Source of the DNA: Lonicera japonica
Taxonomy: Eukaryota > Streptophyta > Magnoliopsida > Dipsacales > Caprifoliaceae
Assembly: GCA_021464415.1 (NCBI GenBank)
Contig: CM038466.1
Span: 47,119,356 to 47,183,355 of the forward strand
DNA length: 64,000 nucleotides
Direction of reading: 5' to 3'
Part shown: positions 1 to 64,000 of the stretch, piece after piece
Layout of the letters: the number at the start of each line of letters is the position of its first letter
How positions within the stretch are numbered: the first letter of the stretch is position 1
Made by a program: the position numbers and the translations under genes
The notes under the pieces: generated by a model
What the model saw: only the letters and a program-made list of their open reading frames with translations
What the model was told of the DNA's origin: nothing
Database searches by the model: none

Positions 1-1520
1 TTTCACTCATTTTCGACCCAAAACTCCCCAAACACTTAGAAGGTTCTAAAGAGAGAAAGAGGTGGGTTTTTCAAGGGATTTTCACTCGCTTTTCAACATC
101 AATCTAAGATTTAAGCTTTGGATCATTAAAATCCTCTCCTTTTTCACTATTCATCATCATCAACCATGGGATATTTGGGGTTCTATTAAGCGAAGCTTGG
201 GCTATCATCTTCTCTTCTTTCTTTTGGCTTAATAACTTGAGGTAAGGGTTTTCTTGTTTACAAAACTTGATAATATGAATTTATTTTTCGACAATCGTTG
301 TATTCGACTCATGTTGCTTGAAAACTTAAGTGTAAGAAAGTTCATGATGATTTATGATTTGTAAGGCTATGTATGCATGATTTGAGGCAAGATATGCCAT
401 CCATACTTGATATAAATGGTTATATGAGTTATATGGACTATCTCTTGGTTGTATGAGTGGTTTTGTTGATAAATTGGTTTATTCATGAATTATATACACC
501 AAGAGATATGAAGTGAGATTGGCTAAAGTGTGTATGGCATAAATTGCTTTATATATATATATATATATATATATTCATAAATAGAATGTTTTTCATATTG
601 TATATATTATTATTGTGTCAACCGGCATCTTGGTGAATATTTCGGCGACTTCGGGATATTCTTGTGATTCTTAAATTGGGAGAAATCTTCAAAAGAATTT
701 ATATTTCTTATTGATGATGAGGAGGGCTTGTTATGCCCTTGGCATCTAGAAATGAAATGGTGTGATGATTTAGTGCTTGCCGGGATGGAAAAATAAGTGG
801 GGTTTGGTGCCTTTGGGTTAAAAATTCCTAAACCCCTGGGGGAGCAATGTTTGGCCGCCTAAAAGCCACCGGCGACGAGCCCGGGAACCTAGGCAAATTG
901 GCAAGGCACTGTGACTTCTGTTGTGATCTATGTTTATACGGGATTGGGACGATTGATCGCATGGTATTCTCATGATGATCTTGTATCTGGCAATAATGGA
1001 TTATACCTGCAGCGCGGATATTCTATCGTACGGTAAACGGTTGACAAAGGAGGTAACATGCATTAACACATTCATGCATTATTTGCTTGATGACAATGGT
1101 TTTTATTGGTATTAATTAAGCAAATATGGTTTGAGAAATATGTTTATAAACCTGTTTTCAAACACATGCCCCAAGTCCCCCCCCCCTTTACTGAGCAAAC
1201 AACTCACCCCTGTTTTCTTTAAAATATTACAAGTACTCACGAATCCCATGAGGACAAAGAGGCGACGGGATTAGGGACAAAGTAGAAGCTATGATACAAT
1301 TCATTTTTGTGGTGTATGCATGCTTTCACGGGAAGCCACGGCTAGCCAAATAGTTGTATATAATTTTGCTTCTACTTTGTTAGTTCTGTATAACTATTAT
1401 ATGCATGCTGCTTTGTTTTCTTGTTTATTTATATACTTACAAACCCATTTTAGTTGATCTAAAATGGGTTGGTAACGCTCCATGTCTTAATTACAGGTGT
1501 TATCTTATTAATTAAGATGA
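1..1520 (+). mobile_element. Long LTR-like repeat, member A, truncated by the window edge
   Basis: No coding potential is visible. The stretch shares its layout with the better-delimited copies at 3,341-7,340 and 19,342-22,309. It begins with a leader-like stretch, followed by a GC-richer block around 780-910. Then comes a stretch near 1,190-1,300 with 'gagcaaacaactcacccc' and 'gaggacaaagaggcgac', matching the 'gctcactccc ... gcag' block of the other members. It runs in the plus orientation. An (AT)n microsatellite lies at 550-574. The left end is outside the window and I cannot place the right end better than about 1,500. Assignment is by similarity of layout and short motifs only. Confidence 0.35.
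550..574. repeat. (AT)n microsatellite
   Basis: About twelve AT dinucleotide units in a row. Similar short AT runs occur at about 5,740-5,759, 20,905-20,926 and 27,208-27,220, all within repeats or introns. Confidence 0.9.
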
Positions 1521-3340
1521 GAGTATTACAATACTGATAGTATTCGACCTGAATAATCTGTATCCAAGAGAGATTATCCATATCTGCGGATATCCGCTTT
1601 ACCAAATAACCATATCCGTTATAATTTAGTATATGTTATGTTTATATACATATATATTTTCTCACTCTTAAAAAAATTGGACATGTTTAGTGTGGTGTTT
1701 TTAAGCTACCCCAATTCACCAAAGTCTTTTAAACAAACCCCCCCCCCCCCCCACAAAAAAAAGGATTATCAAAGAATAAAAAGAAAAAAAAGAAAAAGAA
1801 AGACTTAAGTTGTATGTACAACATATATGTGTGATTTCTAGAATGAAAGGTTTGAGATCGTATCAAATTTAAATGGTAATGATTTTCAATTTGGATTTAT
1901 TATTTGCATTTATATGGTGATTATCTTATAATCTAATATGAATCTTATGGGTTATATCAGGCAAAAATTTACTATAAAATGCAACTCTTAATTTTAACAA
2001 GTTTTGAAATTCTTCATTTTACTTCTCGAGTTATAACTTGTAAAATGTTTCGTCTTAATTAATAAATCAAATCGTTAAATATATTTTTAATATTGCTTTA
2101 AATTTTTGCACTAACAGAACATAGGAGCAGCAGCATAATAAGGGAGGAAAAACATAGCATAGTTATTCAGGAAAGACGTGATGGCTAATGTCATACCACA
2201 TTGCATGTGGAATCTCCACTCCAAAAAGGAAGAGTAGAAATCAGTAATCACTCTTCCACTTAAATACAGATATTGCATAATTAAAAACAAAGATAGTCAA
2301 TCACTTGAGTGGCCGAGAATTTCATGTGAAAAGGATCAACGATTTGAAATTGACCTTTTTTTCCTTTTTTCCCTCGTGCAAAAGTGAAGGTAAAGGTAGA
2401 ATTCTTTTATTCAAGAACATGTCCATAGTTATATATAAAAATGGATAGGTTAATTATCCGAATCCGAGAAATCCGATAGGATAACGAAAAGAATAGTTGA
2501 ACCTACTATCCGAAGGGATACATATAAGGATTTGGATAGCATATTTAAAAAATGATAAGGATTATGGATAATGTGGTATCCTATACATATCCCATCCGTT
2601 TACACCCCTAACAATTATATAATAAAGCTAAAGTATTTTCAAATACAAAGAACTTCCATCTTAGGTTTACTTGATACAATAGAGTTTTTACATATATTCA
2701 TAAAGTTCTAAAAATACAAGAAAAAGGTAAAGCATATGCATGCGAAAGTGAAGTAATCCTATGTTTATTATTCAGCGGTTGAATTCTAAAAAATTTAATT
2801 AAATCAGAAAGTAAACTCTATAAGTTTATGGATTCTAATTCTAGAAAAACTGCTTAATCTTTTTTACCATACATTAATTAATAATGTGATTTAACAGATA
2901 AACAAACATCAAAATTAACGAGGTATCCCTGTAGTGCAGGACTAATCTCCAAGAATTCAATATATGCAAAAAAATTTACAGACTCAATTAATCAAAAAAT
3001 TGTATAAACTTACACAACTTGAATTGCACAAGTCACCTGCAAAAATATCCACCTTCTGCACGTATATTCCGTTCTCGAATCACAAGATTTGTGTCACACT
3101 GAATCAAACGCATCTGTCTCACACCAACCTCTTCAACACCATTTGCGAATCACACGCACTTTGGGATCTGTTTTGCTCTTTAAAGAAAGAAAACTTGCTA
3201 TGGTATAAATTGAAACCTAAGGTAGATTTTATGTTTTGAAGTTTTAATCTCTTTCTAATATTTGAAAGTCTATCTCAAAATATGTGTAAAATTCATTTAC
3301 ACTATGAATATTTTTATATAAAAATATAGAGATCAACTCC
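1521..3340. other. AT-rich intergenic stretch without a recognisable gene
   Basis: I see no credible gene. A 91-codon open frame at 2,964-3,239 has no recognisable motif and AT-rich codon use, so I treat it as chance. Homopolymer C runs occur near 1,181 and 1,739. The segment 2,440-2,612 is rich in 'atccgaat/cggat' words and ends in 'ccgtttacacccctaac', a sequence type common at the ends of plant hAT-like MITEs. I could not find its inverted partner. Confidence 0.4.
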
Positions 3341-4015
3341 TGTAACGTCTCGTATTTAGTTTCCGAGCCAATTCTCTTATTCAGCCCGGTTAAGGCTTTA
3401 TTGTCGTTAGATCTTGAACATTGGGTTTCGAGCCTCTTGTATTTAAACCGACACCTATAGCATGTCCTATTAGGTATATTAAGTTTTTAAGATCAATTGT
3501 TTCATTATTCGGGTGGCCCGAATCGAAAACGAGAAGTAATCGCGTATTTTGAACTTTTCGGAAAAGTTAAATTTTGGCCACCTTTGGGAGGCCATAACTT
3601 TTTCATTTGAGGTCCAAATGACTCTCCGTTTGAGGGCATGTCTTCATTTCAATACCCTCTAAAACGTTTATGTTCAACTCCTGTAACGTCTCGTATTTAG
3701 TTTTCGAGCCAATTCTCTTCTTCAGCCCGGTTAAGGGCTTTATTGTCGTTAGATCTTGAATATTGGGTTTCAAGCCTATTGTATTTAAACTGACACCTAT
3801 AGCATGTCCTATTAGGTATATTAAGTTTTTAGGATCAATTGTTTCATTATTCGGGTGGCCCGAATCAAAAACGAGAAGTAATCGCGTATTTTGAACTTTT
3901 CGGAAAAGTTAAATTTTGGCCACCTTTGGGAGGCCATAACTTTTTCATATGAGGTCCAAATGACTCTACGTTTGAGGCCATGTCTTCATTTCAATACCCT
4001 CTAAAACTTTTATGT
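3341..4015 (+). repeat. 341-bp tandem duplication, two copies
   Basis: Copy 1 is 3,341-3,681 and copy 2 is 3,682 to about 4,015. Both start TGTAACGTCTCGTATTTAG and both end near 'ccctctaaaac'. They differ at scattered single bases (for example 'tttccgag' against 'ttttcgag') and by a one-base indel, so the duplication is not new. Confidence 0.9.
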
Positions 4016-5829
4016 TTTGACCAAAAGATAAATCACACTCCTCCGTGGTCGAATTAGTTTGCAAAGTAAGCAAATTGTTGAAATCTAGTTTTTCGGAACA
4101 CTTCGGCAGAGCGCTGTCTTCGGTGGATTTCTGGGAATGATCCATCCATAATTTTAGGAACCTTCCTCTTAGGAAGTTGTAGGCCTTTGAATTACCTTTC
4201 CGTAGACATAAAGATAACCTCAATCAGAATTCCGAGCAAGAAGTTATGGCCAAAATACTAACAGTGCACCAGATTTTAACCATCAGTCGACTGATGGGAT
4301 TGATCAGTCGACTGAAGGGGTCCTGAGCCCGATTATAAAGCGAAAACAGAGCTTATTTCGTCCCCAACTCATACACCAACATAGAGAGCTTTAAGGGGGC
4401 GATTAGGGGCTATGTGGGGAGATTTTGAGAGGGTTGGATCATCCCTAAATGTAATTTATCATTTGAATCATCACCATCATCATCTTCCTCTTCAATTACT
4501 TTCCTCCATTAATGAGGGTTTTAAGCTCAACTTGGATATTTCTCAATTGCTCGGACTACAGCTCGATCCACCGCTCTTAACCTTGAAGATTTGCTTGATT
4601 GAGGTGGGAACAGTAGTATTAAAGTTTATTTTCAAAGATTATGCATTCAATCACCATATTTTCCACAAATTGGGGTTTTTTTTCTATACGAATGAGGTTT
4701 CTACGCATTTATGGGTTTTGGATTTATGATTTATAATTATAATGGTTGATTATCAATTCTTATTGTTACTATTTCATGATTCTACGAGAAATCCAATATT
4801 TCATTGATTTATCACAAACCAGTGTCACTGGTCACCAACGCGCAAGTGCGTATAAGCTGACCGTGAACAATAAAGCTTAGATAGGTGCTAAATATGAGAT
4901 GTTAAGCATGATGCGAGTTATACTATGATATATTTTGACATTTGCAACTCTTACGTAGTTTATTGAGGTTGCATTGGGATTTATACTATAAGCAGCCTAT
5001 ATTACGCTTATTTGTTAACTAAGAATGAGGAGCAATACTAGTACGGCTTATATTGGGTCTAAACGTAAATCTAGTACCTTGGACTATATATATATATAAT
5101 TTGATTACTTAGTTTTTCGAGTCGTTGGGGAATTAATGTGATAAATACATAAGAAACTCCATATTTGCATTATTAAGCTTAGTTAGTAAATGTATATAGA
5201 GTTGTGTATTTATATTTCTATCTAGAATACGAGATGGGTTATGTATACATCATGTTATATGGTGTAAACGATGTATAAATATGACATTGGATAATTAATA
5301 TCATGACTTTGGTAGAAAACCACTATTTTAGTAACAACCTTATCTTCCTAACTTAGTTACATAATTAGTAAAAGATTGGTTAATGCATACTTTCTCTACT
5401 AGACGATATGGTGATTATATTCATGATGTACTTACGCTATTCAATAGACTAAGTACATTATGGATAGTGTATAAACAAACCAAGTGTTTATTTCAAATAA
5501 ACTATTAACTCTCTTTTTAGAATAATTTAAGTACTACATGGATGTAACCAAGTAATGATATTGATTTCCTAATGGCATATGTATATTAAACACACCCTAA
5601 GTCGAGGTGGTTATTGTGGTCATTAATCTTGTGTACCTAGCACCGGTATGGATTGGATTATACGTACAGTGCGTGGATTGCTTATATGAATTGAGATAAG
5701 CTCTTGGTAATTAAAGTTATACTTGAGAGATAGATGTATATGTATATATATATATATATGTGCGCGTGTATTATAAATAAGTATTTTCTTTGGGAGAATA
5801 TTTTGTATTGATTTCTCGGCTTTGTAAGG

Positions 5830-6020
5830 CACTAATGGTCCATGGGGTTGACTTAACCTTGGCGGCTACATACCCTGATCCGTGTAGAGGGATCCCGCTT
5901 TCATAGCGGCATACTCTATGGTCAGTAAGGGGATCCCGCGAGGTGGCATACCCTACACCATCTAGGTGGTCCATGGGGGGACCCAGCCTTGGGAGCTGTA
6001 TACCGTAGCCTTGGGGGCTT
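5830..6020 (+). repeat. Degenerate internal repeats inside LTR-like member B
   Basis: Repeated words 'ggtccatgggg', 'gcatacc/cataccct' and 'gggatcccgc' recur at roughly 50-60 base spacing. Related GC-richer blocks occur in the other members near 840-900, 14,340-14,410 and 20,230-20,340. They look like a fast-evolving subrepeat region of the family. Confidence 0.45.
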
Positions 6021-6092
6021 AGATCGCGATCGCTATACATAGTTGAGTAAGTCCTAGATGTTACGCGATGTGAGACGAGATTGACGGTTACT

Positions 6093-6112
6093 GGGGGGGG
6101 GGGGGGGGGGGG
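6093..6112. repeat. Poly(G) run of about 20
   Basis: An uninterrupted run of G. The length is likely to be inexact in any assembly. Other long G or C runs occur near 1,739, 9,319, 26,402 and 38,522. Confidence 0.9.
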
Positions 6113-7708
6113 TAGACCCCCAAGATTGGTGCCTACAATTATATTTCCTTATGATACTTTGTTATAGTAATATTTTTATACCTTGTTGATCAATTCTTAT
6201 TATATAATCGGGGCTGGGTAAGTATTTGACATGCACTTCATATAAAATGATATATATACACAAATGCATGGTTTTAAAAACGTATTCTGCTTGTAAAAAC
6301 CTTATAGTTCCCACTGAGCTTGTGTTTGGCTCACTCCCATTTTTCAACAGTTTTGCAGATATCTCCTTGGCGCGGTACGGATAAGAAATTAGAAACCTCT
6401 GATGACCCTAAATGCCTATAGTTGTCCATGGATGACTCATTCCTTATAGATTATAGATATTAGAACCATTTGATTTTATTGTATCATTTATTTATATTTG
6501 ACATGCACTTCATATAATAAGTGTTGTAATTCTTTAATAAGTGTTGTAAATTGTAAATTGTATCATTTGATTATAGGAGGAATATACGTGAATTGTGCCA
6601 TGGGTTCTAAATGGTAACGAGGTTGGTTTTATACAAAGTTAAAGTGAGACTTGCTTATAATTAATACTGATGTCTTAGTCTAAAATGGGTTTCCCTAAAA
6701 CTATTTTGAATTTACCTATGAGGGAATTACTTTATACTATTATACAAAAGATTCTCCTACAGTGACCCGAAAAGAAATTTCTAAATGCTATTTTTATAAT
6801 TAAACTTAATATAATTATATTTATATGATTCCCACTGAGTCCTTCGACTCATCCATCCTTTCTCCACCCAGTTTCTTTTGCAAGTTCATCAGGAAAATGG
6901 GGAAAGCGAGGACATATCTCTTAGAATGCCTCTGTACTGTAGTTTGGATCATAGTTCTTAATGATAGAGGGGACCATCACCTTTAGAATTTGGTTGATCT
7001 ACTTATATGTATTGTATTGATGGTAGTTTGTACAGATTATACAGGAGTTGTATGCTTAGCTAAAATTTTATATACTATACTTGGGACCTCGTTGGAGGCT
7101 AGCTGTTATATTGTAGCTGAGCGATAGATAGGTATACTTGTTGATGTGGAATTTGAATTAAAAGATTGAGAGTTATATTTCATTCACAGGTTTGGATTTA
7201 TTAAACAAATAGGCTCCCTATGTCGAAATTTTTCTTAAATTGGATTTTGTACAAGTGATATTTTCGCCATCGGCGTACGGCACCTGTGACGAAACGGGTC
7301 TCGAAGGAGAAATCCTCTAAACGGGACTTGAGGTGTTACAAAAGAGATGGGGAATCAACAATTTATATTGGATCAGAATACTGTGAAATTGTCATCCGTT
7401 GCGAAGGGTTAACTGCTGGGTCCTTGTTTCCCAACCACCGAAGCACCTTCAGCCAATAAGAAAAATCTCCTACATGAAAATGGCGTCACCTCGAAATCAT
7501 TTGACTTAGAGAAAGCATTCTAAATGCTAAATAAAAATTAAGCGAGATAGTAATCGATCATCAAATAATGAAAATTTAGTTGGAAAAATTGTCAAAATCT
7601 GAGCTGCTGAAAGAAGTAATCAAGGAAGAACTCAAAAGACCTCTACATGTATCGAAACAAAAGAATCAAGACTAGGTTATTAAGAAACTAAGAAAGGAGA
7701 AAGGTGAT

Positions 7709-8455
7709 ATGGAAATTCATAGGGATTATTTTGCTAAAGAGTCACTAAAGTTGCATGAAGAAACTTTTAGCTTAGAAAATATGGTGTTTAAGCTAAAAAA
7801 TCAGTTGGAAGAGCTAGGGTATATCTTAGACACTGATCAACCAGGCCCGTATCTACACATCAAACCTTCCTCACCCATATCATCAAGCCACTCATCAGGC
7901 CAAGAACAAGGGAATGAATATAAATCTATCTTAATCCATTCACCAAATCCAAAATATCTTTTCCAGGAAACTAATAACAATCTGAAGCCAACACCAGATA
8001 ATTTCACTAACCAATTTGAAATCTCCTCTTGGATTATGCACTCACATGCATGCTCATCAATCACGTCAGGCCCATCCACATCTAATTTATCCTCACTCCA
8101 AATTCCATATAACCCGAATAGTTCTCGTGCCACAAAACATGTTATGAGATACAAACATGTTAATAACAGGGGATCTAACTGAGTTAAGGTTAGAAAAAGG
8201 GCGTTCTCGCAATTACCATATCCACAGAGCTGGGTTTTTAAACAATTGAGAGATGAAGGGTTAATGTATCCATTGAATCCAATACCATTATCAAATCCAT
8301 TACTCGCTAACTGGGACCTTAATGAGAAATGTGAATACCACCAGATTGTGGGGCACACGATAGATGATTGCAAGGCTCTTCAACATACCATTCAAGACCT
8401 CATAGATGAAGGAAAGATTTTGGATTCATCCTTTTGGGGGAATGCTAGTGACTAG
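7709..8455 (+). pseudogene. Gag fragment of the old Tat-like element
   Basis: Two open segments, 7,709-8,182 and 8,246-8,455, are separated by a frame change. The second contains CEYHQIVGHTIDDCKALQ, a CxxH...H...C knuckle followed by an 'IQDLIDEGKI' tail. That arrangement is typical of Tat/Ogre gag proteins, where the line 'C-x-Y-H...GH...C-x-A-L...I-Q-D-L-I-D' recurs. The first segment begins with a charged, coiled-coil-like stretch (KLKNQLEEL) and then becomes serine/proline rich. The rest of gag and all of pol are absent, so it cannot support transposition. Assignment rests on the knuckle and on the linked 3' motif downstream. Confidence 0.55.
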
Positions 8456-9127
8456 AGGAAGTATAATCAATAATTAAAAATTTGTACTTTCAAAGGATTA
8501 AGGAAAATATTGGTGGAATTAATTTGTGACTTGATGATGAACTATGAAGACTTGAGCCCCACATTAGATTTTTTAAAATTGTTGGAACATTGGGGAACGT
8601 AGGCAACCTGAGAAGTAACACTAGGCCCAGTCTATTCTAATAAAACAATTTCAATTAGTCACAATAAGACAGTGAAGCAGTAGAAGAATATTCATTCAAG
8701 TCAGCCTTTCAACAAGGGTTTGAGGGATGATGAGAGATTTGCAGAGAAAAGACCATATGGTAAAGTGTGGGGAAAAGAACAAATCTTGACAAAGGCCTTG
8801 AGCCAAATTTGTTTTAGGATTTCCCACATCTGAAACAAAACAAAAAAAGAATTACCTTTTTAAAATTTCCAGATTCTCGGAAATAACGATCTTTTGCATT
8901 TTGCATGGGTCTGGGGGTGAATTGGGCATAAAGCATGTCATATAATGACCAACACTTTCGTAAATAAAATGCACATTCATTTACGAAGCGCCAACATTTT
9001 CATAAAATAATATATAAAAATGATCTTTTACACGTCCAAATTACATAAGTATAATAATTCCAAAGAATTTTTCGACAAAAATAAAATAAAATAAAAAATA
9101 ACACGTAAAGGGTACATGGGCAGTATG

Positions 9128-9500
9128 AATTTCTCTTGAGGTGGAAGAACCTGATGAAGATACTTGAGCTACATGATTTCAAATGAGATTGAAACTCTGA
9201 ATAAGATTGCAAAAGAGAGTACGACTCATTTTGAATATGCGTTGAAAAAGAAGGTTCCAAATGAGATTGAAACTCCAAGTGAGATTGCAACAGGGGGTAA
9301 GGACTACTCTAAGTCTATGGGGGGGGGGGGAATCCTAATGCTAATACTTCGATAGATCAATATAAAAACTCTGAGTGCGATTGAAAAAAGAGGTAAAGAT
9401 AATTCTAAATATGTAGTGGAAGATCTAACACGGACACTTTGATGGATTGGTATCTCCAAAGACTCATCTTACATCCTCATCCAAACAAGGATACTTCGAT
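9128..9500 (+). repeat. Degenerate short repeats in the old Tat-like element
   Basis: The words 'gagattgaaactc', 'gattgcaa' and 'cttcgatagattggtatctccaaa.actc' recur irregularly. They look like a decayed minisatellite or duplicated block in the region downstream of the lost pol gene. Confidence 0.4.
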
Positions 9501-10376
9501 AGATTGGTATCTCCAAACACTCGTCTCACATCCACACCCAGTATGGACATTTTGAGGAATTGATATCTCCAAAGTCAGCATAGGCAACAACAAATAATCT
9601 ATCCCAAACTGATGTAACCAAAGATGCATTGAACAAAGATAGACCACATGGAGTAACTCGTGTTGAAGTGGAACGAAGATCAGTCATGCAAAGATATCCT
9701 CCGGCGACATTATTTCTCAACAGCTTTGCAAAGTAAACCAATCATACTCATCAAGATACAGAGTAATCAGATCAAACCAGAACGGATGAAGCTTTTCACC
9801 GAGGGTAGATGTACAATCCATAATTATGTGGTGATTTGAAGAACGCCCAATATCGGTTGCACTCTAAAATGGGACGTATGTTTTATCTTTCTATAAAAAT
9901 TTGGGGTGTTTTAAATTGGGAGTGATATTAAAATTTGAAAGCTTTACAAAGGCATTTTTATAATCAAATTGTGCATGAAGCCACCAGACCCACCACATTG
10001 CATGCATATCTCATGTTTTCTAGCATAAACGGCATCTTTATCATAATTTTCGCAAAACGAAAAATTTGAATCGAAGCGTACCCGTACACATTGGAAAATC
10101 TTGTGCGCCAAAGGCTCCATTATGAAGCCACGAATGACCTTCCAATAAAGGCCAAAGTACTATCAGATGATTCATCAATCTCCATTAGACATGTTTAACC
10201 TCAGGGGGTCTCTCAAAATCTAAACATATCCATTCGTTATCTTATAGAAACGGTCATGGATGATCATCACTGAACATGTGAGAAACATAACTGCCAGAAA
10301 GTAAGTATAAGAGCAAGAACAAGGTATGCTAAAAAGAGAATAAGAAGTTTGAAAGTTCAAATGGAAAGAGATGATG

Positions 10377-10447
10377 CTTTTTATAGATGGCCCATATCAC
10401 TTTGTCGTTTGGGCACTTATTATATGACAAGTTCCTGTCACACAACA
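10377..10447 (-). promoter_or_regulatory. Decayed antisense promoter of the old Tat-like element
   Basis: On the minus strand a TATA box CTATAAAAAG (10,386-10,377) lies downstream of TGTCACACAACA (plus-strand 10,436-10,447). That 12-mer equals the palindrome TGTCGCGCGACA of the younger element after three CpG-to-CpA changes. Half sites 'ttgtcg' (10,412) and 'tgacaa' (10,435 region) lie between. Its position, between the lost pol and the 3' LTR and pointing antisense, matches the two antisense promoters at 57.3 and 61.35 kb. No open antisense gene remains downstream. That it is a promoter is inferred. Confidence 0.45.
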
Positions 10448-11354
10448 AATGGGGGGTAATCCCAAATGACAAAATCAACAAAATTAACAAAGTTTTGACA
10501 AAAAAAATTGCAAAATTGATTCCTTGGATGTGTAAAAGACTTTCTAATTAGTTTTCTAAAATGAACAGACTGAGAATCACTTACACACGCACGACGAAGT
10601 AAGATACAAAACCCAAAAGCTGAATTTTGAGATATGTGGTGGAGCCAAACTTTGAAGAATGATTAGTCCCGTATAGTTCAAATCTGAAAAAAAAAAGGAA
10701 GGTGTAAAAGAGGAATTGGGTACAAAGAAAAAATTTAAAAAGTAGAAAAGAGGAAAATCCCGTTGGTCCAAGTAAGAAGCGTGTAAAACAGAACAGGGGA
10801 AAAGTCAACAGGGAGAGCCACACTAAAAGTGATAGTTGTGCCAAAAAGGTAAAGGGCTACGTCTTAAGTGAGTAAGGCTCCTGTTTGAAAAAAAAATTCA
10901 GAGATTTCGAAAGCCAAAATAATGGGCTGGATATTAACAAGAATAATGCAAGTGAGGGAGCAATAAGGGCATCAAAAAATAGAAAACAATGCGGACCAGC
11001 GTCTTTCTCTGATAAGCCATGGAGTAACTGGAGAAGGGACTAAGATTTTTAAAAGTGCTTTATTCCCATGATCAAATAAGTAAAACCAAATGGTAGAGTT
11101 GAAAACTGAGTCCACCACTATGCATGAAGGTCTGGGACTCAAAGAACCAACTCCATTTCTTGATGACAGAAAAAGAATCAAACTGGGGATGATAAAAGAT
11201 TTTTTTTTAAAAAGGCAAAACTTGGACTTTTCATATTCTCTCTAGCATATATTTCTATATCTAAGAGATATCAAATAAATACAAAGTCTTCGACTATAAC
11301 AGCAAGATGGAGTTCTATCGAGAATACCTCTTACTCTTGACAGTCTTAGTAGAA

Positions 11355-11575
11355 TCTACATATTCCCCACGATGGGAATTCTTCGCATTCCTGATGATGG
11401 GATTTTTTTTTGCATTCCTGATGATGGGATTTTTTTTGCATTCCCCACGATGGGAATTCTTTTTTCGTATTCCCCACGATGGGAATTTTTTCACATTCCC
11501 CATAATGAGAATTCTTTTTTCCGCATTCCCCAAGATTGGAATTCTTTATTTCACTTTCCTCCAAAAGATAGGAAT
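11355..11575 (+). repeat. Minisatellite of 'attccccacgatgggaat' units upstream of the 3' LTR
   Basis: About eight imperfect units of 22-33 bases, each a small inverted repeat ('attcc...ggaat') separated by T runs. It lies between the internal region and the polypurine tract. The 53-bp minisatellite of the younger element at 62.4-62.7 kb lies in the same place. Hypervariable tandem repeats in this 3' untranslated position are known for Tat-lineage elements. Confidence 0.8.
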
Positions 11576-11977
11576 ATTTTCTTTGAAAGATATTAAACCA
11601 ACTTAGAGAGCTATGCCGAGGGTAGAAAAGTTTGGCAGAATAACATACACTAAGGGAGAGATGATTATGCTAAGGGGAGAATCGCGAGGGAATCAGTAAG
11701 TATTGGGTTAAACCCGAGGGTTGACTAAGATGGATCTCCTGAGGGTAGACAGAAAAATAGATCGATGTATCAGAGATAGCCTGGCCGAGAGGAAGACTAG
11801 CCGAGGATCATATTAGTTAAAACGCAACAAAATTCCCTTACTAAGAGGGTACACTTCGATTCGAAGATTTTTATGAATCAATCCACAAAGTGGAGATTCA
11901 CGCAAGAGGCGTGAATTGTTGTCTTCTTATTATCGTCTTAGAATCCCTGCAAACAAGAATCTTGGGACGAGAGGGTC

Positions 11978-13272
11978 TGTGAACACCCCGAGCCACGACT
12001 CTCGTGGGAGTCTAATTTTTATACAAAATGAGCATTTCGCATCAAGCATACATATAGAAGACTATTAGGGAAGCTTCGACTTTGGTCTGAGATTCAACAT
12101 CCCTAAATCCATTGGGAACCTACCACGACCAATGTTGCCACTTCGCTTATTATGACGAGGATCGACCTGAATCAATCCTTGTGGTAAAACCGTCTTCTTT
12201 ACAAGCTCAATTCGTCATCCATCAACAAATCCTGATCGGTCATCCTTACCATTAAGGCCGATCGTTCATCTTTTAAACCACCAAAGCATCTTAATAGGTC
12301 TTCAAGTCCTCCCAATCGGTCTTCAACCCGAACCAATCGGTCATCAGTAAAACAATCTTGAAATCAATAAGATCGATCGGTCTTCTACACTCACAAATCA
12401 GTCTTCGGCCCATTCCAGTCGGCCTTCAACACTTACGTATCGATCTTACTATTACGGCCAACTCCTAGCCGCAGCTCCCAACTGTACCTCTTAGCCGCAG
12501 GTCCTAGCCACAACCACAACCCCTAGCCGCACCCCCTGTGGCTAGCCCCTTTTGGAGTGTTTTTTAGTGAAAATTTCTCTATAAATAGGACATTTGGGGT
12601 CTCATTTGAGATCATCAACACTCAAGAGAGCTTAGAGAGAGGAAGTTCTGTCAAGATCATTATAGAGAGTTTTAGAGAGAGAAAAAAGCAAGCAGGGAAA
12701 TCAAGAAAAGAATCTTCTATTTCTTTTCAAGCGCATCAGGTACGCATTTATACAACACTCTGAATTTAAATACTGAATTTCAATTACAACTTTTAATCAA
12801 GAAATTAGATAATTTGCAAGGAAGTTCACTGCTTTCAAAATAAGTCATTTCTAAGTTTTACAAGAAAACTAAAATCCGTAAGTGCTCATAAAGCTCGAGT
12901 GTGATTTCAAAATACTGTTTTAAACTGAATTTATCCAAAAGGACTATTTCGAAAACTATTCAAACTACTTGCAAGATATTTAAAATATGAATTGAATACA
13001 TAATCCATTAAGAGACCGAAAGGGCAGATTGGGTGCCTAACTCCTTCCTAATTCCTAACGTAGTTCCCGCTAGCAAATTAATTTTTAAGTGATCTCTGGT
13101 TTCAAACGTATGAAAGATAGTTCGTTTTCGGATTGTATTTTATACAACCTTATGTTTGTTTTCTTGCAAAACAAACTGGCGACTCTAAAAACACGTTTTC
13201 CCACAAACCAACTAATCTAAAACAAAACGACTGATATTGAGAGTAAAGGTCGAGGAGATCAGGATTCTCACA
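11978..13272 (+). mobile_element. 3' LTR of the old Tat-like element
   Basis: The LTR starts TGTGAACACCCCGAGCC directly after the polypurine tract cgagagggtc and ends GGATTCTCACA, 1,295 bases. U3 contains two kinds of degenerate subrepeat: 'aatcggtcttc' words (12,230-12,440) and 'ctagccgca' words (12,462-12,545). The TATA box CTATAAATA is at 12,579-12,587. U5 contains the family block 'gagaccgaaagggcag' (about 13,012) and an internal tggcgactct at 13,177. The sequence after it (cttag) does not match the bases before the polypurine tract, as expected for a 3' LTR rather than a solo LTR. Confidence 0.8.
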
Positions 13273-13850
13273 CTTAGTAATTAGCTAATTATTTACTATG
13301 CATTTTGGACCATCATGATTACAAAGCTGAGGTGGCTTTGTTTTCAAAAGGCATTTGACTTTTCTTTATTCCTTTCTTTTAAGAATGATTTGTTTTATTT
13401 TTATATAAATAATATTTCTTTTAAATATTTTTTCTTGTTTTTCGCCATGTTAATTCCATTTGGACTCGGATTTGACCTAAATTTTCAGAGCAAATTTAGG
13501 AACATATTATGAATATAATCCAAGATTTTATTTGTCAATTCGTTTTGCCGAAACATTATGGACACGTAAAAAACACCAACAAAAGTAATAAAAAAATAGT
13601 TTGACCTAAATGGCTATTGCGAAAACACCAACAAAGAAATAAAATTCAAACACCAATACACAGCATATCTATCTTAATGTAATCCTTTGATGCATTGCTT
13701 TGGTGACTTGACCTGCTTGTTGTTCTTTAGATGCATGTAATCTCGAACGACTTAACAACTTACAAGCAAACGTGTTTTTATCGAATTAATAAAGCAAACA
13801 TAGTTTTAGATTTTCCAAAGAAAGGGTGAAGTCATCCCTCAATGGGAAAC
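13273..13850. other. Spacer, nothing recognised
   Basis: AT-rich sequence between two repeat elements. A 65-codon open frame at 13,315-13,512 is phenylalanine rich, lacks motifs and is judged spurious. Confidence 0.5.
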
Positions 13851-16367
13851 TAGTATATATCCATGGTAATCAGAGGCTTCTAAACTTTAAGAAATATGAC
13901 ATCCCAACGAAGTACCTGTAATACTATTTTGAAAATGGTGTTAGCCAAACACAGGCTCATTAGAAACAACAACGGTTTTATGTATAAAAATATACATAGT
14001 AATACACATGCAACGTGCCATATCCAATAATAAGGAAGTTGTATATGTACCATAAGCATATCAATAGTACTCATCTCAAAAATACAATGAAAATTAAAAT
14101 ACATGCAATGCACACCAAGTATTGTCCCAATCCCAGAGGATAAAACAAAACTTGTATTTCCAAAATACAATATGATACCTACTTATCTGTCCATTCACAT
14201 CACATGTATGATTGCTATCTTGAATATGCCCCGGTTACGTTCAAACGTATCCCAGTTATGTTCCATCCATAAGAATAGTAGTAATACGGTTGGCACAGCC
14301 AAGTCCTCCAATAGAACAAAATAAGTCATCTAGGTATAATAATCAAATGTTCACAGTTGGCTCCCATAGCCAAGTCCCCCCCATAGGCACCTGGTGACAA
14401 ACCTACCATAGGCTAATGTATAATAATAATAATAACATTTAAGCAACCATAGTATCCTTTCTAACTAGTGTAACTATAATGCCTAGTCAATAATGAAAAT
14501 ACGTATACAAGTCTCAAACCATAGGAAAAATATAACCAACCTTCCATAGGTGTAGATTTTTCATAAAATCTCAATCCATAATTATAATTATCTAAATCAT
14601 ATATTAAACCCACATTTTATACCATTTAAAAGCATATATGTTTGTATATGTAATATTACAAAAGTGTGGGTTTAAGCTAGTTTGTACAAGACATGTATAT
14701 CATCAATAATACGTGTTTTTGAAACCATTTCTATCCCAAAACCCTCATCTAATCCATTTATAATAGCGTACAAGCATATTTACGAATGAAACCAATTATG
14801 ATATGGCGAGTTTCAAGTCCAAGTATATAAAATCTTAGCATGCAAGTGGGGATTTTGGTTTGTTTATTAATTAAATCAAGGATATATTAAGCATTTATAC
14901 ATTAAAAGAAAACATAAATCAACCCATGCATGCAAGTAAATGTAAACCATACCAAAATCCCTAATTTTAGCATAAAAATTCACATGCAGCAAGTAATTAT
15001 TGAAAATAAAGTTTTGGTGATAATGCTCCCACCTCAAAGAAGCTCTAAGGGCAAGATTTGAGATGATTAGAAGTCATATTGGGGGCTGGACGACATCTCC
15101 ATCTCAAAGAATGCCTAAGCTTCAAGTGGTGGAAAAGATGACGACAGTGAAAAAGTTGATGAATTTGAACGTTTGAGTAAAAAAACCCGATCAAAAATGG
15201 GTTCACTCGACTAGCCAAATTTGTCTAGCATACATTTTATATTTTTGGCATAACTTCGCGCCCTAAACTCAAATTTGGGCGATTTATAAATCATCGAAAA
15301 AAAGACTCAAAAAGCTACAAATTTTGTTTCTTGAGTTTCTTCAAATTATAGACAATTTAATGCCAATAATGCATGGATGATGGCAGTCTTAAAAACCCAT
15401 TATGCGGCTGCATTTTTTCATAATAATAGATTTCGCAATCAGCTTACTTTGCATTTAGTTTTGACCCACGAAAAAAAAATGAATTGGGTCTCAGTCAAAA
15501 CGCGTAAGTTTTAGATAGCAGAGAAATCTATGTAGTGGTTGAAACAATGAGTGATTTGGATATTGAAAGCGATAGTTATTGCCTTCCAAATTTGGCCAAA
15601 AACTCATTTTGCTAAAAACTCTATTATTACCATCTACATTCCAAATTCAGCCACGGCTATTTAAAATGCATTTCAACCATGCACGCATATGTATTGTGAT
15701 TAATATGATTTGTGGGAAGTGTTTGGCTCATCCAAATAAACCTAGAATAATAAACAGATACCCAAAGCTAAAATTTAGCAAATACAAAAAATTAAGGAAA
15801 TGATTAATGAATAAATCAAAATATGACTCACTGATGGGGCATCCCCTATAGAATTCCATTTCGCCAAAACACAAACTTGTAGAGGGATATGACATCTAGC
15901 TAAGGGCTCAAATGGTGTATCACTTAAATAAGAGATGAAGAAGTAATGACTCTCCATAAGTCAACCAAAATTCCATTTGTTTGGAAGTCCAAATAAAGTC
16001 GTTAACACGTCAAATTTTATCCAGATGATTTGAATTGCGATGAGACCATGCATGCAAGTGTAAAAATGTTATTGAGACACGCTAGGAGTGTTTAAACTAT
16101 AAAAGGCATCCCGTATCCAAAATTCACTACCGAAAGCCAGATTTTAGAGAAAATGTGATTAAGTAACGAGTAACACCTCAATTTGCATTCAGCCCATTAG
16201 ATTGGTAAAACAACCACTCATATAATTGTTGTGACTATAGATATATGTTAGAGGTGTCCCACCTACTAAATTTGTAGTGAAACTAAAAATCATCACCCCA
16301 AGCGGATTTGTGACAAATTAGTCCAATAAAGTGGGAATTAACAAGTGGACCAAAAATGGGGCATTAC
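13851..16367 (-). mobile_element. Long LTR-like repeat, member C, inverted, diverged
   Basis: Read on the plus strand, the blocks 'gaggcttctaaac', 'gacatcccaacgaagtacctg' and 'tgttagccaaacacaggctca' (13,870-13,955) match in order the blocks of the solo LTR at 19,342 (about 19,740-19,830). The right end GGGGCATTACA resembles GGGTGTTACA there. The left end is not clear and may be truncated. No protein-coding region is recognisable. Short open frames here are unsupported. Confidence 0.45.
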
Positions 16368-16702
16368 AATACCCCAGGCCCAAGTAACTCTATATGTTCC
16401 TTTTTTTCATTTCTCAGATAAACCATAACATCACTTGTGCTAATTAATTAGGTGCCACTGTTTAACGGCTTCCTTAAGCTTTTTTTGGTGCACTTTGCCA
16501 AAAGGCAAATTTCATAATTATTCTAATGTGACAAAATCGTACACAATATTATAAAAGAAGAAAAATAAAATTTGAATATATATGTGCCATTTTTCTATTA
16601 CTCTGAATTTGAATGCATAAAAGCTAAGGACAGTCCATAGCATTCATAAGCCTGATATGAGCTCTATGATGTAATATTAGAATTGGATTGAGAAATTGGT
16701 GG

Positions 16703-17905
16703 TGTGAACACCCCAATACATGACTCTCGTATGAACACTAGTTTTTTCATAAAAATAAGCATCTTGCATTCAGTCCTAAGTCATCATGCATATAGAAGAT
16801 TTTTAGGAAAGACTCTGACTTTGGATCCGTCAAGAGTCTGATACGACCAATATTGCCACTTCCCTTACTAGGATGGGGATCGACCTGCCTTGTCAGGTTG
16901 CGGGGTGAGGGGAAGCGCCCAGTTAGAGAAATCGAGTTTTTCAGATGTTTCTAGGCATTTTTGAAGTGCTAGCCGCAGCCCTTCAACGCACGACTGCCTG
17001 CCAGCTGTACGGCTGGTACCTAGCCGGAAGCCCCAGCTGCACACCCTAGCCGCAAACCCCAACCGTAGGCCCCACCTGCACGCCACAACCGCAAGTCCCA
17101 GCCGTACCCCCTGTGGCTGGCCTTTTTTGGAGCATTTTTGGCGTAAATTTCTCTATAAATAGGACCCTTGGGGTATCATTTTAGTCATCAACACTCAATA
17201 GAGTTTTTAGTAAGGGGAAGCTCTGTCGAGATCATTAGAGAGTCTGTGTAGAGAGAGAAAATTATAGAGAGAGAGAGAGAGAAAGTTAAGGAGGGAGAAA
17301 GTTCTAGAGAGAGAAAAGAGCAAGCAAGCGATTCTCGTTCTTCTTCAAGCACATCAGGTACATTTTTTTACAACTCTCCTGAATTTCAATACTACATTTA
17401 AATACGAGTTTTAATACAATAACTTAGATAACTTGCAAAGTCGTCCACAGCTTTCAAAACAAGTCCTTTCTAGAATTTTATAAGAAAACTATAAATCTGT
17501 TTTGACACGTTTTCAAAACAAAACAAAAATACAAAAACTGTTTCCAAACATACAAAACTACGAGACTCTTATTTCATTCTATGAATGAATACGTAGTCGC
17601 TCACAAAGCTTGAGTCTGATTTCAAAACATAGTTTTAAACTAAATTTATCCAAAAAGGATTATTTTGAAAACTATTCAAACTACTTGCAAGATGTCTAAA
17701 ATAGGAAATAAATACATGATCCTAACACCTTCCCAATTCGTAACCTAGTTCCCGAACCCTAGCAAAGTAAATTTTCAATCAATCTCTGGTTTCAAACATA
17801 TGAAACATCGTTCATTATTGAATTGTCTTTTATACGATCTTTTGTTTGTTTTCTCGAAAAACAAACTGGCGACTCTACAAAACATGATTTCCTTAAAAAA
17901 CTAAT
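16703..17905 (+). mobile_element. Truncated Tat-type LTR
   Basis: It starts TGTGAACACCCCAATACATG and parallels the LTR at 11,978-13,272 through U3, TATA box (CTATAAAT at 17,153-17,160), a leader with GA-rich repeats and the tggcgactct word at 17,867. It stops matching about 35 bases after that word, so the last 50 or more bases including the TCTCACA end are lost. U3 contains a GC-rich array of 'ctagccgca/cagccgtac' words (16,970-17,105). No polypurine tract precedes it, so it is a truncated solo LTR or fragment. Confidence 0.7.
16970..17105 (+). repeat. U3 subrepeats of 'tagccgca' type just upstream of the TATA box
   Basis: About ten degenerate copies of an 11-17 base unit built on 'ctagccgcaaacccc' and 'cagctgcac'. 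The matching position in the LTR at 11,978 has fewer copies, and in the element at 49-64 kb it is occupied by the palindrome TGTCGCGCGACA. Confidence 0.6.
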
Positions 17906-19336
17906 GGGGTTATATTAAAAAATCTTGGGTTTGTTTCGGGGTTTGGTTTTAAAATTAATATTTTGTTTTATTATAAGAAGGGTATATTAGGTAAAAGAAA
18001 GAGGTTTACTTAATATTATAATAAAATTATTTGGTTTAAGTTAGAAAGTGGGTCAAATAAAACTTCCCTAAAAGGCAAGAAGTAGTTAAAATGCATATGT
18101 GCGCAATTAATTTACTAGATTAGGGTTGAAAAATTGGAGAAGAGGACATTAGTTTAACAAAAATTTGGGATGCATAAATCTAGAATCCCATGTTCAATTT
18201 TTGATATTCACAGCTCCCATTGATTTTCTAGACTTAAATGTCATTAGCTTCATTTTTCTCTGGCAACAATGGCGACCATCTTTCGAACCATCTAACTGTT
18301 TTGAAAAGTAGTTTCCAAATTCTCATCATAAGGATAGAATGTAGTTCGAGAAATCTTTGTTTGAACTTTACGAATTAGAAAATGTTGATGAGTAACAACA
18401 ATCTTCTTGGCACGAGGGATGCTTTGAACAAGAAAGATTAAAGTCTAGGGAAACAATTTCTATTGTGGTTGATCTTGACTTAAAAATAGTGAAAGTAGAC
18501 TCGACACAATTTCATGGATCAAAATAGAAAAAGTTGTTGATTAGGAAATGTAAAGAGATGACATGGTTAGTGGGGAAGTTTAAGTGGTGAAATTTCAATA
18601 GGAAATCTCCTGTGAAATTTCATAAGGGCATCCCTGATATTTGGAGAAATGTTTGCATACAAAACAATTGGGTAAGATACATTGGAAAAAAATGGGGTAA
18701 GTTGAATTGGGTGTAGGTCGAATATGGGCAGGAAGAGTGAACATTCCATTAGCAAAAGAAGAAACTAAAAGTTAAAATACTAATTACTTGTTATAGGTCG
18801 TACGTTATAAGATATCTTTGACCATTTATTTCACTTTTCCTCCCATTTTCATATGGAATGAATATCTCTGCTTTTGCCACATTCGCTTTTCTTTTTTACA
18901 CCAAACAAATGAAACATTACCCTGCTCTCCACTTTTACTTCCCTTCTTTTTCTTACTTCCACTTTTCCTTCCTACTTAAGAGTTTGAACCTCTAGACTAT
19001 CCGGCATTGCTTCCACTTTTCATTCCTATCAATTAGAGCATTCAATGTTTGAATCTCTTTACACTCAGAGAAATGAACATCAAATTACAATTTTGGGTTC
19101 CAGTGGTTCAAGTGAGCCCTCAATCCCATGATTTCAACCTTCTAAACTCCGAACAAATAGTTCACGTGCATCTTAGATTCATCTAAAGAACATTTCTAAA
19201 CTTCAAAACACAATCCACCAACCTCATATTACATTTGGACCTCCCATTCATTCAGTTTCTTTGCATAAGCCTCTTGTTTACGTGGGCACCTTTCCCAATT
19301 CAACCTGTTACGAACCCAATTATTTCCCACATGGAA
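17906..19336. other. AT-rich spacer, nothing recognised
   Basis: No convincing coding region, RNA gene or bounded repeat seen. Open frames up to 62 codons lack motifs. Confidence 0.5.
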
Positions 19337-19341
19337 ACATT

Positions 19342-22309
19342 TGTGACGCCCTGAAACCCGTTCTGAGATTTTGAACTCCGAGACCTAGTTAATCACGGAT
19401 GCCGTGCGCAATGGCGGGTTTAAAAAATAAAAATCACAACCTTTTGAAAGTCTTTTTCTTGGATAAAACTTAATCCATTTGAAAAAACCCGTTTTATAAA
19501 ATTTCGGCATGAAGAGTTCATTTGAACAACAACCCGCCCTATAAAATTTAAAACCATTTTCATACAAACGAAAATTCCAATCACAAATCCTCCAATGAGG
19601 TCCCAATCCAAGTTAAAATACTATACACCATTTCCAATAATTATACATATAATCAATTTGAGATTTCAATTATACAAACGATATTTAAAACTAGTAAAAG
19701 ACAAGTCATTTATGGACGACTATAATTGTCAAAGGTAATTAGAGGTCCTAGACTTCACAATCGTGCCATCCCCCGAGATGTACCTGCAAAAATGGGTTGG
19801 AAAATGGGAGTGAGCAAAACACGGGTTCAATTGAAACTATATAGGTTGCATATATAAAAATATACGTTATGGAAAGAATGCATGTGAGGTGTAGTAATGA
19901 AAGTAATTTCATTTTTGTAATAAAAATCATATTACGACATGCCTCCGAAATATCATAAGATATACGTTCAATTGAAAACACAATTTAAAGCTAGCTATTA
20001 ACAAAAAATAGTTATAAGCCTCATACATACGGTGAAAGAAGTATCGTTCAGATACAAATAGCCTTTAGTAAGAAATATATATATAAGAATCCGTTGGCTA
20101 GTTTATACAGCATAGCATCATAATCGTATCATCTCAAAACAAACATCTCGCTCTCGGCCATCATCTCAAAAACTCGCAACTATCTAAGCGTCCGCCAAGT
20201 CTGCATTTCGACAGCAAGGCCTCTCGTTTATTTTCATGCTCGATTTCGGGTCTTTCACCCAGGGGCACTCGGTCCCAACTTACGGCCCCAACCTTTAGAG
20301 ACCAACCTGGGACCTACCATGGACTAGCTCAATAACACGTACATATATACAACTGTGTATCAGCTTAACCGATGAACCACTATGTCAAATAACTAATATA
20401 ACGGTTCGTATCGAACCCATAAACTAGCCAACAAGAATAGAAGTGAGGAAAAGCTATCTTTATTTCAAACATATACTTAATACACCTAAACTTCTATAAA
20501 GATTCTAATTATCGCTTGCGAAAGTATAGAATATCATAAATCTATATGTTTGGCTCAAAGATACGTTTAACATGTATATACGTCTAGAATACAAATATAT
20601 ACACATATATATACATCCAATCGTGTCCCTCCAGGACAATTGATAAATCATGTAGCCACAAAGGCTATACGCGACAAGAAAATCACCAAATGGTAAAATA
20701 TGGTGCCAACACATCAAAGCTTATCTCATGTACATATATATATAGCATGTGAGTATATATATTTATATATGCAGTAGACCAAATGATAGTATTGTTGTTG
20801 TACCTAAACTAACTTCGCCAAGTCCGTTAACTATCGGCCTGGTTAAGAATGTTATCCATGTGGGAAGTTTCATACATTTACATTAAATAGGCTCCAAGCC
20901 AATTATAATATATATATATATATATATTATAAGCTCTAAGTTCAATACAAACTTCCCATATGATTAATGTACTTAGTTTACTCAATAAACTTAAAAATCT
21001 GCCCAGCATAGTTACGGACTGGCAAGTATATAGTAAATCTCATAAATACAATGATGAAGGTCAAAGTACAACAACTATACGGCAAACACAAGTAATTATA
21101 CCCAAACTATACTTTTAATACTAGATATATAACCTCATATATATATATATCAAAGTTACTACTCGCTATCGTATTCGCATAAGAGGGTCGCATGCGAACC
21201 ATTCTTAAAACTCATGTGTAATTGGGGCTTTAGGTATAAAAGTCAGAATCAAGTTATAAGTGATGCAAATCAACCAAATAATCGGAACAAAACAACCCGA
21301 ACCCCCATGAACATGAAATTTTCGAAATTGTGTACAAAACCCCAAATTTGGTTTGATTCAGAGCAATTTATGCGTAATATCTTAAAAAGAAGTTTGTATA
21401 TTAGTGTTCCCACCTATTGAGGGTTAATCCCTCGAAGAATCATGACGAAATCGAGCCAGGCATAGCAAACAGCGAGCTTTCCCCATTTCAACCATGGAAT
21501 GAGGTGAAGGTGATGAAGAAGAAGATGTATAGTGTTTAGAGATGGTGGGTAATGATGGAGCTCGGTCATGATCTCGGATCATCCGCAAAATCCCCAAAAT
21601 TGCCAGACTTATCTCTCTCTAGAAGCTCTCGGGGTGGTGGTGAATTGAGAAAGAAAAATAGAGAAGCGCGTATGTATATATACTGTTGTTCCCATTTACG
21701 GATTACTGTTCACGCGCATGGGACTTGCAGCTCTGAACTTTGAACGTCCATAACTTCTCGCTCGGAAGTTCGATTGAGGTGATCTTTTTGTCCACGAAAA
21801 GCTTATTTGAAGCAATACAACTTCTTAGAAGGAAGATTTTCCAAATTACCGATGGATTATTCCCAGAAATGCGTCAAAGTCAGCGCGTTAATGTTACCGA
21901 ATGAACCTCTGTTAGCGATTCGCCTATTTTGCACTCAGTTTCAACCTAGTAGGGGCCTAAATTTTCCTTCGGCCAAAACACAAAAGTTGTAGATTGCTTA
22001 AAAATCTAGACCCCTTCGTGGACGAAAACTAAATCTGTTGAGGAACGAAGAAGTTACGCTTCCTCCAAGTTATCCAAATTTATGAAGTCGAGTAAATTGA
22101 AAACTTATGATCTACACCCCGATTTCAACTCGAACCACCCGAAATAACTTACGACTATTCTAACATGCTTAAATATATCAATGTAACTCGTTGGAAGTCT
22201 TTGAGCCATTTAGATCCTTTCGATACAAAATATGGCTATCCGAAGTCCACTTTTACCTTACACGCGACTTGTATCACAATTCCGAGAAATAGAAATATAG
22301 GGTGTTACA
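19342..22309 (-). mobile_element. Solo LTR, member D of the long LTR family
   Basis: The element has ends TGTGACGCC and GGTGTTACA on the plus strand and is flanked by a perfect 5-bp duplication, acatt at 19,337-19,341 and 22,310-22,314. It is therefore a bounded retroviral-type insertion of 2,968 bases. No PBS, polypurine tract, gag or pol lies inside, so it behaves as a solo LTR of unusual length. The minus-strand start TGTAACACCCTATATTTC resembles the start of member B, placing D in the minus orientation. Short open frames such as 21,552-21,743 lie inside and have no supported function. The lineage of the parent element is unknown to me. Confidence 0.8.
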
Positions 22310-22314
22310 ACATT

Positions 22315-23130
22315 AGTTTATAAAACCCTTGGGCACCTTTCCTTTGCGAACCAATTTTAAAAGGAAAGTTCTACCAATGGGACCAGACGTAGTGAGACCA
22401 AACCACGACTCAGACCGCGCAATTCAAAAGGCGCGACCTATCAAGGGTCGACATACAAGTTGGATTAAAAATGACTTGGCATTCATGATGCCAAGCCATT
22501 GAATATTAGTAGATGAGTTAAGCTGCCAAAGTTTAAAGGACTACCCCCATGCCAGTATGTGTTGGTAAAGTGGGCCATCGAAGACGACAAGTGTGGAGCA
22601 TGGTGCATGTTAGGAAACTAATTCACCCCCAAAAGGCAAAAATTGTAGATTTAAAAATAGTTTATGAAGCCCATGGGCACCCATAACAAGTGGTATGAAA
22701 GCAGGCAACATGCCCCCTGGGTAGGAGACCAGACATAGTGCGGTCAAACTACAACTATAGGACCGAGCACCTAGGTATAGGACTGGACATACAATTCAGA
22801 CCAAGCACCTGTGTATAGGATTGGACATACGATTCGGAGCGAGCACTTATGTATAGGATTGGACATATGATTCGGATCGAGCACCTGGGTATAGGACTTG
22901 ACATACGATTCAGACCATCTAACTCAGAAAGGGAAACCTATAAAGGGCCGACCTACGGGATGGATTAACATGACTTGCATTCATGATGCCAAGCCGTTGA
23001 ATATTGGTATGAGTGAAGATATGATGATATGAAACCCACATGGAAAAAAATTAGTTTACGAAGCTCATGAGCACCTTTCCTTTGCAAGCCGGTTTTCGGG
23101 GGCAAGTTTTACCCCTAGATTCGTAACATA
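22315..23130 (+). repeat. Complex duplicated block with a 38-bp tandem array
   Basis: The phrases 'gcacctttcctttgcgaacc' and 'cattcatgatgccaagcc' and the words around them occur twice, near 22,335/22,480 and 23,070/22,980. This is a partial large-scale duplication. Between them lies a 38-bp tandem array. No gene is seen. Confidence 0.6.
22755..22925 (+). repeat. 38-bp tandem repeat, about four copies
   Basis: Successive 'gtatagga' words start at 22,775, 22,813, 22,851 and 22,889. The period is therefore 38 bases, with units reading 'gtataggattggacatac' followed by 'gattcgga..gagcacct'. Confidence 0.85.
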
Positions 23131-24999
23131 ACTGTTATTTCATTGGTCTTCACAGTTTCACATGCATGACTTCTATTGTAAGTGTTGTTCCCAATGGCAC
23201 CCAAAATTCCTCGGTTGCTATTATTTTTACGTTTTGAACATCAAGTACCTATAAAGACATGAAAAATATACACATTTACCCACAACCCATGATTTCAAAA
23301 ACTAACATGTATAGCCTAAAAATGTGCAAATAAGCCACGATTTTTTTTTCTTTTTTTCCTTTCCTTTTCATTGATACAAGCAATACAAGGACACACCCAG
23401 TGTACAACCATGGGTGGAGGTGGGAAGGAATAAGTGTTCCCCTGAATTAACACTAAAACCAATGGAAGATTATGTGTTATATATCCAATAGAGCACCCAC
23501 AACAGTCTAATTTTTGGATCGTAATTGTTGAGCAACAAAATGGACAAGAGACATTCGGCTCAATTGAAACATACAAGAGATGCCTATACAATGGGTTCCA
23601 AATGGACATTAGTTTTCCAAACATTAGAGAAACAAAGTAAAATTGTCATAAAAGTTCACGCATGACTCCACGAGTGACCACCTAATGTCCTAATCTACCG
23701 CATTCATGCAAATTGACTAAATTAACTCACTAATCTCCTAATCTTAATTAAGTCCCCTATTACTTTTTGTGAAGTTTGAAATTTTTGAGTCCAATTTTCT
23801 CTTTTTGCATATAATCAATATTGTGCCAAATTTTAAAGTGGTAAACAAATTTTATTTTTGGGCATGGACTTTATAAAAAATATCGTATTCTTAAAATAAT
23901 GATAAAGTAAAAAAAAAATTGAATCTAAATTTGAGACAGAAGGAGTACTGCTTACTAGGGCAACCCAAATTCCAGGTAACAATGGCCTAACCCTTTTCTT
24001 TTAGGACATTTTTACAGTGGTTTTGAAGTGAACTATCCCGGGTGATTTTGGCATGGGTACCTTTTTGTCACTAATGGTTTATGTTTTGCTGGCTAACTTT
24101 AACAATAAGTGATGAAATTATGGTAACAAACTTCAATTTTTGATCCTGACGAGGTAATAATAGCAACTAAATGACATAGTACCTAAGTCTAATTTCGATC
24201 ATCAAATATGTACCCAAGTCAAAAATCACCCTAAATTATCAGGTCCTTGGAATTAAAACAAAAGGAACAGTATGAGATTCATAAATAATGTTTATAGATG
24301 GATTATGGAAAATAAATTTAGAGTTTACTATATGCCTGGAAGGGAAAGGCCCATGTTACACCGCCATTAACTTTCTCTCTATTTCATAATTCATCAATCT
24401 AGCCATTGAATTAGTTAATTATAATATCTCAAAGATGCATGCTAAAAATTAAAATAATTGGAGATGCAGAGGTCCCTCATCATAATTGTGTTATATATTG
24501 AATTAAGAACCTTACAATAATAAAGTAAAAATAAGTAGAGTGATTATGTGGTTACAAATATCTTATTGATGTGAAACTTTGTATGCTAGATAAACACAAT
24601 AAAAATAGCTCATTGAATGGTGGAATTGATAAATTATGAATCCAAGAAAAATTTATGGATGAGTGTAAAACTTCTTAATCTTACACCGGTCTAACTTGAA
24701 CATTCCCTTTTGTTTTTTTTAAGTAAGTGTAGAAAGATACTCTTTCAAATATGATCCAACTGAATTCCTTTACCCAATGCTTTTTATTCTACTTTCCCAA
24801 GTTCTTCTTATTTACTTTCACTTTATTTCTCTCTGTTACTTTCTTCTTTTTGCAAAACATCAATAATAACATACCAATTGTAAGTATGAAAAAGAATATT
24901 ATTATTCTGATTATTTATACAGAGTGCATAAGTCATACATTTTGAGAATGTACAACTCATCGATGCACCTGGTATGAATAATTGGTCGGTGAAGCTAGA
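23131..24999. other. AT-rich spacer without a recognised gene
   Basis: No gene seen. A 102-codon minus-strand open frame (23,316-23,624) has no motif I recognise, so I leave it uncalled. The word 'gagacagaaggagta' at about 23,934-23,948 looks like one end of a Stowaway MITE, but I could not place the other end. Confidence 0.4.
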
Positions 25000-25112
25000 G
25001 TTTAGAAATGAAACTGGTAAGAATGAAGACATAGTTTAGAAATGAAACTGGCAAGAATGAAGACTTAGTTTAGAAATGAAGCTGGCAAGAATGAAGACTT
25101 AGTTTAGAAAGG
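25000..25112 (+). repeat. 34-bp tandem repeat, about 3.3 copies
   Basis: The word 'gtttagaaatgaa' starts at 25,000, 25,034 and 25,068, with a partial copy at 25,102. Units differ by one to three bases. Confidence 0.9.
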
Positions 25113-25341
25113 ACTTGTACAATCTCGTCCATTCGTGAAAATAGGTAACTCGAATCACCCTCTCCTAATCAGCAGGTGGCTATGCACAATGCTATTTGTT
25201 CTAGACATCATCATAATTTATTCAATACACAGGTCATAAATGTTCAAACTTCAAACCTATGCCTAAAAGAACTCACTAGCCCGAGAAATAGTTCAGGTCA
25301 GCTATGCAAACCAACAGGAAAATTATTTGTCTGCAAAAATA

Positions 25342-25552
25342 CTTCTCCCTCCATCCCAAGTTAAGAGTGTACTGCTCCCTTTTGGGCCATTCTAGATTAA
25401 AAGTCTAGTTTCCTATTTAGGGACATTTTCAGTTTACTACATCTCACGAGAGTAAACAAGTTTTGTTATTAGGCATTGATTATGTTGAAATTAGTGTAGC
25501 CATAAAATGTGTGAAAGGTTAAAGATAAACCCTTATTCTTTTAGGGACGGAG
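25342..25552. mobile_element. Stowaway-like MITE
   Basis: It begins 'cttctccctccatccc' and ends 'ttagggacggag', giving the inverted terminal sequence CTCCNTCCNTCCC typical of mariner-related Stowaway MITEs. TA dinucleotides flank it at 25,340 and 25,553. It is about 210 bases long with no coding capacity. It lies about 350 bases beyond the stop codon of the receptor-kinase pseudogene. Confidence 0.7.
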
Positions 25553-25898
25553 TATTTGTCTAGTAATTGATTTTTGAAAGTGTGAAAGTAAAGACTAAGT
25601 AACACAAAAGTTAAGCTCTAATATTCAATGTTCTTTTTCCATAAATATCGGAACCAAACGAAAAAAGTACCAAATGTAAAATTGAGAATGCTTTAAGGGT
25701 GTATTAAGAACACCCTTTCCAGAAAGACCACACTCTAAGGGCACGTTAACACGACCTTTTAACAAGAAATGTAGCAATTAAGGAAGGTATGTAAGCCAAT
25801 TAATCTTGAACCAACGTAATTCACTAGTTAAATCCTAGATTGCCAACGTTACAAAATAAAAAATTCGTAATTTGATAGTGATTAATTTGCTACCTCTG
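25553..25898. other. 3' flank of the receptor-kinase pseudogene
   Basis: Nothing specific recognised. It would hold the 3' untranslated region and poly(A) site of the minus-strand kinase gene. Confidence 0.4.
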
Positions 25899-26257
25899 TC
25901 ATGAGACATCTTTCGATGTTTGTAGAAGAGTAATTTTCATTCTGTTGAGTCTAACCACGACATCTTCCCTGTTGATCCTTTGTGTAGGAATACTTGTTGA
26001 ACAATCCAAGGCCAAATGTAAGATGGATGTGGCAAATTCCTTCTTAGCCAATAAATCTTCATCTTCTTTTCCTATCAAATTGGCATCTACAACTTGAACT
26101 ATTGAGCCGAGTGAAGCTTCATAAACCCAATTCCTCATAGTCAATTTGTCGGAAAACATTTCATCTGTTGGCTTCTTCCTTGTGAATGTTTCCATTAATA
26201 GAATACCATAACTATAGACATCTCCTTTCGTGGATACTATTCCTTCTCTTCCATTTT
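25899..26257 (-). pseudogene. RLK exon 5: kinase C-lobe and stop
   Basis: The exon begins after an acceptor 'tgcatag' and joins in phase to the preceding 'MAP', giving P-E-N-G-R-E-G, then STKGDVYSYGILLMETFT, the kinase subdomain IX block with the invariant Asp. It continues KKPTDEMF, NWVYEAS and a C-terminal ALDCS...R block ending VS-stop (TGA at 25,899). The exon is open throughout. Family members usually have ALxCTxxxPxxR here; this copy has ALDCSTSIPTQR, a near match. Confidence 0.85.
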
Positions 26258-27268
26258 CTATGCATGACAAACACATTCACGATAAAAAATAAATCAAATG
26301 ATATTGAACTTTAAAGGTGCTCGTGGTTGTTTTACATGGAAATAATTAATTTTTTTGGAATTAATTTACATGGGAAACAAGAGTTTTTTTTTACTTTGCC
26401 CACCCCCCCCCCCCCCATGCCAAACTAGACTTTTTTTTTTGACAAATATGCGAAATTAGACTTGCACCATTATTTTCATAATTGTTAGACTTTACCCCCG
26501 CTTGTTATGAAATGTCAAAGAATCACATAAGAATCAAGGGTTAATTCAAAGGATTACTTTTAAAAACTACATGTTACCCCCATTTTTACGTAATTCTTTG
26601 AGATTCCCCACATGCAAAGACATTGTATAATGATTATAAAACAAGGATTATGTCTAATTCAAGAATTAAGAACGGGGCACATAGTAAAAAAGGCCAAAAC
26701 AAGAAATTTAAGGCCATCTCTAATGGTCATTTCTACCAATACAAATTTTTAGATTAAAAATTGTAAACACTGATCTCTCCAATAGGAGTTCCTATATGCA
26801 TTTTCATGTGACATAGCAAATGACTCACATGTAAATTTTTTATCACCATTTCTATCACATAATTTTTCTATAATACACCTTGCAAATAATTTATTTTTTT
26901 CAAAATACGGTGCCAACTTAGGACAAAAAGTAACATAGAGATGGCACAATTGGAGATGCTTTGTGTAACACTTTTTCATCAAGACAATAATGTTGCCAAA
27001 ACTTATAGAAAAAGCCATTCCCATAAGCCGAGTTTGTTTTTTTATTCCAAGAAATAGGATAAATTAGGCTAAAGATGGATGGAAATTTGGGAAATTACTA
27101 TAATTAAAAAAACACTGAAGATGGATGGAAATTAAGGAATCTTTGGAATTTTCTATAGAAAAGGCAGTAAGAAAATATTGAACAAGAATATGGAGGAATG
27201 ATAAATATATATATATATATATTTCGTTTTTTTTTCCTTTCGTTTTGTCAGAAAATATGGAAGATTAC
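26258..27268 (-). other. RLK intron 4
   Basis: Donor CCAG|GTAATC at 27,268 and acceptor GCATAG| at 26,258, 1,011 bases. It contains a long C run near 26,402 and a short AT microsatellite near 27,208. A 91-codon open frame at 26,749-27,024 has no recognisable motif. Confidence 0.75.
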
Positions 27269-27364
27269 CTGGTGCCATATACCCAATTATTGCCAAGGTT
27301 TTAGTTTGTGCCATAAACTCCTCTTCACCTAAGAGTTTGGCGATGCCAAAATCACAAACATGTG
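27269..27364 (-). pseudogene. RLK exon 4, distal fragment beyond the Copia insertion
   Basis: On the minus strand it reads H-V-C-DFGIAKLLGEEE...TLAIIGYMAP. This is the DFG motif and activation segment of the kinase, ending at the donor of intron 4. It continues directly from ...LVDKDMIAH at 38,557 once the Copia element and one copy of the 5-bp duplication are removed. Confidence 0.85.
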
Positions 27365-28897
27365 TGTTGACCTAAGGTCTTAATCTTATTTTGATAATAA
27401 CAATAAATTAATCATGTGTAATTTAACATGTTTCTTGATATAAGTATACAGTTCATTTACTTGAAAAATTCAAGAAAAACATGACAAAGATCAATCTTTC
27501 ACTATTCGATCATTGGACAAGATAAGGAAGATCAAATCTCTCAATGCAAATCTTGAAGTACAACGGATCAAAAGACTGTATGAAAAGCTTCAGGGAAAAA
27601 GTTTCAAATGAAGATCAATCCGAAGAAACAAATCATTCGAAGACTCCTTAATTCAGAAATTGATGAGTCTTAAGATTTATGTAAAGTTAATTTATTGATC
27701 AAATCCCTATAGCTCAAAAGATTCAGTATATTTTAAAACAATTCAAACAAGCTTGAAATTAAATTTATTTGAAAAACATCATTTTACAAAGACCGAGTTT
27801 CAAAATAAATTCATATTAATTTTATATGATCATATTTTAAGCTCTAATAAAAATAGGTATATTAGCAATATATCTTTGAGGTTTAAAAATCATTAGAATT
27901 GTATTTGGAACTAAATTGTTAAATTGCAAAAATGTTTTTATTTTACATTTAAAATCCACTCAATTTTTGCACGGTTTTGATCTAACGGTAAGATGGAGGC
28001 CTTCACGAACTCCGATCATTTTGAAATTTTTATGGTAGTGAGAAAACAACTCCTATCACTTTTGACTAAAATTTGAGCATGATCCAACAGTCAAATGGGG
28101 AGAAATTATCAAAATAAATTTATTTTTTTTGTCAAAACTAGCTGTTGGAAAGTTTGAAAATGTATATCTTTGACCCAAAACCTTTCTTAATCATCCCCAA
28201 CGGCCATATGGTTCCGAAAGCTATATATATGAGGTCCTAGACATGTTTTAATACACTTGAATCATTCTACAAACTCATTTTACATATATACAAAGTTGTT
28301 CAAGTATTCAATTCATTTCATTGATCATATTCTTCATTTTTGAGCTATATATTTTTGATCAATCTTGATAACTCTAGTGTGAGCTTCATTTGTAATCTTC
28401 AAATACACTTGAGAGTTATTTTATTGGTGTGTATCACCACAAACAATTCATTCTTCATTTCAAAAGAGAGTTTGTCTCTTTGTAGAGCAATAGAGCATAT
28501 CTTGTGAGAAGTGTAGTGGGTTTAGCTACATTGTAAGTGTTGTGTGCATAACAACATTTGTATTGAGGTTTGATCTTCACCCGAATAAGATTGAATAGTG
28601 GAAATTGTCGGAAAACTAACCGAGCGCGGACGTATGGTCTAAGAAACCGAACTATGAGGACAAAAAGTCTTGAGCTCCAAATTGGTTCAATCTCTCTTAC
28701 TCAATCTCTTTATTTATTTGTTATATTTATTGATTGAAGTTGCTTATATTGTTGCTTATTCTTGGGATTGATTGTTTTCCTTAATAAACTTATTTAGCTA
28801 AATTGTTTTACTTAAACATTTTGAAAAAGTTTTGAATTCCGCATTAAAGTTTTTAAAACCCTATTCACCCCCCTCTAGGGTTGTTTTCCGACCAACA
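27365..28897 (+). repeat. 5' LTR of the Copia element
   Basis: 1,533 bases, TG...CA. It matches the 3' LTR almost without gaps (about 1,530 bases after removing the nested insertion) but with scattered substitutions. The insertion is therefore not recent. Confidence 0.92.
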
Positions 28898-28898
28898 A

Positions 28899-28910
28899 TT
28901 GGTATCAGAG
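28899..28910 (+). promoter_or_regulatory. Copia primer-binding site
   Basis: TTGGTATCAGAGG begins two bases after the LTR end. TGGTATCAGAG is complementary to the 3' end of initiator tRNA-Met, the usual primer for plant Copia elements. Confidence 0.9.
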
Positions 28911-28953
28911 GTTGTACTCTTATTTTTATTTAACAATCTTAGAGTTTACGATC

Positions 28954-30693
28954 ATGTCTTTATATCAAGGAACCAGTTTTTTCGAAGGTCTCTCCACCCA
29001 TAGGCTACTTCTATTTGATGGTAAAAATTATAGCTATTGGAAAAGTAGAATGAGTATATTTTTACAATCTAGTGATTTTGAACAATGGAGAGTTGTACTT
29101 GAAGGACCTTATGAAATTACCAAAAGAGATGATAATGAAAAAATTGTTCCTAAGAAAATGTCCGAGTATGATGAAAATGATATTAAGAAAATTCAATATA
29201 ATGCTAAAGCCTTAAATGCTTTAAATTGTGCATTATGCATGGATGAATATAACAAAATTTCTAGTTGCAAAACGGCCAAAGAAATTTGGGATAAACTTGA
29301 GGTTACCTATGAAGGAACCACTCAAGTTAAAGACGATAACATAAATATGCTTGTTCATGATTATGAATTATTTAAAATGGAGCATAATGAATCTCTTGCT
29401 TCCATGTATAGTAGATTTTCTATTATTACTAATGATTTGGATCTTCTTGGAAAAGTTTATTCTAATGAAGATAAGATAAGAAAAATTCTTAGGATTCTTC
29501 CAAACAAGTGGCGTCCAAAAGTGACGGTGATTCAAGAAGCAAATAATCTCAAAATACTCAGCATGGACGAGCTTTTTGGGATCTCTAAAAACTCACGAGA
29601 AAGAATTTCAAAGAGAAGAAGAAGTGGATACAAAATCAAAGAAAAATTTAGCTCTCAAAACTATCAAACATGAAGATAATGATGTATCAATGGATGGTGA
29701 TGAAAACATGGTGCTTTTATCTAGAAAATTTATAAAATTTCTAGCTAAGAAGAAAAATTCTCAAGGAAAGGATAATAAATATCCATCATCCTCTAGAAGA
29801 AACAACAATCGATCAAATCAACAAAGAGGAGAAAATGAAGAAATCAAAAAGTGCTATCATTGCCATGAACCCGGTCATATCAAGCCAAATTGTCCAGTTA
29901 GAAAGAAGGAGAAAAGGGATAAACGAGATAAAGTATTGAAACAAGTGAAGCATGCACTAAAAGGAACATGGAGCGATTCCGAAGAAGGAGAATCAGATGC
30001 TGATTCTAGCGATGAAGAAAAGGCTAACCTTTGTCTTATGGCAAATGAAGATGAGGTAAACTCTAACTATAGCTCATTTAGTGATAATTTTGATGATAAT
30101 GAAAGTGTGCATAATGAATATGATGAACTATATACCATGTTTGAAGAATTACATATTAAATTTAAAATTCTCTCAAAAAGATATGCAAGTCTCAAGAAAG
30201 AAATTTCCATTACTTCTACCAAATGTGAAACTTTAGAAAAGGAAAACATTGATTTTAAAAAGGAAATAAATTATTTGAAAAAGGAAAAAGAAAGGAGACT
30301 TCAAACTTACTTGCACTAGAAAATGAGGATTTGAAAGAAAAAGTAAAGGATTTAACTAATAGTCTTACCAAGTTCACAAATGGAAAAGATAACTTGGATA
30401 AACTATTGGGAGTACAAAAGTGTGTATTTGATAAAGCCGGTTTGGGTTACAATCAAATCCATAACCAAAAGGATTACAAAAATTTCTTCAAAATATACAC
30501 ACCGCATAATCCCACTAATCTTTTTCATTTTGTGGAAGAAATACTTATAGTGCACATTTTTCTTATTACAAAGAAAAGAATTTTGCTAAGAACAAACTTG
30601 CTTGGATTCCTAAAGGAACCACTATGTACACTAACCCCAAAGGACCCAACTTATTTTGGGTACCAAAAGAGAAGTTACTTAAGATTTTGGTGA
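28954..30693 (+). pseudogene. Copia gag, frameshifted
   Basis: The likely start is ATG at 28,954 (MSLYQGTSFFEG). The N-terminal part has the Copia gag signature LLFDGKNYSYWKSRM followed by a UBN2-type helical region up to about 29,570. The frame then changes near 29,577. The second segment (to 30,319) has a CCHC zinc knuckle CYHCHEPGHIKPNCP, an acidic serine-rich linker and a coiled coil rich in K/E. A third segment (30,331-30,693) keeps the 'GLGYN' motif and then shifts frame in what should be the second knuckle. Gag would form the virus-like particle. Confidence 0.85.
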
Positions 30694-33258
30694 AGGTTTG
30701 CATGAGAGCAAAAGCTAGCAAAACAAAATGGTTCTTGGATAGTGGATGCTCGAAACATGATGGGAGAAAAGAGAAATTTCTTAAGTCTCACTCCTAAACA
30801 AGGAGGCAACGTTACATTTGGAGACAATGCCAAAGGTAAAATCATTGGTATAGGTAAAGTTGGTAATAAATCTTCTTATATTGATAATGTTTTACTTGTT
30901 GACGGTTTAAAACATAACTTGCTTAGTATTAGTCAATTGTGTGATAAAGGCTATGAAGTTATTTTTAAATCCAAATGTTGCATTGTTAAAAATATTAGTG
31001 ATAATTCTATCTTGTTTGTTGCTTATAGATCTAATAACGTATATACTCTTGAACTTGATGATTTGTCTCAACAAGATGTTAAATGTTTATCTGTGTTAAA
31101 TGATGCTTCTTGGTTATAGCATAGAAGATTAGGTCATGCTAATATGGATTTAATTAATAAATTATCTAAAAAAGAATTAGTTAAAGGATTGTCTAAAACT
31201 AAATTTGTTAAAGATAAAATCTGTGATGCATGTCAACTTGGTAAACAACACAAATCTTCCTTTAAATCTAAGAAAGATATTACTACTACTAGACCACTTG
31301 ATATGTTACATTTAGATTTATTTGGACCTAATTTGGTTGCTAGTTTAGGTGGTAAATTGTATGCCTTTGTGATTGTTAATGATTTTTCTAGATTTACTTG
31401 GGTATTCTTTCTTGCACATAAAAGTGAAACACCTCATGTATTTTCTAAATTTTGTAGAAAAGTTTAAAATAAAAAGGGTGCTTCTATTATACATGTTAGA
31501 CGTGATAGAGGTAGAGAATTTGATAATATTGATATTGAGAATTTTTGTGATGAGCATGGTATTAATCATAACTTTTTGGCACCTAGAACTCCTCAACAAA
31601 ATGGTGTGGTTGAAAGAAAAAATAGATCTTTTCAAGAGATGTCTAAAACCATGTTACATGAATATTCTTTATCGGAATATTTCTGGGCGGAAGCCGTTAA
31701 TACCGCATGCTATGTAACTAATCGTATTATTATTCGTAAAAAGTTAGATAAGACACCTTACAAATTATGGAATGACAAGAAACCTAATACTACATATTTT
31801 AAGGTTTTTGGTTGTAAATGTTTTATTTTAAATGATCGTGATAATTTAGAAAAAATTGATGCTAAATCCGACGAAGGAATATTTCTTGGATATGCTACTA
31901 ATAGTAAAGCTTATCGTATTTATAATAAGAAAAGTTTAGTTGTTCAAGAATCTATGCATATTGTTTTTGATGAATCTAATCATTTTGCACCCATAGTGCA
32001 TTCCGATGATGATATTGAAATTATCCAAAAAGTTTTGGATATTCAAATTAATGATACATCTAAGGAAGAACCATCGAGTGCTCAAACTTCTTCTAAGGAG
32101 ATAGAAACTAAGGGCGAACAAAACTCGAATAATTTACTTAAGAGTTGGAAATTTGTGTCCAACCACCCTATTGATCAAATTATTGGAGAGCCATCTAGTA
32201 AGGTCATGACTAGATCATCCTTAAGAAATGTTTGCAATAATGTGGCATTTGTTTCTTAATATGAGCCTAAAAACATAAATGAAGCCGAACAAAATGAATC
32301 TTGGATGATGGCTATACAAGAAGAGCTCAATCAATTTGAGAGAAATAAAGTGTTGACACTTGTTCCCAAACCAAATGATCATACTATTATAGGCACTAAA
32401 TGGGTATTTTGGAATAGAAATGATGAAAGTGGTGTAATCGTTAGAAATAAAGCTAGGCTCGTTACCCAAGGATACAATCAAGAGGAGGGCATTGATTATG
32501 AAGAAACATATGCACCCGTTGCACGTTTAGAAGCTATTCGCATGCTACTTGCCTACTCCTGCTTTAAAAATTTCAAACTATATCAAATGGATGTGAAAAA
32601 GTGCTTTCTTGAATGGATTTATTGAAGAGGAAGTTTATGTGAAACAACCTCCCGGATTTGAAAATCATACACATCCGGATTATGTGTTTAAATTGTCTAA
32701 AGAATTATATGATTTGAAACAAGCACCTAGAGCATGGTATGATAGATTAAGTTCATTTTTGCTTAATAATGGATTTGTCAGAGGCAAAGTAGACACTACT
32801 TTATTCATTAAGAATCATGCCAATGATATGATACTTGTACAAATTTATGTTGGTGATATTATTTTTTGTTCTACTAACGATAATCTTTGCAAAGAATTTT
32901 CTACTTGTATGCAAAAGGAATTTGAGATGAGCATGATGGGAGAGATGAATTATTTTCTCGGATTGCAAGTAAAGCAATGCAAAGATGGGATTTTTGTTAA
33001 TCAAGAGAAGTACGTCAAAGAACTATTAAAGAAGTTCGACATGGAAGGCGCTAAATCAATAAGTACGCCTATGAGTTCAACGTTAAAACTTGACAAATAC
33101 AAAAGTGGTAAGAGTGTCGACATAAAGAAGTATCGAGGTATGATCGGTAACTTACTTTATTTGACGGCTTCTAGGCCGGATATCATGTTTAGTGTTTGTC
33201 TATGCGCACGATTCCAAGCAAATCCAAACGAATCTCACTTACACGTCGTAAAACGTAT

Positions 33259-33609
33259 TGTAACGACCCGGTCCCACCTCAGTACAATATTTGTCCGCTC
33301 TGGGTAGCGTCCAGCCAGGAACATCTACCCTCACCTTTGTTTTTGGGAGTTCAGCCCCGGAATTGCTCTGGTCCCATCTACCCTCACGATCCCCCTACCC
33401 TCACTTTGTTTCTGGGAGCTCACGACCAACTTCCCAGGGGGTCATCCATCCTGGGATTGCTCTGGTCCTAAAAGGCCTCGTACTTAATTAGCGACCAATT
33501 CTTACTTATATGGGTCTCCAATGATCCCCCAACTTCCGATGTGGGATGCCCCCTTTGAGCTACAATTCCTCCCCCTAAGGGAGTACTCCATCACTCGCAG
33601 GGCATTACA
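33259..33609 (-). repeat. Cassandra 3' LTR with the 5S box A deleted
   Basis: 351 bases, TGTAATGCCC...GTCGTTACA on the minus strand. It keeps the box C part (about 33,430-33,452, one change). It lacks about 51 bases that in the other LTR hold the box A region, and has an extra partial duplication of the 'ccctcac..tttgtt..tgggag' stretch nearby. Confidence 0.85.
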
Positions 33610-33679
33610 TCCTTCCCCCCAAGGGAATCGACGTCCTCGTTGACACAACATACTCTGTGGGGTCCGTTCTGATATCATT

Positions 33680-34025
33680 TGTAACAACCCGATCCACCTC
33701 AGTACGATATTGTCTGCTCTGAGTAGCGTCCAGCCAGGCCTCAGCCCCGGAACATCTAACCTTCACGGCTTTGTTTCTGGGAGCTCACGACCAGCTTCCC
33801 AGGGGGTCACCCATCCTGCGATTGCTCTGGTCCTCTACTCGCTTAACTTCGGAGTTCTTATGAGATCCGAAGCCAGTGAGCCCCCAAAAGGCCTCGTACT
33901 TAATTAGCGGCCAATTCTTACTTATATGGGTCTCCAATGATCCCCCAACTTCCGATGTGGGATGCCCCCTTTGAGCTACAATTCCTCCCCCGAAGGGAAT
34001 ACTCCATCACTCACAGGGCGTCACA
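33680..34025 (-). repeat. Cassandra 5' LTR with complete 5S-like control region
   Basis: 346 bases, TGTGACGCCC...GTTGTTACA on the minus strand. The 5S-like part covers about 33,790-33,883. On the minus strand it has GAACTCCGAAGTTAAGCG (box A region, around 33,840-33,856) followed by AGGATGGGTGACCCCCTGGG (box C region, around 33,797-33,817), with the same spacing order as in plant 5S rRNA genes. These are the internal pol III promoter elements. Confidence 0.88.
33797..33883 (-). other. 5S rRNA-like sequence within the Cassandra LTR
   Basis: This corresponds to roughly the central and 3' part of plant 5S rRNA. It is not a functional rRNA gene copy, since the 5' third and terminal stem are not recognisable. 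It is the diagnostic feature of the TRIM. Confidence 0.8.
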
Positions 34026-34953
34026 CGTATATTCCGTTATCTTTCCGGCACTAGTTCTTTGGGTTTATGGTATCCAAGAGAGAACACATTTGACCTAATA
34101 AGTTATTCTAATGCTGATTTTGCGAGTTGTAAAATCGATAGAAAAAGCACTAGTGGCACATGTCATTTTCTAGGACACACACTAGTATCTTGGTTAAGTA
34201 AGAAACAAAATTTGGTGGCCCTTTCAACGGCCGAAGCCGAATACGTGGCAGCCGGAAGTTGTTGTGCACAAACTTTATATATTAAACAACAACTAGAAGA
34301 CTTTGAAATTAATCTTAGCCACATTCCCATTAAATGTGATAACACAAGTGCTATTAGCTTGACCAAAAATCCCATACAACATTCACGTACTAAGCACATT
34401 GAGATAAGACATCATTTTATTCGTGATCATGTGCAAAAAGGTGATGTTGATATTGAATTCGTTAGTACCGAATCGTAATTTGCGGATATTTTCACTAAAC
34501 CACTCCCAGACGATCGTTTTTGTAATATCCGTCGTGAACTTGGTATGACTAGAGCGTGTGACATCTAGTTTGTTTAAAAAAATAAAAAAAATCTCAAAGA
34601 CAGAAAGCTATCTTCTTAAAGCAAAAAGTCAAAATATGTAACGCTTTCGCGTGCATCTAAAATCCAGCGCCTCGCACGGCCAAGATCCCTTTTTGATGTT
34701 GCCATAGGGGGAGAAAATGTGTGTATGGTGTTGGTGTTGTGATAAGATTTTAAATGTTTTTTTGACATTCACACTTTTAAAAGGTTTATTTATAATATAT
34801 ATATATATTAGTTTTGGTTTTAAAACTATATCAAATATTTGCAATATTTTTCAATTGTCATCTTTGCATAAATTGAGGGGAAGCATATTATTTATTTACA
34901 TTTATATGCTATTTATGCTTATTATAAACACATATCAATTTATTGTCATCATC

Positions 34954-34966
34954 AAAAAGGGGAAGA
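34954..34966 (+). promoter_or_regulatory. Copia polypurine tract
   Basis: aaaaaggggaaga lies immediately upstream of the 3' LTR start at 34,968. Confidence 0.85.
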
Positions 34967-34967
34967 T

Positions 34968-37900
34968 TGTTGACCTAAGGTCTTAATCTTATTTTGATAA
35001 TAACAATAAATTAATCATGTGCAATTTAACATGTTTCTTGATATAAGTATATAGTTCATTTAATTGAAAAATTCAAGAAAAACATGACAAGGATCAATCT
35101 TTCACTATTCGATCATTGGACAAGATAAGGAAGATCAAATCTCTCAATGCAAATCATGAAGTACAAAGGATCAAAAGACTATATGAAAAGCTTCAGGGAA
35201 AAAGCTTCAAATGAAGATCAATCCGAATAAACAAATCAAAGCATTCGAAGACTCGTTAATTCAGTAATTGAGTGAGTGCTTAAGATTTATGTAAAGTTAC
35301 TTTATTGATCAAATCCCTATAGCTCAAATGTATTCATGTATATTTTAAAGATTAATTCAAACAAGTTTGAAATTAAATTTATTTGAAAAACATCATTTTA
35401 CAAAGACCGAGTTTCAAAATAAATTAATATTAATTTTAAATGATCATATTTTAAGCTCTAATAAAATTAGGTATCTTAGAAACATATCTTTGAGGTTCAA
35501 AAATCATTAGAATTGTATTTGGAACTAAATTGTTAAATTGCAAAAATGTTTTTATTTTACATTTAAAATCCACTCAATTTTTGCACAGTTTTGATCTAAC
35601 AGTAAGATGGAGGCCTTCCCGAACTCCGATCATTTTGAAATTTTTATGGTAGTTAGAAAATAGCTCCTAGCACATTTGACTAAAATTTTAGCATGATCCA
35701 ACGGTCAAATTAGGATAAATTATCAAAATAAATTTAAATTTTTTGTCAAAACTAGCTGTTGGAAAGTTTGAAAATGTATATCTTTGATCCAAAACCTTTC
35801 TTAATCATCCCCAACGGCCATATGGTTTTGAAAGCTATATATATAAGGTCCTAGACATGTTTTAATACACTTGAATCATTCTACAAACTCATTTTACATA
35901 TATACAAAGTTGTTCAAGTATTCAATTCATTTCATTGATCATATTCTTCATTTTTGAGCTATATATTTTTGATCAATCTTGATAACTCTAGTGTGAGCTT
36001 CATTTGTAATCTTCAAATACACTTGAGAGTTATTGTATTGGTGTGTATCACCACAAACAATTCATTCTTCATTTCAAAAGAGAGTTTGTCTCTTTGTAGA
36101 GCAAGAGAGCATATCTTGTGAGAAGTGTAGTCGGTATAGCTACATTGTAAGTGTTGTGTGCATAACAACATTTGTATTGAGGTTTGATCTTCACCCGAAT
36201 AGGATTGAATAGTAAAAATTGTCGGGGAACTGTGAACACCTCATTTTGCGACCCCCGCAAGAATGCTAATTTTCAAAGAAATAAACATGCATGCACGCAC
36301 AAGCATTCCTAGATGCACATGTAGTTTGTTCATGTGATACAGGTCAAAGAAGAAAGCCGAAAGGACCCCGGATGAGGAGCTACAGAATTATCGAAAATTG
36401 CCGGAATTGAAAACCGTCGAAACTCTTGAAAACTTGTGAAAGCAGAGTTACGCATTTGGGATCATCCTCAAACTTTGAGAGTTATTAGAGATTATCATGA
36501 GGAGCAGCATACTCGAAAATCAGCTCAATCCGACAGTCGGATCTCCGAAAATTCAGAAAATCGCGAGTTTATTTCGGGTGGTCAAATGGAGGTGTTATCG
36601 AAGTTAAAATGGTTTGAAGTTTGGTAAATGGATAGGCCTTATTGTGGGGAAGAGCATATTAAAAATTCAGCTTTGTTGGACACGGGATCCTCAAGAATCA
36701 ATTTGTCTACCGAGCAATTCCAGTTGAAATGTCCTTCGTAGCAAATTAAAATAAATAGTGGCCTTCCCAAAATCTGATCGACCTCAAATTTGGACACAAG
36801 TTAGAAAACATTTGGAGGGAAAACATATCAAAAAATCAGCATAATCCAACGGTTGGAAGTTCAGTTGTCGAGGTTTTTGTACGCAAGTACGTTTTCTATG
36901 CGGGAACAAACTCTTTGTACCAAGCCAAGGAGACCGAGTCCTTCCCGAACTCCGATCGTCCTCAAATTTTTACAGGGTGTAAAAGACTTATATTGGCAAT
37001 ACATATCCAAAATTCAGCATGATCCAACGGTTAGAAACTGACTTGTCGTGCAAACAAGGGACCTTGTCTACAACAAGTACCTTTCCTACGCGGACACAAA
37101 CTCTTCGTACCAATCAGAACGAAAGGGAACCTTCCCGAAATCCGATCGACCTTAAATTTTTACACGATCTATAATATTACTATTTACAACACATATCCAA
37201 AAATTAGGATGATCCAACGGTGGGAAGGCCTCGCGATAATTTCCAAGAGTCCTAGTTGCAATCTCTTTTCTTGCTCTCCAAGTATTTTCTTCAACTATAA
37301 ATAGACCCCCCTCCATTCATTATTTTCATCAACAATCAAGGGAATTTCGTGGTACACACCAAGAGATCCTTATTCTCTCCTTCCAAGAAGGCTCGGGTAT
37401 AATTTTCTCTCTCTTCTTTTATTTATTCGTCAGTTTTATAATTTATATTCTTGTCTGCATAATTTCTATTACTTGATAGCTTTTCAAAACCCTTTTTTAA
37501 ATTGTTTTCAAAACTAAAGGCGTATAATAAACCCTAATCCAATTCTAAAATAGTATTATTACTTTCTTACTTTTTCAAAAGCCCGGATTAGCGGCATTAT
37601 TATACGAAGGAATCGATAATCGCTATATATCCAATCTAACTCATAGATTGCGGTGTGTATGTGATAAATACTCGATTATGAGAGCACTGGTGCCATCTAT
37701 ACCGGTTTAATCAATAGACTTTGGTATACGATCGGTCAACTCGCCTCATATAATATCGAATATAAGATTCCACATTGAATCAGTTTCCGAAAAGCCCAAT
37801 GCTTTACAAAATCACTTGTTTCATTGCATCTATTATTATCAAACTCTCTTTTTCAAATCACACACACACACACACTTATTTTCAAAAATCATGGGCAAAC

Positions 37901-38556
37901 TAGGAAACACATAGTTTTCATCCCAACCCCAAAATCCCGATTTCTAAGGCAAGCAAGAAAAGTTATAAAGTAATAGCAATAGCATGCAATAGCTGAATTA
38001 TAACACACGCATATCCTACTCAAGAGACCGAAAGGGCGAATTGGGTGCCTAACACCTTCCCGATTCGTAACTTAATCCCCGAACCTTCGAATCAACTGGT
38101 TTCGCATATATTGTGTATAAGGGGATATTTAGTTCATAAATACGTCTCTTTTACACAAATCTTTTTTGTTTATTTAGTAAAACAAACTGGCGACTCTTAT
38201 TCTTTTCAAAACCTAATTTCAAAATCAACAAACGGAATTGCCTCCCACGAGGACCCCGGGGCGTCGCGAACGCGGGTTCTCACAGGAACTAACCGAGGGC
38301 AGACGTATGGTTTAGGAAACCGAACCGCGAGGACAAAAAGTGTTGAGCTCCAAATTGGTTCAATCTCTCTTACTCAATCTCTTTATTTATTTGTTATATT
38401 TATTGATTGAAGTTGCTTATATTGTTGCTTATTCTTGGGATTGATTGTTTTCCTTAATAAAATTATTTAGCTAAATTGTTTTACTTAAACATTTTGAAAT
38501 AAAGTTTTTAAAACACTATTCACCCCCCCCCCTCTAGGGTTGTTTTCCGACCAACA
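34968..38556 (+). repeat. 3' LTR of the Copia element, split by a solo LTR
   Basis: The LTR is in two parts, 34,968-36,230 and 38,290-38,556, about 1,530 bases together. It matches the 5' LTR at 27,365. The gap is the Tat-type solo LTR plus one copy of its target duplication. Confidence 0.92.
36231..38284 (+). mobile_element. Tat-type solo LTR nested in the Copia 3' LTR
   Basis: It starts TGTGAACACCTCATTTTG, ends GGGTTCTCACA and is flanked by a perfect 5-bp duplication, ggaac, at 36,226-36,230 and 38,285-38,289, so it is a complete solo LTR of 2,054 bases. U3 holds three diverged tandem units of about 180-190 bases, each containing 'atccaacggt' (about 36,848, 37,022, 37,212) and 'ccgatcg.cct.aaatttt'. 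The TATA box CTATAAATAGA is at 37,295. U5 holds the family block 'gagaccgaaagggcg' (about 38,024) and tggcgactct at 38,188. A (CA)n run lies near 37,860. Open frames inside are not supported. Confidence 0.9.
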
Positions 38557-40407
38557 ATGTGCAATCATATCTTTATCGACCAGGACATTGCTTGGCTTCA
38601 AATCGCAATGAAGAATTGGTGTTGTCTGGCCATGATACAAATATTCCAAGGCAGATGCAACATCTATCATTATGTTTAGCCTCTCTAGAATAGTCAAACA
38701 ATAGTTATGAGAGTACAACCACTTTTCAAGGCTCCCATTAGGCATGTACTCTAGTACCAAAGCCAAGAAATCTAGGTTACTGCAACTGCTAACAATTTTA
38801 GTAAGATTACGATGTCGAATATTACATAAAACTTCACATTCAACATCAAAACTCTTAAATGCTTTTTCTAATTGCAAATTGAAAACCTTTACTACAACAG
38901 TCACCTCATCTGATAACATTCCTTTGTATACTAACCCAACACCCCCTGCACCAAGTAGATTGCTTTCGTTGAATCCATTTGTAGCTTGCAAAAGCTCAAT
39001 GTATGAAACCCTTCTCCAAGCATAAGGCAATGAACTCAATTGGGTCTTTAATTCCACACCCCTTTTTTGGCCTCTTATAAACACAATTATCAAAGCAATT
39101 AGCAGGATCGTTGCCACTATTGGGGGTAAAATATATTTCAATGGAGATAAATTTCTAGACCGTGATCTTTTGCATGGCTGGACTTGTAATCGAGGTACTC
39201 CACATAATCCATCATTTTGCATAAAAGATTGTGCTGTGAAGTTAGCAAAACATCCTCCAATGGGAATTTATCCTTCTAATCTATTGAAAGACACATTAAA
39301 GTATTGGAGATACCTAAGCACCTCAAAGGATTTGGGTATCATTCCAGAAAAATTGTTATTGTATAGATCCAACAATTCTAAGCTTACCAAGACACCAAGT
39401 GATTGAGGAATGGATCCTTGTAGTTCATTGTGCGCAAACGAGAGGAAAGTTAGCATTCGGTCGCTCCCAATGGTGCTTGGTATTTCACCCGAAAATCGAT
39501 TCCACGATAAGTCCATTTGTGTTATGCCAGTAAGAGAATTCGTGGAGAAGTTTAGATATAAGAGATCTTCAAGGTTCCACAAAGTTGATGGTATTATTGA
39601 AGTCAAATTATTTGAATCTAAGAATAGCCTTCTCATTGAACTAAGTTCTCCTAAACATGACAGAATAATGCCGTCGAGTTTATTATGACTCAAATACAAG
39701 TCTCCCATCCTTTCTAACCTACAGAGATCATTTGGTATGGAACCATGCAAATCGTTGTGTTCAAGATACACTCGTTCGAGATTTTCCAATCTTCCTAGTG
39801 TAGATGGGATGGACCCCGTCAACTCATTGCTATCTAACACAATGCTTGACAAGCTGCTCAAGTTGCCTATTCTGATGGGAATTTTGCCCTTAATTTTGCT
39901 TCCAAATGCTTCAAACACAAGAAGAGAAGTCGAGAGATTCGCAATTGAAGCTGGGAGGATTCCATTGAATTGATTTAGTGATATCGACAAAAGTTCCAAA
40001 TTCTTGCAATTAGTCAAAGAATTGAAAATTCTCAATTCTGGAGTGGAAAACTTCCCAGGTTAAATTATTTTCTCCAATGAAGAGCCGCCGCAAATCTCTT
40101 AAATTACCAAGATGTGTTGGAGTATAAAGCCAATAAACAAGTTGCTAAACAACGCTATCACAGTAAGCTTAGATGCATTCGAGATAGAGCATGGGATTGA
40201 TCCACTAAGATCATTGTTGCCTAGATAAATTCTTTCAAGATTGGGAGTCCAAAACCCTATGCTCAATGGAAGATGGCTAGAGAAGTGATTCCATGCCATA
40301 GAAATCTCAATGATCGTTGAGATATTGAAGATTTCAAAAGGTATAAGGCCTGTTAGGCTGTTCTGATTAAGAAGGAGCCTTTCCAAATTAAGCTTTACCA
40401 ATTTCAC
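38557..40407 (-). pseudogene. RLK exon 4, proximal part: LRRs, transmembrane segment, kinase N-lobe
   Basis: The exon starts at acceptor TTGCCAG|. It encodes about ten LRRs of the LxxLxLxxNxLxGxIP type. A C-terminal cap follows (NDGLCGVPRLQVQPCKRS), then a hydrophobic transmembrane segment (YILPPIVATILLIALIIVF) and a basic juxtamembrane. The kinase has a glycine loop GAGGVGLVYKG, VVVK with the ATP-binding Lys, and HCDLKPSN. The HCD makes it a non-RD kinase, as in pattern-recognition receptors. Lesions are an indel just after the splice site (about 40,395), an indel in 40,050-40,100, and TAA at 39,268-39,270 within LEG-stop-IP. The coding sequence stops at the Copia target duplication. Confidence 0.9.
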
Positions 40408-41933
40408 CTGGCAATGTACCTACCATAACATGAACAATACCATATATAGTTTAGCATTGTTCTAGTTGGACGTCTAATACCGAAACTAGGATGGCACTCT
40501 TTGTTTGGTATTAGTGTTATTTACAATATTCCTACAAATAAAAATGCTTTTAAGAATAATAAAAAAACATTGTCTTCTTAAAACAATCCCTAATTTTACT
40601 AGTTTATAGAGTATAGTAGGACATGCACGTCCCGAATGACAATGTTAAACGAACAACATATGATTGTGGGGCAAAAATGAACAATGTAAAAAGTGTTAGG
40701 AGTAAGTGTGTCATACGTGTAATATTTATCAAGTTTTTTTGAATATAAAGTGTCTTTTAGAATAACAAAACCCTATAGTTCCCACTAAGACAGGTTGGCT
40801 CATTATATTATTTTTCTTATATAGATACTTTGGCATGTGCTTAGGGACGTGGAAAAGGAAAGAACGTCGCTTCCTTGTCTGCCTCTAATATTTAAGAGAG
40901 TTTCTTAAGAGAAAGGAACCTATATAGTTAAATTTTCTATTGTGGATTTTATTATGCTTTTCATTAGACGATGGTCGTAGAACTATAGAACTATTATGTA
41001 TTAATTCAATACTACTGTGGAAAACTAAAGATTTGTACCAACTCATTATTTAATGTTTAAGATGTTTTTTTAATTACTCAACCTGGTCTAATGGATTTTT
41101 ATTAGGTTGTATTCCTTGTACAAAATTTTGAAATCATGTGATTTGATAAATCATAAGATTTAAAAATATGTGATTTAAAAATCTTATGATTTTCAATTTA
41201 GGCGTTCTTTTAAAAAAAATAGAAAAATTCAAAATACAGTAATGTAAGTTGAGTTTAAGTGGGATTTTTATCTATTTAGGTATTTTACATGGAGATAAAA
41301 TACTTAGTGGCCAATAATACAGGAGAGATAGCTAGGACTAAAAACAGATTGATGTAACCACAAATTTTTTTACATTAACTTTCGGGATGAGATTTCTTTG
41401 ATTTGTACATATTTTAATGCTCCTGATTTTACTTAATTATATTTATAGTAATATTTAAATTTCAGTGTGTGGTTAATTTCTTATGCGAGGGTTGTTCGTT
41501 AATTTGTAATATACAAGGAAAGTTGGCATTTTCATTAATTTGTATGAACTATCTTATTTCATTTCCTAAGAATTAGCTTAAATTTGTAACTTCTATACAT
41601 GTATTCCTCACAACGAAGCACAAGGGTCTGTTTGATAAAAAATTTAAAATCACCACCAAAATTTATGAGAAATAGGAAAAAGAGATGAGTAACTTCATTC
41701 ACTTTTTTCCTGGAAAATTTTACTTACCCATTTCCCAAAAGTAATAGGAAATATCAGCAAATCACTCATCTCTTTTTTCAACTTCTCATAAATTTGATTG
41801 TGTTTCCAGTAATTTTTCAAGTTTTCTATCAAACATTTCCTAAAGTTAATTAAGATGATTCATGAATCAAATAATTTGAAATAGTATAATTCGGATATCG
41901 ATGGACGACAGCCAAAGAGGTTTAGGAAGGTAC
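40408..41933 (-). other. RLK intron 3, with a MITE
   Basis: Donor CTCACAA|GTACC at 41,933 and acceptor TTGCCAG at 40,408, 1,526 bases. It contains the hairpin MITE at 41,623-41,842. No other gene is seen. Confidence 0.65.
41623..41842. mobile_element. Hairpin MITE, hAT-like
   Basis: Ends 'gggtctgtttgataaaaaat' and 'gttttctatcaaacatttcc' are imperfect inverted repeats. Inside, 'atttatgagaaatagg' pairs with 'caacttctcataaattt', and 'aaagagatgagta' with 'actcatctctttttt'. The whole segment can fold into a hairpin. It is about 220 bases with no coding capacity. The exact ends and target duplication are uncertain. Confidence 0.6.
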
Positions 41934-42296
41934 TTGTGAGATTGTTATTAGAGAGATAGAGAGCTTTGAGCAATGTAAGGTTCCCAACTTTCTTTGGTAT
42001 GCTCCCTGTGAATTTATTTTCAGTCAATGATATGATTCGAAGTCCTCTGTAATCCCATAAGTGCGATGGAATCTGGCCCGTAAGCTGATTTTTAGCAAGA
42101 TATAGCTCTTCAAGAAGAGGATGCTCAAAATAAATGTCCATTGGAAGGGTTCCAGTTAGGTTATTTTCTTGCAAATTGATCAGTTTCAAAGAGGACATGT
42201 TGAAGATAACATTAGGAATAGGTCCTAATAGAGAGCTACTTGCTATGTTTAAGTGCTCCAAGAGTTTGAGATTACCTATCTCCACAGGAATTTCAC
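41934..42296 (-). pseudogene. RLK exon 3: leucine-rich repeats
   Basis: Open LRR exon from acceptor TTTGCAG|GTGAAATT: EIPVEIGNLKLLEHLN, then about five LRRs, ending NNNLT at the donor. The phase 1 splice at both ends keeps the LRR register. No lesion is seen in this exon. Confidence 0.85.
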
Positions 42297-42706
42297 CTGC
42301 AAAGTTTTTAAAAGCAAGACATTATTTCAAGGTAAATTATATACAAATATGTAAATAATCTAGTTCTATGTTGAACTAGAAAAAGTGAGATTCATACTAG
42401 ACACACAATAGTACACAAAATATTAGTACACAGGAGCATTTGATTGATCAAGAATTGGTTCTTACCAAAAATTAGTTAAAATCATTTATCTTTTGACCAA
42501 TTCAACAACTGATACATCATTTTTGTATAATAACTTTGTGTGTGCCTTTTTGTGTGCGTGGTATTATTGATAAATCTAAGGTAGCACACTTGTCAAGGTC
42601 AACAATATATTAAGTCTAGAGTTAAACATTTCCATGTATTCATTCCTTATATCTTCACAATGATATAAGAGCAAGTGTTTATATATTTGATATTCTGAAA
42701 CCATAC

Positions 42707-43069
42707 CTTCCAAATTGTTATTGCCAAGATATAAGTTCTTGAGCATAGTCAAGTTGCCAATTTCAATGGGTATGCTTCCACTAAATTCATTGAATGATAA
42801 TGACAGATATTGCAGCTCCCTGTATTTGTACAAACTTGACGGAATTCTCCCGTCAAACCGATTCCAAGAAAGAAAAATTCATTCGAGTTTAGGAGCACAA
42901 CTACAAATATCCACCGGAAGACTGCCATAGAGGTCATTAGCTGAGAGATCAATTACTCTCAATGAAGAAATGTTGAAAATCGCAGCCGGTACAAGGCCTG
43001 TAAGCTGATTGAACCTTAAATTTAATATCTCAAGTTTTGTAATGTTACCTAGAGAAGCTGCAATTGTAC
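42707..43069 (-). pseudogene. RLK exon 2: leucine-rich repeats with an in-frame TGA
   Basis: From acceptor TTCCAACAG|GTACAATT it encodes TIAASLGNITKLEILNL and about five LRRs, ending LGNNNLEG at donor GGAAG|GTATGG. A TGA follows CAPKLE near 42,888 (before IFLSWNRF). A C-to-T change of an Arg CGA codon would explain it. Confidence 0.85.
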
Positions 43070-44584
43070 CTGTTGGAAAGATAGTATTTTATTTATATTT
43101 ACATTTTGTTAGGTCAGATTCTATATCGATACATAAAGAGAGTACGTAGTGCTAAACATACCGAAAAGTTACGTAATTTTTTTATAAAAACAATTGTGAT
43201 ACCAATTATGATACCAATCAGACAAAAAAGGGTGATAACACATTGAATGTGTGGATCTCACAAGTTCATTTGAGTAGTGTCATATAGCACTTTTTGTAAA
43301 AGTATTATGGTTAGAAACTAAGGGGAAAAAAGAGAGACAAAAAGAATGATATAGAAATCTAGGAAATCAACTCCTTAGAGAAATTAAATATATAAAATCC
43401 TTATTAAGAGAAGTGCAAAAATAGCTAATAACGCCAAATAATATAAAAAAAAATGCAAATCACGCATGGGGCAAGCAACGTTGCACGCAGCCGATACCAA
43501 TTGACATAAACATGTAATAACCTGGCAACGAATTTAATGAAAATAGTTCAAACCCTCGCATAAAATTGTTTATTTTATCCAAGAATACCATGAGCACACA
43601 ATTCTATTAACTTGTTGCTTATAAGAATACCCAAGAAAATAGAAAAAAGACTAACATCCTGATTCCCTCGTAATAAGAAAAACAATAGCGAAGATAAAAA
43701 CAATCTCATTAAAATTACTACTTTACAAATTGGGAAGCCAATCCGGGTTATTGAAATTGCGTCAAACTTTTGGTTTTCGGACTTTGTCTTTGCAACCTTA
43801 AAGTCACGAAAAAGATTTAATGTGAGCGCAAGGAGTAGGATTTAAACCCTCACTAATAGGGAGGGTATTTCAATTCAATGTTGCGTTGCGCTACTTGGTA
43901 CATCGGCATATTGTGTTTGTAGTAAACTCATGTTATATCAATGAGCTATGCTATAAACAGGGATTCTCTTATTTTAGCAAAAAGAAGGGATTCCCATTTA
44001 GAGGGTAAATTCACGAATTGGATTTCTGAAATTAAATAGAGATAATCCATATTATGAATTGATCATGTTCACCAAATTTTATTAAAAAATTCAACCTATA
44101 AGTGGTGGGATGATCATCAAAAATTTGAACGGACGATTTTTCAATACACCCACTTCTAGGTTGAGGTTTTTTTTTTTATGAAATGGTGGTGGTTATCTAC
44201 TCAGTATATATATCATCTCCACAAAATTACAAAAAAAATAATTCATCTATTTACCCCTCCTAATAGACATAAATTCTTTTTTCTAAAGCGAGAGAATTTC
44301 TTTATAGCCTAACTTAATAATAATTAAACCTAGACTCTCTAACTCTACTAGGAAGCCTAATCATACTCTACTAAGGAAACGAATTCCTCATGGATTAGGA
44401 AACAAAGTCCTTGTGAGGGAGGAAACTAAAAAGAAGATTACTATTTAAAGTTAGAATTCCAAAGTCCTAAATAATAAAATAAGCCAAATAAAAAATAAAA
44501 TAACAAATTACATCAAAATAATGAAATATTAAAATATTGGAAATCTTATTTGCATCAAAAATAAAATATGATTTCCGATAGTAC
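43070..44584 (-). other. RLK intron 1
   Basis: Donor TTCACTG|GTACTA at 44,584 and acceptor CCAACAG at 43,070, 1,515 bases. AT-rich; I recognise no bounded element or gene inside. Confidence 0.65.
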
Positions 44585-44971
44585 CAGTGAAGCTATTATT
44601 GAACAAAAGCAGTTGTTGAAGATCATGCAACTGAGATAATTCTTCACATAACCAGAGAAGTTATTATAACTAATGTCAAGTGAAGTGAGAAACGAGAGGT
44701 TTCCAATGACCGGAGCGACACTTCCGGCAAGACCCTTGCCAGAGAGATTCAAGGCCGTGACAGATTGGTTGTTTAAATCACAAGAGACACCAATCCACGT
44801 ATAGATTGAGGCATTGGAAGTTGCGGGCCAAGTGTTTGATAAGATGCCTAAACGGTCAATAATATTGGTTTTGATTGCCAAAAGTGCAAATTTATCATCA
44901 GTGGATAAGCAAGAACTAAAACAAATTAGCAACAACAATGAGACCGCAGAAATGAGAGAATTTATCGTCAT
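44585..44971 (-). pseudogene. RLK exon 1: signal peptide, N-terminal cap, first LRRs
   Basis: ATG at 44,971 begins MTINSLISAVSLLLLICFSS, a clear signal peptide. It is followed by STDDKFALLAIK and W-P-A-T...CTWIGVSCD-type N-terminal cap (here YTWIGVSC) and the first LRR (VTALNLSGKGLAGSV). Near 44,655, after NNFSGY, the frame changes. The other frame then continues the LRR (EELSQLHDLQ) to the donor in the phase required by exon 2. A one- or two-base indel is therefore the simplest explanation. Confidence 0.88.
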
Positions 44972-45082
44972 GTTAGTGAGATTAATTTGGGAGTGATTTC
45001 ATTGGAGAGTTGATCACAATTGGGTAGGGAAATCTTAGCTTTGAGATGGGATAATGGTATTGTATCCATTTGTTTCAACACA

Positions 45083-45090
45083 CTTATATA
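45083..45090 (-). promoter_or_regulatory. Likely TATA box of the RLK gene
   Basis: Minus-strand TATATAAG lies about 112 bases upstream of the RLK start codon, a plausible spacing for a plant TATA box plus leader. Inferred from position only. Confidence 0.5.
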
Positions 45091-45094
45091 GATC

Positions 45095-48000
45095 AGCCGC
45101 AGAGGGAGAACAAAGTGGCAAAGGAAATTTGAAAATATCTTTGAACCACAAGTCCCACCCACCCACCCACTTTCTTTCATCACTAAAAAGAAATTACTCA
45201 TTTTTACTTTGAAAAACGTCTTAAAAATGTAGTCTTCATTTGATCACCATGAAGAACTTGTTAAAGATGTCAAAATCTCTAAATGATGTGTCAAAAAGTG
45301 CACAAGTCACACGAGTTATTAATCATTGCATTTTTGACACATCATTTATTCTAATAACTTGGAGATTTAATTTGGTACACCAATCATTACTCTTAATCAA
45401 ACTAAAAAACCCATCAATCAACAGCTATGAAGAAGGCGTGACCCACCAAGTCGAACAGCCCCAAAACCAAGTGCAGCATATTCATTTAATGCTGATGGAT
45501 GTTTAATTTGGTACATCTCGCCTTGTATTTTTCTAATGTAAAAGTTGCATTCGAGAACAGGGGCGTGGCCAAGTTGAAGGGTTTGGGTTCACTTGACCCC
45601 ACTTAGTGATAACAAAATGCAATTAGTATAAGTAAATTTTTTGAGGTCATAAGAATTTATGTATATATTAACACTAATTGACACCAGTTAGTTTAGAGAA
45701 AAATATCACTACGGGGTTAAAGTTATGTTGTTCTTTTGTTTCAACTTAAGAGTTACTTTGATTTTCATGAATTTTAAGAAGAAAAATAATTAAAATAATC
45801 AAATCATTGGCCCAACTTATTTTTTGTCGTGTGATTTCCTGCATTTATGATATTCTAAAAATAAAATAAAACTCTTTATTTGATTCTAAAATAAAAATTC
45901 AAATATTAATTAAGGCGTAGTGTGTGACCTCACTAACTAATTTTTCTAACTACGCCACTATTCGAGAATGAGCTCTCCAATTTTTAAAACGAAAGAATGG
46001 TTGAATCTTGTGGGGACCACCGATAAAAGAAAATTCCTACAACTTATACGGTGGTGATTTTGGTCCCATTAGTCTATTTTCTAAATTTGGATTAGTGTTG
46101 ATTATTTTGTTGAAATTTTGACGCTTGTGTGAATTTATGAAGTGGGATAAACTCACGAATAAGTTCTTTATAAGTTGTAGCCCTGCCCATATGTCCAGCA
46201 CACATTTCCTTTTGCCAATAGTATTGTGTCCCACTAAATCTGTCCAATCCTCTCTCTCCTTATTGATATTAAAAACTCTTCCCCCATCTCTTAGTTTTTT
46301 CTCTCTATATTCTTTTCTTTGTTTCACTTTTCTGTTCTCTTTCCGGAAATTTTTTTCCTGAGACTTAAGATTGCTTGTTCTGACCTTTTATATTATTTTA
46401 ATTTTTTTGATATTTGAAAGTTTTATTTAATTTGTTAATACTCACTTTCATTTTTTTTAAAATTTAAATATGGATTTACATTTACCTTGAATTAGAGATT
46501 AATTTCAGTTTTGATCTAGATTAAATATTTTATTAATTTATATAACTGCTTCTTCTTTTTTTGTATCTAAGACAAAGATTACTTCCAATGTTTAAAGAGA
46601 CAAATCATTAGTCATAAAATATTGCTTATGGGATTTTGTTTAAATTCAATCCACTCCATAGAATCTTGAGTCGACTCCTGGTCATTTGGTCTAGCATCTA
46701 GACATTTAGTTTTGTTCACTTATTATTACTCACAATTAAAATATAGGAAGTGTTATTTTCACCCTTCATATTTATCATAAACATCCTCGAAGGTAAATTT
46801 ATTATCACTAGCACCTCCTAAAGCTAACCAAATGAGAGGTGAGTTTGTTACTAAAAACTCACGTAATATCAGACCGGACTGCTGGAGTGTTTTCCAAATA
46901 AGATATGCCTAATGAGAGGTGAATGCACTCACATAAATTCGGCTAAAATGGAGAAAGTGTGTCGCTAAGCACTCGCCTAAAATCATGCAATGAATGGAGT
47001 GTTTGTGATAAATAAGGGGGTCTTAAAATGTATTATTAGTTAAATTATAGAAAGGGTGTAAATAACACCACTCCAAAATATAACCCATCAATCAATGGCC
47101 AAGAAAGGTGACCCAGAAAATTGAACAGACCCAGAACCAAGAGCAACATATTCATTTGATCCCCGTGGAGATACCACCAACAAAAATGGTGGAAAATAAT
47201 CAAAAAATTTTTTTATGAGATTACAAAGAGTTTTTAGTGAGAAGAGAGAAAATTATACAACTCGATGATAAATTCTACACCTACTTCCTTTTCCTTTTAT
47301 AAGGGATAAAATCATTTCTAACAACTTTTTTCAACAAATTTTTCAACTTCAACATCACTATTCATAAAGTGATTTAATAGTAACTTACTATTTATTTACT
47401 TTTTGACTAAAAATAAATACATAAAGTAATTCTAGAGAGACTCTTTAAATTTTATCCACAAATACAGTAAGTATTCCTTTTTCTCTTAATTTAAAACTAC
47501 TTTCACCTTAAGATTTCCTGTGGGTGCTACTTCTTCAACTTGGTCGTCCATTAGTGTACTCACAAAAGTAAGGCTAAATTGTTTGACGGTGATCTACCAC
47601 TCTCGGAGCCGAACAAGCTCAACATTTTCTCTACATCATCACCAAGTATTTGTGATTAAAGATACTAACATACGAAATTGACATTTCGATTTGGCAATCA
47701 CTCATTGATTAGAAATGATTTTGATAAAAATAAATGTCATATAAGCCACATTCTAATCGATACATATTAGTCACACTACATATGTTTAACTTTTATGTCA
47801 CACACACCACACACACATATATTTATCTATATATATATATTGTTATAGATTGTTTGCCTACAAATGGACCCAACTAGAATGCCTTAATCTAACTAGGACC
47901 TGTGTGATGAATAAAATTAAGGAGACAAACAACACACAACGCCAAAGAATAATATGATTTAGCAATTTTCCTACTCCGCAATCATTATTATTATCATAGG

Positions 48001-48548
48001 TTTGGATGCCTTGTAATGGCCTACTTCTTGTTGAGTGGCTTAGAGTATTTTTGTGTATTTTTATGTATATCTAGTGTTGAGATACAATAGCCTTTATCTA
48101 GTAAACTAATGGTGAGGCTACTATAAAAACATACACAAATTAGGCTAGACGTTTTACATAAGGAATTAATATTATCTCATGTTAAATATAAATATCATTT
48201 GGCCTTATTTTCTTGAATTACCTAGCAGCATGGTAAAAAATTATTTATTGCTACATCAAATGGTGTCATGAACTAGCTTGGTTAGGCCAACCGTTTGGGC
48301 TTGTACTTGCCTTGGGCTTGAGTGGCAATTACTATCTTGGCAGACTCTAACAGAATTATGTATTGGACCAAGTTGTAGGCCACCAACTAGTTCTGTTTTA
48401 TTTTTGGATCTGAACGCATGTCTAATCAATATATCCAAGTCATATAAATCCCTCGAGAATTAAACAAAATCATACAAAATCCTAAGAGGCAATGGGTTAA
48501 AAAAATTCCATAATTATATTAAAAAGATGGAACCTTTCCATAATTATA
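45095..48548. other. Intergenic region upstream of the RLK, nothing bounded recognised
   Basis: AT-rich sequence. Open frames of 60-96 codons (for example 46,037-46,327 minus and 46,125-46,361 plus, which overlap on opposite strands) have no motif. Short duplicated words with 'aatgagaggtgag' recur at about 46,829 and 46,912. The first few hundred bases would include the RLK promoter. Confidence 0.45.
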
Positions 48549-49068
48549 TTAAAAAGATGGGAAACTTAATTTTATTTTTTTCATTTCAAAATAATGACTC
48601 TTTTCTTCTTCTTCTTCTTCTTGGAGGAGTAAGATTTTCTTGTAAGATTTTCTGTGCTGAGAACAATCACATCCTTCTTTGTTATTACACTTAATCTTCC
48701 AATGGTCTTTATTACAGGCTGACTTAAGCATCTTGCTGGTCTTTTCCATATCATCCATAAGCTTCTTTTGATTACAGATTCGTTCCACAGAATCAGTAAG
48801 ATGTTCATAAATCTTGCCGATGGAAAGATTTTTGAATTCAAGCTTCTGGATCTTAAATAGCTTTTCTGCTTTGGCGACCAATGCTTCAGGAAAGGACTGA
48901 AAGAAAACTTGTTTCAAATTAACATCATCTAAGACCGCCAATGATGTAGAATTGTTTCGACATTCGATCATAGTGGCGTTCTAAGTCCTTTTCTTTAAGG
49001 GAACAACATTTCATACCCATGAACTCTGCACGGGCAATGTCAGCATGCTTTGCGGGAGTTCCAACAAA
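48549..49068 (-). pseudogene. Endogenous pararetrovirus fragment (caulimovirid coat-protein region)
   Basis: Minus-strand open segment 48,549-48,971 plus an upstream segment in another frame. The upstream part has RAEFMGM...K-DLERHYDRMSK, and the main segment has FFQSFPEAL, a lysine-rich FKNLSIGKIYEHL stretch, ERICNQKK and a short cysteine cluster (IKCNNKEGCDC). This pattern matches my knowledge of the coat-protein and zinc-finger region of Petuvirus/Florendovirus-like Caulimoviridae integrated in plant genomes. A frameshift separates the two parts. No reverse transcriptase, movement protein or promoter of such a virus is present, so it is a dead fragment. A long GAA/CTT run (48,601-48,625) makes the C-terminal E-rich tail doubtful. 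A Gag of some other retroelement remains possible. Confidence 0.55.
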
Positions 49069-50873
49069 CTCGCGCGACAAACCCCTCTGCACCCGACCAT
49101 CCACTCTCTAACAAATCAGTCTGTCAGAAACATCACTTCAGCCGTTTGTCGCGCGACATTGTACACTATGTCGCGCGACACTTGCATATGTCGCGCGACA
49201 ATCTTCCCCAAGCAGTATAAATAGGCAAAGGTTTGCGGGAGTTCCAACAAATTTTCTCGCGAATTATCAAATCTATTCTCGACAACCCCTCTGCACCCGT
49301 ATTATACCTTATTATTATTCTCGTCACTCTCTAGCATTGAAATCTATGTACTTGTTTTATTTCTGTCAGAATAAACTTATTGCCAGCCCGCGTTCTCACT
49401 CGTGGGCGGCGATTCCGTTTGTTGCTTTGGAAATCGGTTTTTTAAGAGTCGCGTTTTACTAAACAAACGACACTAAATGTCCTCTTATACACAATATATG
49501 CAAGACCAGTTGATTCGAAGGTTCGTTACGAATCGCACAATTCTCCCTTTCGGTCTCTTGAGTAGGATATGCTCAATTCATGCATGCTATTGCTATTATA
49601 CAGCTTTTCGCGCGACAATCTAATTCCCCAAGCAGTATAAATAGGAATCTAATATTCCGAGTTGACGATCCCCAAAGGTTTGAAGACAGCAACTGGGGAT
49701 CTCAGAATTCTAAGCTTTAAATCTTATTTTTTAGTCTTTCGTCAAGCATTTTCTATTATCGTCTTATTTCTGAAGAATTATCAAATATATTCTCGACACT
49801 CGACGTGTCCCGTCTCCGGAATCGAATTCTCGAAAATATCTGAAGAAGGAAAAGATTATTATCGCCGGAGATCTCTTTGCCGTATTATATTTTCTTTCTT
49901 ATTATTATTCTCGTCGGGAAGGTAAAGAAAATCTCTTCTAGTATTTAACATTGAATATCTGTGTACTCGATTGTTTTATTTCTGTTGTTTTGTGACCCAC
50001 GTTTTATTTGAATAAATTCTGCGGGGGTCGCAAAATTGCCAAGTTACAAAGTAGTCTACCGTTTTCAAAACAAAAGACCCCGATAAAACCATTTCCAAAA
50101 TCAGAAGAGTAAGTACATTATCATCCGGATAAAATTATGTTTTCAAAACCCGGATTGATAAGACTTATCTAGGAATTAAAATCAACATATCCTGTCTTTC
50201 TATAGACTGCGACGTGTCTGATAAAACTCTCCTCAAGAGTTCCGATTCCATATTGAATTAGTTCTAATACAAGATCCAATACTTTTTCCAAATAAAATCA
50301 AACCCGAGAAAAATCGTCGTTATCTGAGGAATAACACGGTAAAACTCCCTCTAAAAGTAAAAACAACTCTTGACACTTGTATTTGCATTTTCTCAAAACT
50401 AAACATTGGATCCCGGAACACAAAGGTTTTTTATCCCCTTTCCCGTTTTCCCAAAATTAGGGTTTTCACTTAGAGAGTAGTAGACTGTCAGTAAAAGCAT
50501 CCAAGTTTTTCAACATAGAATAAACATATAAAAGACCACTAGAGACCGAAAGGGCGGAATGGGTGCTTAACACCTTCCCAAACCGTAATATAGTTTTCGA
50601 ACCCTATAGAATCCTGGTTTCGTAGACAAACGTGTAAAGAAAGGCTTAACTATAGCCTTTCCTCTTACACAACCTCTTTTGTCTGTTTTCTCGTAAAACG
50701 TACTGGCGACTCTAAACGAACCCTCCTGCATCTAGAAATAGAACATAGGAACACCTGATGTGAACCATCAAACCAAGATACTCCAGCAAAAGAAACGACG
50801 GAATCCGCTCCGATGTTTCAGACGCCCAAACAACGGGGACGAGACCCGGGAGTCGCATTTGCGGATTCTCACA
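49069..50873 (+). repeat. 5' LTR of the Tat-like element, truncated and rearranged
   Basis: It matches the 3' LTR (62,939 on) from about its position 190 onward: palindromes at 49,147, 49,169 and 49,189, TATA box gtataaatagg at 49,215, then the shared R-U5. It ends TCTCACA at 50,873. The first about 190 bases are replaced by the pararetrovirus fragment. A segment of about 420 bases, 49,226-49,645, absent from the 3' LTR, sits between two copies of the TATA region (49,215 and 49,635). U5 has 'gagaccgaaagggcgg' near 50,542 and tggcgactct at 50,704. Confidence 0.85.
49226..49645. repeat. Patchwork filler inside the 5' LTR
   Basis: This is a mosaic of short pieces. They are 'tttgcgggagttccaacaaa', copied from the junction at 49,049; 'attatcaaatctattctcgac' and 'aacccctctgcacccg', both LTR words out of order; 'tattattattctcgt' and 'gtacttgttttatttctgt' (LTR); and 'gaataaacttattgcca' (LTR). 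An inverted stretch (about 49,390-49,600) follows that matches the reverse complement of the U5 of the solo LTR type at 36,231-38,284. The filler is flanked by a direct repeat of the palindrome-TATA region. Confidence 0.75.
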
Positions 50874-50874
50874 G

Positions 50875-50892
50875 TGGCAACTCTGCTGGGGA
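50875..50892 (+). promoter_or_regulatory. Primer-binding site of the Tat-like element
   Basis: tggcaactctgctgggga starts two bases after the LTR end. The family form tggcgactct..gctgggga differs by one base. It is probably complementary to a tRNA-Arg-type primer, as I recall for Tat/Ogre elements. Confidence 0.75.
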
Positions 50893-51631
50893 TACTGTTA
50901 GAAAACTAGACTCTTATATGTGGACTCTTGTTTATCTGTTGAATACTTGCTTTTACTGCTTTCCCTACTTATGTTAATTGATTGAGAATAAACCATTTTT
51001 CTAAAAAAATGGGAGTTTTTCAAAAAATACGTAATAAAGATAATGATATTTGTGAAATCAACCTTTCAAACTTTACACGCACTTTCACAAATTATGCATT
51101 GGTTCTACGAGTGTGGATTTACCCCAAACCCTCGGAAGTATTATAAGTGAGTAGGGAGTTGGCTTGCTTGGGCCAACATAAACCGAAAGCATTTACTTCC
51201 ACTCTCCTTGGCCAAGTACGCCCCCGAGGTATATCGAGTGACGAGAACGCTCACGTACCCAGGAAATATATCAAAAGGTTCTTCCACGTACCCGCCCCTG
51301 GGGTATATCACAAGGTCTTGCCAAATAAGAGGGAGCCTGAAGCTTTAACCGTTCATACACCTGCGCTGCATATAAGATTGAGTCAAATAAAACACTTGTC
51401 AAACAGCCGTAGGGGATGTACCACCCTACGACTTACTTTATAACACCTTTTTGAAACCCGAGTCTTTTCTCGGCGATTTTTTATGGTTCTTTTGACAAAA
51501 ATCGAGTCGCATCGTAGTCTTCCTTCATCTTCGCCACGTGGTTTCATCTACAGTCGTAATACGACGACAGACTAGAAGGTTGGGCCGGTCGAGATCATAC
51601 CGAAAGATTAGTAAGACCAAGCACAACCGAA
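50893..51631 (+). other. Untranslated leader of the Tat-like element
   Basis: About 740 bases between PBS and gag. An open frame at 51,147-51,443 has no recognisable motif. Long leaders are usual in this lineage. Confidence 0.6.
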
Positions 51632-52423
51632 ATGGCCGATGGGCCCGAGAATCAAGAGACAGAGCAGAGCCTAGCCGAGGCGTCTGCACCTCAGCCAACT
51701 TTAGCCGAGATGCATTGTTTGCTAATGACCGTCAGCATGAATCTAGCAAGCCTCACAAACGAACATCAGAATACCCGAGTCCGGGTAGAAGAGCTGTCAG
51801 CCGGACGGGCCGCACCACCGGGGTTTGAACGACTACCACTGAATCGAGATCAAGGGCAGTCATCGCAAGTACTTCCCCCAGTCCAAGGAACCAATCCACC
51901 ACCAACAGGCCCCGTCATGACCGATCCCGTTCAGACCGATCCCAATAATCAAAATCAATGGGCCCCGGATTCAGGCCCCACTTACCAACAATAAGAGCTA
52001 CCCATCATCTGGCCACAACCTCAGCAAGGCCTTGATCCCCAATACCAACCATGGCCACAAGTCCCCGCAAGAACTATTCCACCATCGGCCCCAGTAGCCC
52101 CTCCTAATGAGTACCCAGACATCAACCGACTTCGGGTAGTATATGCAGAATCGGTTATAGCTCGGGAACAGCCTGACGAGGTGTCAAGAGAGAGCGAAGA
52201 AATGAAGAAACTGAAAGAGCAGATGAAGGTTCTGCAAAGGGGGATTTTTCTGATAAAAGGGGCAGACGAGATCACAGATATGAACGCCTTCTCCCTCTAC
52301 CCAGAAGCAAGATTACCTCAGGGTAAGGCTAGGGAGGAGTCACTCCTAGATTTACTTTTTAAACTTGTACCTGTAAGCACTACTATCAATGAAGAAGACT
52401 CTATTTTGCGTTATCCTTATTGA
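51632..52423 (+). pseudogene. Gag N-terminal part, core deleted
   Basis: ATG at 51,632 (MADGPENQETEQ). One frame runs to 52,423 with a single in-frame TAA at 51,992-51,994. The N-terminal part is followed by a Pro/Gln-rich linker (PSAPVAPPNEYPDINRL) and a charged coiled-coil segment (EEMKKLKEQMKVLQRG) ending near FSLYPEARLPQ. In intact Tat gag the capsid core should start just after this point. Instead the sequence runs into unrelated residues and a stop. Capsid core, zinc knuckle and protease are missing. Gag would assemble the particle. Confidence 0.75.
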
Positions 52424-52434
52424 TGTTAATTCTG

Positions 52435-55400
52435 TAATTGCCTATATGGAGCTGGAAAGTTTAAACGAACACCCTGAACGGGAGGAGCAGCGTATACAGA
52501 GTGAGGAAGGAGACACTCTCGTGATTAATCTCGAGACAGAAAAGGAAAGAAAAGAGGTCCGTATTGGGGCAAGTCTAAGTGAGACAGAAAGAAAGGAATT
52601 CACACAAACTCTGAATGAGTATGTGGATATCTTCGCCTGGTTCCTATGCAGATATGCCGGGTTTGAACAGCCAGATAGTCATGCACGAGATACACACCAA
52701 GCTGAAATTTAGGCCCGACAAACAGAAGTTGAGGAAACTTACACCAGAATGGTCCCTGAAAGTAAAAGAAGAAGTGATGAAACAACTAAGTGTGGGGTTC
52801 TTGCGGATAATCGAGTACCCTTCATGGTTAGCCAACATTGTGCCCGTTCCAAAGGCAAATGGGAAAGTCCGCATGTGCATAGATTACCGAGATCTCAATA
52901 AAGCTTGCCCGAAAGACGATTTCCCATTACCCAACATTGATCTAATAGTAGATAACACTGCTAACCATGCCTTGAAATCATTCGTGGACAGTTTCGTCGG
53001 GTATAATCAGATCAAGATGCACCCGGATCACCAAGAGAAAACAGCATTCATCACACCGTGGGGAACATACTGCTACACCGTCATGCCATTCGGGCTGAAG
53101 AATGCCAGAGCAACATATCAGAGGGCGGTAATAGCTATCTTCCACGACATGATTCACAAAGAAGTAGAGGTATATGTGAACGACATGATAATCAAGTCGA
53201 AAGAGAGGGAAGGACATGTACCAGCCTTGCGAGCCTTTTTTGACCGGCTCCGCCAGTATCAGATGAGACTCAATCCGCAGAAATGTGTGTTTGGAGTAAC
53301 CAAAGGGAAACTCCTAGGCTATGTCGTCAGTAAAAAAGGAATCGAGATAGACCCTGCCAAGGTCCGAGCTATTTGAGACATGCCCGAACCTCGTACCGAG
53401 AAAGAAGTCCAGGAATTTTTGGGTAATTTGCAGTACATCAACAGGTTCATCTCTCAGCTTACTCAAACTTGCGAACCTCATCTTCAAACTCCTGAGGAAG
53501 TCTTCACCAGGAGAATGGGACGATCAGTGCCAGGAAGCTTTTGATAGAATAAAAAACTACCTCTCCAACCCCCCAGTATTAGCCCCACCACAGACCGGAC
53601 TACCACTAATCCTATACCTGACCGTCATTGATTCGGCTGCAGGAGCCATGCTAGCCCAACATCTAACCGATACACGAAAAGAGTAGGCCATTTATTACAT
53701 CAGCAAGAAGCTGTCCCTATTTGAGATAAACTACACGCCATTGGGGAAATCATGCACCGCTCTCGTCTGGGTAACACATAAATTACGGCATTACATGCTG
53801 ACTTTCCCAGTCATCCTGGCATCACGAATTGATCAGTTGAAATACCTCTTTGAAAAACCAGCTCTCTCAAACCGTATGGAAAAATGGTTATTCTTGCTCT
53901 TTGAATTCGACATCACCTACGTGACCCAGAAGGCGGTCAAAGGCAAGATCATAGCTGATTACCTGGCCCACAATCCGATATTGGGAGACATGGTAGAGGA
54001 AGTCGAATTCCCGGACGAAACCTATCATGAATGTCGAGATCGATGAAGACTGGAAATTGTACTTTGACGAGGCCGCCAACCGAAACGGAAACAGGATAGG
54101 CATCCTGTTAGTCTCTCCAGACCAAACCCACTCCCCTGGTATCGTATCGTCTAGACTTCTTCTGCAGCAACAACATGGCCGAATATGAAGCCTGTATAAT
54201 TAGGTTAGAGATCGCACTCCAAGGGGGTATAAAGAGAATACAGGTATACGGAGATTCAGCATTAGTGGTCCACCAAGTTCTGAAGGAATGGAAGATCAGA
54301 GATGAAAAATTAGTCCCTTACCTTACTCGACTAGAGGATGTCGCAGGAAGGTTTGAGCATTCAGAGTTTTATTATGTCCCCAGGTCACAAAACAGTTTTG
54401 CTGACGCACTAACAACCCTGACATCCTTGATCGATATCCCGGAGGGGATGGAAGAGATAACTCTTACAGTGCAAAGAAGGTCAGTACCAACACACTGCAT
54501 GGCCCTTGAGGTAGAGAATGAAGAGAATGGGGATTCAACCACTTGGTTTTACGACATCTGGAACTTGTTAAAAAATCACCAATATCCCGAACAAACAGAC
54601 AAGAGAACCTGGGTTACGCTCAGAAGATTAGCATCAAGATTCATACTTTGCGCTGGGAGGCTATATAAGATGAACTATGACGGGACCCACCTCCAATGTC
54701 TCACTGAGGAAGAATCCGTCAAAGTGATGGATCAGATACACGGGGGCGATTGTGGACCTCACATGAGCGGCTATACACTTGCCCGCAAGATCATCAGACA
54801 AGGCTATTACTGGTTTACCCTGCAGAATGACTGCGTTAATCACGTACGCCGTTGCCACAAGTGCCAAATCTATGCTAAATCTCAGAAACTTCCTCTGAAA
54901 GAGTTGTACAACATGACTGCTCCCTGGCCTTTCGCGACCTGGGGAATTGACATCATTGGGAAGATTTCACCCAAAGCCAACAACGGCCATGAATTCATAC
55001 TAGTGGCCATTGACTACTTAACCAAATGGGTAGAAGCCGAGTCTTTCCAAACCCTTGACGCCAGGAAGGTTGCCTCGATTCATCAAACGAAATATCATCT
55101 GTCGGTATGGGGTCCCACACGAGATCATCTCAGACAACGGCACTCACTTCGAAGGAGAGGCTAATTCTGTCATGGAGGAATACGGTATTACCCGACACAG
55201 ATCGTCGCCATATAGACCGCAAACTAATGGGGCAGTTGAAGCCGCCAACAAGAATCTGAAGAATATCCTAAGCAAGATGACCGACACCTGCCGGGACTGG
55301 CAAGAGAAATTACCATACGCATTGTGGGGATACCGCACCACCGAGAGGGTCTCCACCAGGGCAACCCCGTTTTCTCTTACATACGGGATAGAAGCAGTCC

Positions 55401-55789
55401 TCCCTGTTGAGTTAGAGGTCCCCTCTCTTAGAGTAATGCTAGAAAATCAAGTCAATGAACTGGAGTGGGTCCAGGCACATTATAACGAGCTGGCCCTACT
55501 TGATGAAAAAAGATTGAAAGCCGCGTACCACCACCAAAGGTATCAGAAGAGAATTGCTCGAGCATTTAACCAGAAAATGAAGACTCGGGGTATCAATGAG
55601 AAAGACATCGTGTTGAAGGAAATTCGAGAGCCAGCCAGGGACCCAAGGGGAAAGTTTGGACAGAAGTGGCCAGGGCCGTACATTGTCAAAGAGATCGATA
55701 CAGGGGGTGCCGCTATACTCACTGACTTAGACGGACAGTTACTGCATTCACCTGTCAACATAGATCGTCTGAAGAAGTATTACCAATAG
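52435..55789 (+). pseudogene. Pol of the Tat-like element (RT, RNase H, second RNase H, integrase), broken
   Basis: The pre-RT segment has VRIGASLSETERKEF. RT (about 52,690-53,376) has VPKANGKVRMCIDYRDLNKA, YNQIKM and MPFGLKNA. Its active site reads VYVNDMIIK in place of YVDD (Asn codon at 53,179-53,181), and TGA follows VRAI at 53,374. RNase H (about 53,520-54,040) has LPLILYLTV and YTPLGKSCTALVW, with a TAG near 53,683. The second RNase H has WKLYFDEAANRNG and MAEYEACI (54,050-54,440) with a frame change between. Integrase has HGGDCGPHMSG...CHKCQ, WGIDIIG, a frameshift near 55,080, SDNGTHF and NGAVEAANKN, and a C-terminal chromo-less end at 55,789. The integrase catalytic residues are all still present. 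Confidence 0.92.
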
Positions 55790-55860
55790 ATATAACATGT
55801 ATAGATAAGAACTACGTAAACCTGAGCCCCCAACTCAAATTTGTGTTTTTAGAAAAATCA

Positions 55861-55915
55861 AAAAGGGGAACGTAGGCAACCTGAGAAGTGACTTCAGGCC
55901 CGGTTTAAACTTTGT
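55861..55915 (+). other. Conserved 3' motif after pol
   Basis: 'ggggaacgtaggcaacctga' with 'gaagtgacttcaggccc' follows. The same motif is at about 8,593 in the old Tat-like element. It marks the lineage but its function is unknown to me. Confidence 0.7.
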
Positions 55916-56009
55916 AAAGAAATTTATTTCCCATAAAACAGTCCCTCGTATATTATTAAGGTGGTTCAGAACACCGAAGTTACAAAGGAGATACAACATG
56001 CTAAAAAAC

Positions 56010-57272
56010 CTAATCCCTAGGGGTTGGCCAAGCATAGTCCTCAGTAGCCAAGTCAATTCGAGCCTCATCAAGGATTTGGTACGCAAGGACAATACTCTTC
56101 TCTGTAGGCTCAGAATCCGTGAATCGGAACCACTCCATTTGAAAGGGATCATCAATTAGCTCCCCTTCCAAAGACCCCCAACGAGAACAAACGATGTTAG
56201 CCCGGAAGGGTCTGGTAATACCTAAGCGGGCATAGTTGAACTGACGAGTCAGTCGAGCACGCCACATCCTCTCTACCGATAAATAAAGAAACATGCGGGG
56301 TCACAAATTTAGACTCAAAGGAGAAGTTGTTCAGACCAAGGGGAATGTCCTGAGGAACGTTGAACTGCCGAAGAAGACGTCCTGGGAGATAAAAAGAGGT
56401 CAAGCAGAGTTCGCGGAGCCGAACATAGTTCTGACTACCTGTACTAAGCACCATCGCCCTCAGCTTCCACCAAGGAATGTTCCACCGGATAGCCCGAAAG
56501 TTCTCCGAAAACTACACCGCCCAATCAGAGGAAGACATGGTCAAAGCACCAAAGAGGGGACGACAGAAAAAGTGTGTTGGGTTGTCAAGTCGCACCCCGT
56601 TGAAACCCACCGATCGGAAAACGCTCTAACAGCCACATGTACAGCAAACGAGGGCTTCCCTTAAAAAAGGGTGAGGCTCCCCTTTGAAAATCATCTAGGC
56701 CATTCAAAGTCTCTACAAGAACGATCGGCACTATAGACTCCCCATTTCTAGCCTGGTAAATCAGACTCAGAATAGTCGGATCAACACGGGAAAGAGCCCG
56801 TCACCAGTAATATATCGGAAACAAGACAGATCAAGGCCGCCGCAGTATGCCCCACACTATAAGAAGCTTTCTCTTCGTAACGATGAAAAAACCTCACCAT
56901 TTTATGGAGGTCAAGAAGCCCGTTGACAATAAAACCATCACAGGCCGCTTGGGGAGTAGCCAACAGGGCAATCAGCATATCTCGATGACCAATTTCTTCT
57001 ATGGGAACAGCCATCAGAAGACGAACATCAGAACGCAACAACCAGGAGAACTCTTCATAAGTCGGGCAGAGCTCATCTAGTCCAAAACGGAAAAGATGAT
57101 CCGTAGGGCTCCAAAAATATAAAGCACCTAACAGAAAGGAAAAATCTACAGGACTATGGCACCAGCCCGCTAAAGGGCTAAAGGCACCGAAGTTTAAACC
57201 ATTCTTAGAAGATATCAGAACATCTCGGGTTTCAACATAAGAAAAATCAGAATTTGTGCGATAAGAAGACAT
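56010..57272 (-). pseudogene. Antisense gene A: DUF7745-like ORF, frameshifted
   Basis: ATG at 57,272 starts MSSYRTNSDFSYVETRDVLI. The first segment has SPVDFSFLLGALYFWSPTDH, then FRFGLDELCPTYEEFSWLLR, a signature I associate with the plant DUF7745 family found in Tat-type elements. Further downstream in other frames are LLYMWLLERFPIGG and IRWNIPWWKLRAM, also typical. A final segment ends PTPRD-stop at 56,010. At least three frame changes (near 56,800, 56,600 and 56,290) break it. Function unknown. It is transcribed towards pol, whose stop is 220 bases away. Upstream lie a TATA box (57,311-57,302) and two TGTCGCGCGACA palindromes. The TATA box is only about 30 bases from the ATG, so the leader would be very short. 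Confidence 0.65.
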
Positions 57273-57301
57273 TTTTTGGTGTGGGGATGAAGGAAGATGG
57301 G

Positions 57302-57381
57302 TGTATTTATAGCAAAAAAGAGGGTCATGTGCCTGTTTGTCGCGCGACAAACCCATGCCCATGAGGGATTGTCGCGCGACA
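57302..57381 (-). promoter_or_regulatory. Promoter of antisense gene A: TATA box and two palindromes
   Basis: Minus-strand CTATAAATAC at 57,311-57,302. TGTCGCGCGACA is at 57,338-57,349 and 57,370-57,381. The nearer palindrome is 27 bases upstream of the TATA box. Function is inferred from arrangement. Confidence 0.6.
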
Positions 57382-57873
57382 ATCCCATTTAGGGTTACCC
57401 TATTTTTGTTTTCCTTACACATAAGAGTCATCCTTGCCAAAAGAATCACTTCTGGATGCATTCTTGTTCTCAATTTGTTCTTTTACAGGAATCCTATGTG
57501 TCACTACGCTACAAGGTATGGCTCCTAAATCACTGACTCATATATATGCATATATATATACCTTCCACAAAATAATAGTATATCATCAGACACAAATAAA
57601 GATTTTCATAAATCCAATGAAAGAACAGTTTTTAAAACTAAATTTCTGTCTAAAAACGTGTCTAAAAAAATAAAAACTACATATATGTCTGAACTAACTA
57701 AATGCAAAAAAAAGCTAATCTATCTAGGCGCGCTTCGACACGCTCCCACTATCGCCCGAACCCTCCTCCGGAGTAGGATCGACTGCTGGGACATCCGAAT
57801 GAGAAGGAACTGCTGCCTGAGAGGGCCCCGTAGACTGGACCGGTGCCGTAGGGCGGATTACCGAAGACCGAGA
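57382..57873. other. Spacer between antisense genes A and B
   Basis: About 490 bases, including a TA-rich run (57,540-57,560). No gene recognised; it would include the terminator region of gene B. Confidence 0.5.
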
Positions 57874-60800
57874 TCACCTAGAGGTCCGGCTGGTACTCCT
57901 CCGAGACTCCGTCCTAGCACGAGAGGAAGACAAAGGGTCATCCGCCCGTAGGGAAACATCGATCGCCCTCTGATAGTCGCGCATGTAAATCGTAGGGTCT
58001 CGACCAACGTACTGAAGCAAGTTCCAGCTATATAGATACTGGGAGTGCCAGGCTCTCAGATCCGCCACACGCACGCTCACCCGCTGCAAAAAGAGAAAAG
58101 GAAAAGAATCAGTGCAGTAAAGATAAATTAACATGGATATGAAGAGATATTGAGGGAAGATAAAACGTATACCTCGTCATCAGAACGGCCACCCAAGTAA
58201 TCGAATGTATCCTCAGGGAGAGGATACTCAGGCACCGTATATCGACGTAGACCAGCACCAATATAAGAGATGTCCCAAGAAAGTGGCGACAGGTCTATCA
58301 GATGAACAAACGAACCTGCCGGTATAGCAGCAGAAGTGGACCCACCCTCCTCACGGATCGGGAACAAGGGAGGTCGAGAAGAAGAACACCCAAAACCTTG
58401 GAGATCGGGCCGGAGGGCCCATAGCCGTCGACAGAAGAGGGGTCAGTGTGGCAAAAGTACGAATACCTGGGCGATCCACCAAAGTCGTCGCTCTCAGAGG
58501 CGGGACCCCGCTAGAAGGAGTGGTCACAGCAGCAAGGAGGGGTCTGCCCAAACTGCTCATAGTCAACACCGAAGTCAGCAGGCTCCCAGGACCGCTCTGA
58601 AAAATCTGCTGCACCTCCCTCAGCAGCCTCAAAAACTACCCTCGGAGATACCGATGGACCAGTAGGGAACTCAAAACCCTCGGTGGGCTGCTCCTCTCTA
58701 GGCATCCGTCTGAGGAGGCTGCTCTGGAACAGCCGATGTCCCACCTCCCTCACCGCCCTCAGGCCTATCATCACCTCCCTCGAGGCCTATCATCGCCTCC
58801 CCCAGCACCAGCAGGGACGTCCCTCTCTCCCTCAGGATCATCATCGTTAGAGTCCAAAATGTTGTCCCTCTAATCGGGGACAGGCGGCAGCTGACCGGGA
58901 ACTGTCTGGGACAAATGAGCCTGCCCTCGTATATAGTTGGGATCGCCTCCCAACGCCTGGTACCTCTCATAAAAAACCCGACCCCGAGTCCCCTTCGGCT
59001 CCCTCATCAAGTAACGGGCAGCGAAGACAGCATAATCTCCCTCCTCGGTGAATGTCTGAAAACCGAGCCTGTCAATCAACGCCTGTACCGTCACCGGGTC
59101 AATCTCACCCATCCGCCTCATCAGAACCGACGGAAACAAAGGAACTCTAGGCCACTGGGCCGGGGTATGCTGACGGATAACTCTCTCGCTCAAGTAGAAG
59201 TGGAGGCCGTACTCATCCCTAATAAGTCGCCTGGTCCTCGAGGCAGTCAGAGCACGGCCATATCCGAAGTGGAGGCCCAAATCACCCCAGGGGGCCCACT
59301 CAATCGGAACAAAAACAAATTTTATTTCAGTTATTTGTATTCTATTTTACTAATTAAAAATTATTAAAGAGAGAATACTAAAATGTTTACCTGCTCCTCC
59401 AATAGGTCATGGACGCGTATAAGCCGCGATGAATCGGCGGAAGAAGGGGAAACTGATCCTCGTTCTTAATGAGGAGATCCACCTGGGCGCGACCCAGACG
59501 GGTATAAGCCACGAACCAACTCTGAAAAAGGAGACATAAAGAACATTAGCAACAATCAGCAGATAAAATGCAAAAAAACAACCTAGTGCACCAACAATGC
59601 CATCTGCTGTCAGACGCAAGGGGACATCGATCTGTATAGGGACCCCTGAAGGAATCCCGATCAAAGAAAATAAGTCGAGGGGGGTCATCGTCATCTCCCC
59701 CCAGCTCCAGTGAAAGGTATGAGTGGTGTCCCACCAGTGACAGGCTAGAGCCGACACCAACACAGCTGCTCTAGACACCCGCTCCGAGAGGGCATCGAAG
59801 AAAGAACCGAAAGGAGTCGCAAGGAGCAAATCATGGATAGGGGATGGTGCCTGTCGCCACTCTAAGGAAATGGTGTTGGAGGAACCCCAACCACGACCAA
59901 CCCACTGCAGACAAAAGGAACGAGTACAGGATTATAAGGGTACTTTGGTGTAATTATGAGAGATATGGGGTTATAAGGGTAAATTATGTAATTTTCCAAA
60001 ACCTGAGGGTACTTTGGTGTAATTATGAGAGATATGGGGTTATAAGGGTAAATTATGTAATTTTCCAAAACCTGAGGGTACTTTGGTGTAATTATGAGAG
60101 ATATAGGGTTATAAGGGTAAATTATGTAATTTTCCAAAACCTGAGGGTGCTTTGGTGTAATTCTGAGAGACATAGGGTTATAAGGGTAAATTATGTAATT
60201 TTCCAAAACCTGAGGGTACTTTGGTGTAATTATGAGAGATATGGGAGTTATAAGGGTAAATTATGTAATTTTCCAAAACCTGAGGGTACTTTGGTGTAAT
60301 TATGAGAGATATAGGTTATAAGGGTAAATTATGTAATTTTCCAAACCAGAGGGTACTTTGGTGTAATTGTGAGAGATATAGGGTTATAAGGGTCAATTAT
60401 GTAATTTTCCAAACCTGAGGGTATTTTAGTGTAATTATGAGAGATATAAGGTTATAGAGGTAAATTATGTAATTTTCTAAACCTGAGGGTATTTTGGTGT
60501 AATTATGAGAGATATAGGGTTATAGGGTAAATTATGTAATTTTCCAAACCTGATGGTATTTTGGTGTAATTATGAGAGATATAGGGTTATAAGGGTAAAT
60601 TATGTAATTTTTCAAAACCTGAGGGTACTTTGGTATAATTATGAGAGATATAGGGTTATAAGGGTAAATTATGTAATTTTCCAAACCTGAGGGTACTTTG
60701 GTGTTATTATGAGAGTTATAGGGTTATAAGGGTAAATTATGTAATTTTCCAAACCTGAGGATACTTTGGTGTAATTATGAGAGATATAGGATTATGAGGG

Positions 60801-61212
60801 TACATTATGTAATTTTCCAAAACCTAAGAGGTATCACAGGTAAAAGTATGTGTTCGCTAAAATCGGACACTATTTTTAGGCAAACATGCATACTAACATT
60901 GTTTAAAATACATACAGGAAACAACATAAGTAATAGAACAGATAAAAACACGAAAAGAAGACATACCAGAGACCGTCGGCGGATCTCGTGAGAAACATGC
61001 TCCATCAAGAGCCATGGAACATCTGGAACTGGAGCAACCCGGGTGACGTCTCGGTATACCACCACCTGACCGCGGTCCACCCCATCCTTACCGTACCAAT
61101 CAAGGTCCTCCCAGTCATCGTGATGAGGGCTACACCGAAGAACGCCCTGAGCATCGGTAAAGGTGACCTCCTCCTGGTCACCCTTGAGTCGATCCGGCTC
61201 CGCGGGATCCAT
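57874..61212 (-). pseudogene. Antisense gene B: spliced plant mobile domain (PMD) gene, decayed
   Basis: The likely exons are 61,212-60,967 (MDPAEPDRLKGD..., phase 0 donor CTG|GTATGT), 59,904-59,583, 59,521-59,391, about 59,341-58,870, several short open pieces 58,870-58,370, about 58,367-58,173 and 58,083-57,874. Exon 2 carries HWWDTTHTFHWSWGEMTMTP and LIGIPSGVPI, the PMD core (Trp-Gly-Glu-Met-Thr). The next exons have VAYTRLGRAQVDLL and VPIEWAPWGDLGLHFGYG. PMD proteins include Arabidopsis MAIN and MAIL1, nuclear factors in gene expression and transposon silencing, and many transposon-encoded copies. Stops after PPVPD and frame changes between 58,870 and 58,370 indicate decay. The junction of exons 2 and 3 is out of phase by my reading, and the third intron (about 49 bases) is short. 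These details are uncertain. Confidence 0.75.
59925..60838. repeat. 69-bp minisatellite, 13 copies, inside intron 1 of antisense gene B
   Basis: The word 'actttgg' (or gctttgg/attttgg/attttag) starts at 59,942, 60,011, 60,080, 60,149, 60,218, 60,288, 60,355, 60,423, 60,491, 60,558, 60,627, 60,695 and 60,763. The spacing is 67-70, mostly 69. A unit reads 'actttggtgtaattatgaga' then 'ataagggtaaattatgtaat' and 'ttttccaaaacctgagggt'. Because 69 is 23 codons, the left half is open on both strands (up to 151 codons). I read this as a side effect of the period, not as a gene. Confidence 0.95.
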
Positions 61213-61346
61213 CTGAGTGTAAGTAAAGTATAAGAAAACGAAAAGTCAGAAAAGCGGCAGGGCTTCCGCGCTTGGAAAAAGAGAGAAGGAGGGCTAGAGA
61301 GAGAAAGAGAAAGGAGAGAATGAGGTGGAATGAGCTCAGCAAGGGA

Positions 61347-61431
61347 CTTATATAGTGAAGAGGATTGTCGCGCGACAAATGGCCACATTGTCGCGCGACA
61401 AAGAGCCAGAGCACCGAAGTGTCGCGCGACA
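61347..61431 (-). promoter_or_regulatory. Promoter of antisense gene B: TATA box and three palindromes
   Basis: Minus-strand TATATAAG at 61,354-61,347, 135 bases upstream of the ATG at 61,212. TGTCGCGCGACA is at 61,366-61,377, 61,389-61,400 and 61,420-61,431. The leader is CT-rich. Function inferred. Confidence 0.65.
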
Positions 61432-61439
61432 ATCACCCC

Positions 61440-62380
61440 CCTTCCCTGATTTTTTGACCTTTGTCTCATTTTATCTCCTACAGGGGTACTTCAGAGAAGC
61501 AGTTTTCGAAAAAATTGCTAAAAACCGCACACCCTAGGATGAAAAATTCAAGGAGGACTTCCGAATCATCTCTCCGAAAAAGCGAGAACAAAATACAAAC
61601 AGTTAAAGTAATCTCTGATCTCCTAGAAGAACTGAGACCATCAATGAGAAAAAGTAAAATATCAAGATAAGACGGGAATAGAAAAAATTGAAAGAGTAGA
61701 AACGAGAAAAAGCCCGCATGAACGCCCAAAGCGAGAGAGAGAAACAGAAATGCAGAGTGACAGGGAGAGCCACACCAAAAGTGACAGCTAGGACCAAAAC
61801 CGGCTCAGGGCTTCGTTTTGGGTGAGTAAGGCTCCTAATCACAACAAAGTGATAAAAAGACTCCTGGTCAAAAACAGAGAAGGCCAGGAAAAGTCTTTCC
61901 CAAAAGAGGGAGAAATAAGGGCATCGAAAAATAGAATACGATGTGGGCCCACCAAAAGAGAAAAATAAGAAGAGAGTAGAGATTAGAGATTAAACTTTCA
62001 AATAAATTTTCTTTTCAGCACGTTACAGAAAGAGATGATTTGGAAAAACCTCGGACCATCCCTCTGCGGAAGAGCAAAAGAAATCCGAAAACTGCCTTCT
62101 GGAAGAAATATCTTCACTCAAGGGAAATATGAGAGTAAAAGTTCGGAAAAGATGCAGGAAAACGGACATCCATATAAAATATTAGACCTCGAGAAGCTCT
62201 TTCACCCTCACAAAAATTTCTCTCACTCACTCTAGCAGTCTAAGAGAGACAACAATTAAAATCACCAGAGCACAAACACAAGCCCTCTTCGGAGGCTAAT
62301 CACAAACACAAGCCCTCGCCAGAGGCAAAATTACTCATGAAAGCCCTCCCAGAGGCAATTTTCTTTCTTCTTACAGATCA
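61440..62380 (+). other. 3' untranslated region of the Tat-like element
   Basis: It contains the lineage words 'agggagagccacaccaaaag' (61,762) and 'gagtaaggctcct' (61,823), shared with the old element at 10.81 kb. Short 'agccctc..c.gaggc' hairpin units start at about 62,280. Open frames here have no motifs. Confidence 0.6.
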
Positions 62381-62384
62381 AAAG

Positions 62385-62740
62385 CCCTCCCAGAGAGGCA
62401 CAGTGTAGCAATGGTAGTCCTCCCACCTAAGGCGAAGCCCTCCCAGAGAGGCACTGTGTAGCAATGGTAGTCCTCCCACCTGAGGCGAAGCCCTCCCAGA
62501 GAGGCACAGTGTAGCAATGGTAGTCCTCCCACCTGAGGCGAAACCCTCCCATAGAGGCACAGTGTAGCAATTGTAGCCCTCCCACCTGAGGAGAGAAGAT
62601 CAAAAGCCCTCCCAGAGAGGCACAGTGGGGCAATGGTAGTCCTCCCACCTGAGGCGCAAAAGTGGAACAAAAGGTAGTCCTCCCATCTGAGGCTAATAGA
62701 ACAATGGTAGTCCTCCCATTTGAGGCAAGCAGAGCAAATG
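62385..62740 (+). repeat. 53-bp minisatellite upstream of the 3' LTR
   Basis: The word 'gcaatggtag' (or gcaattgtag) starts at 62,408, 62,461, 62,514 and 62,567, period 53, followed by diverged units. Units contain 'agccctcccagagaggc' and 'tcctcccacctgaggc', both with short inverted repeats. It occupies the same place as the unrelated minisatellite at 11.36 kb in the old element. Confidence 0.93.
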
Positions 62741-62928
62741 AAAGCCCTTGAAAGAGGTAATGAGGTAACAAAAGCCCTCTCCGGAGGCAAAACCAAACAC
62801 AAAGCCCTCTCCGGAGGCACTCCCGAACACTTTTTTTGCATACGCACACTTTCTTAGAGTTCTCGCGGGAGCCATGGACCATGGTCTCTTCCAGTCGCCT
62901 CAATTCCTTACAAGCAAGGAGCTTGTGT

Positions 62929-62938
62929 CGAGAGGGTC
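62929..62938 (+). promoter_or_regulatory. Polypurine tract of the Tat-like element
   Basis: cgagagggtc immediately before the 3' LTR, identical to the tract at 11,968-11,977 of the old element. Confidence 0.75.
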
Positions 62939-64000
62939 TGTAGACACCCCGATCCGTGACCCCCGCAAGAACCCTAACGACCTTCGAAAATACTATTTTT
63001 GTGTCCGGCACCCACCCGAGCACCCGAAGCTACCCCGAAAGGGTTTGTTGGCCAACAAACCTATTTTTAAGAGAGATTGTCACACGACATATCACATTGT
63101 CGCGCGACAATCACCTCTTTGTCGCGCGACAAACCCCTCTGCACCCGACCATCCACTCTCTGACAAATCAGTCTGTCAGAAACATCACTTCAGCCGTTTG
63201 TCGCGCGACATTGTACACTATGTCGCGCGACACTTGCCCTTTCTGGGGATATGTCGCGCGACAATCTTCCCCGAGCAGTATAAATAGGCCAACACCCCCA
63301 AGGATTTGAAGACAGCAACTGGGGATCTCAGAATTCTAAGCTTTAAATCTGATTTTTTAGTCTTTCGTCAAGCATTTTCTATTATCATCTTATTTTTGAA
63401 GAATTATCGAATCTATTCTCGACATTTCGACGTGTCCCGTCTCCAAAATCGAATTCTCGGAAAAATATCTGAAGAAGGAAAAGATTATTATCGCCTGAGA
63501 TCTCTCTGCCGTATTATATTTTCTTTCTTATTATTATTCTCGTTGGGAAGGTAAATAAAATCTCTTCTAGTATTTAACATTGAATATTTGTGTACTTGTT
63601 TTATTTCTGTTGTTTTGTCCACGTTTTATTTGAATAAACTTATTGCCAAGTTACAAAGTAGTCTACCATTTTCAAAACAAAAGACCCCGATAAAACCATT
63701 TCCAAAATCAGAAGAGTAAGTACATTATCATCCGGATAAAATATCTGTTTTCAAAACCCGGACTGAAAAGACTTATCTAGGAATTAAAATCAACATATCC
63801 TGTCTCTTCTATAGACTGCGACGTGTCTGATAAAACTCTCCTCAAGAGTTCTGATTCCTTATTGAATTAGTTCTAATACAAGATCCAATACTTTTTCCAA
63901 ATAAAATCAAACCCGAGAAAAATCGTCGTTATCTGAGGAATAACACGGTAAAACTCCCTCTAAAAGTAAAAACAACTCTTGACACTTGTATTTGCATTTC
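62939..64000 (+). repeat. 3' LTR of the Tat-like element, runs off the window
   Basis: Starts TGTAGACACCCCGATCCG. U3 has TGTCGCGCGACA at 63,098, 63,120, 63,199, 63,221 and 63,252 and a decayed copy TGTCACACGACA at 63,078. The TATA box gtataaatagg is at 63,278, 15 bases after the last palindrome. R-U5 sequence then matches the 5' LTR closely to the window end. Confidence 0.92.

Follow-up and report, generated by a model that had tools for sequence, protein, structure and literature searches.

A 12-bp palindrome common to the LTRs and two antisense-gene promoters of a Tat-type Ty3/Gypsy family in Lonicera japonica, a candidate operator of a single factor

A 12-bp palindrome, TGTCGCGCGACA, lies just upstream of TATA boxes at the sense LTR promoters and at the promoters of two antisense genes (A and B) of a Ty3/Gypsy element in the window (the whole 64-kb stretch of DNA that was analysed), and 29,561 exact copies are present in the 886-Mb host assembly (one for the reversed control). 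Judged from the sequence, the balance leans towards the palindrome being the operator of one twofold-symmetric factor that acts at the sense LTR and at both antisense-gene promoters. The features of the element within the window are as follows.

49068..50873, plus strand: 5' LTR, rearranged (from alignment with the 3' LTR), with the end CACA at 50870-50873
49147..49200, plus strand: 5' LTR cluster of three TGTCGCGCGACA palindromes (49147, 49169, 49189), preceding the TATA box of the LTR
49216..49223, plus strand: TATAAATA of the 5' LTR, 15 bp from the last palindrome
49606..49643, plus strand: second core promoter within the 5' LTR insertion, near-copy TTTCGCGCGACA and TATAAATA at 49636
51560..55789, plus strand: gag-pol remains, interrupted by stops and frame changes (Pfam, reading frames)
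56784..57272, minus strand: antisense gene A, first 163 amino acids, ATG at 57272
57304..57311, minus strand: TATAAATA of gene A, gap of 26 bp
57338..57381, minus strand: two palindromes of promoter A (57338, 57370)
59410..61212, minus strand: antisense gene B, with exon 1 (61212-60967), predicted intron (60966-59905) and PMD exon from 59904 (splice sites by eye)
61347..61354, minus strand: TATATAAG of gene B, gap of 11 bp
61366..61431, minus strand: three palindromes of promoter B (61366, 61389, 61420)
62939..64000, plus strand: 3' LTR, starting with TGTAGACACC and extending past the window end
63078..63263, plus strand: five exact 3' LTR palindromes (63098, 63120, 63199, 63221, 63252), preceded by a degenerate slot (63078)
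63279..63286, plus strand: TATAAATA of the 3' LTR, gap of 15 bp

An earlier note on this DNA had reported 13 exact copies of the palindrome and none elsewhere in the 64 kb; all coordinates were confirmed, the copies fall into four clusters only, and the largest count among 100 dinucleotide shuffles was 0. Each site has three CpGs, TGT...ACA ends and a CGCGCG centre, and all 15 occurrences of CGCGCG in the whole window are within TGTCGCGCGACA sites or near-copies. Three degenerate copies with one or two mismatches were identified in the LTRs (49068, 49606 and 63078), and the second palindrome of promoter A (57370) sits inside a 22-bp perfect palindrome. The three sites of the 5' LTR are LTR duplicates of sites in the 3' LTR and the clusters therefore represent 10 independent sites, not 13.

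The gag-pol remains contain the Pfam domains RVT_1, RT_RNaseH, RVT_3, Integrase_H2C2 and rve_3, corresponding to a reverse transcriptase (RT, 52615-53376), an RNase H (in frames 53351-54046) and an integrase (to 55789). An additional RNase H is located at about 54163-54414, where RVT_3 follows RT_RNaseH and stands ahead of Integrase_H2C2 (frame 54112-55161). Such an extra RNase H domain ahead of the integrase is described as a feature of the Tat clade, and extra ORFs are reported there with a PMD in 57% of Ogre elements and Transposase_28 in 23% of Retand elements (PMC6317226). By its domain content, with all three membership features present, the element is a Tat clade Ty3/Gypsy element (Ogre/Retand type). 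A fragment of gene B matches the plant mobile domain (PMD, PF10536, E 3.1e-8) with a score of 33.6, just below the cut-off of 34.9, and seven out of seven homologues carry the PF10536 annotation. The predicted intron of gene B contains 68-bp tandem repeats, and the frames beyond the gene down to 58873, perhaps part of it, have no Pfam match. The start of gene A is similar to that of a homologue, P0001 (MSSYR), and has no Pfam match; a later open frame (56200-56511) gives a sub-threshold PMD hint (E 0.23). A relation of gene A to the PMD exon was not supported by a profile comparison (probability 0.1), and the fold prediction for gene A was poor (pLDDT 46.6, too low for a fold search). Where genes A and B were scanned, in part, Pfam recognised no DNA-binding domain, and no RT and PMD relatives were confirmed in viral contigs.

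The position of the palindromes relative to the TATA boxes agrees with the earlier note, which had placed each cluster just upstream of a same-strand TATA box with gaps of about 15, 27, 12 and 15 bases; the measured gaps are 15, 26, 11 and 15 bp. For a point drawn at random from the element, the probability of a TATA[AT]A[AT] match within 30 bp in the same arrangement is 0.022. Between 49000 and 64000, four out of four TATAAATA occurrences are closely preceded by the site or by the near-copy at 49606, and 10 out of 15 matches to the looser TATA[AT]A[AT] have no such upstream site. Distances from site to TATA box recur in other copies of the family: 15 bp (9 out of 45 sites) and 46 bp (8 out of 45) in the U3, 26, 58 and 59 bp at promoter A, and 11, 34, 64 and 65 bp at promoter B; six U3 sites out of 45 lack a TATA box within 200 bp. 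The 5' LTR of the window element lacks its left end before 49068, carries an insertion of ~420 bp at about 49230-49660 and is followed by a PBS-like TGGCAACTCTGCTGGGGA from 50875 (read by eye). The start of the 3' LTR is supported by nine other LTR copies that share the TGTAGA beginning and have unrelated flanks.

Within the host genome, 58 out of 58 examined copies belong to one Tat-type Ty3/Gypsy family (45 in the U3, four in promoter A and nine in promoter B), with 53 sites from 14 stretches picked by the palindrome and five from two out of 20 random windows (200 kb), and the spread through unrelated sequence that the earlier note had raised as an objection was not seen among them. Another Tat-like copy (L043) is without the site, as is a second Tat-type LTR family (36231-38284 in the window; L030). 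In this second family, CCAACGGTTGG-like sequences were considered as a rival motif and dropped because only one out of three is the same in the window and in L030; further up, a CCGACAGTCGG is conserved between the two. A search with a palindrome pair gave 0 matches in IMG/VR and eight stretches among one genome per bacterial or archaeal species, all bacterial by title and taken as coincidence.

Host factors are commonly used by retrotransposon U3s, and a host transcription factor that binds the palindrome and was recruited by the family at all three promoters is a possible, if somewhat unlikely, explanation. A candidate is a INDETERMINATE DOMAIN zinc finger; E2F, ARF and CAMTA presumably fit TGTCGCGCGACA more poorly by consensus. 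The sites printed for this candidate, TTTGTCGTATT and TTGTCT (IDD and MGP site sequences as given in PMC7349898), begin with letters close to the half-site TTTGTCGC. The 10 independent sites provide 20 half-sites, of which 15 read TTGTCGC and seven, counted by eye, read TTTGTCGC. However, the 58 sampled sites, a small sample with five from the 200 kb of random windows, include no exact copy outside the family, and the site of a host factor should be in use at some promoters of the host as well. Furthermore, the printed IDD site is non-palindromic and leaves the invariant CGCGCG centre unexplained.

The sites in the window are mostly 20-23 or 31-32 bp apart (five in the 3' LTR, two at promoter A and three at promoter B), a spacing that would place bound proteins on one face of the helix, where they could cooperate. 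In the host assembly, 13,722 pairs of sites are closely spaced (18-42 bp) and only 50 of them are spaced 24-29 bp, with 34 out of these 50 at the edges of that range (24 at 29 bp and 10 at 24 bp); the copies are of common ancestry and these counts are therefore not independent events. The first 50 pairs listed out of the 13,722, on a single contig, are spaced 20-23 or 30-32 bp, about two or three helical turns. Overall, the arrangement looks like a same-face array of putative binding sites for a twofold-symmetric protein.

After correction for picking, intact slots exceed intact flanking 12-mers in the U3 (65% vs 34%, 13 copies) and at promoter B (73% vs 39%, four copies), with little excess at promoter A (50% vs 42%, three copies). 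Divergence is 9-13% in the flanks and 0-1.6% at non-CpG slot positions (mostly palindrome-picked copies). Palindrome-bearing segments have been gained and lost among the U3 copies, and rearranged U3s (L016, L017, L018 and L022) keep the palindromes despite differing sequence between them. The small excess at promoter A is counted against the operator reading, as are the U3 sites without a nearby TATA box. The earlier note had also pointed to CpGs intact 13 times, which is overstated: TGTCACACGACA is found in the slot at 63078, and slots that have lost CpGs are present in other copies of the family. Across three LTR pairs, 4 out of 42 CpGs differ within palindromes and 42 out of 167 elsewhere, so that the palindromes too decay after insertion, and slot recognition undercounts palindrome loss; the argument from CpG intactness is accordingly weak.

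It is very improbable that the site acts as DNA, either by resisting or attracting chromatin marks, as a CpG cluster or a cruciform, or as a recombination or template-switch site of the U3: the three CpGs per site, the changing palindrome-bearing segments of the U3 and the rearrangement of the window 5' LTR near its sites would fit such a role, but the recurring TATA distances, the presence at non-LTR promoters, the near lack of pairs 24-29 bp apart and the exact TGT...ACA ends would be left unexplained. With the palindromes masked, matches between the LTR and promoter A or B are at most 8 nt long (E 1.5 or worse, chance level), in line with the claim that the surroundings of the LTR and internal sites are not shared, and the longer copied segments that had been named as an objection were not found. 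Copying, in which a palindrome-bearing U3 fragment moved to the internal promoters and the likeness is descent only, has the slimmest chance of all and was rejected as the source of the internal sites on this comparison, with the differing spacing and flanks and the flank-to-slot divergence (mostly palindrome-picked copies) also against it and the by-eye resemblance of some neighbouring U3 sites to tandem copies of a 21-22 bp unit in its favour.

A symmetric-factor site common to sense and antisense promoters, as the earlier note had proposed, fits the position, flank independence, family confinement (in the sample), conservation above that of the flanks (U3 and promoter B) and spacing of the palindromes, and this part of the proposal is retained without its CpG argument. 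The factor of this operator would, with slightly better than even expectation, be made by the antisense genes of the element or work with them (PMD protein B or protein A), and an element-encoded factor is slightly more likely than a host factor. The lack of a recognised DNA-binding domain in the scanned parts of A and B and the poor fold prediction for gene A are counted against this reading. In the manner of foamy-virus Tas or VANC proteins, a single factor may drive or protect the three promoters together, and a factor from an antisense gene could form a feed-forward loop through which the element as a whole is raised in activity or un-silenced, with activation rather than repression presumed. 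The full scheme, in which the element encodes its own sequence-specific regulator in antisense (PMD protein B, protein A or both) whose targets would be the helically phased palindromes of the LTR and of its own promoters in a Tas- or VANC-like self-regulation, is put forward tentatively, at a little less than an even chance.

Many Tat-type elements of flowering plants are described as carrying antisense genes, whose function is unknown (PMC7264820, PMC11963269). These accessory genes are already known, and the shared, phased site was not found in literature searches: among the matches listed, the site letters gave no title about plant transposons, and searches on element-encoded transactivators in plants and on Ogre elements with a palindrome and antisense ORF gave nothing on point. 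One short site common to antisense and LTR promoters makes the function of the antisense genes directly testable (binding, reporters), and the 29,561 exact copies offer natural material for the study of spacing and affinity. An element-encoded factor would make this a case of self-regulation by a plant LTR retrotransposon, with a bearing on the origin of the PMD silencing proteins MAIN and MAIL1; if the PMD protein of the element binds the palindromes, a retrotransposon PMD protein would have a DNA target in them.

Among the known systems, VANDAL elements are DNA transposons. Their VANC anti-silencing proteins are reported to bind arrays of short motifs within the transposons they come from, and the likeness lies in a short motif nearly confined to the element (here all 58 examined sites, 53 from palindrome-picked stretches, belong to the family), in non-coding arrays and in gain and loss with repeats; unlike TGTCGCGCGACA, the VANC21 motif YAGTATTAY is not palindromic and its copies have one orientation (PMC5735166). 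A regulatory role was previously proposed for gene23 of maize Grande and other Tat/Retand antisense ORFs, and the cited portions of these sources mention no promoter site shared with the LTR (PMC7264820, PMC11963269). MAIN and MAIL1 are PMD proteins tied to a promoter motif, being needed for the expression of genes with the 'DOWN' motif (PMC7156037); direct binding of this motif by a PMD protein is, in the part of the work cited, left open by its authors. The DOWN motif printed for MORC1 (CATGCAGTTT) differs from TGTCGCGCGACA, which is counted against the operator reading. The foamy virus Tas (Bel-1) is described as the product of an accessory gene with its own internal promoter, and as one factor that binds both the LTR and the internal promoter in a feedback loop (PMC7390438). 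The two promoters bound by Tas are reported to have little sequence relatedness (PMC7390438), whereas here the same exact palindrome is present at the sense and two antisense promoters, as the site of a putative factor.

The element that carries the sites is a Tat-type Ty3/Gypsy retrotransposon, since its domains follow the order RT, RNase H, second RNase H and integrase that the accessible text of one study gives for Ogre/Retand (PMC6317226). The copy in the window is broken, with gag and pol spread over several frames and interrupted by stops. The region separating pol from the 3' LTR carries two antisense genes (A and B, minus strand). Gene B contains a plant mobile domain (PMD) exon (Pfam E = 3.1e-8, slightly below Pfam's cut-off) and all seven of its homologues are annotated as PMD. 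Gene A starts at 57272 and its homologue P0001 begins similarly; the first 163 amino acids gave no Pfam match, and a later open frame gave a PMD hint below threshold (E = 0.23). The 3' LTR starts at 62939, at the same TGTAGA as nine other copies with unrelated flanks, and extends beyond the window end. Further features of the window are:

36231–38284: solo LTR (TGTGAACACC...TTCTCACA) that belongs to a second Tat-type family and has TATAAATA at 37296
49230–49660: insertion in the 5' LTR that includes a near-palindrome and TATAAATA; it resembles diverged LTR fragments pieced together as a mosaic, possibly through template switching
59868–60863: 68-bp tandem repeat array inside the predicted first intron of gene B (intron placed by eye)
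61212–60967 (minus strand): first exon of gene B, placed by eye
62329–62709: 53-bp tandem repeat with CCTCCCA units, preceding the 3' LTR

The earlier note had reported 13 exact copies of the 12-bp palindrome TGTCGCGCGACA and none elsewhere in the 64 kb; both statements were confirmed, coordinates included, and none of 100 shuffled versions of the window contained a copy. Allowing two mismatches added three further sites, all within LTRs, and every CGCGCG in the 64 kb (15/15) falls inside a site or near-copy. The clusters do lie just upstream of a TATA box on the same strand, as had been claimed, with measured gaps of 15, 26, 11 and 15 bp; the chance of a random point meeting such an arrangement within 30 bp is 0.022. 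Between 49000 and 64000, all four TATAAATA are accompanied by a site (counting the near-copy at 49606) and 10 out of 15 loose TATA matches are without one. At position 63078, most other copies of the LTR promoter region (U3) that possess this first slot carry TGTCGCACGACA, a probably ancestral variant that may be functional.

A scan of the host assembly (886 Mb, 967 contigs) identified 29,561 exact copies of TGTCGCGCGACA and a single copy of the reversed control pattern. A total of 34 stretches were sampled: 20 random 10-kb windows (C1–C4) and 14 stretches chosen around palindromes in the first part of contig C1 (0.56–4.54 Mb). Sites were assigned to a promoter if they lay within 130 bp of a match. 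All 58 exact sites in the sample belong to the element family (U3 45, promoter A 4, promoter B 9, elsewhere 0); within this mostly palindrome-picked sample, the 12-mer is not spread through unrelated sequence. The random windows alone contained five sites in 2 of the 20, both family copies. TATA distances in the other A and B promoters equal those of the window, and among the 45 U3 sites the distance is 15 bp in nine and 46 bp in eight, the rest having other distances or no TATA (none within 200 bp for six). Two palindrome pairs of TGTCGCGCGACA, 84 bp apart, were also seen in a Bacteroidales MAG contig (L008:1838–1975), and one pair in another contig of the same MAG (L007).

The surroundings of the sites are not common to LTR and internal promoters, in agreement with the earlier note: with the palindromes masked, comparisons of LTR, A and B gave matches of at most 8 nt (E = 1.5 or worse). 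Among 10 independent sites, the base preceding the 12-mer is T in 15 out of 20 half-sites and the base before that is A or T in all 20. Given this weak common flank pattern, the true site is probably wider than the 12-mer, about WTTGTCGCGCGACAAW; one site is enclosed by a 22-bp perfect palindrome.

In aligned promoter pieces (U3 14, A 4, B 5, window included, most copies chosen for holding the palindrome), non-CpG cells differed from the majority in 8/494 (U3), 0/48 (A) and 0/90 (B) within slots compared with 440/3347, 58/679 and 95/1072 outside. CpGs were retained in 198/221, 21/24 and 42/45 cases within slots and in 141/179, 2/8 and 16/19 outside. After correction for selection (window excluded; one slot deducted for every copy in which just one was intact), intact slots exceeded intact flanking 12-mers in U3 (65% vs. 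34%, 13 copies) and B (73% vs. 39%, four copies), with no real excess in A (50% vs. 42%, three copies). The proposed intactness of the CpGs is a weak argument: CpGs are also lost from slots after insertion, with differences at 4/42 slot CpGs in three LTR pairs compared with 42/167 elsewhere, where slot recognition favors palindromes. Because of this loss and the recognition bias, protection of single copies is not claimed.

Adjacent sites in the window are 20–23 or 31–32 bp apart, with one gap of 79, and an 11-bp indel between two sites, approximately one helical turn, distinguishes the 5' LTR from the 3' LTR. The phase concentration is 0.75 (P = 0.016) with the 79-bp gap and 0.85 (P = 0.005) without it, an exclusion made after seeing the data. 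Genome-wide, 13,722 site pairs are 18–42 bp apart (control 0) but only 50 are 24–29 bp apart (24 at 29, 10 at 24, 7 at 26, 6 at 28, and 3 at 25 bp), a contrast inflated by the shared descent of copies. The first 50 pairs listed in the 18–42 bp search, all on C1, comprise 31 at 20–23 and 19 at 30–32 bp. By eye, the same two spacing classes are retained in copies with differing inter-site sequence.

Two copies of the second-family LTR, the solo LTR at 36231–38284 (with three ~109-bp repeats upstream of its TATA) and a 91% identical copy (L030:6785–8829), lack TGTCGCGCGACA despite TATAAATA. Another Tat-like copy (L043, RT 47% identical) contains no exact TGTCGCGCGACA across 10 kb and no palindrome of at least 10 bp within 400 bp upstream of an antisense TATA-like sequence at 8961, a putative promoter. 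On these three copies, therefore, such promoters do not as a rule carry the site. In L043:4721–9033, antisense ORFs adjoin the Tat-like pol, together with a 70–73 bp tandem repeat array in which a 57-nt reference occurs 14 times; one of the ORFs probably resembles Transposase_28. In the window, two direct repeats (27365–28617 and 34968–36231, 95% identical) enclose ORFs that are presumably Copia-like.

Published work already describes antisense accessory genes, which in Grande have a promoter of their own, and the accessible text also contains the idea that an element is regulated by its antisense genes (PMC7264820, PMC11963269). A phased palindrome common to LTR and antisense promoters was not found among the literature matches listed, which leave out most subscription papers. 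TGTCGCGCGACA is exactly symmetric, stands at three promoters unrelated to one another, forms arrays along a single face of the helix and, in the sample, is confined to one family; these properties favor a dedicated operator, a candidate binding site common to the U3, A and B promoters. The factor might be a host protein that binds the palindrome or might be encoded by the element; no recognized DNA-binding domain was found in the scanned pieces of genes A and B. Three precedents are taken to tip the balance, placing the element-encoded factor slightly ahead of the host factor. As far as the accessible texts go, Arabidopsis genes with a given promoter motif, which differs from TGTCGCGCGACA, need PMD proteins, with direct binding left open (PMC7156037, PMC9899485). 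The VANC anti-silencing proteins of VANDAL transposons show that a plant transposon can encode a protein whose motifs are arrayed and private to its element, as TGTCGCGCGACA is in the sample (PMC5735166, in the part available). Tas, the foamy-virus transactivator, is described in the available portion of PMC7390438 as binding an internal promoter and the LTR, promoters that are little alike, and an element-encoded factor acting at internal and LTR promoters, as predicted here, would follow the same logic.
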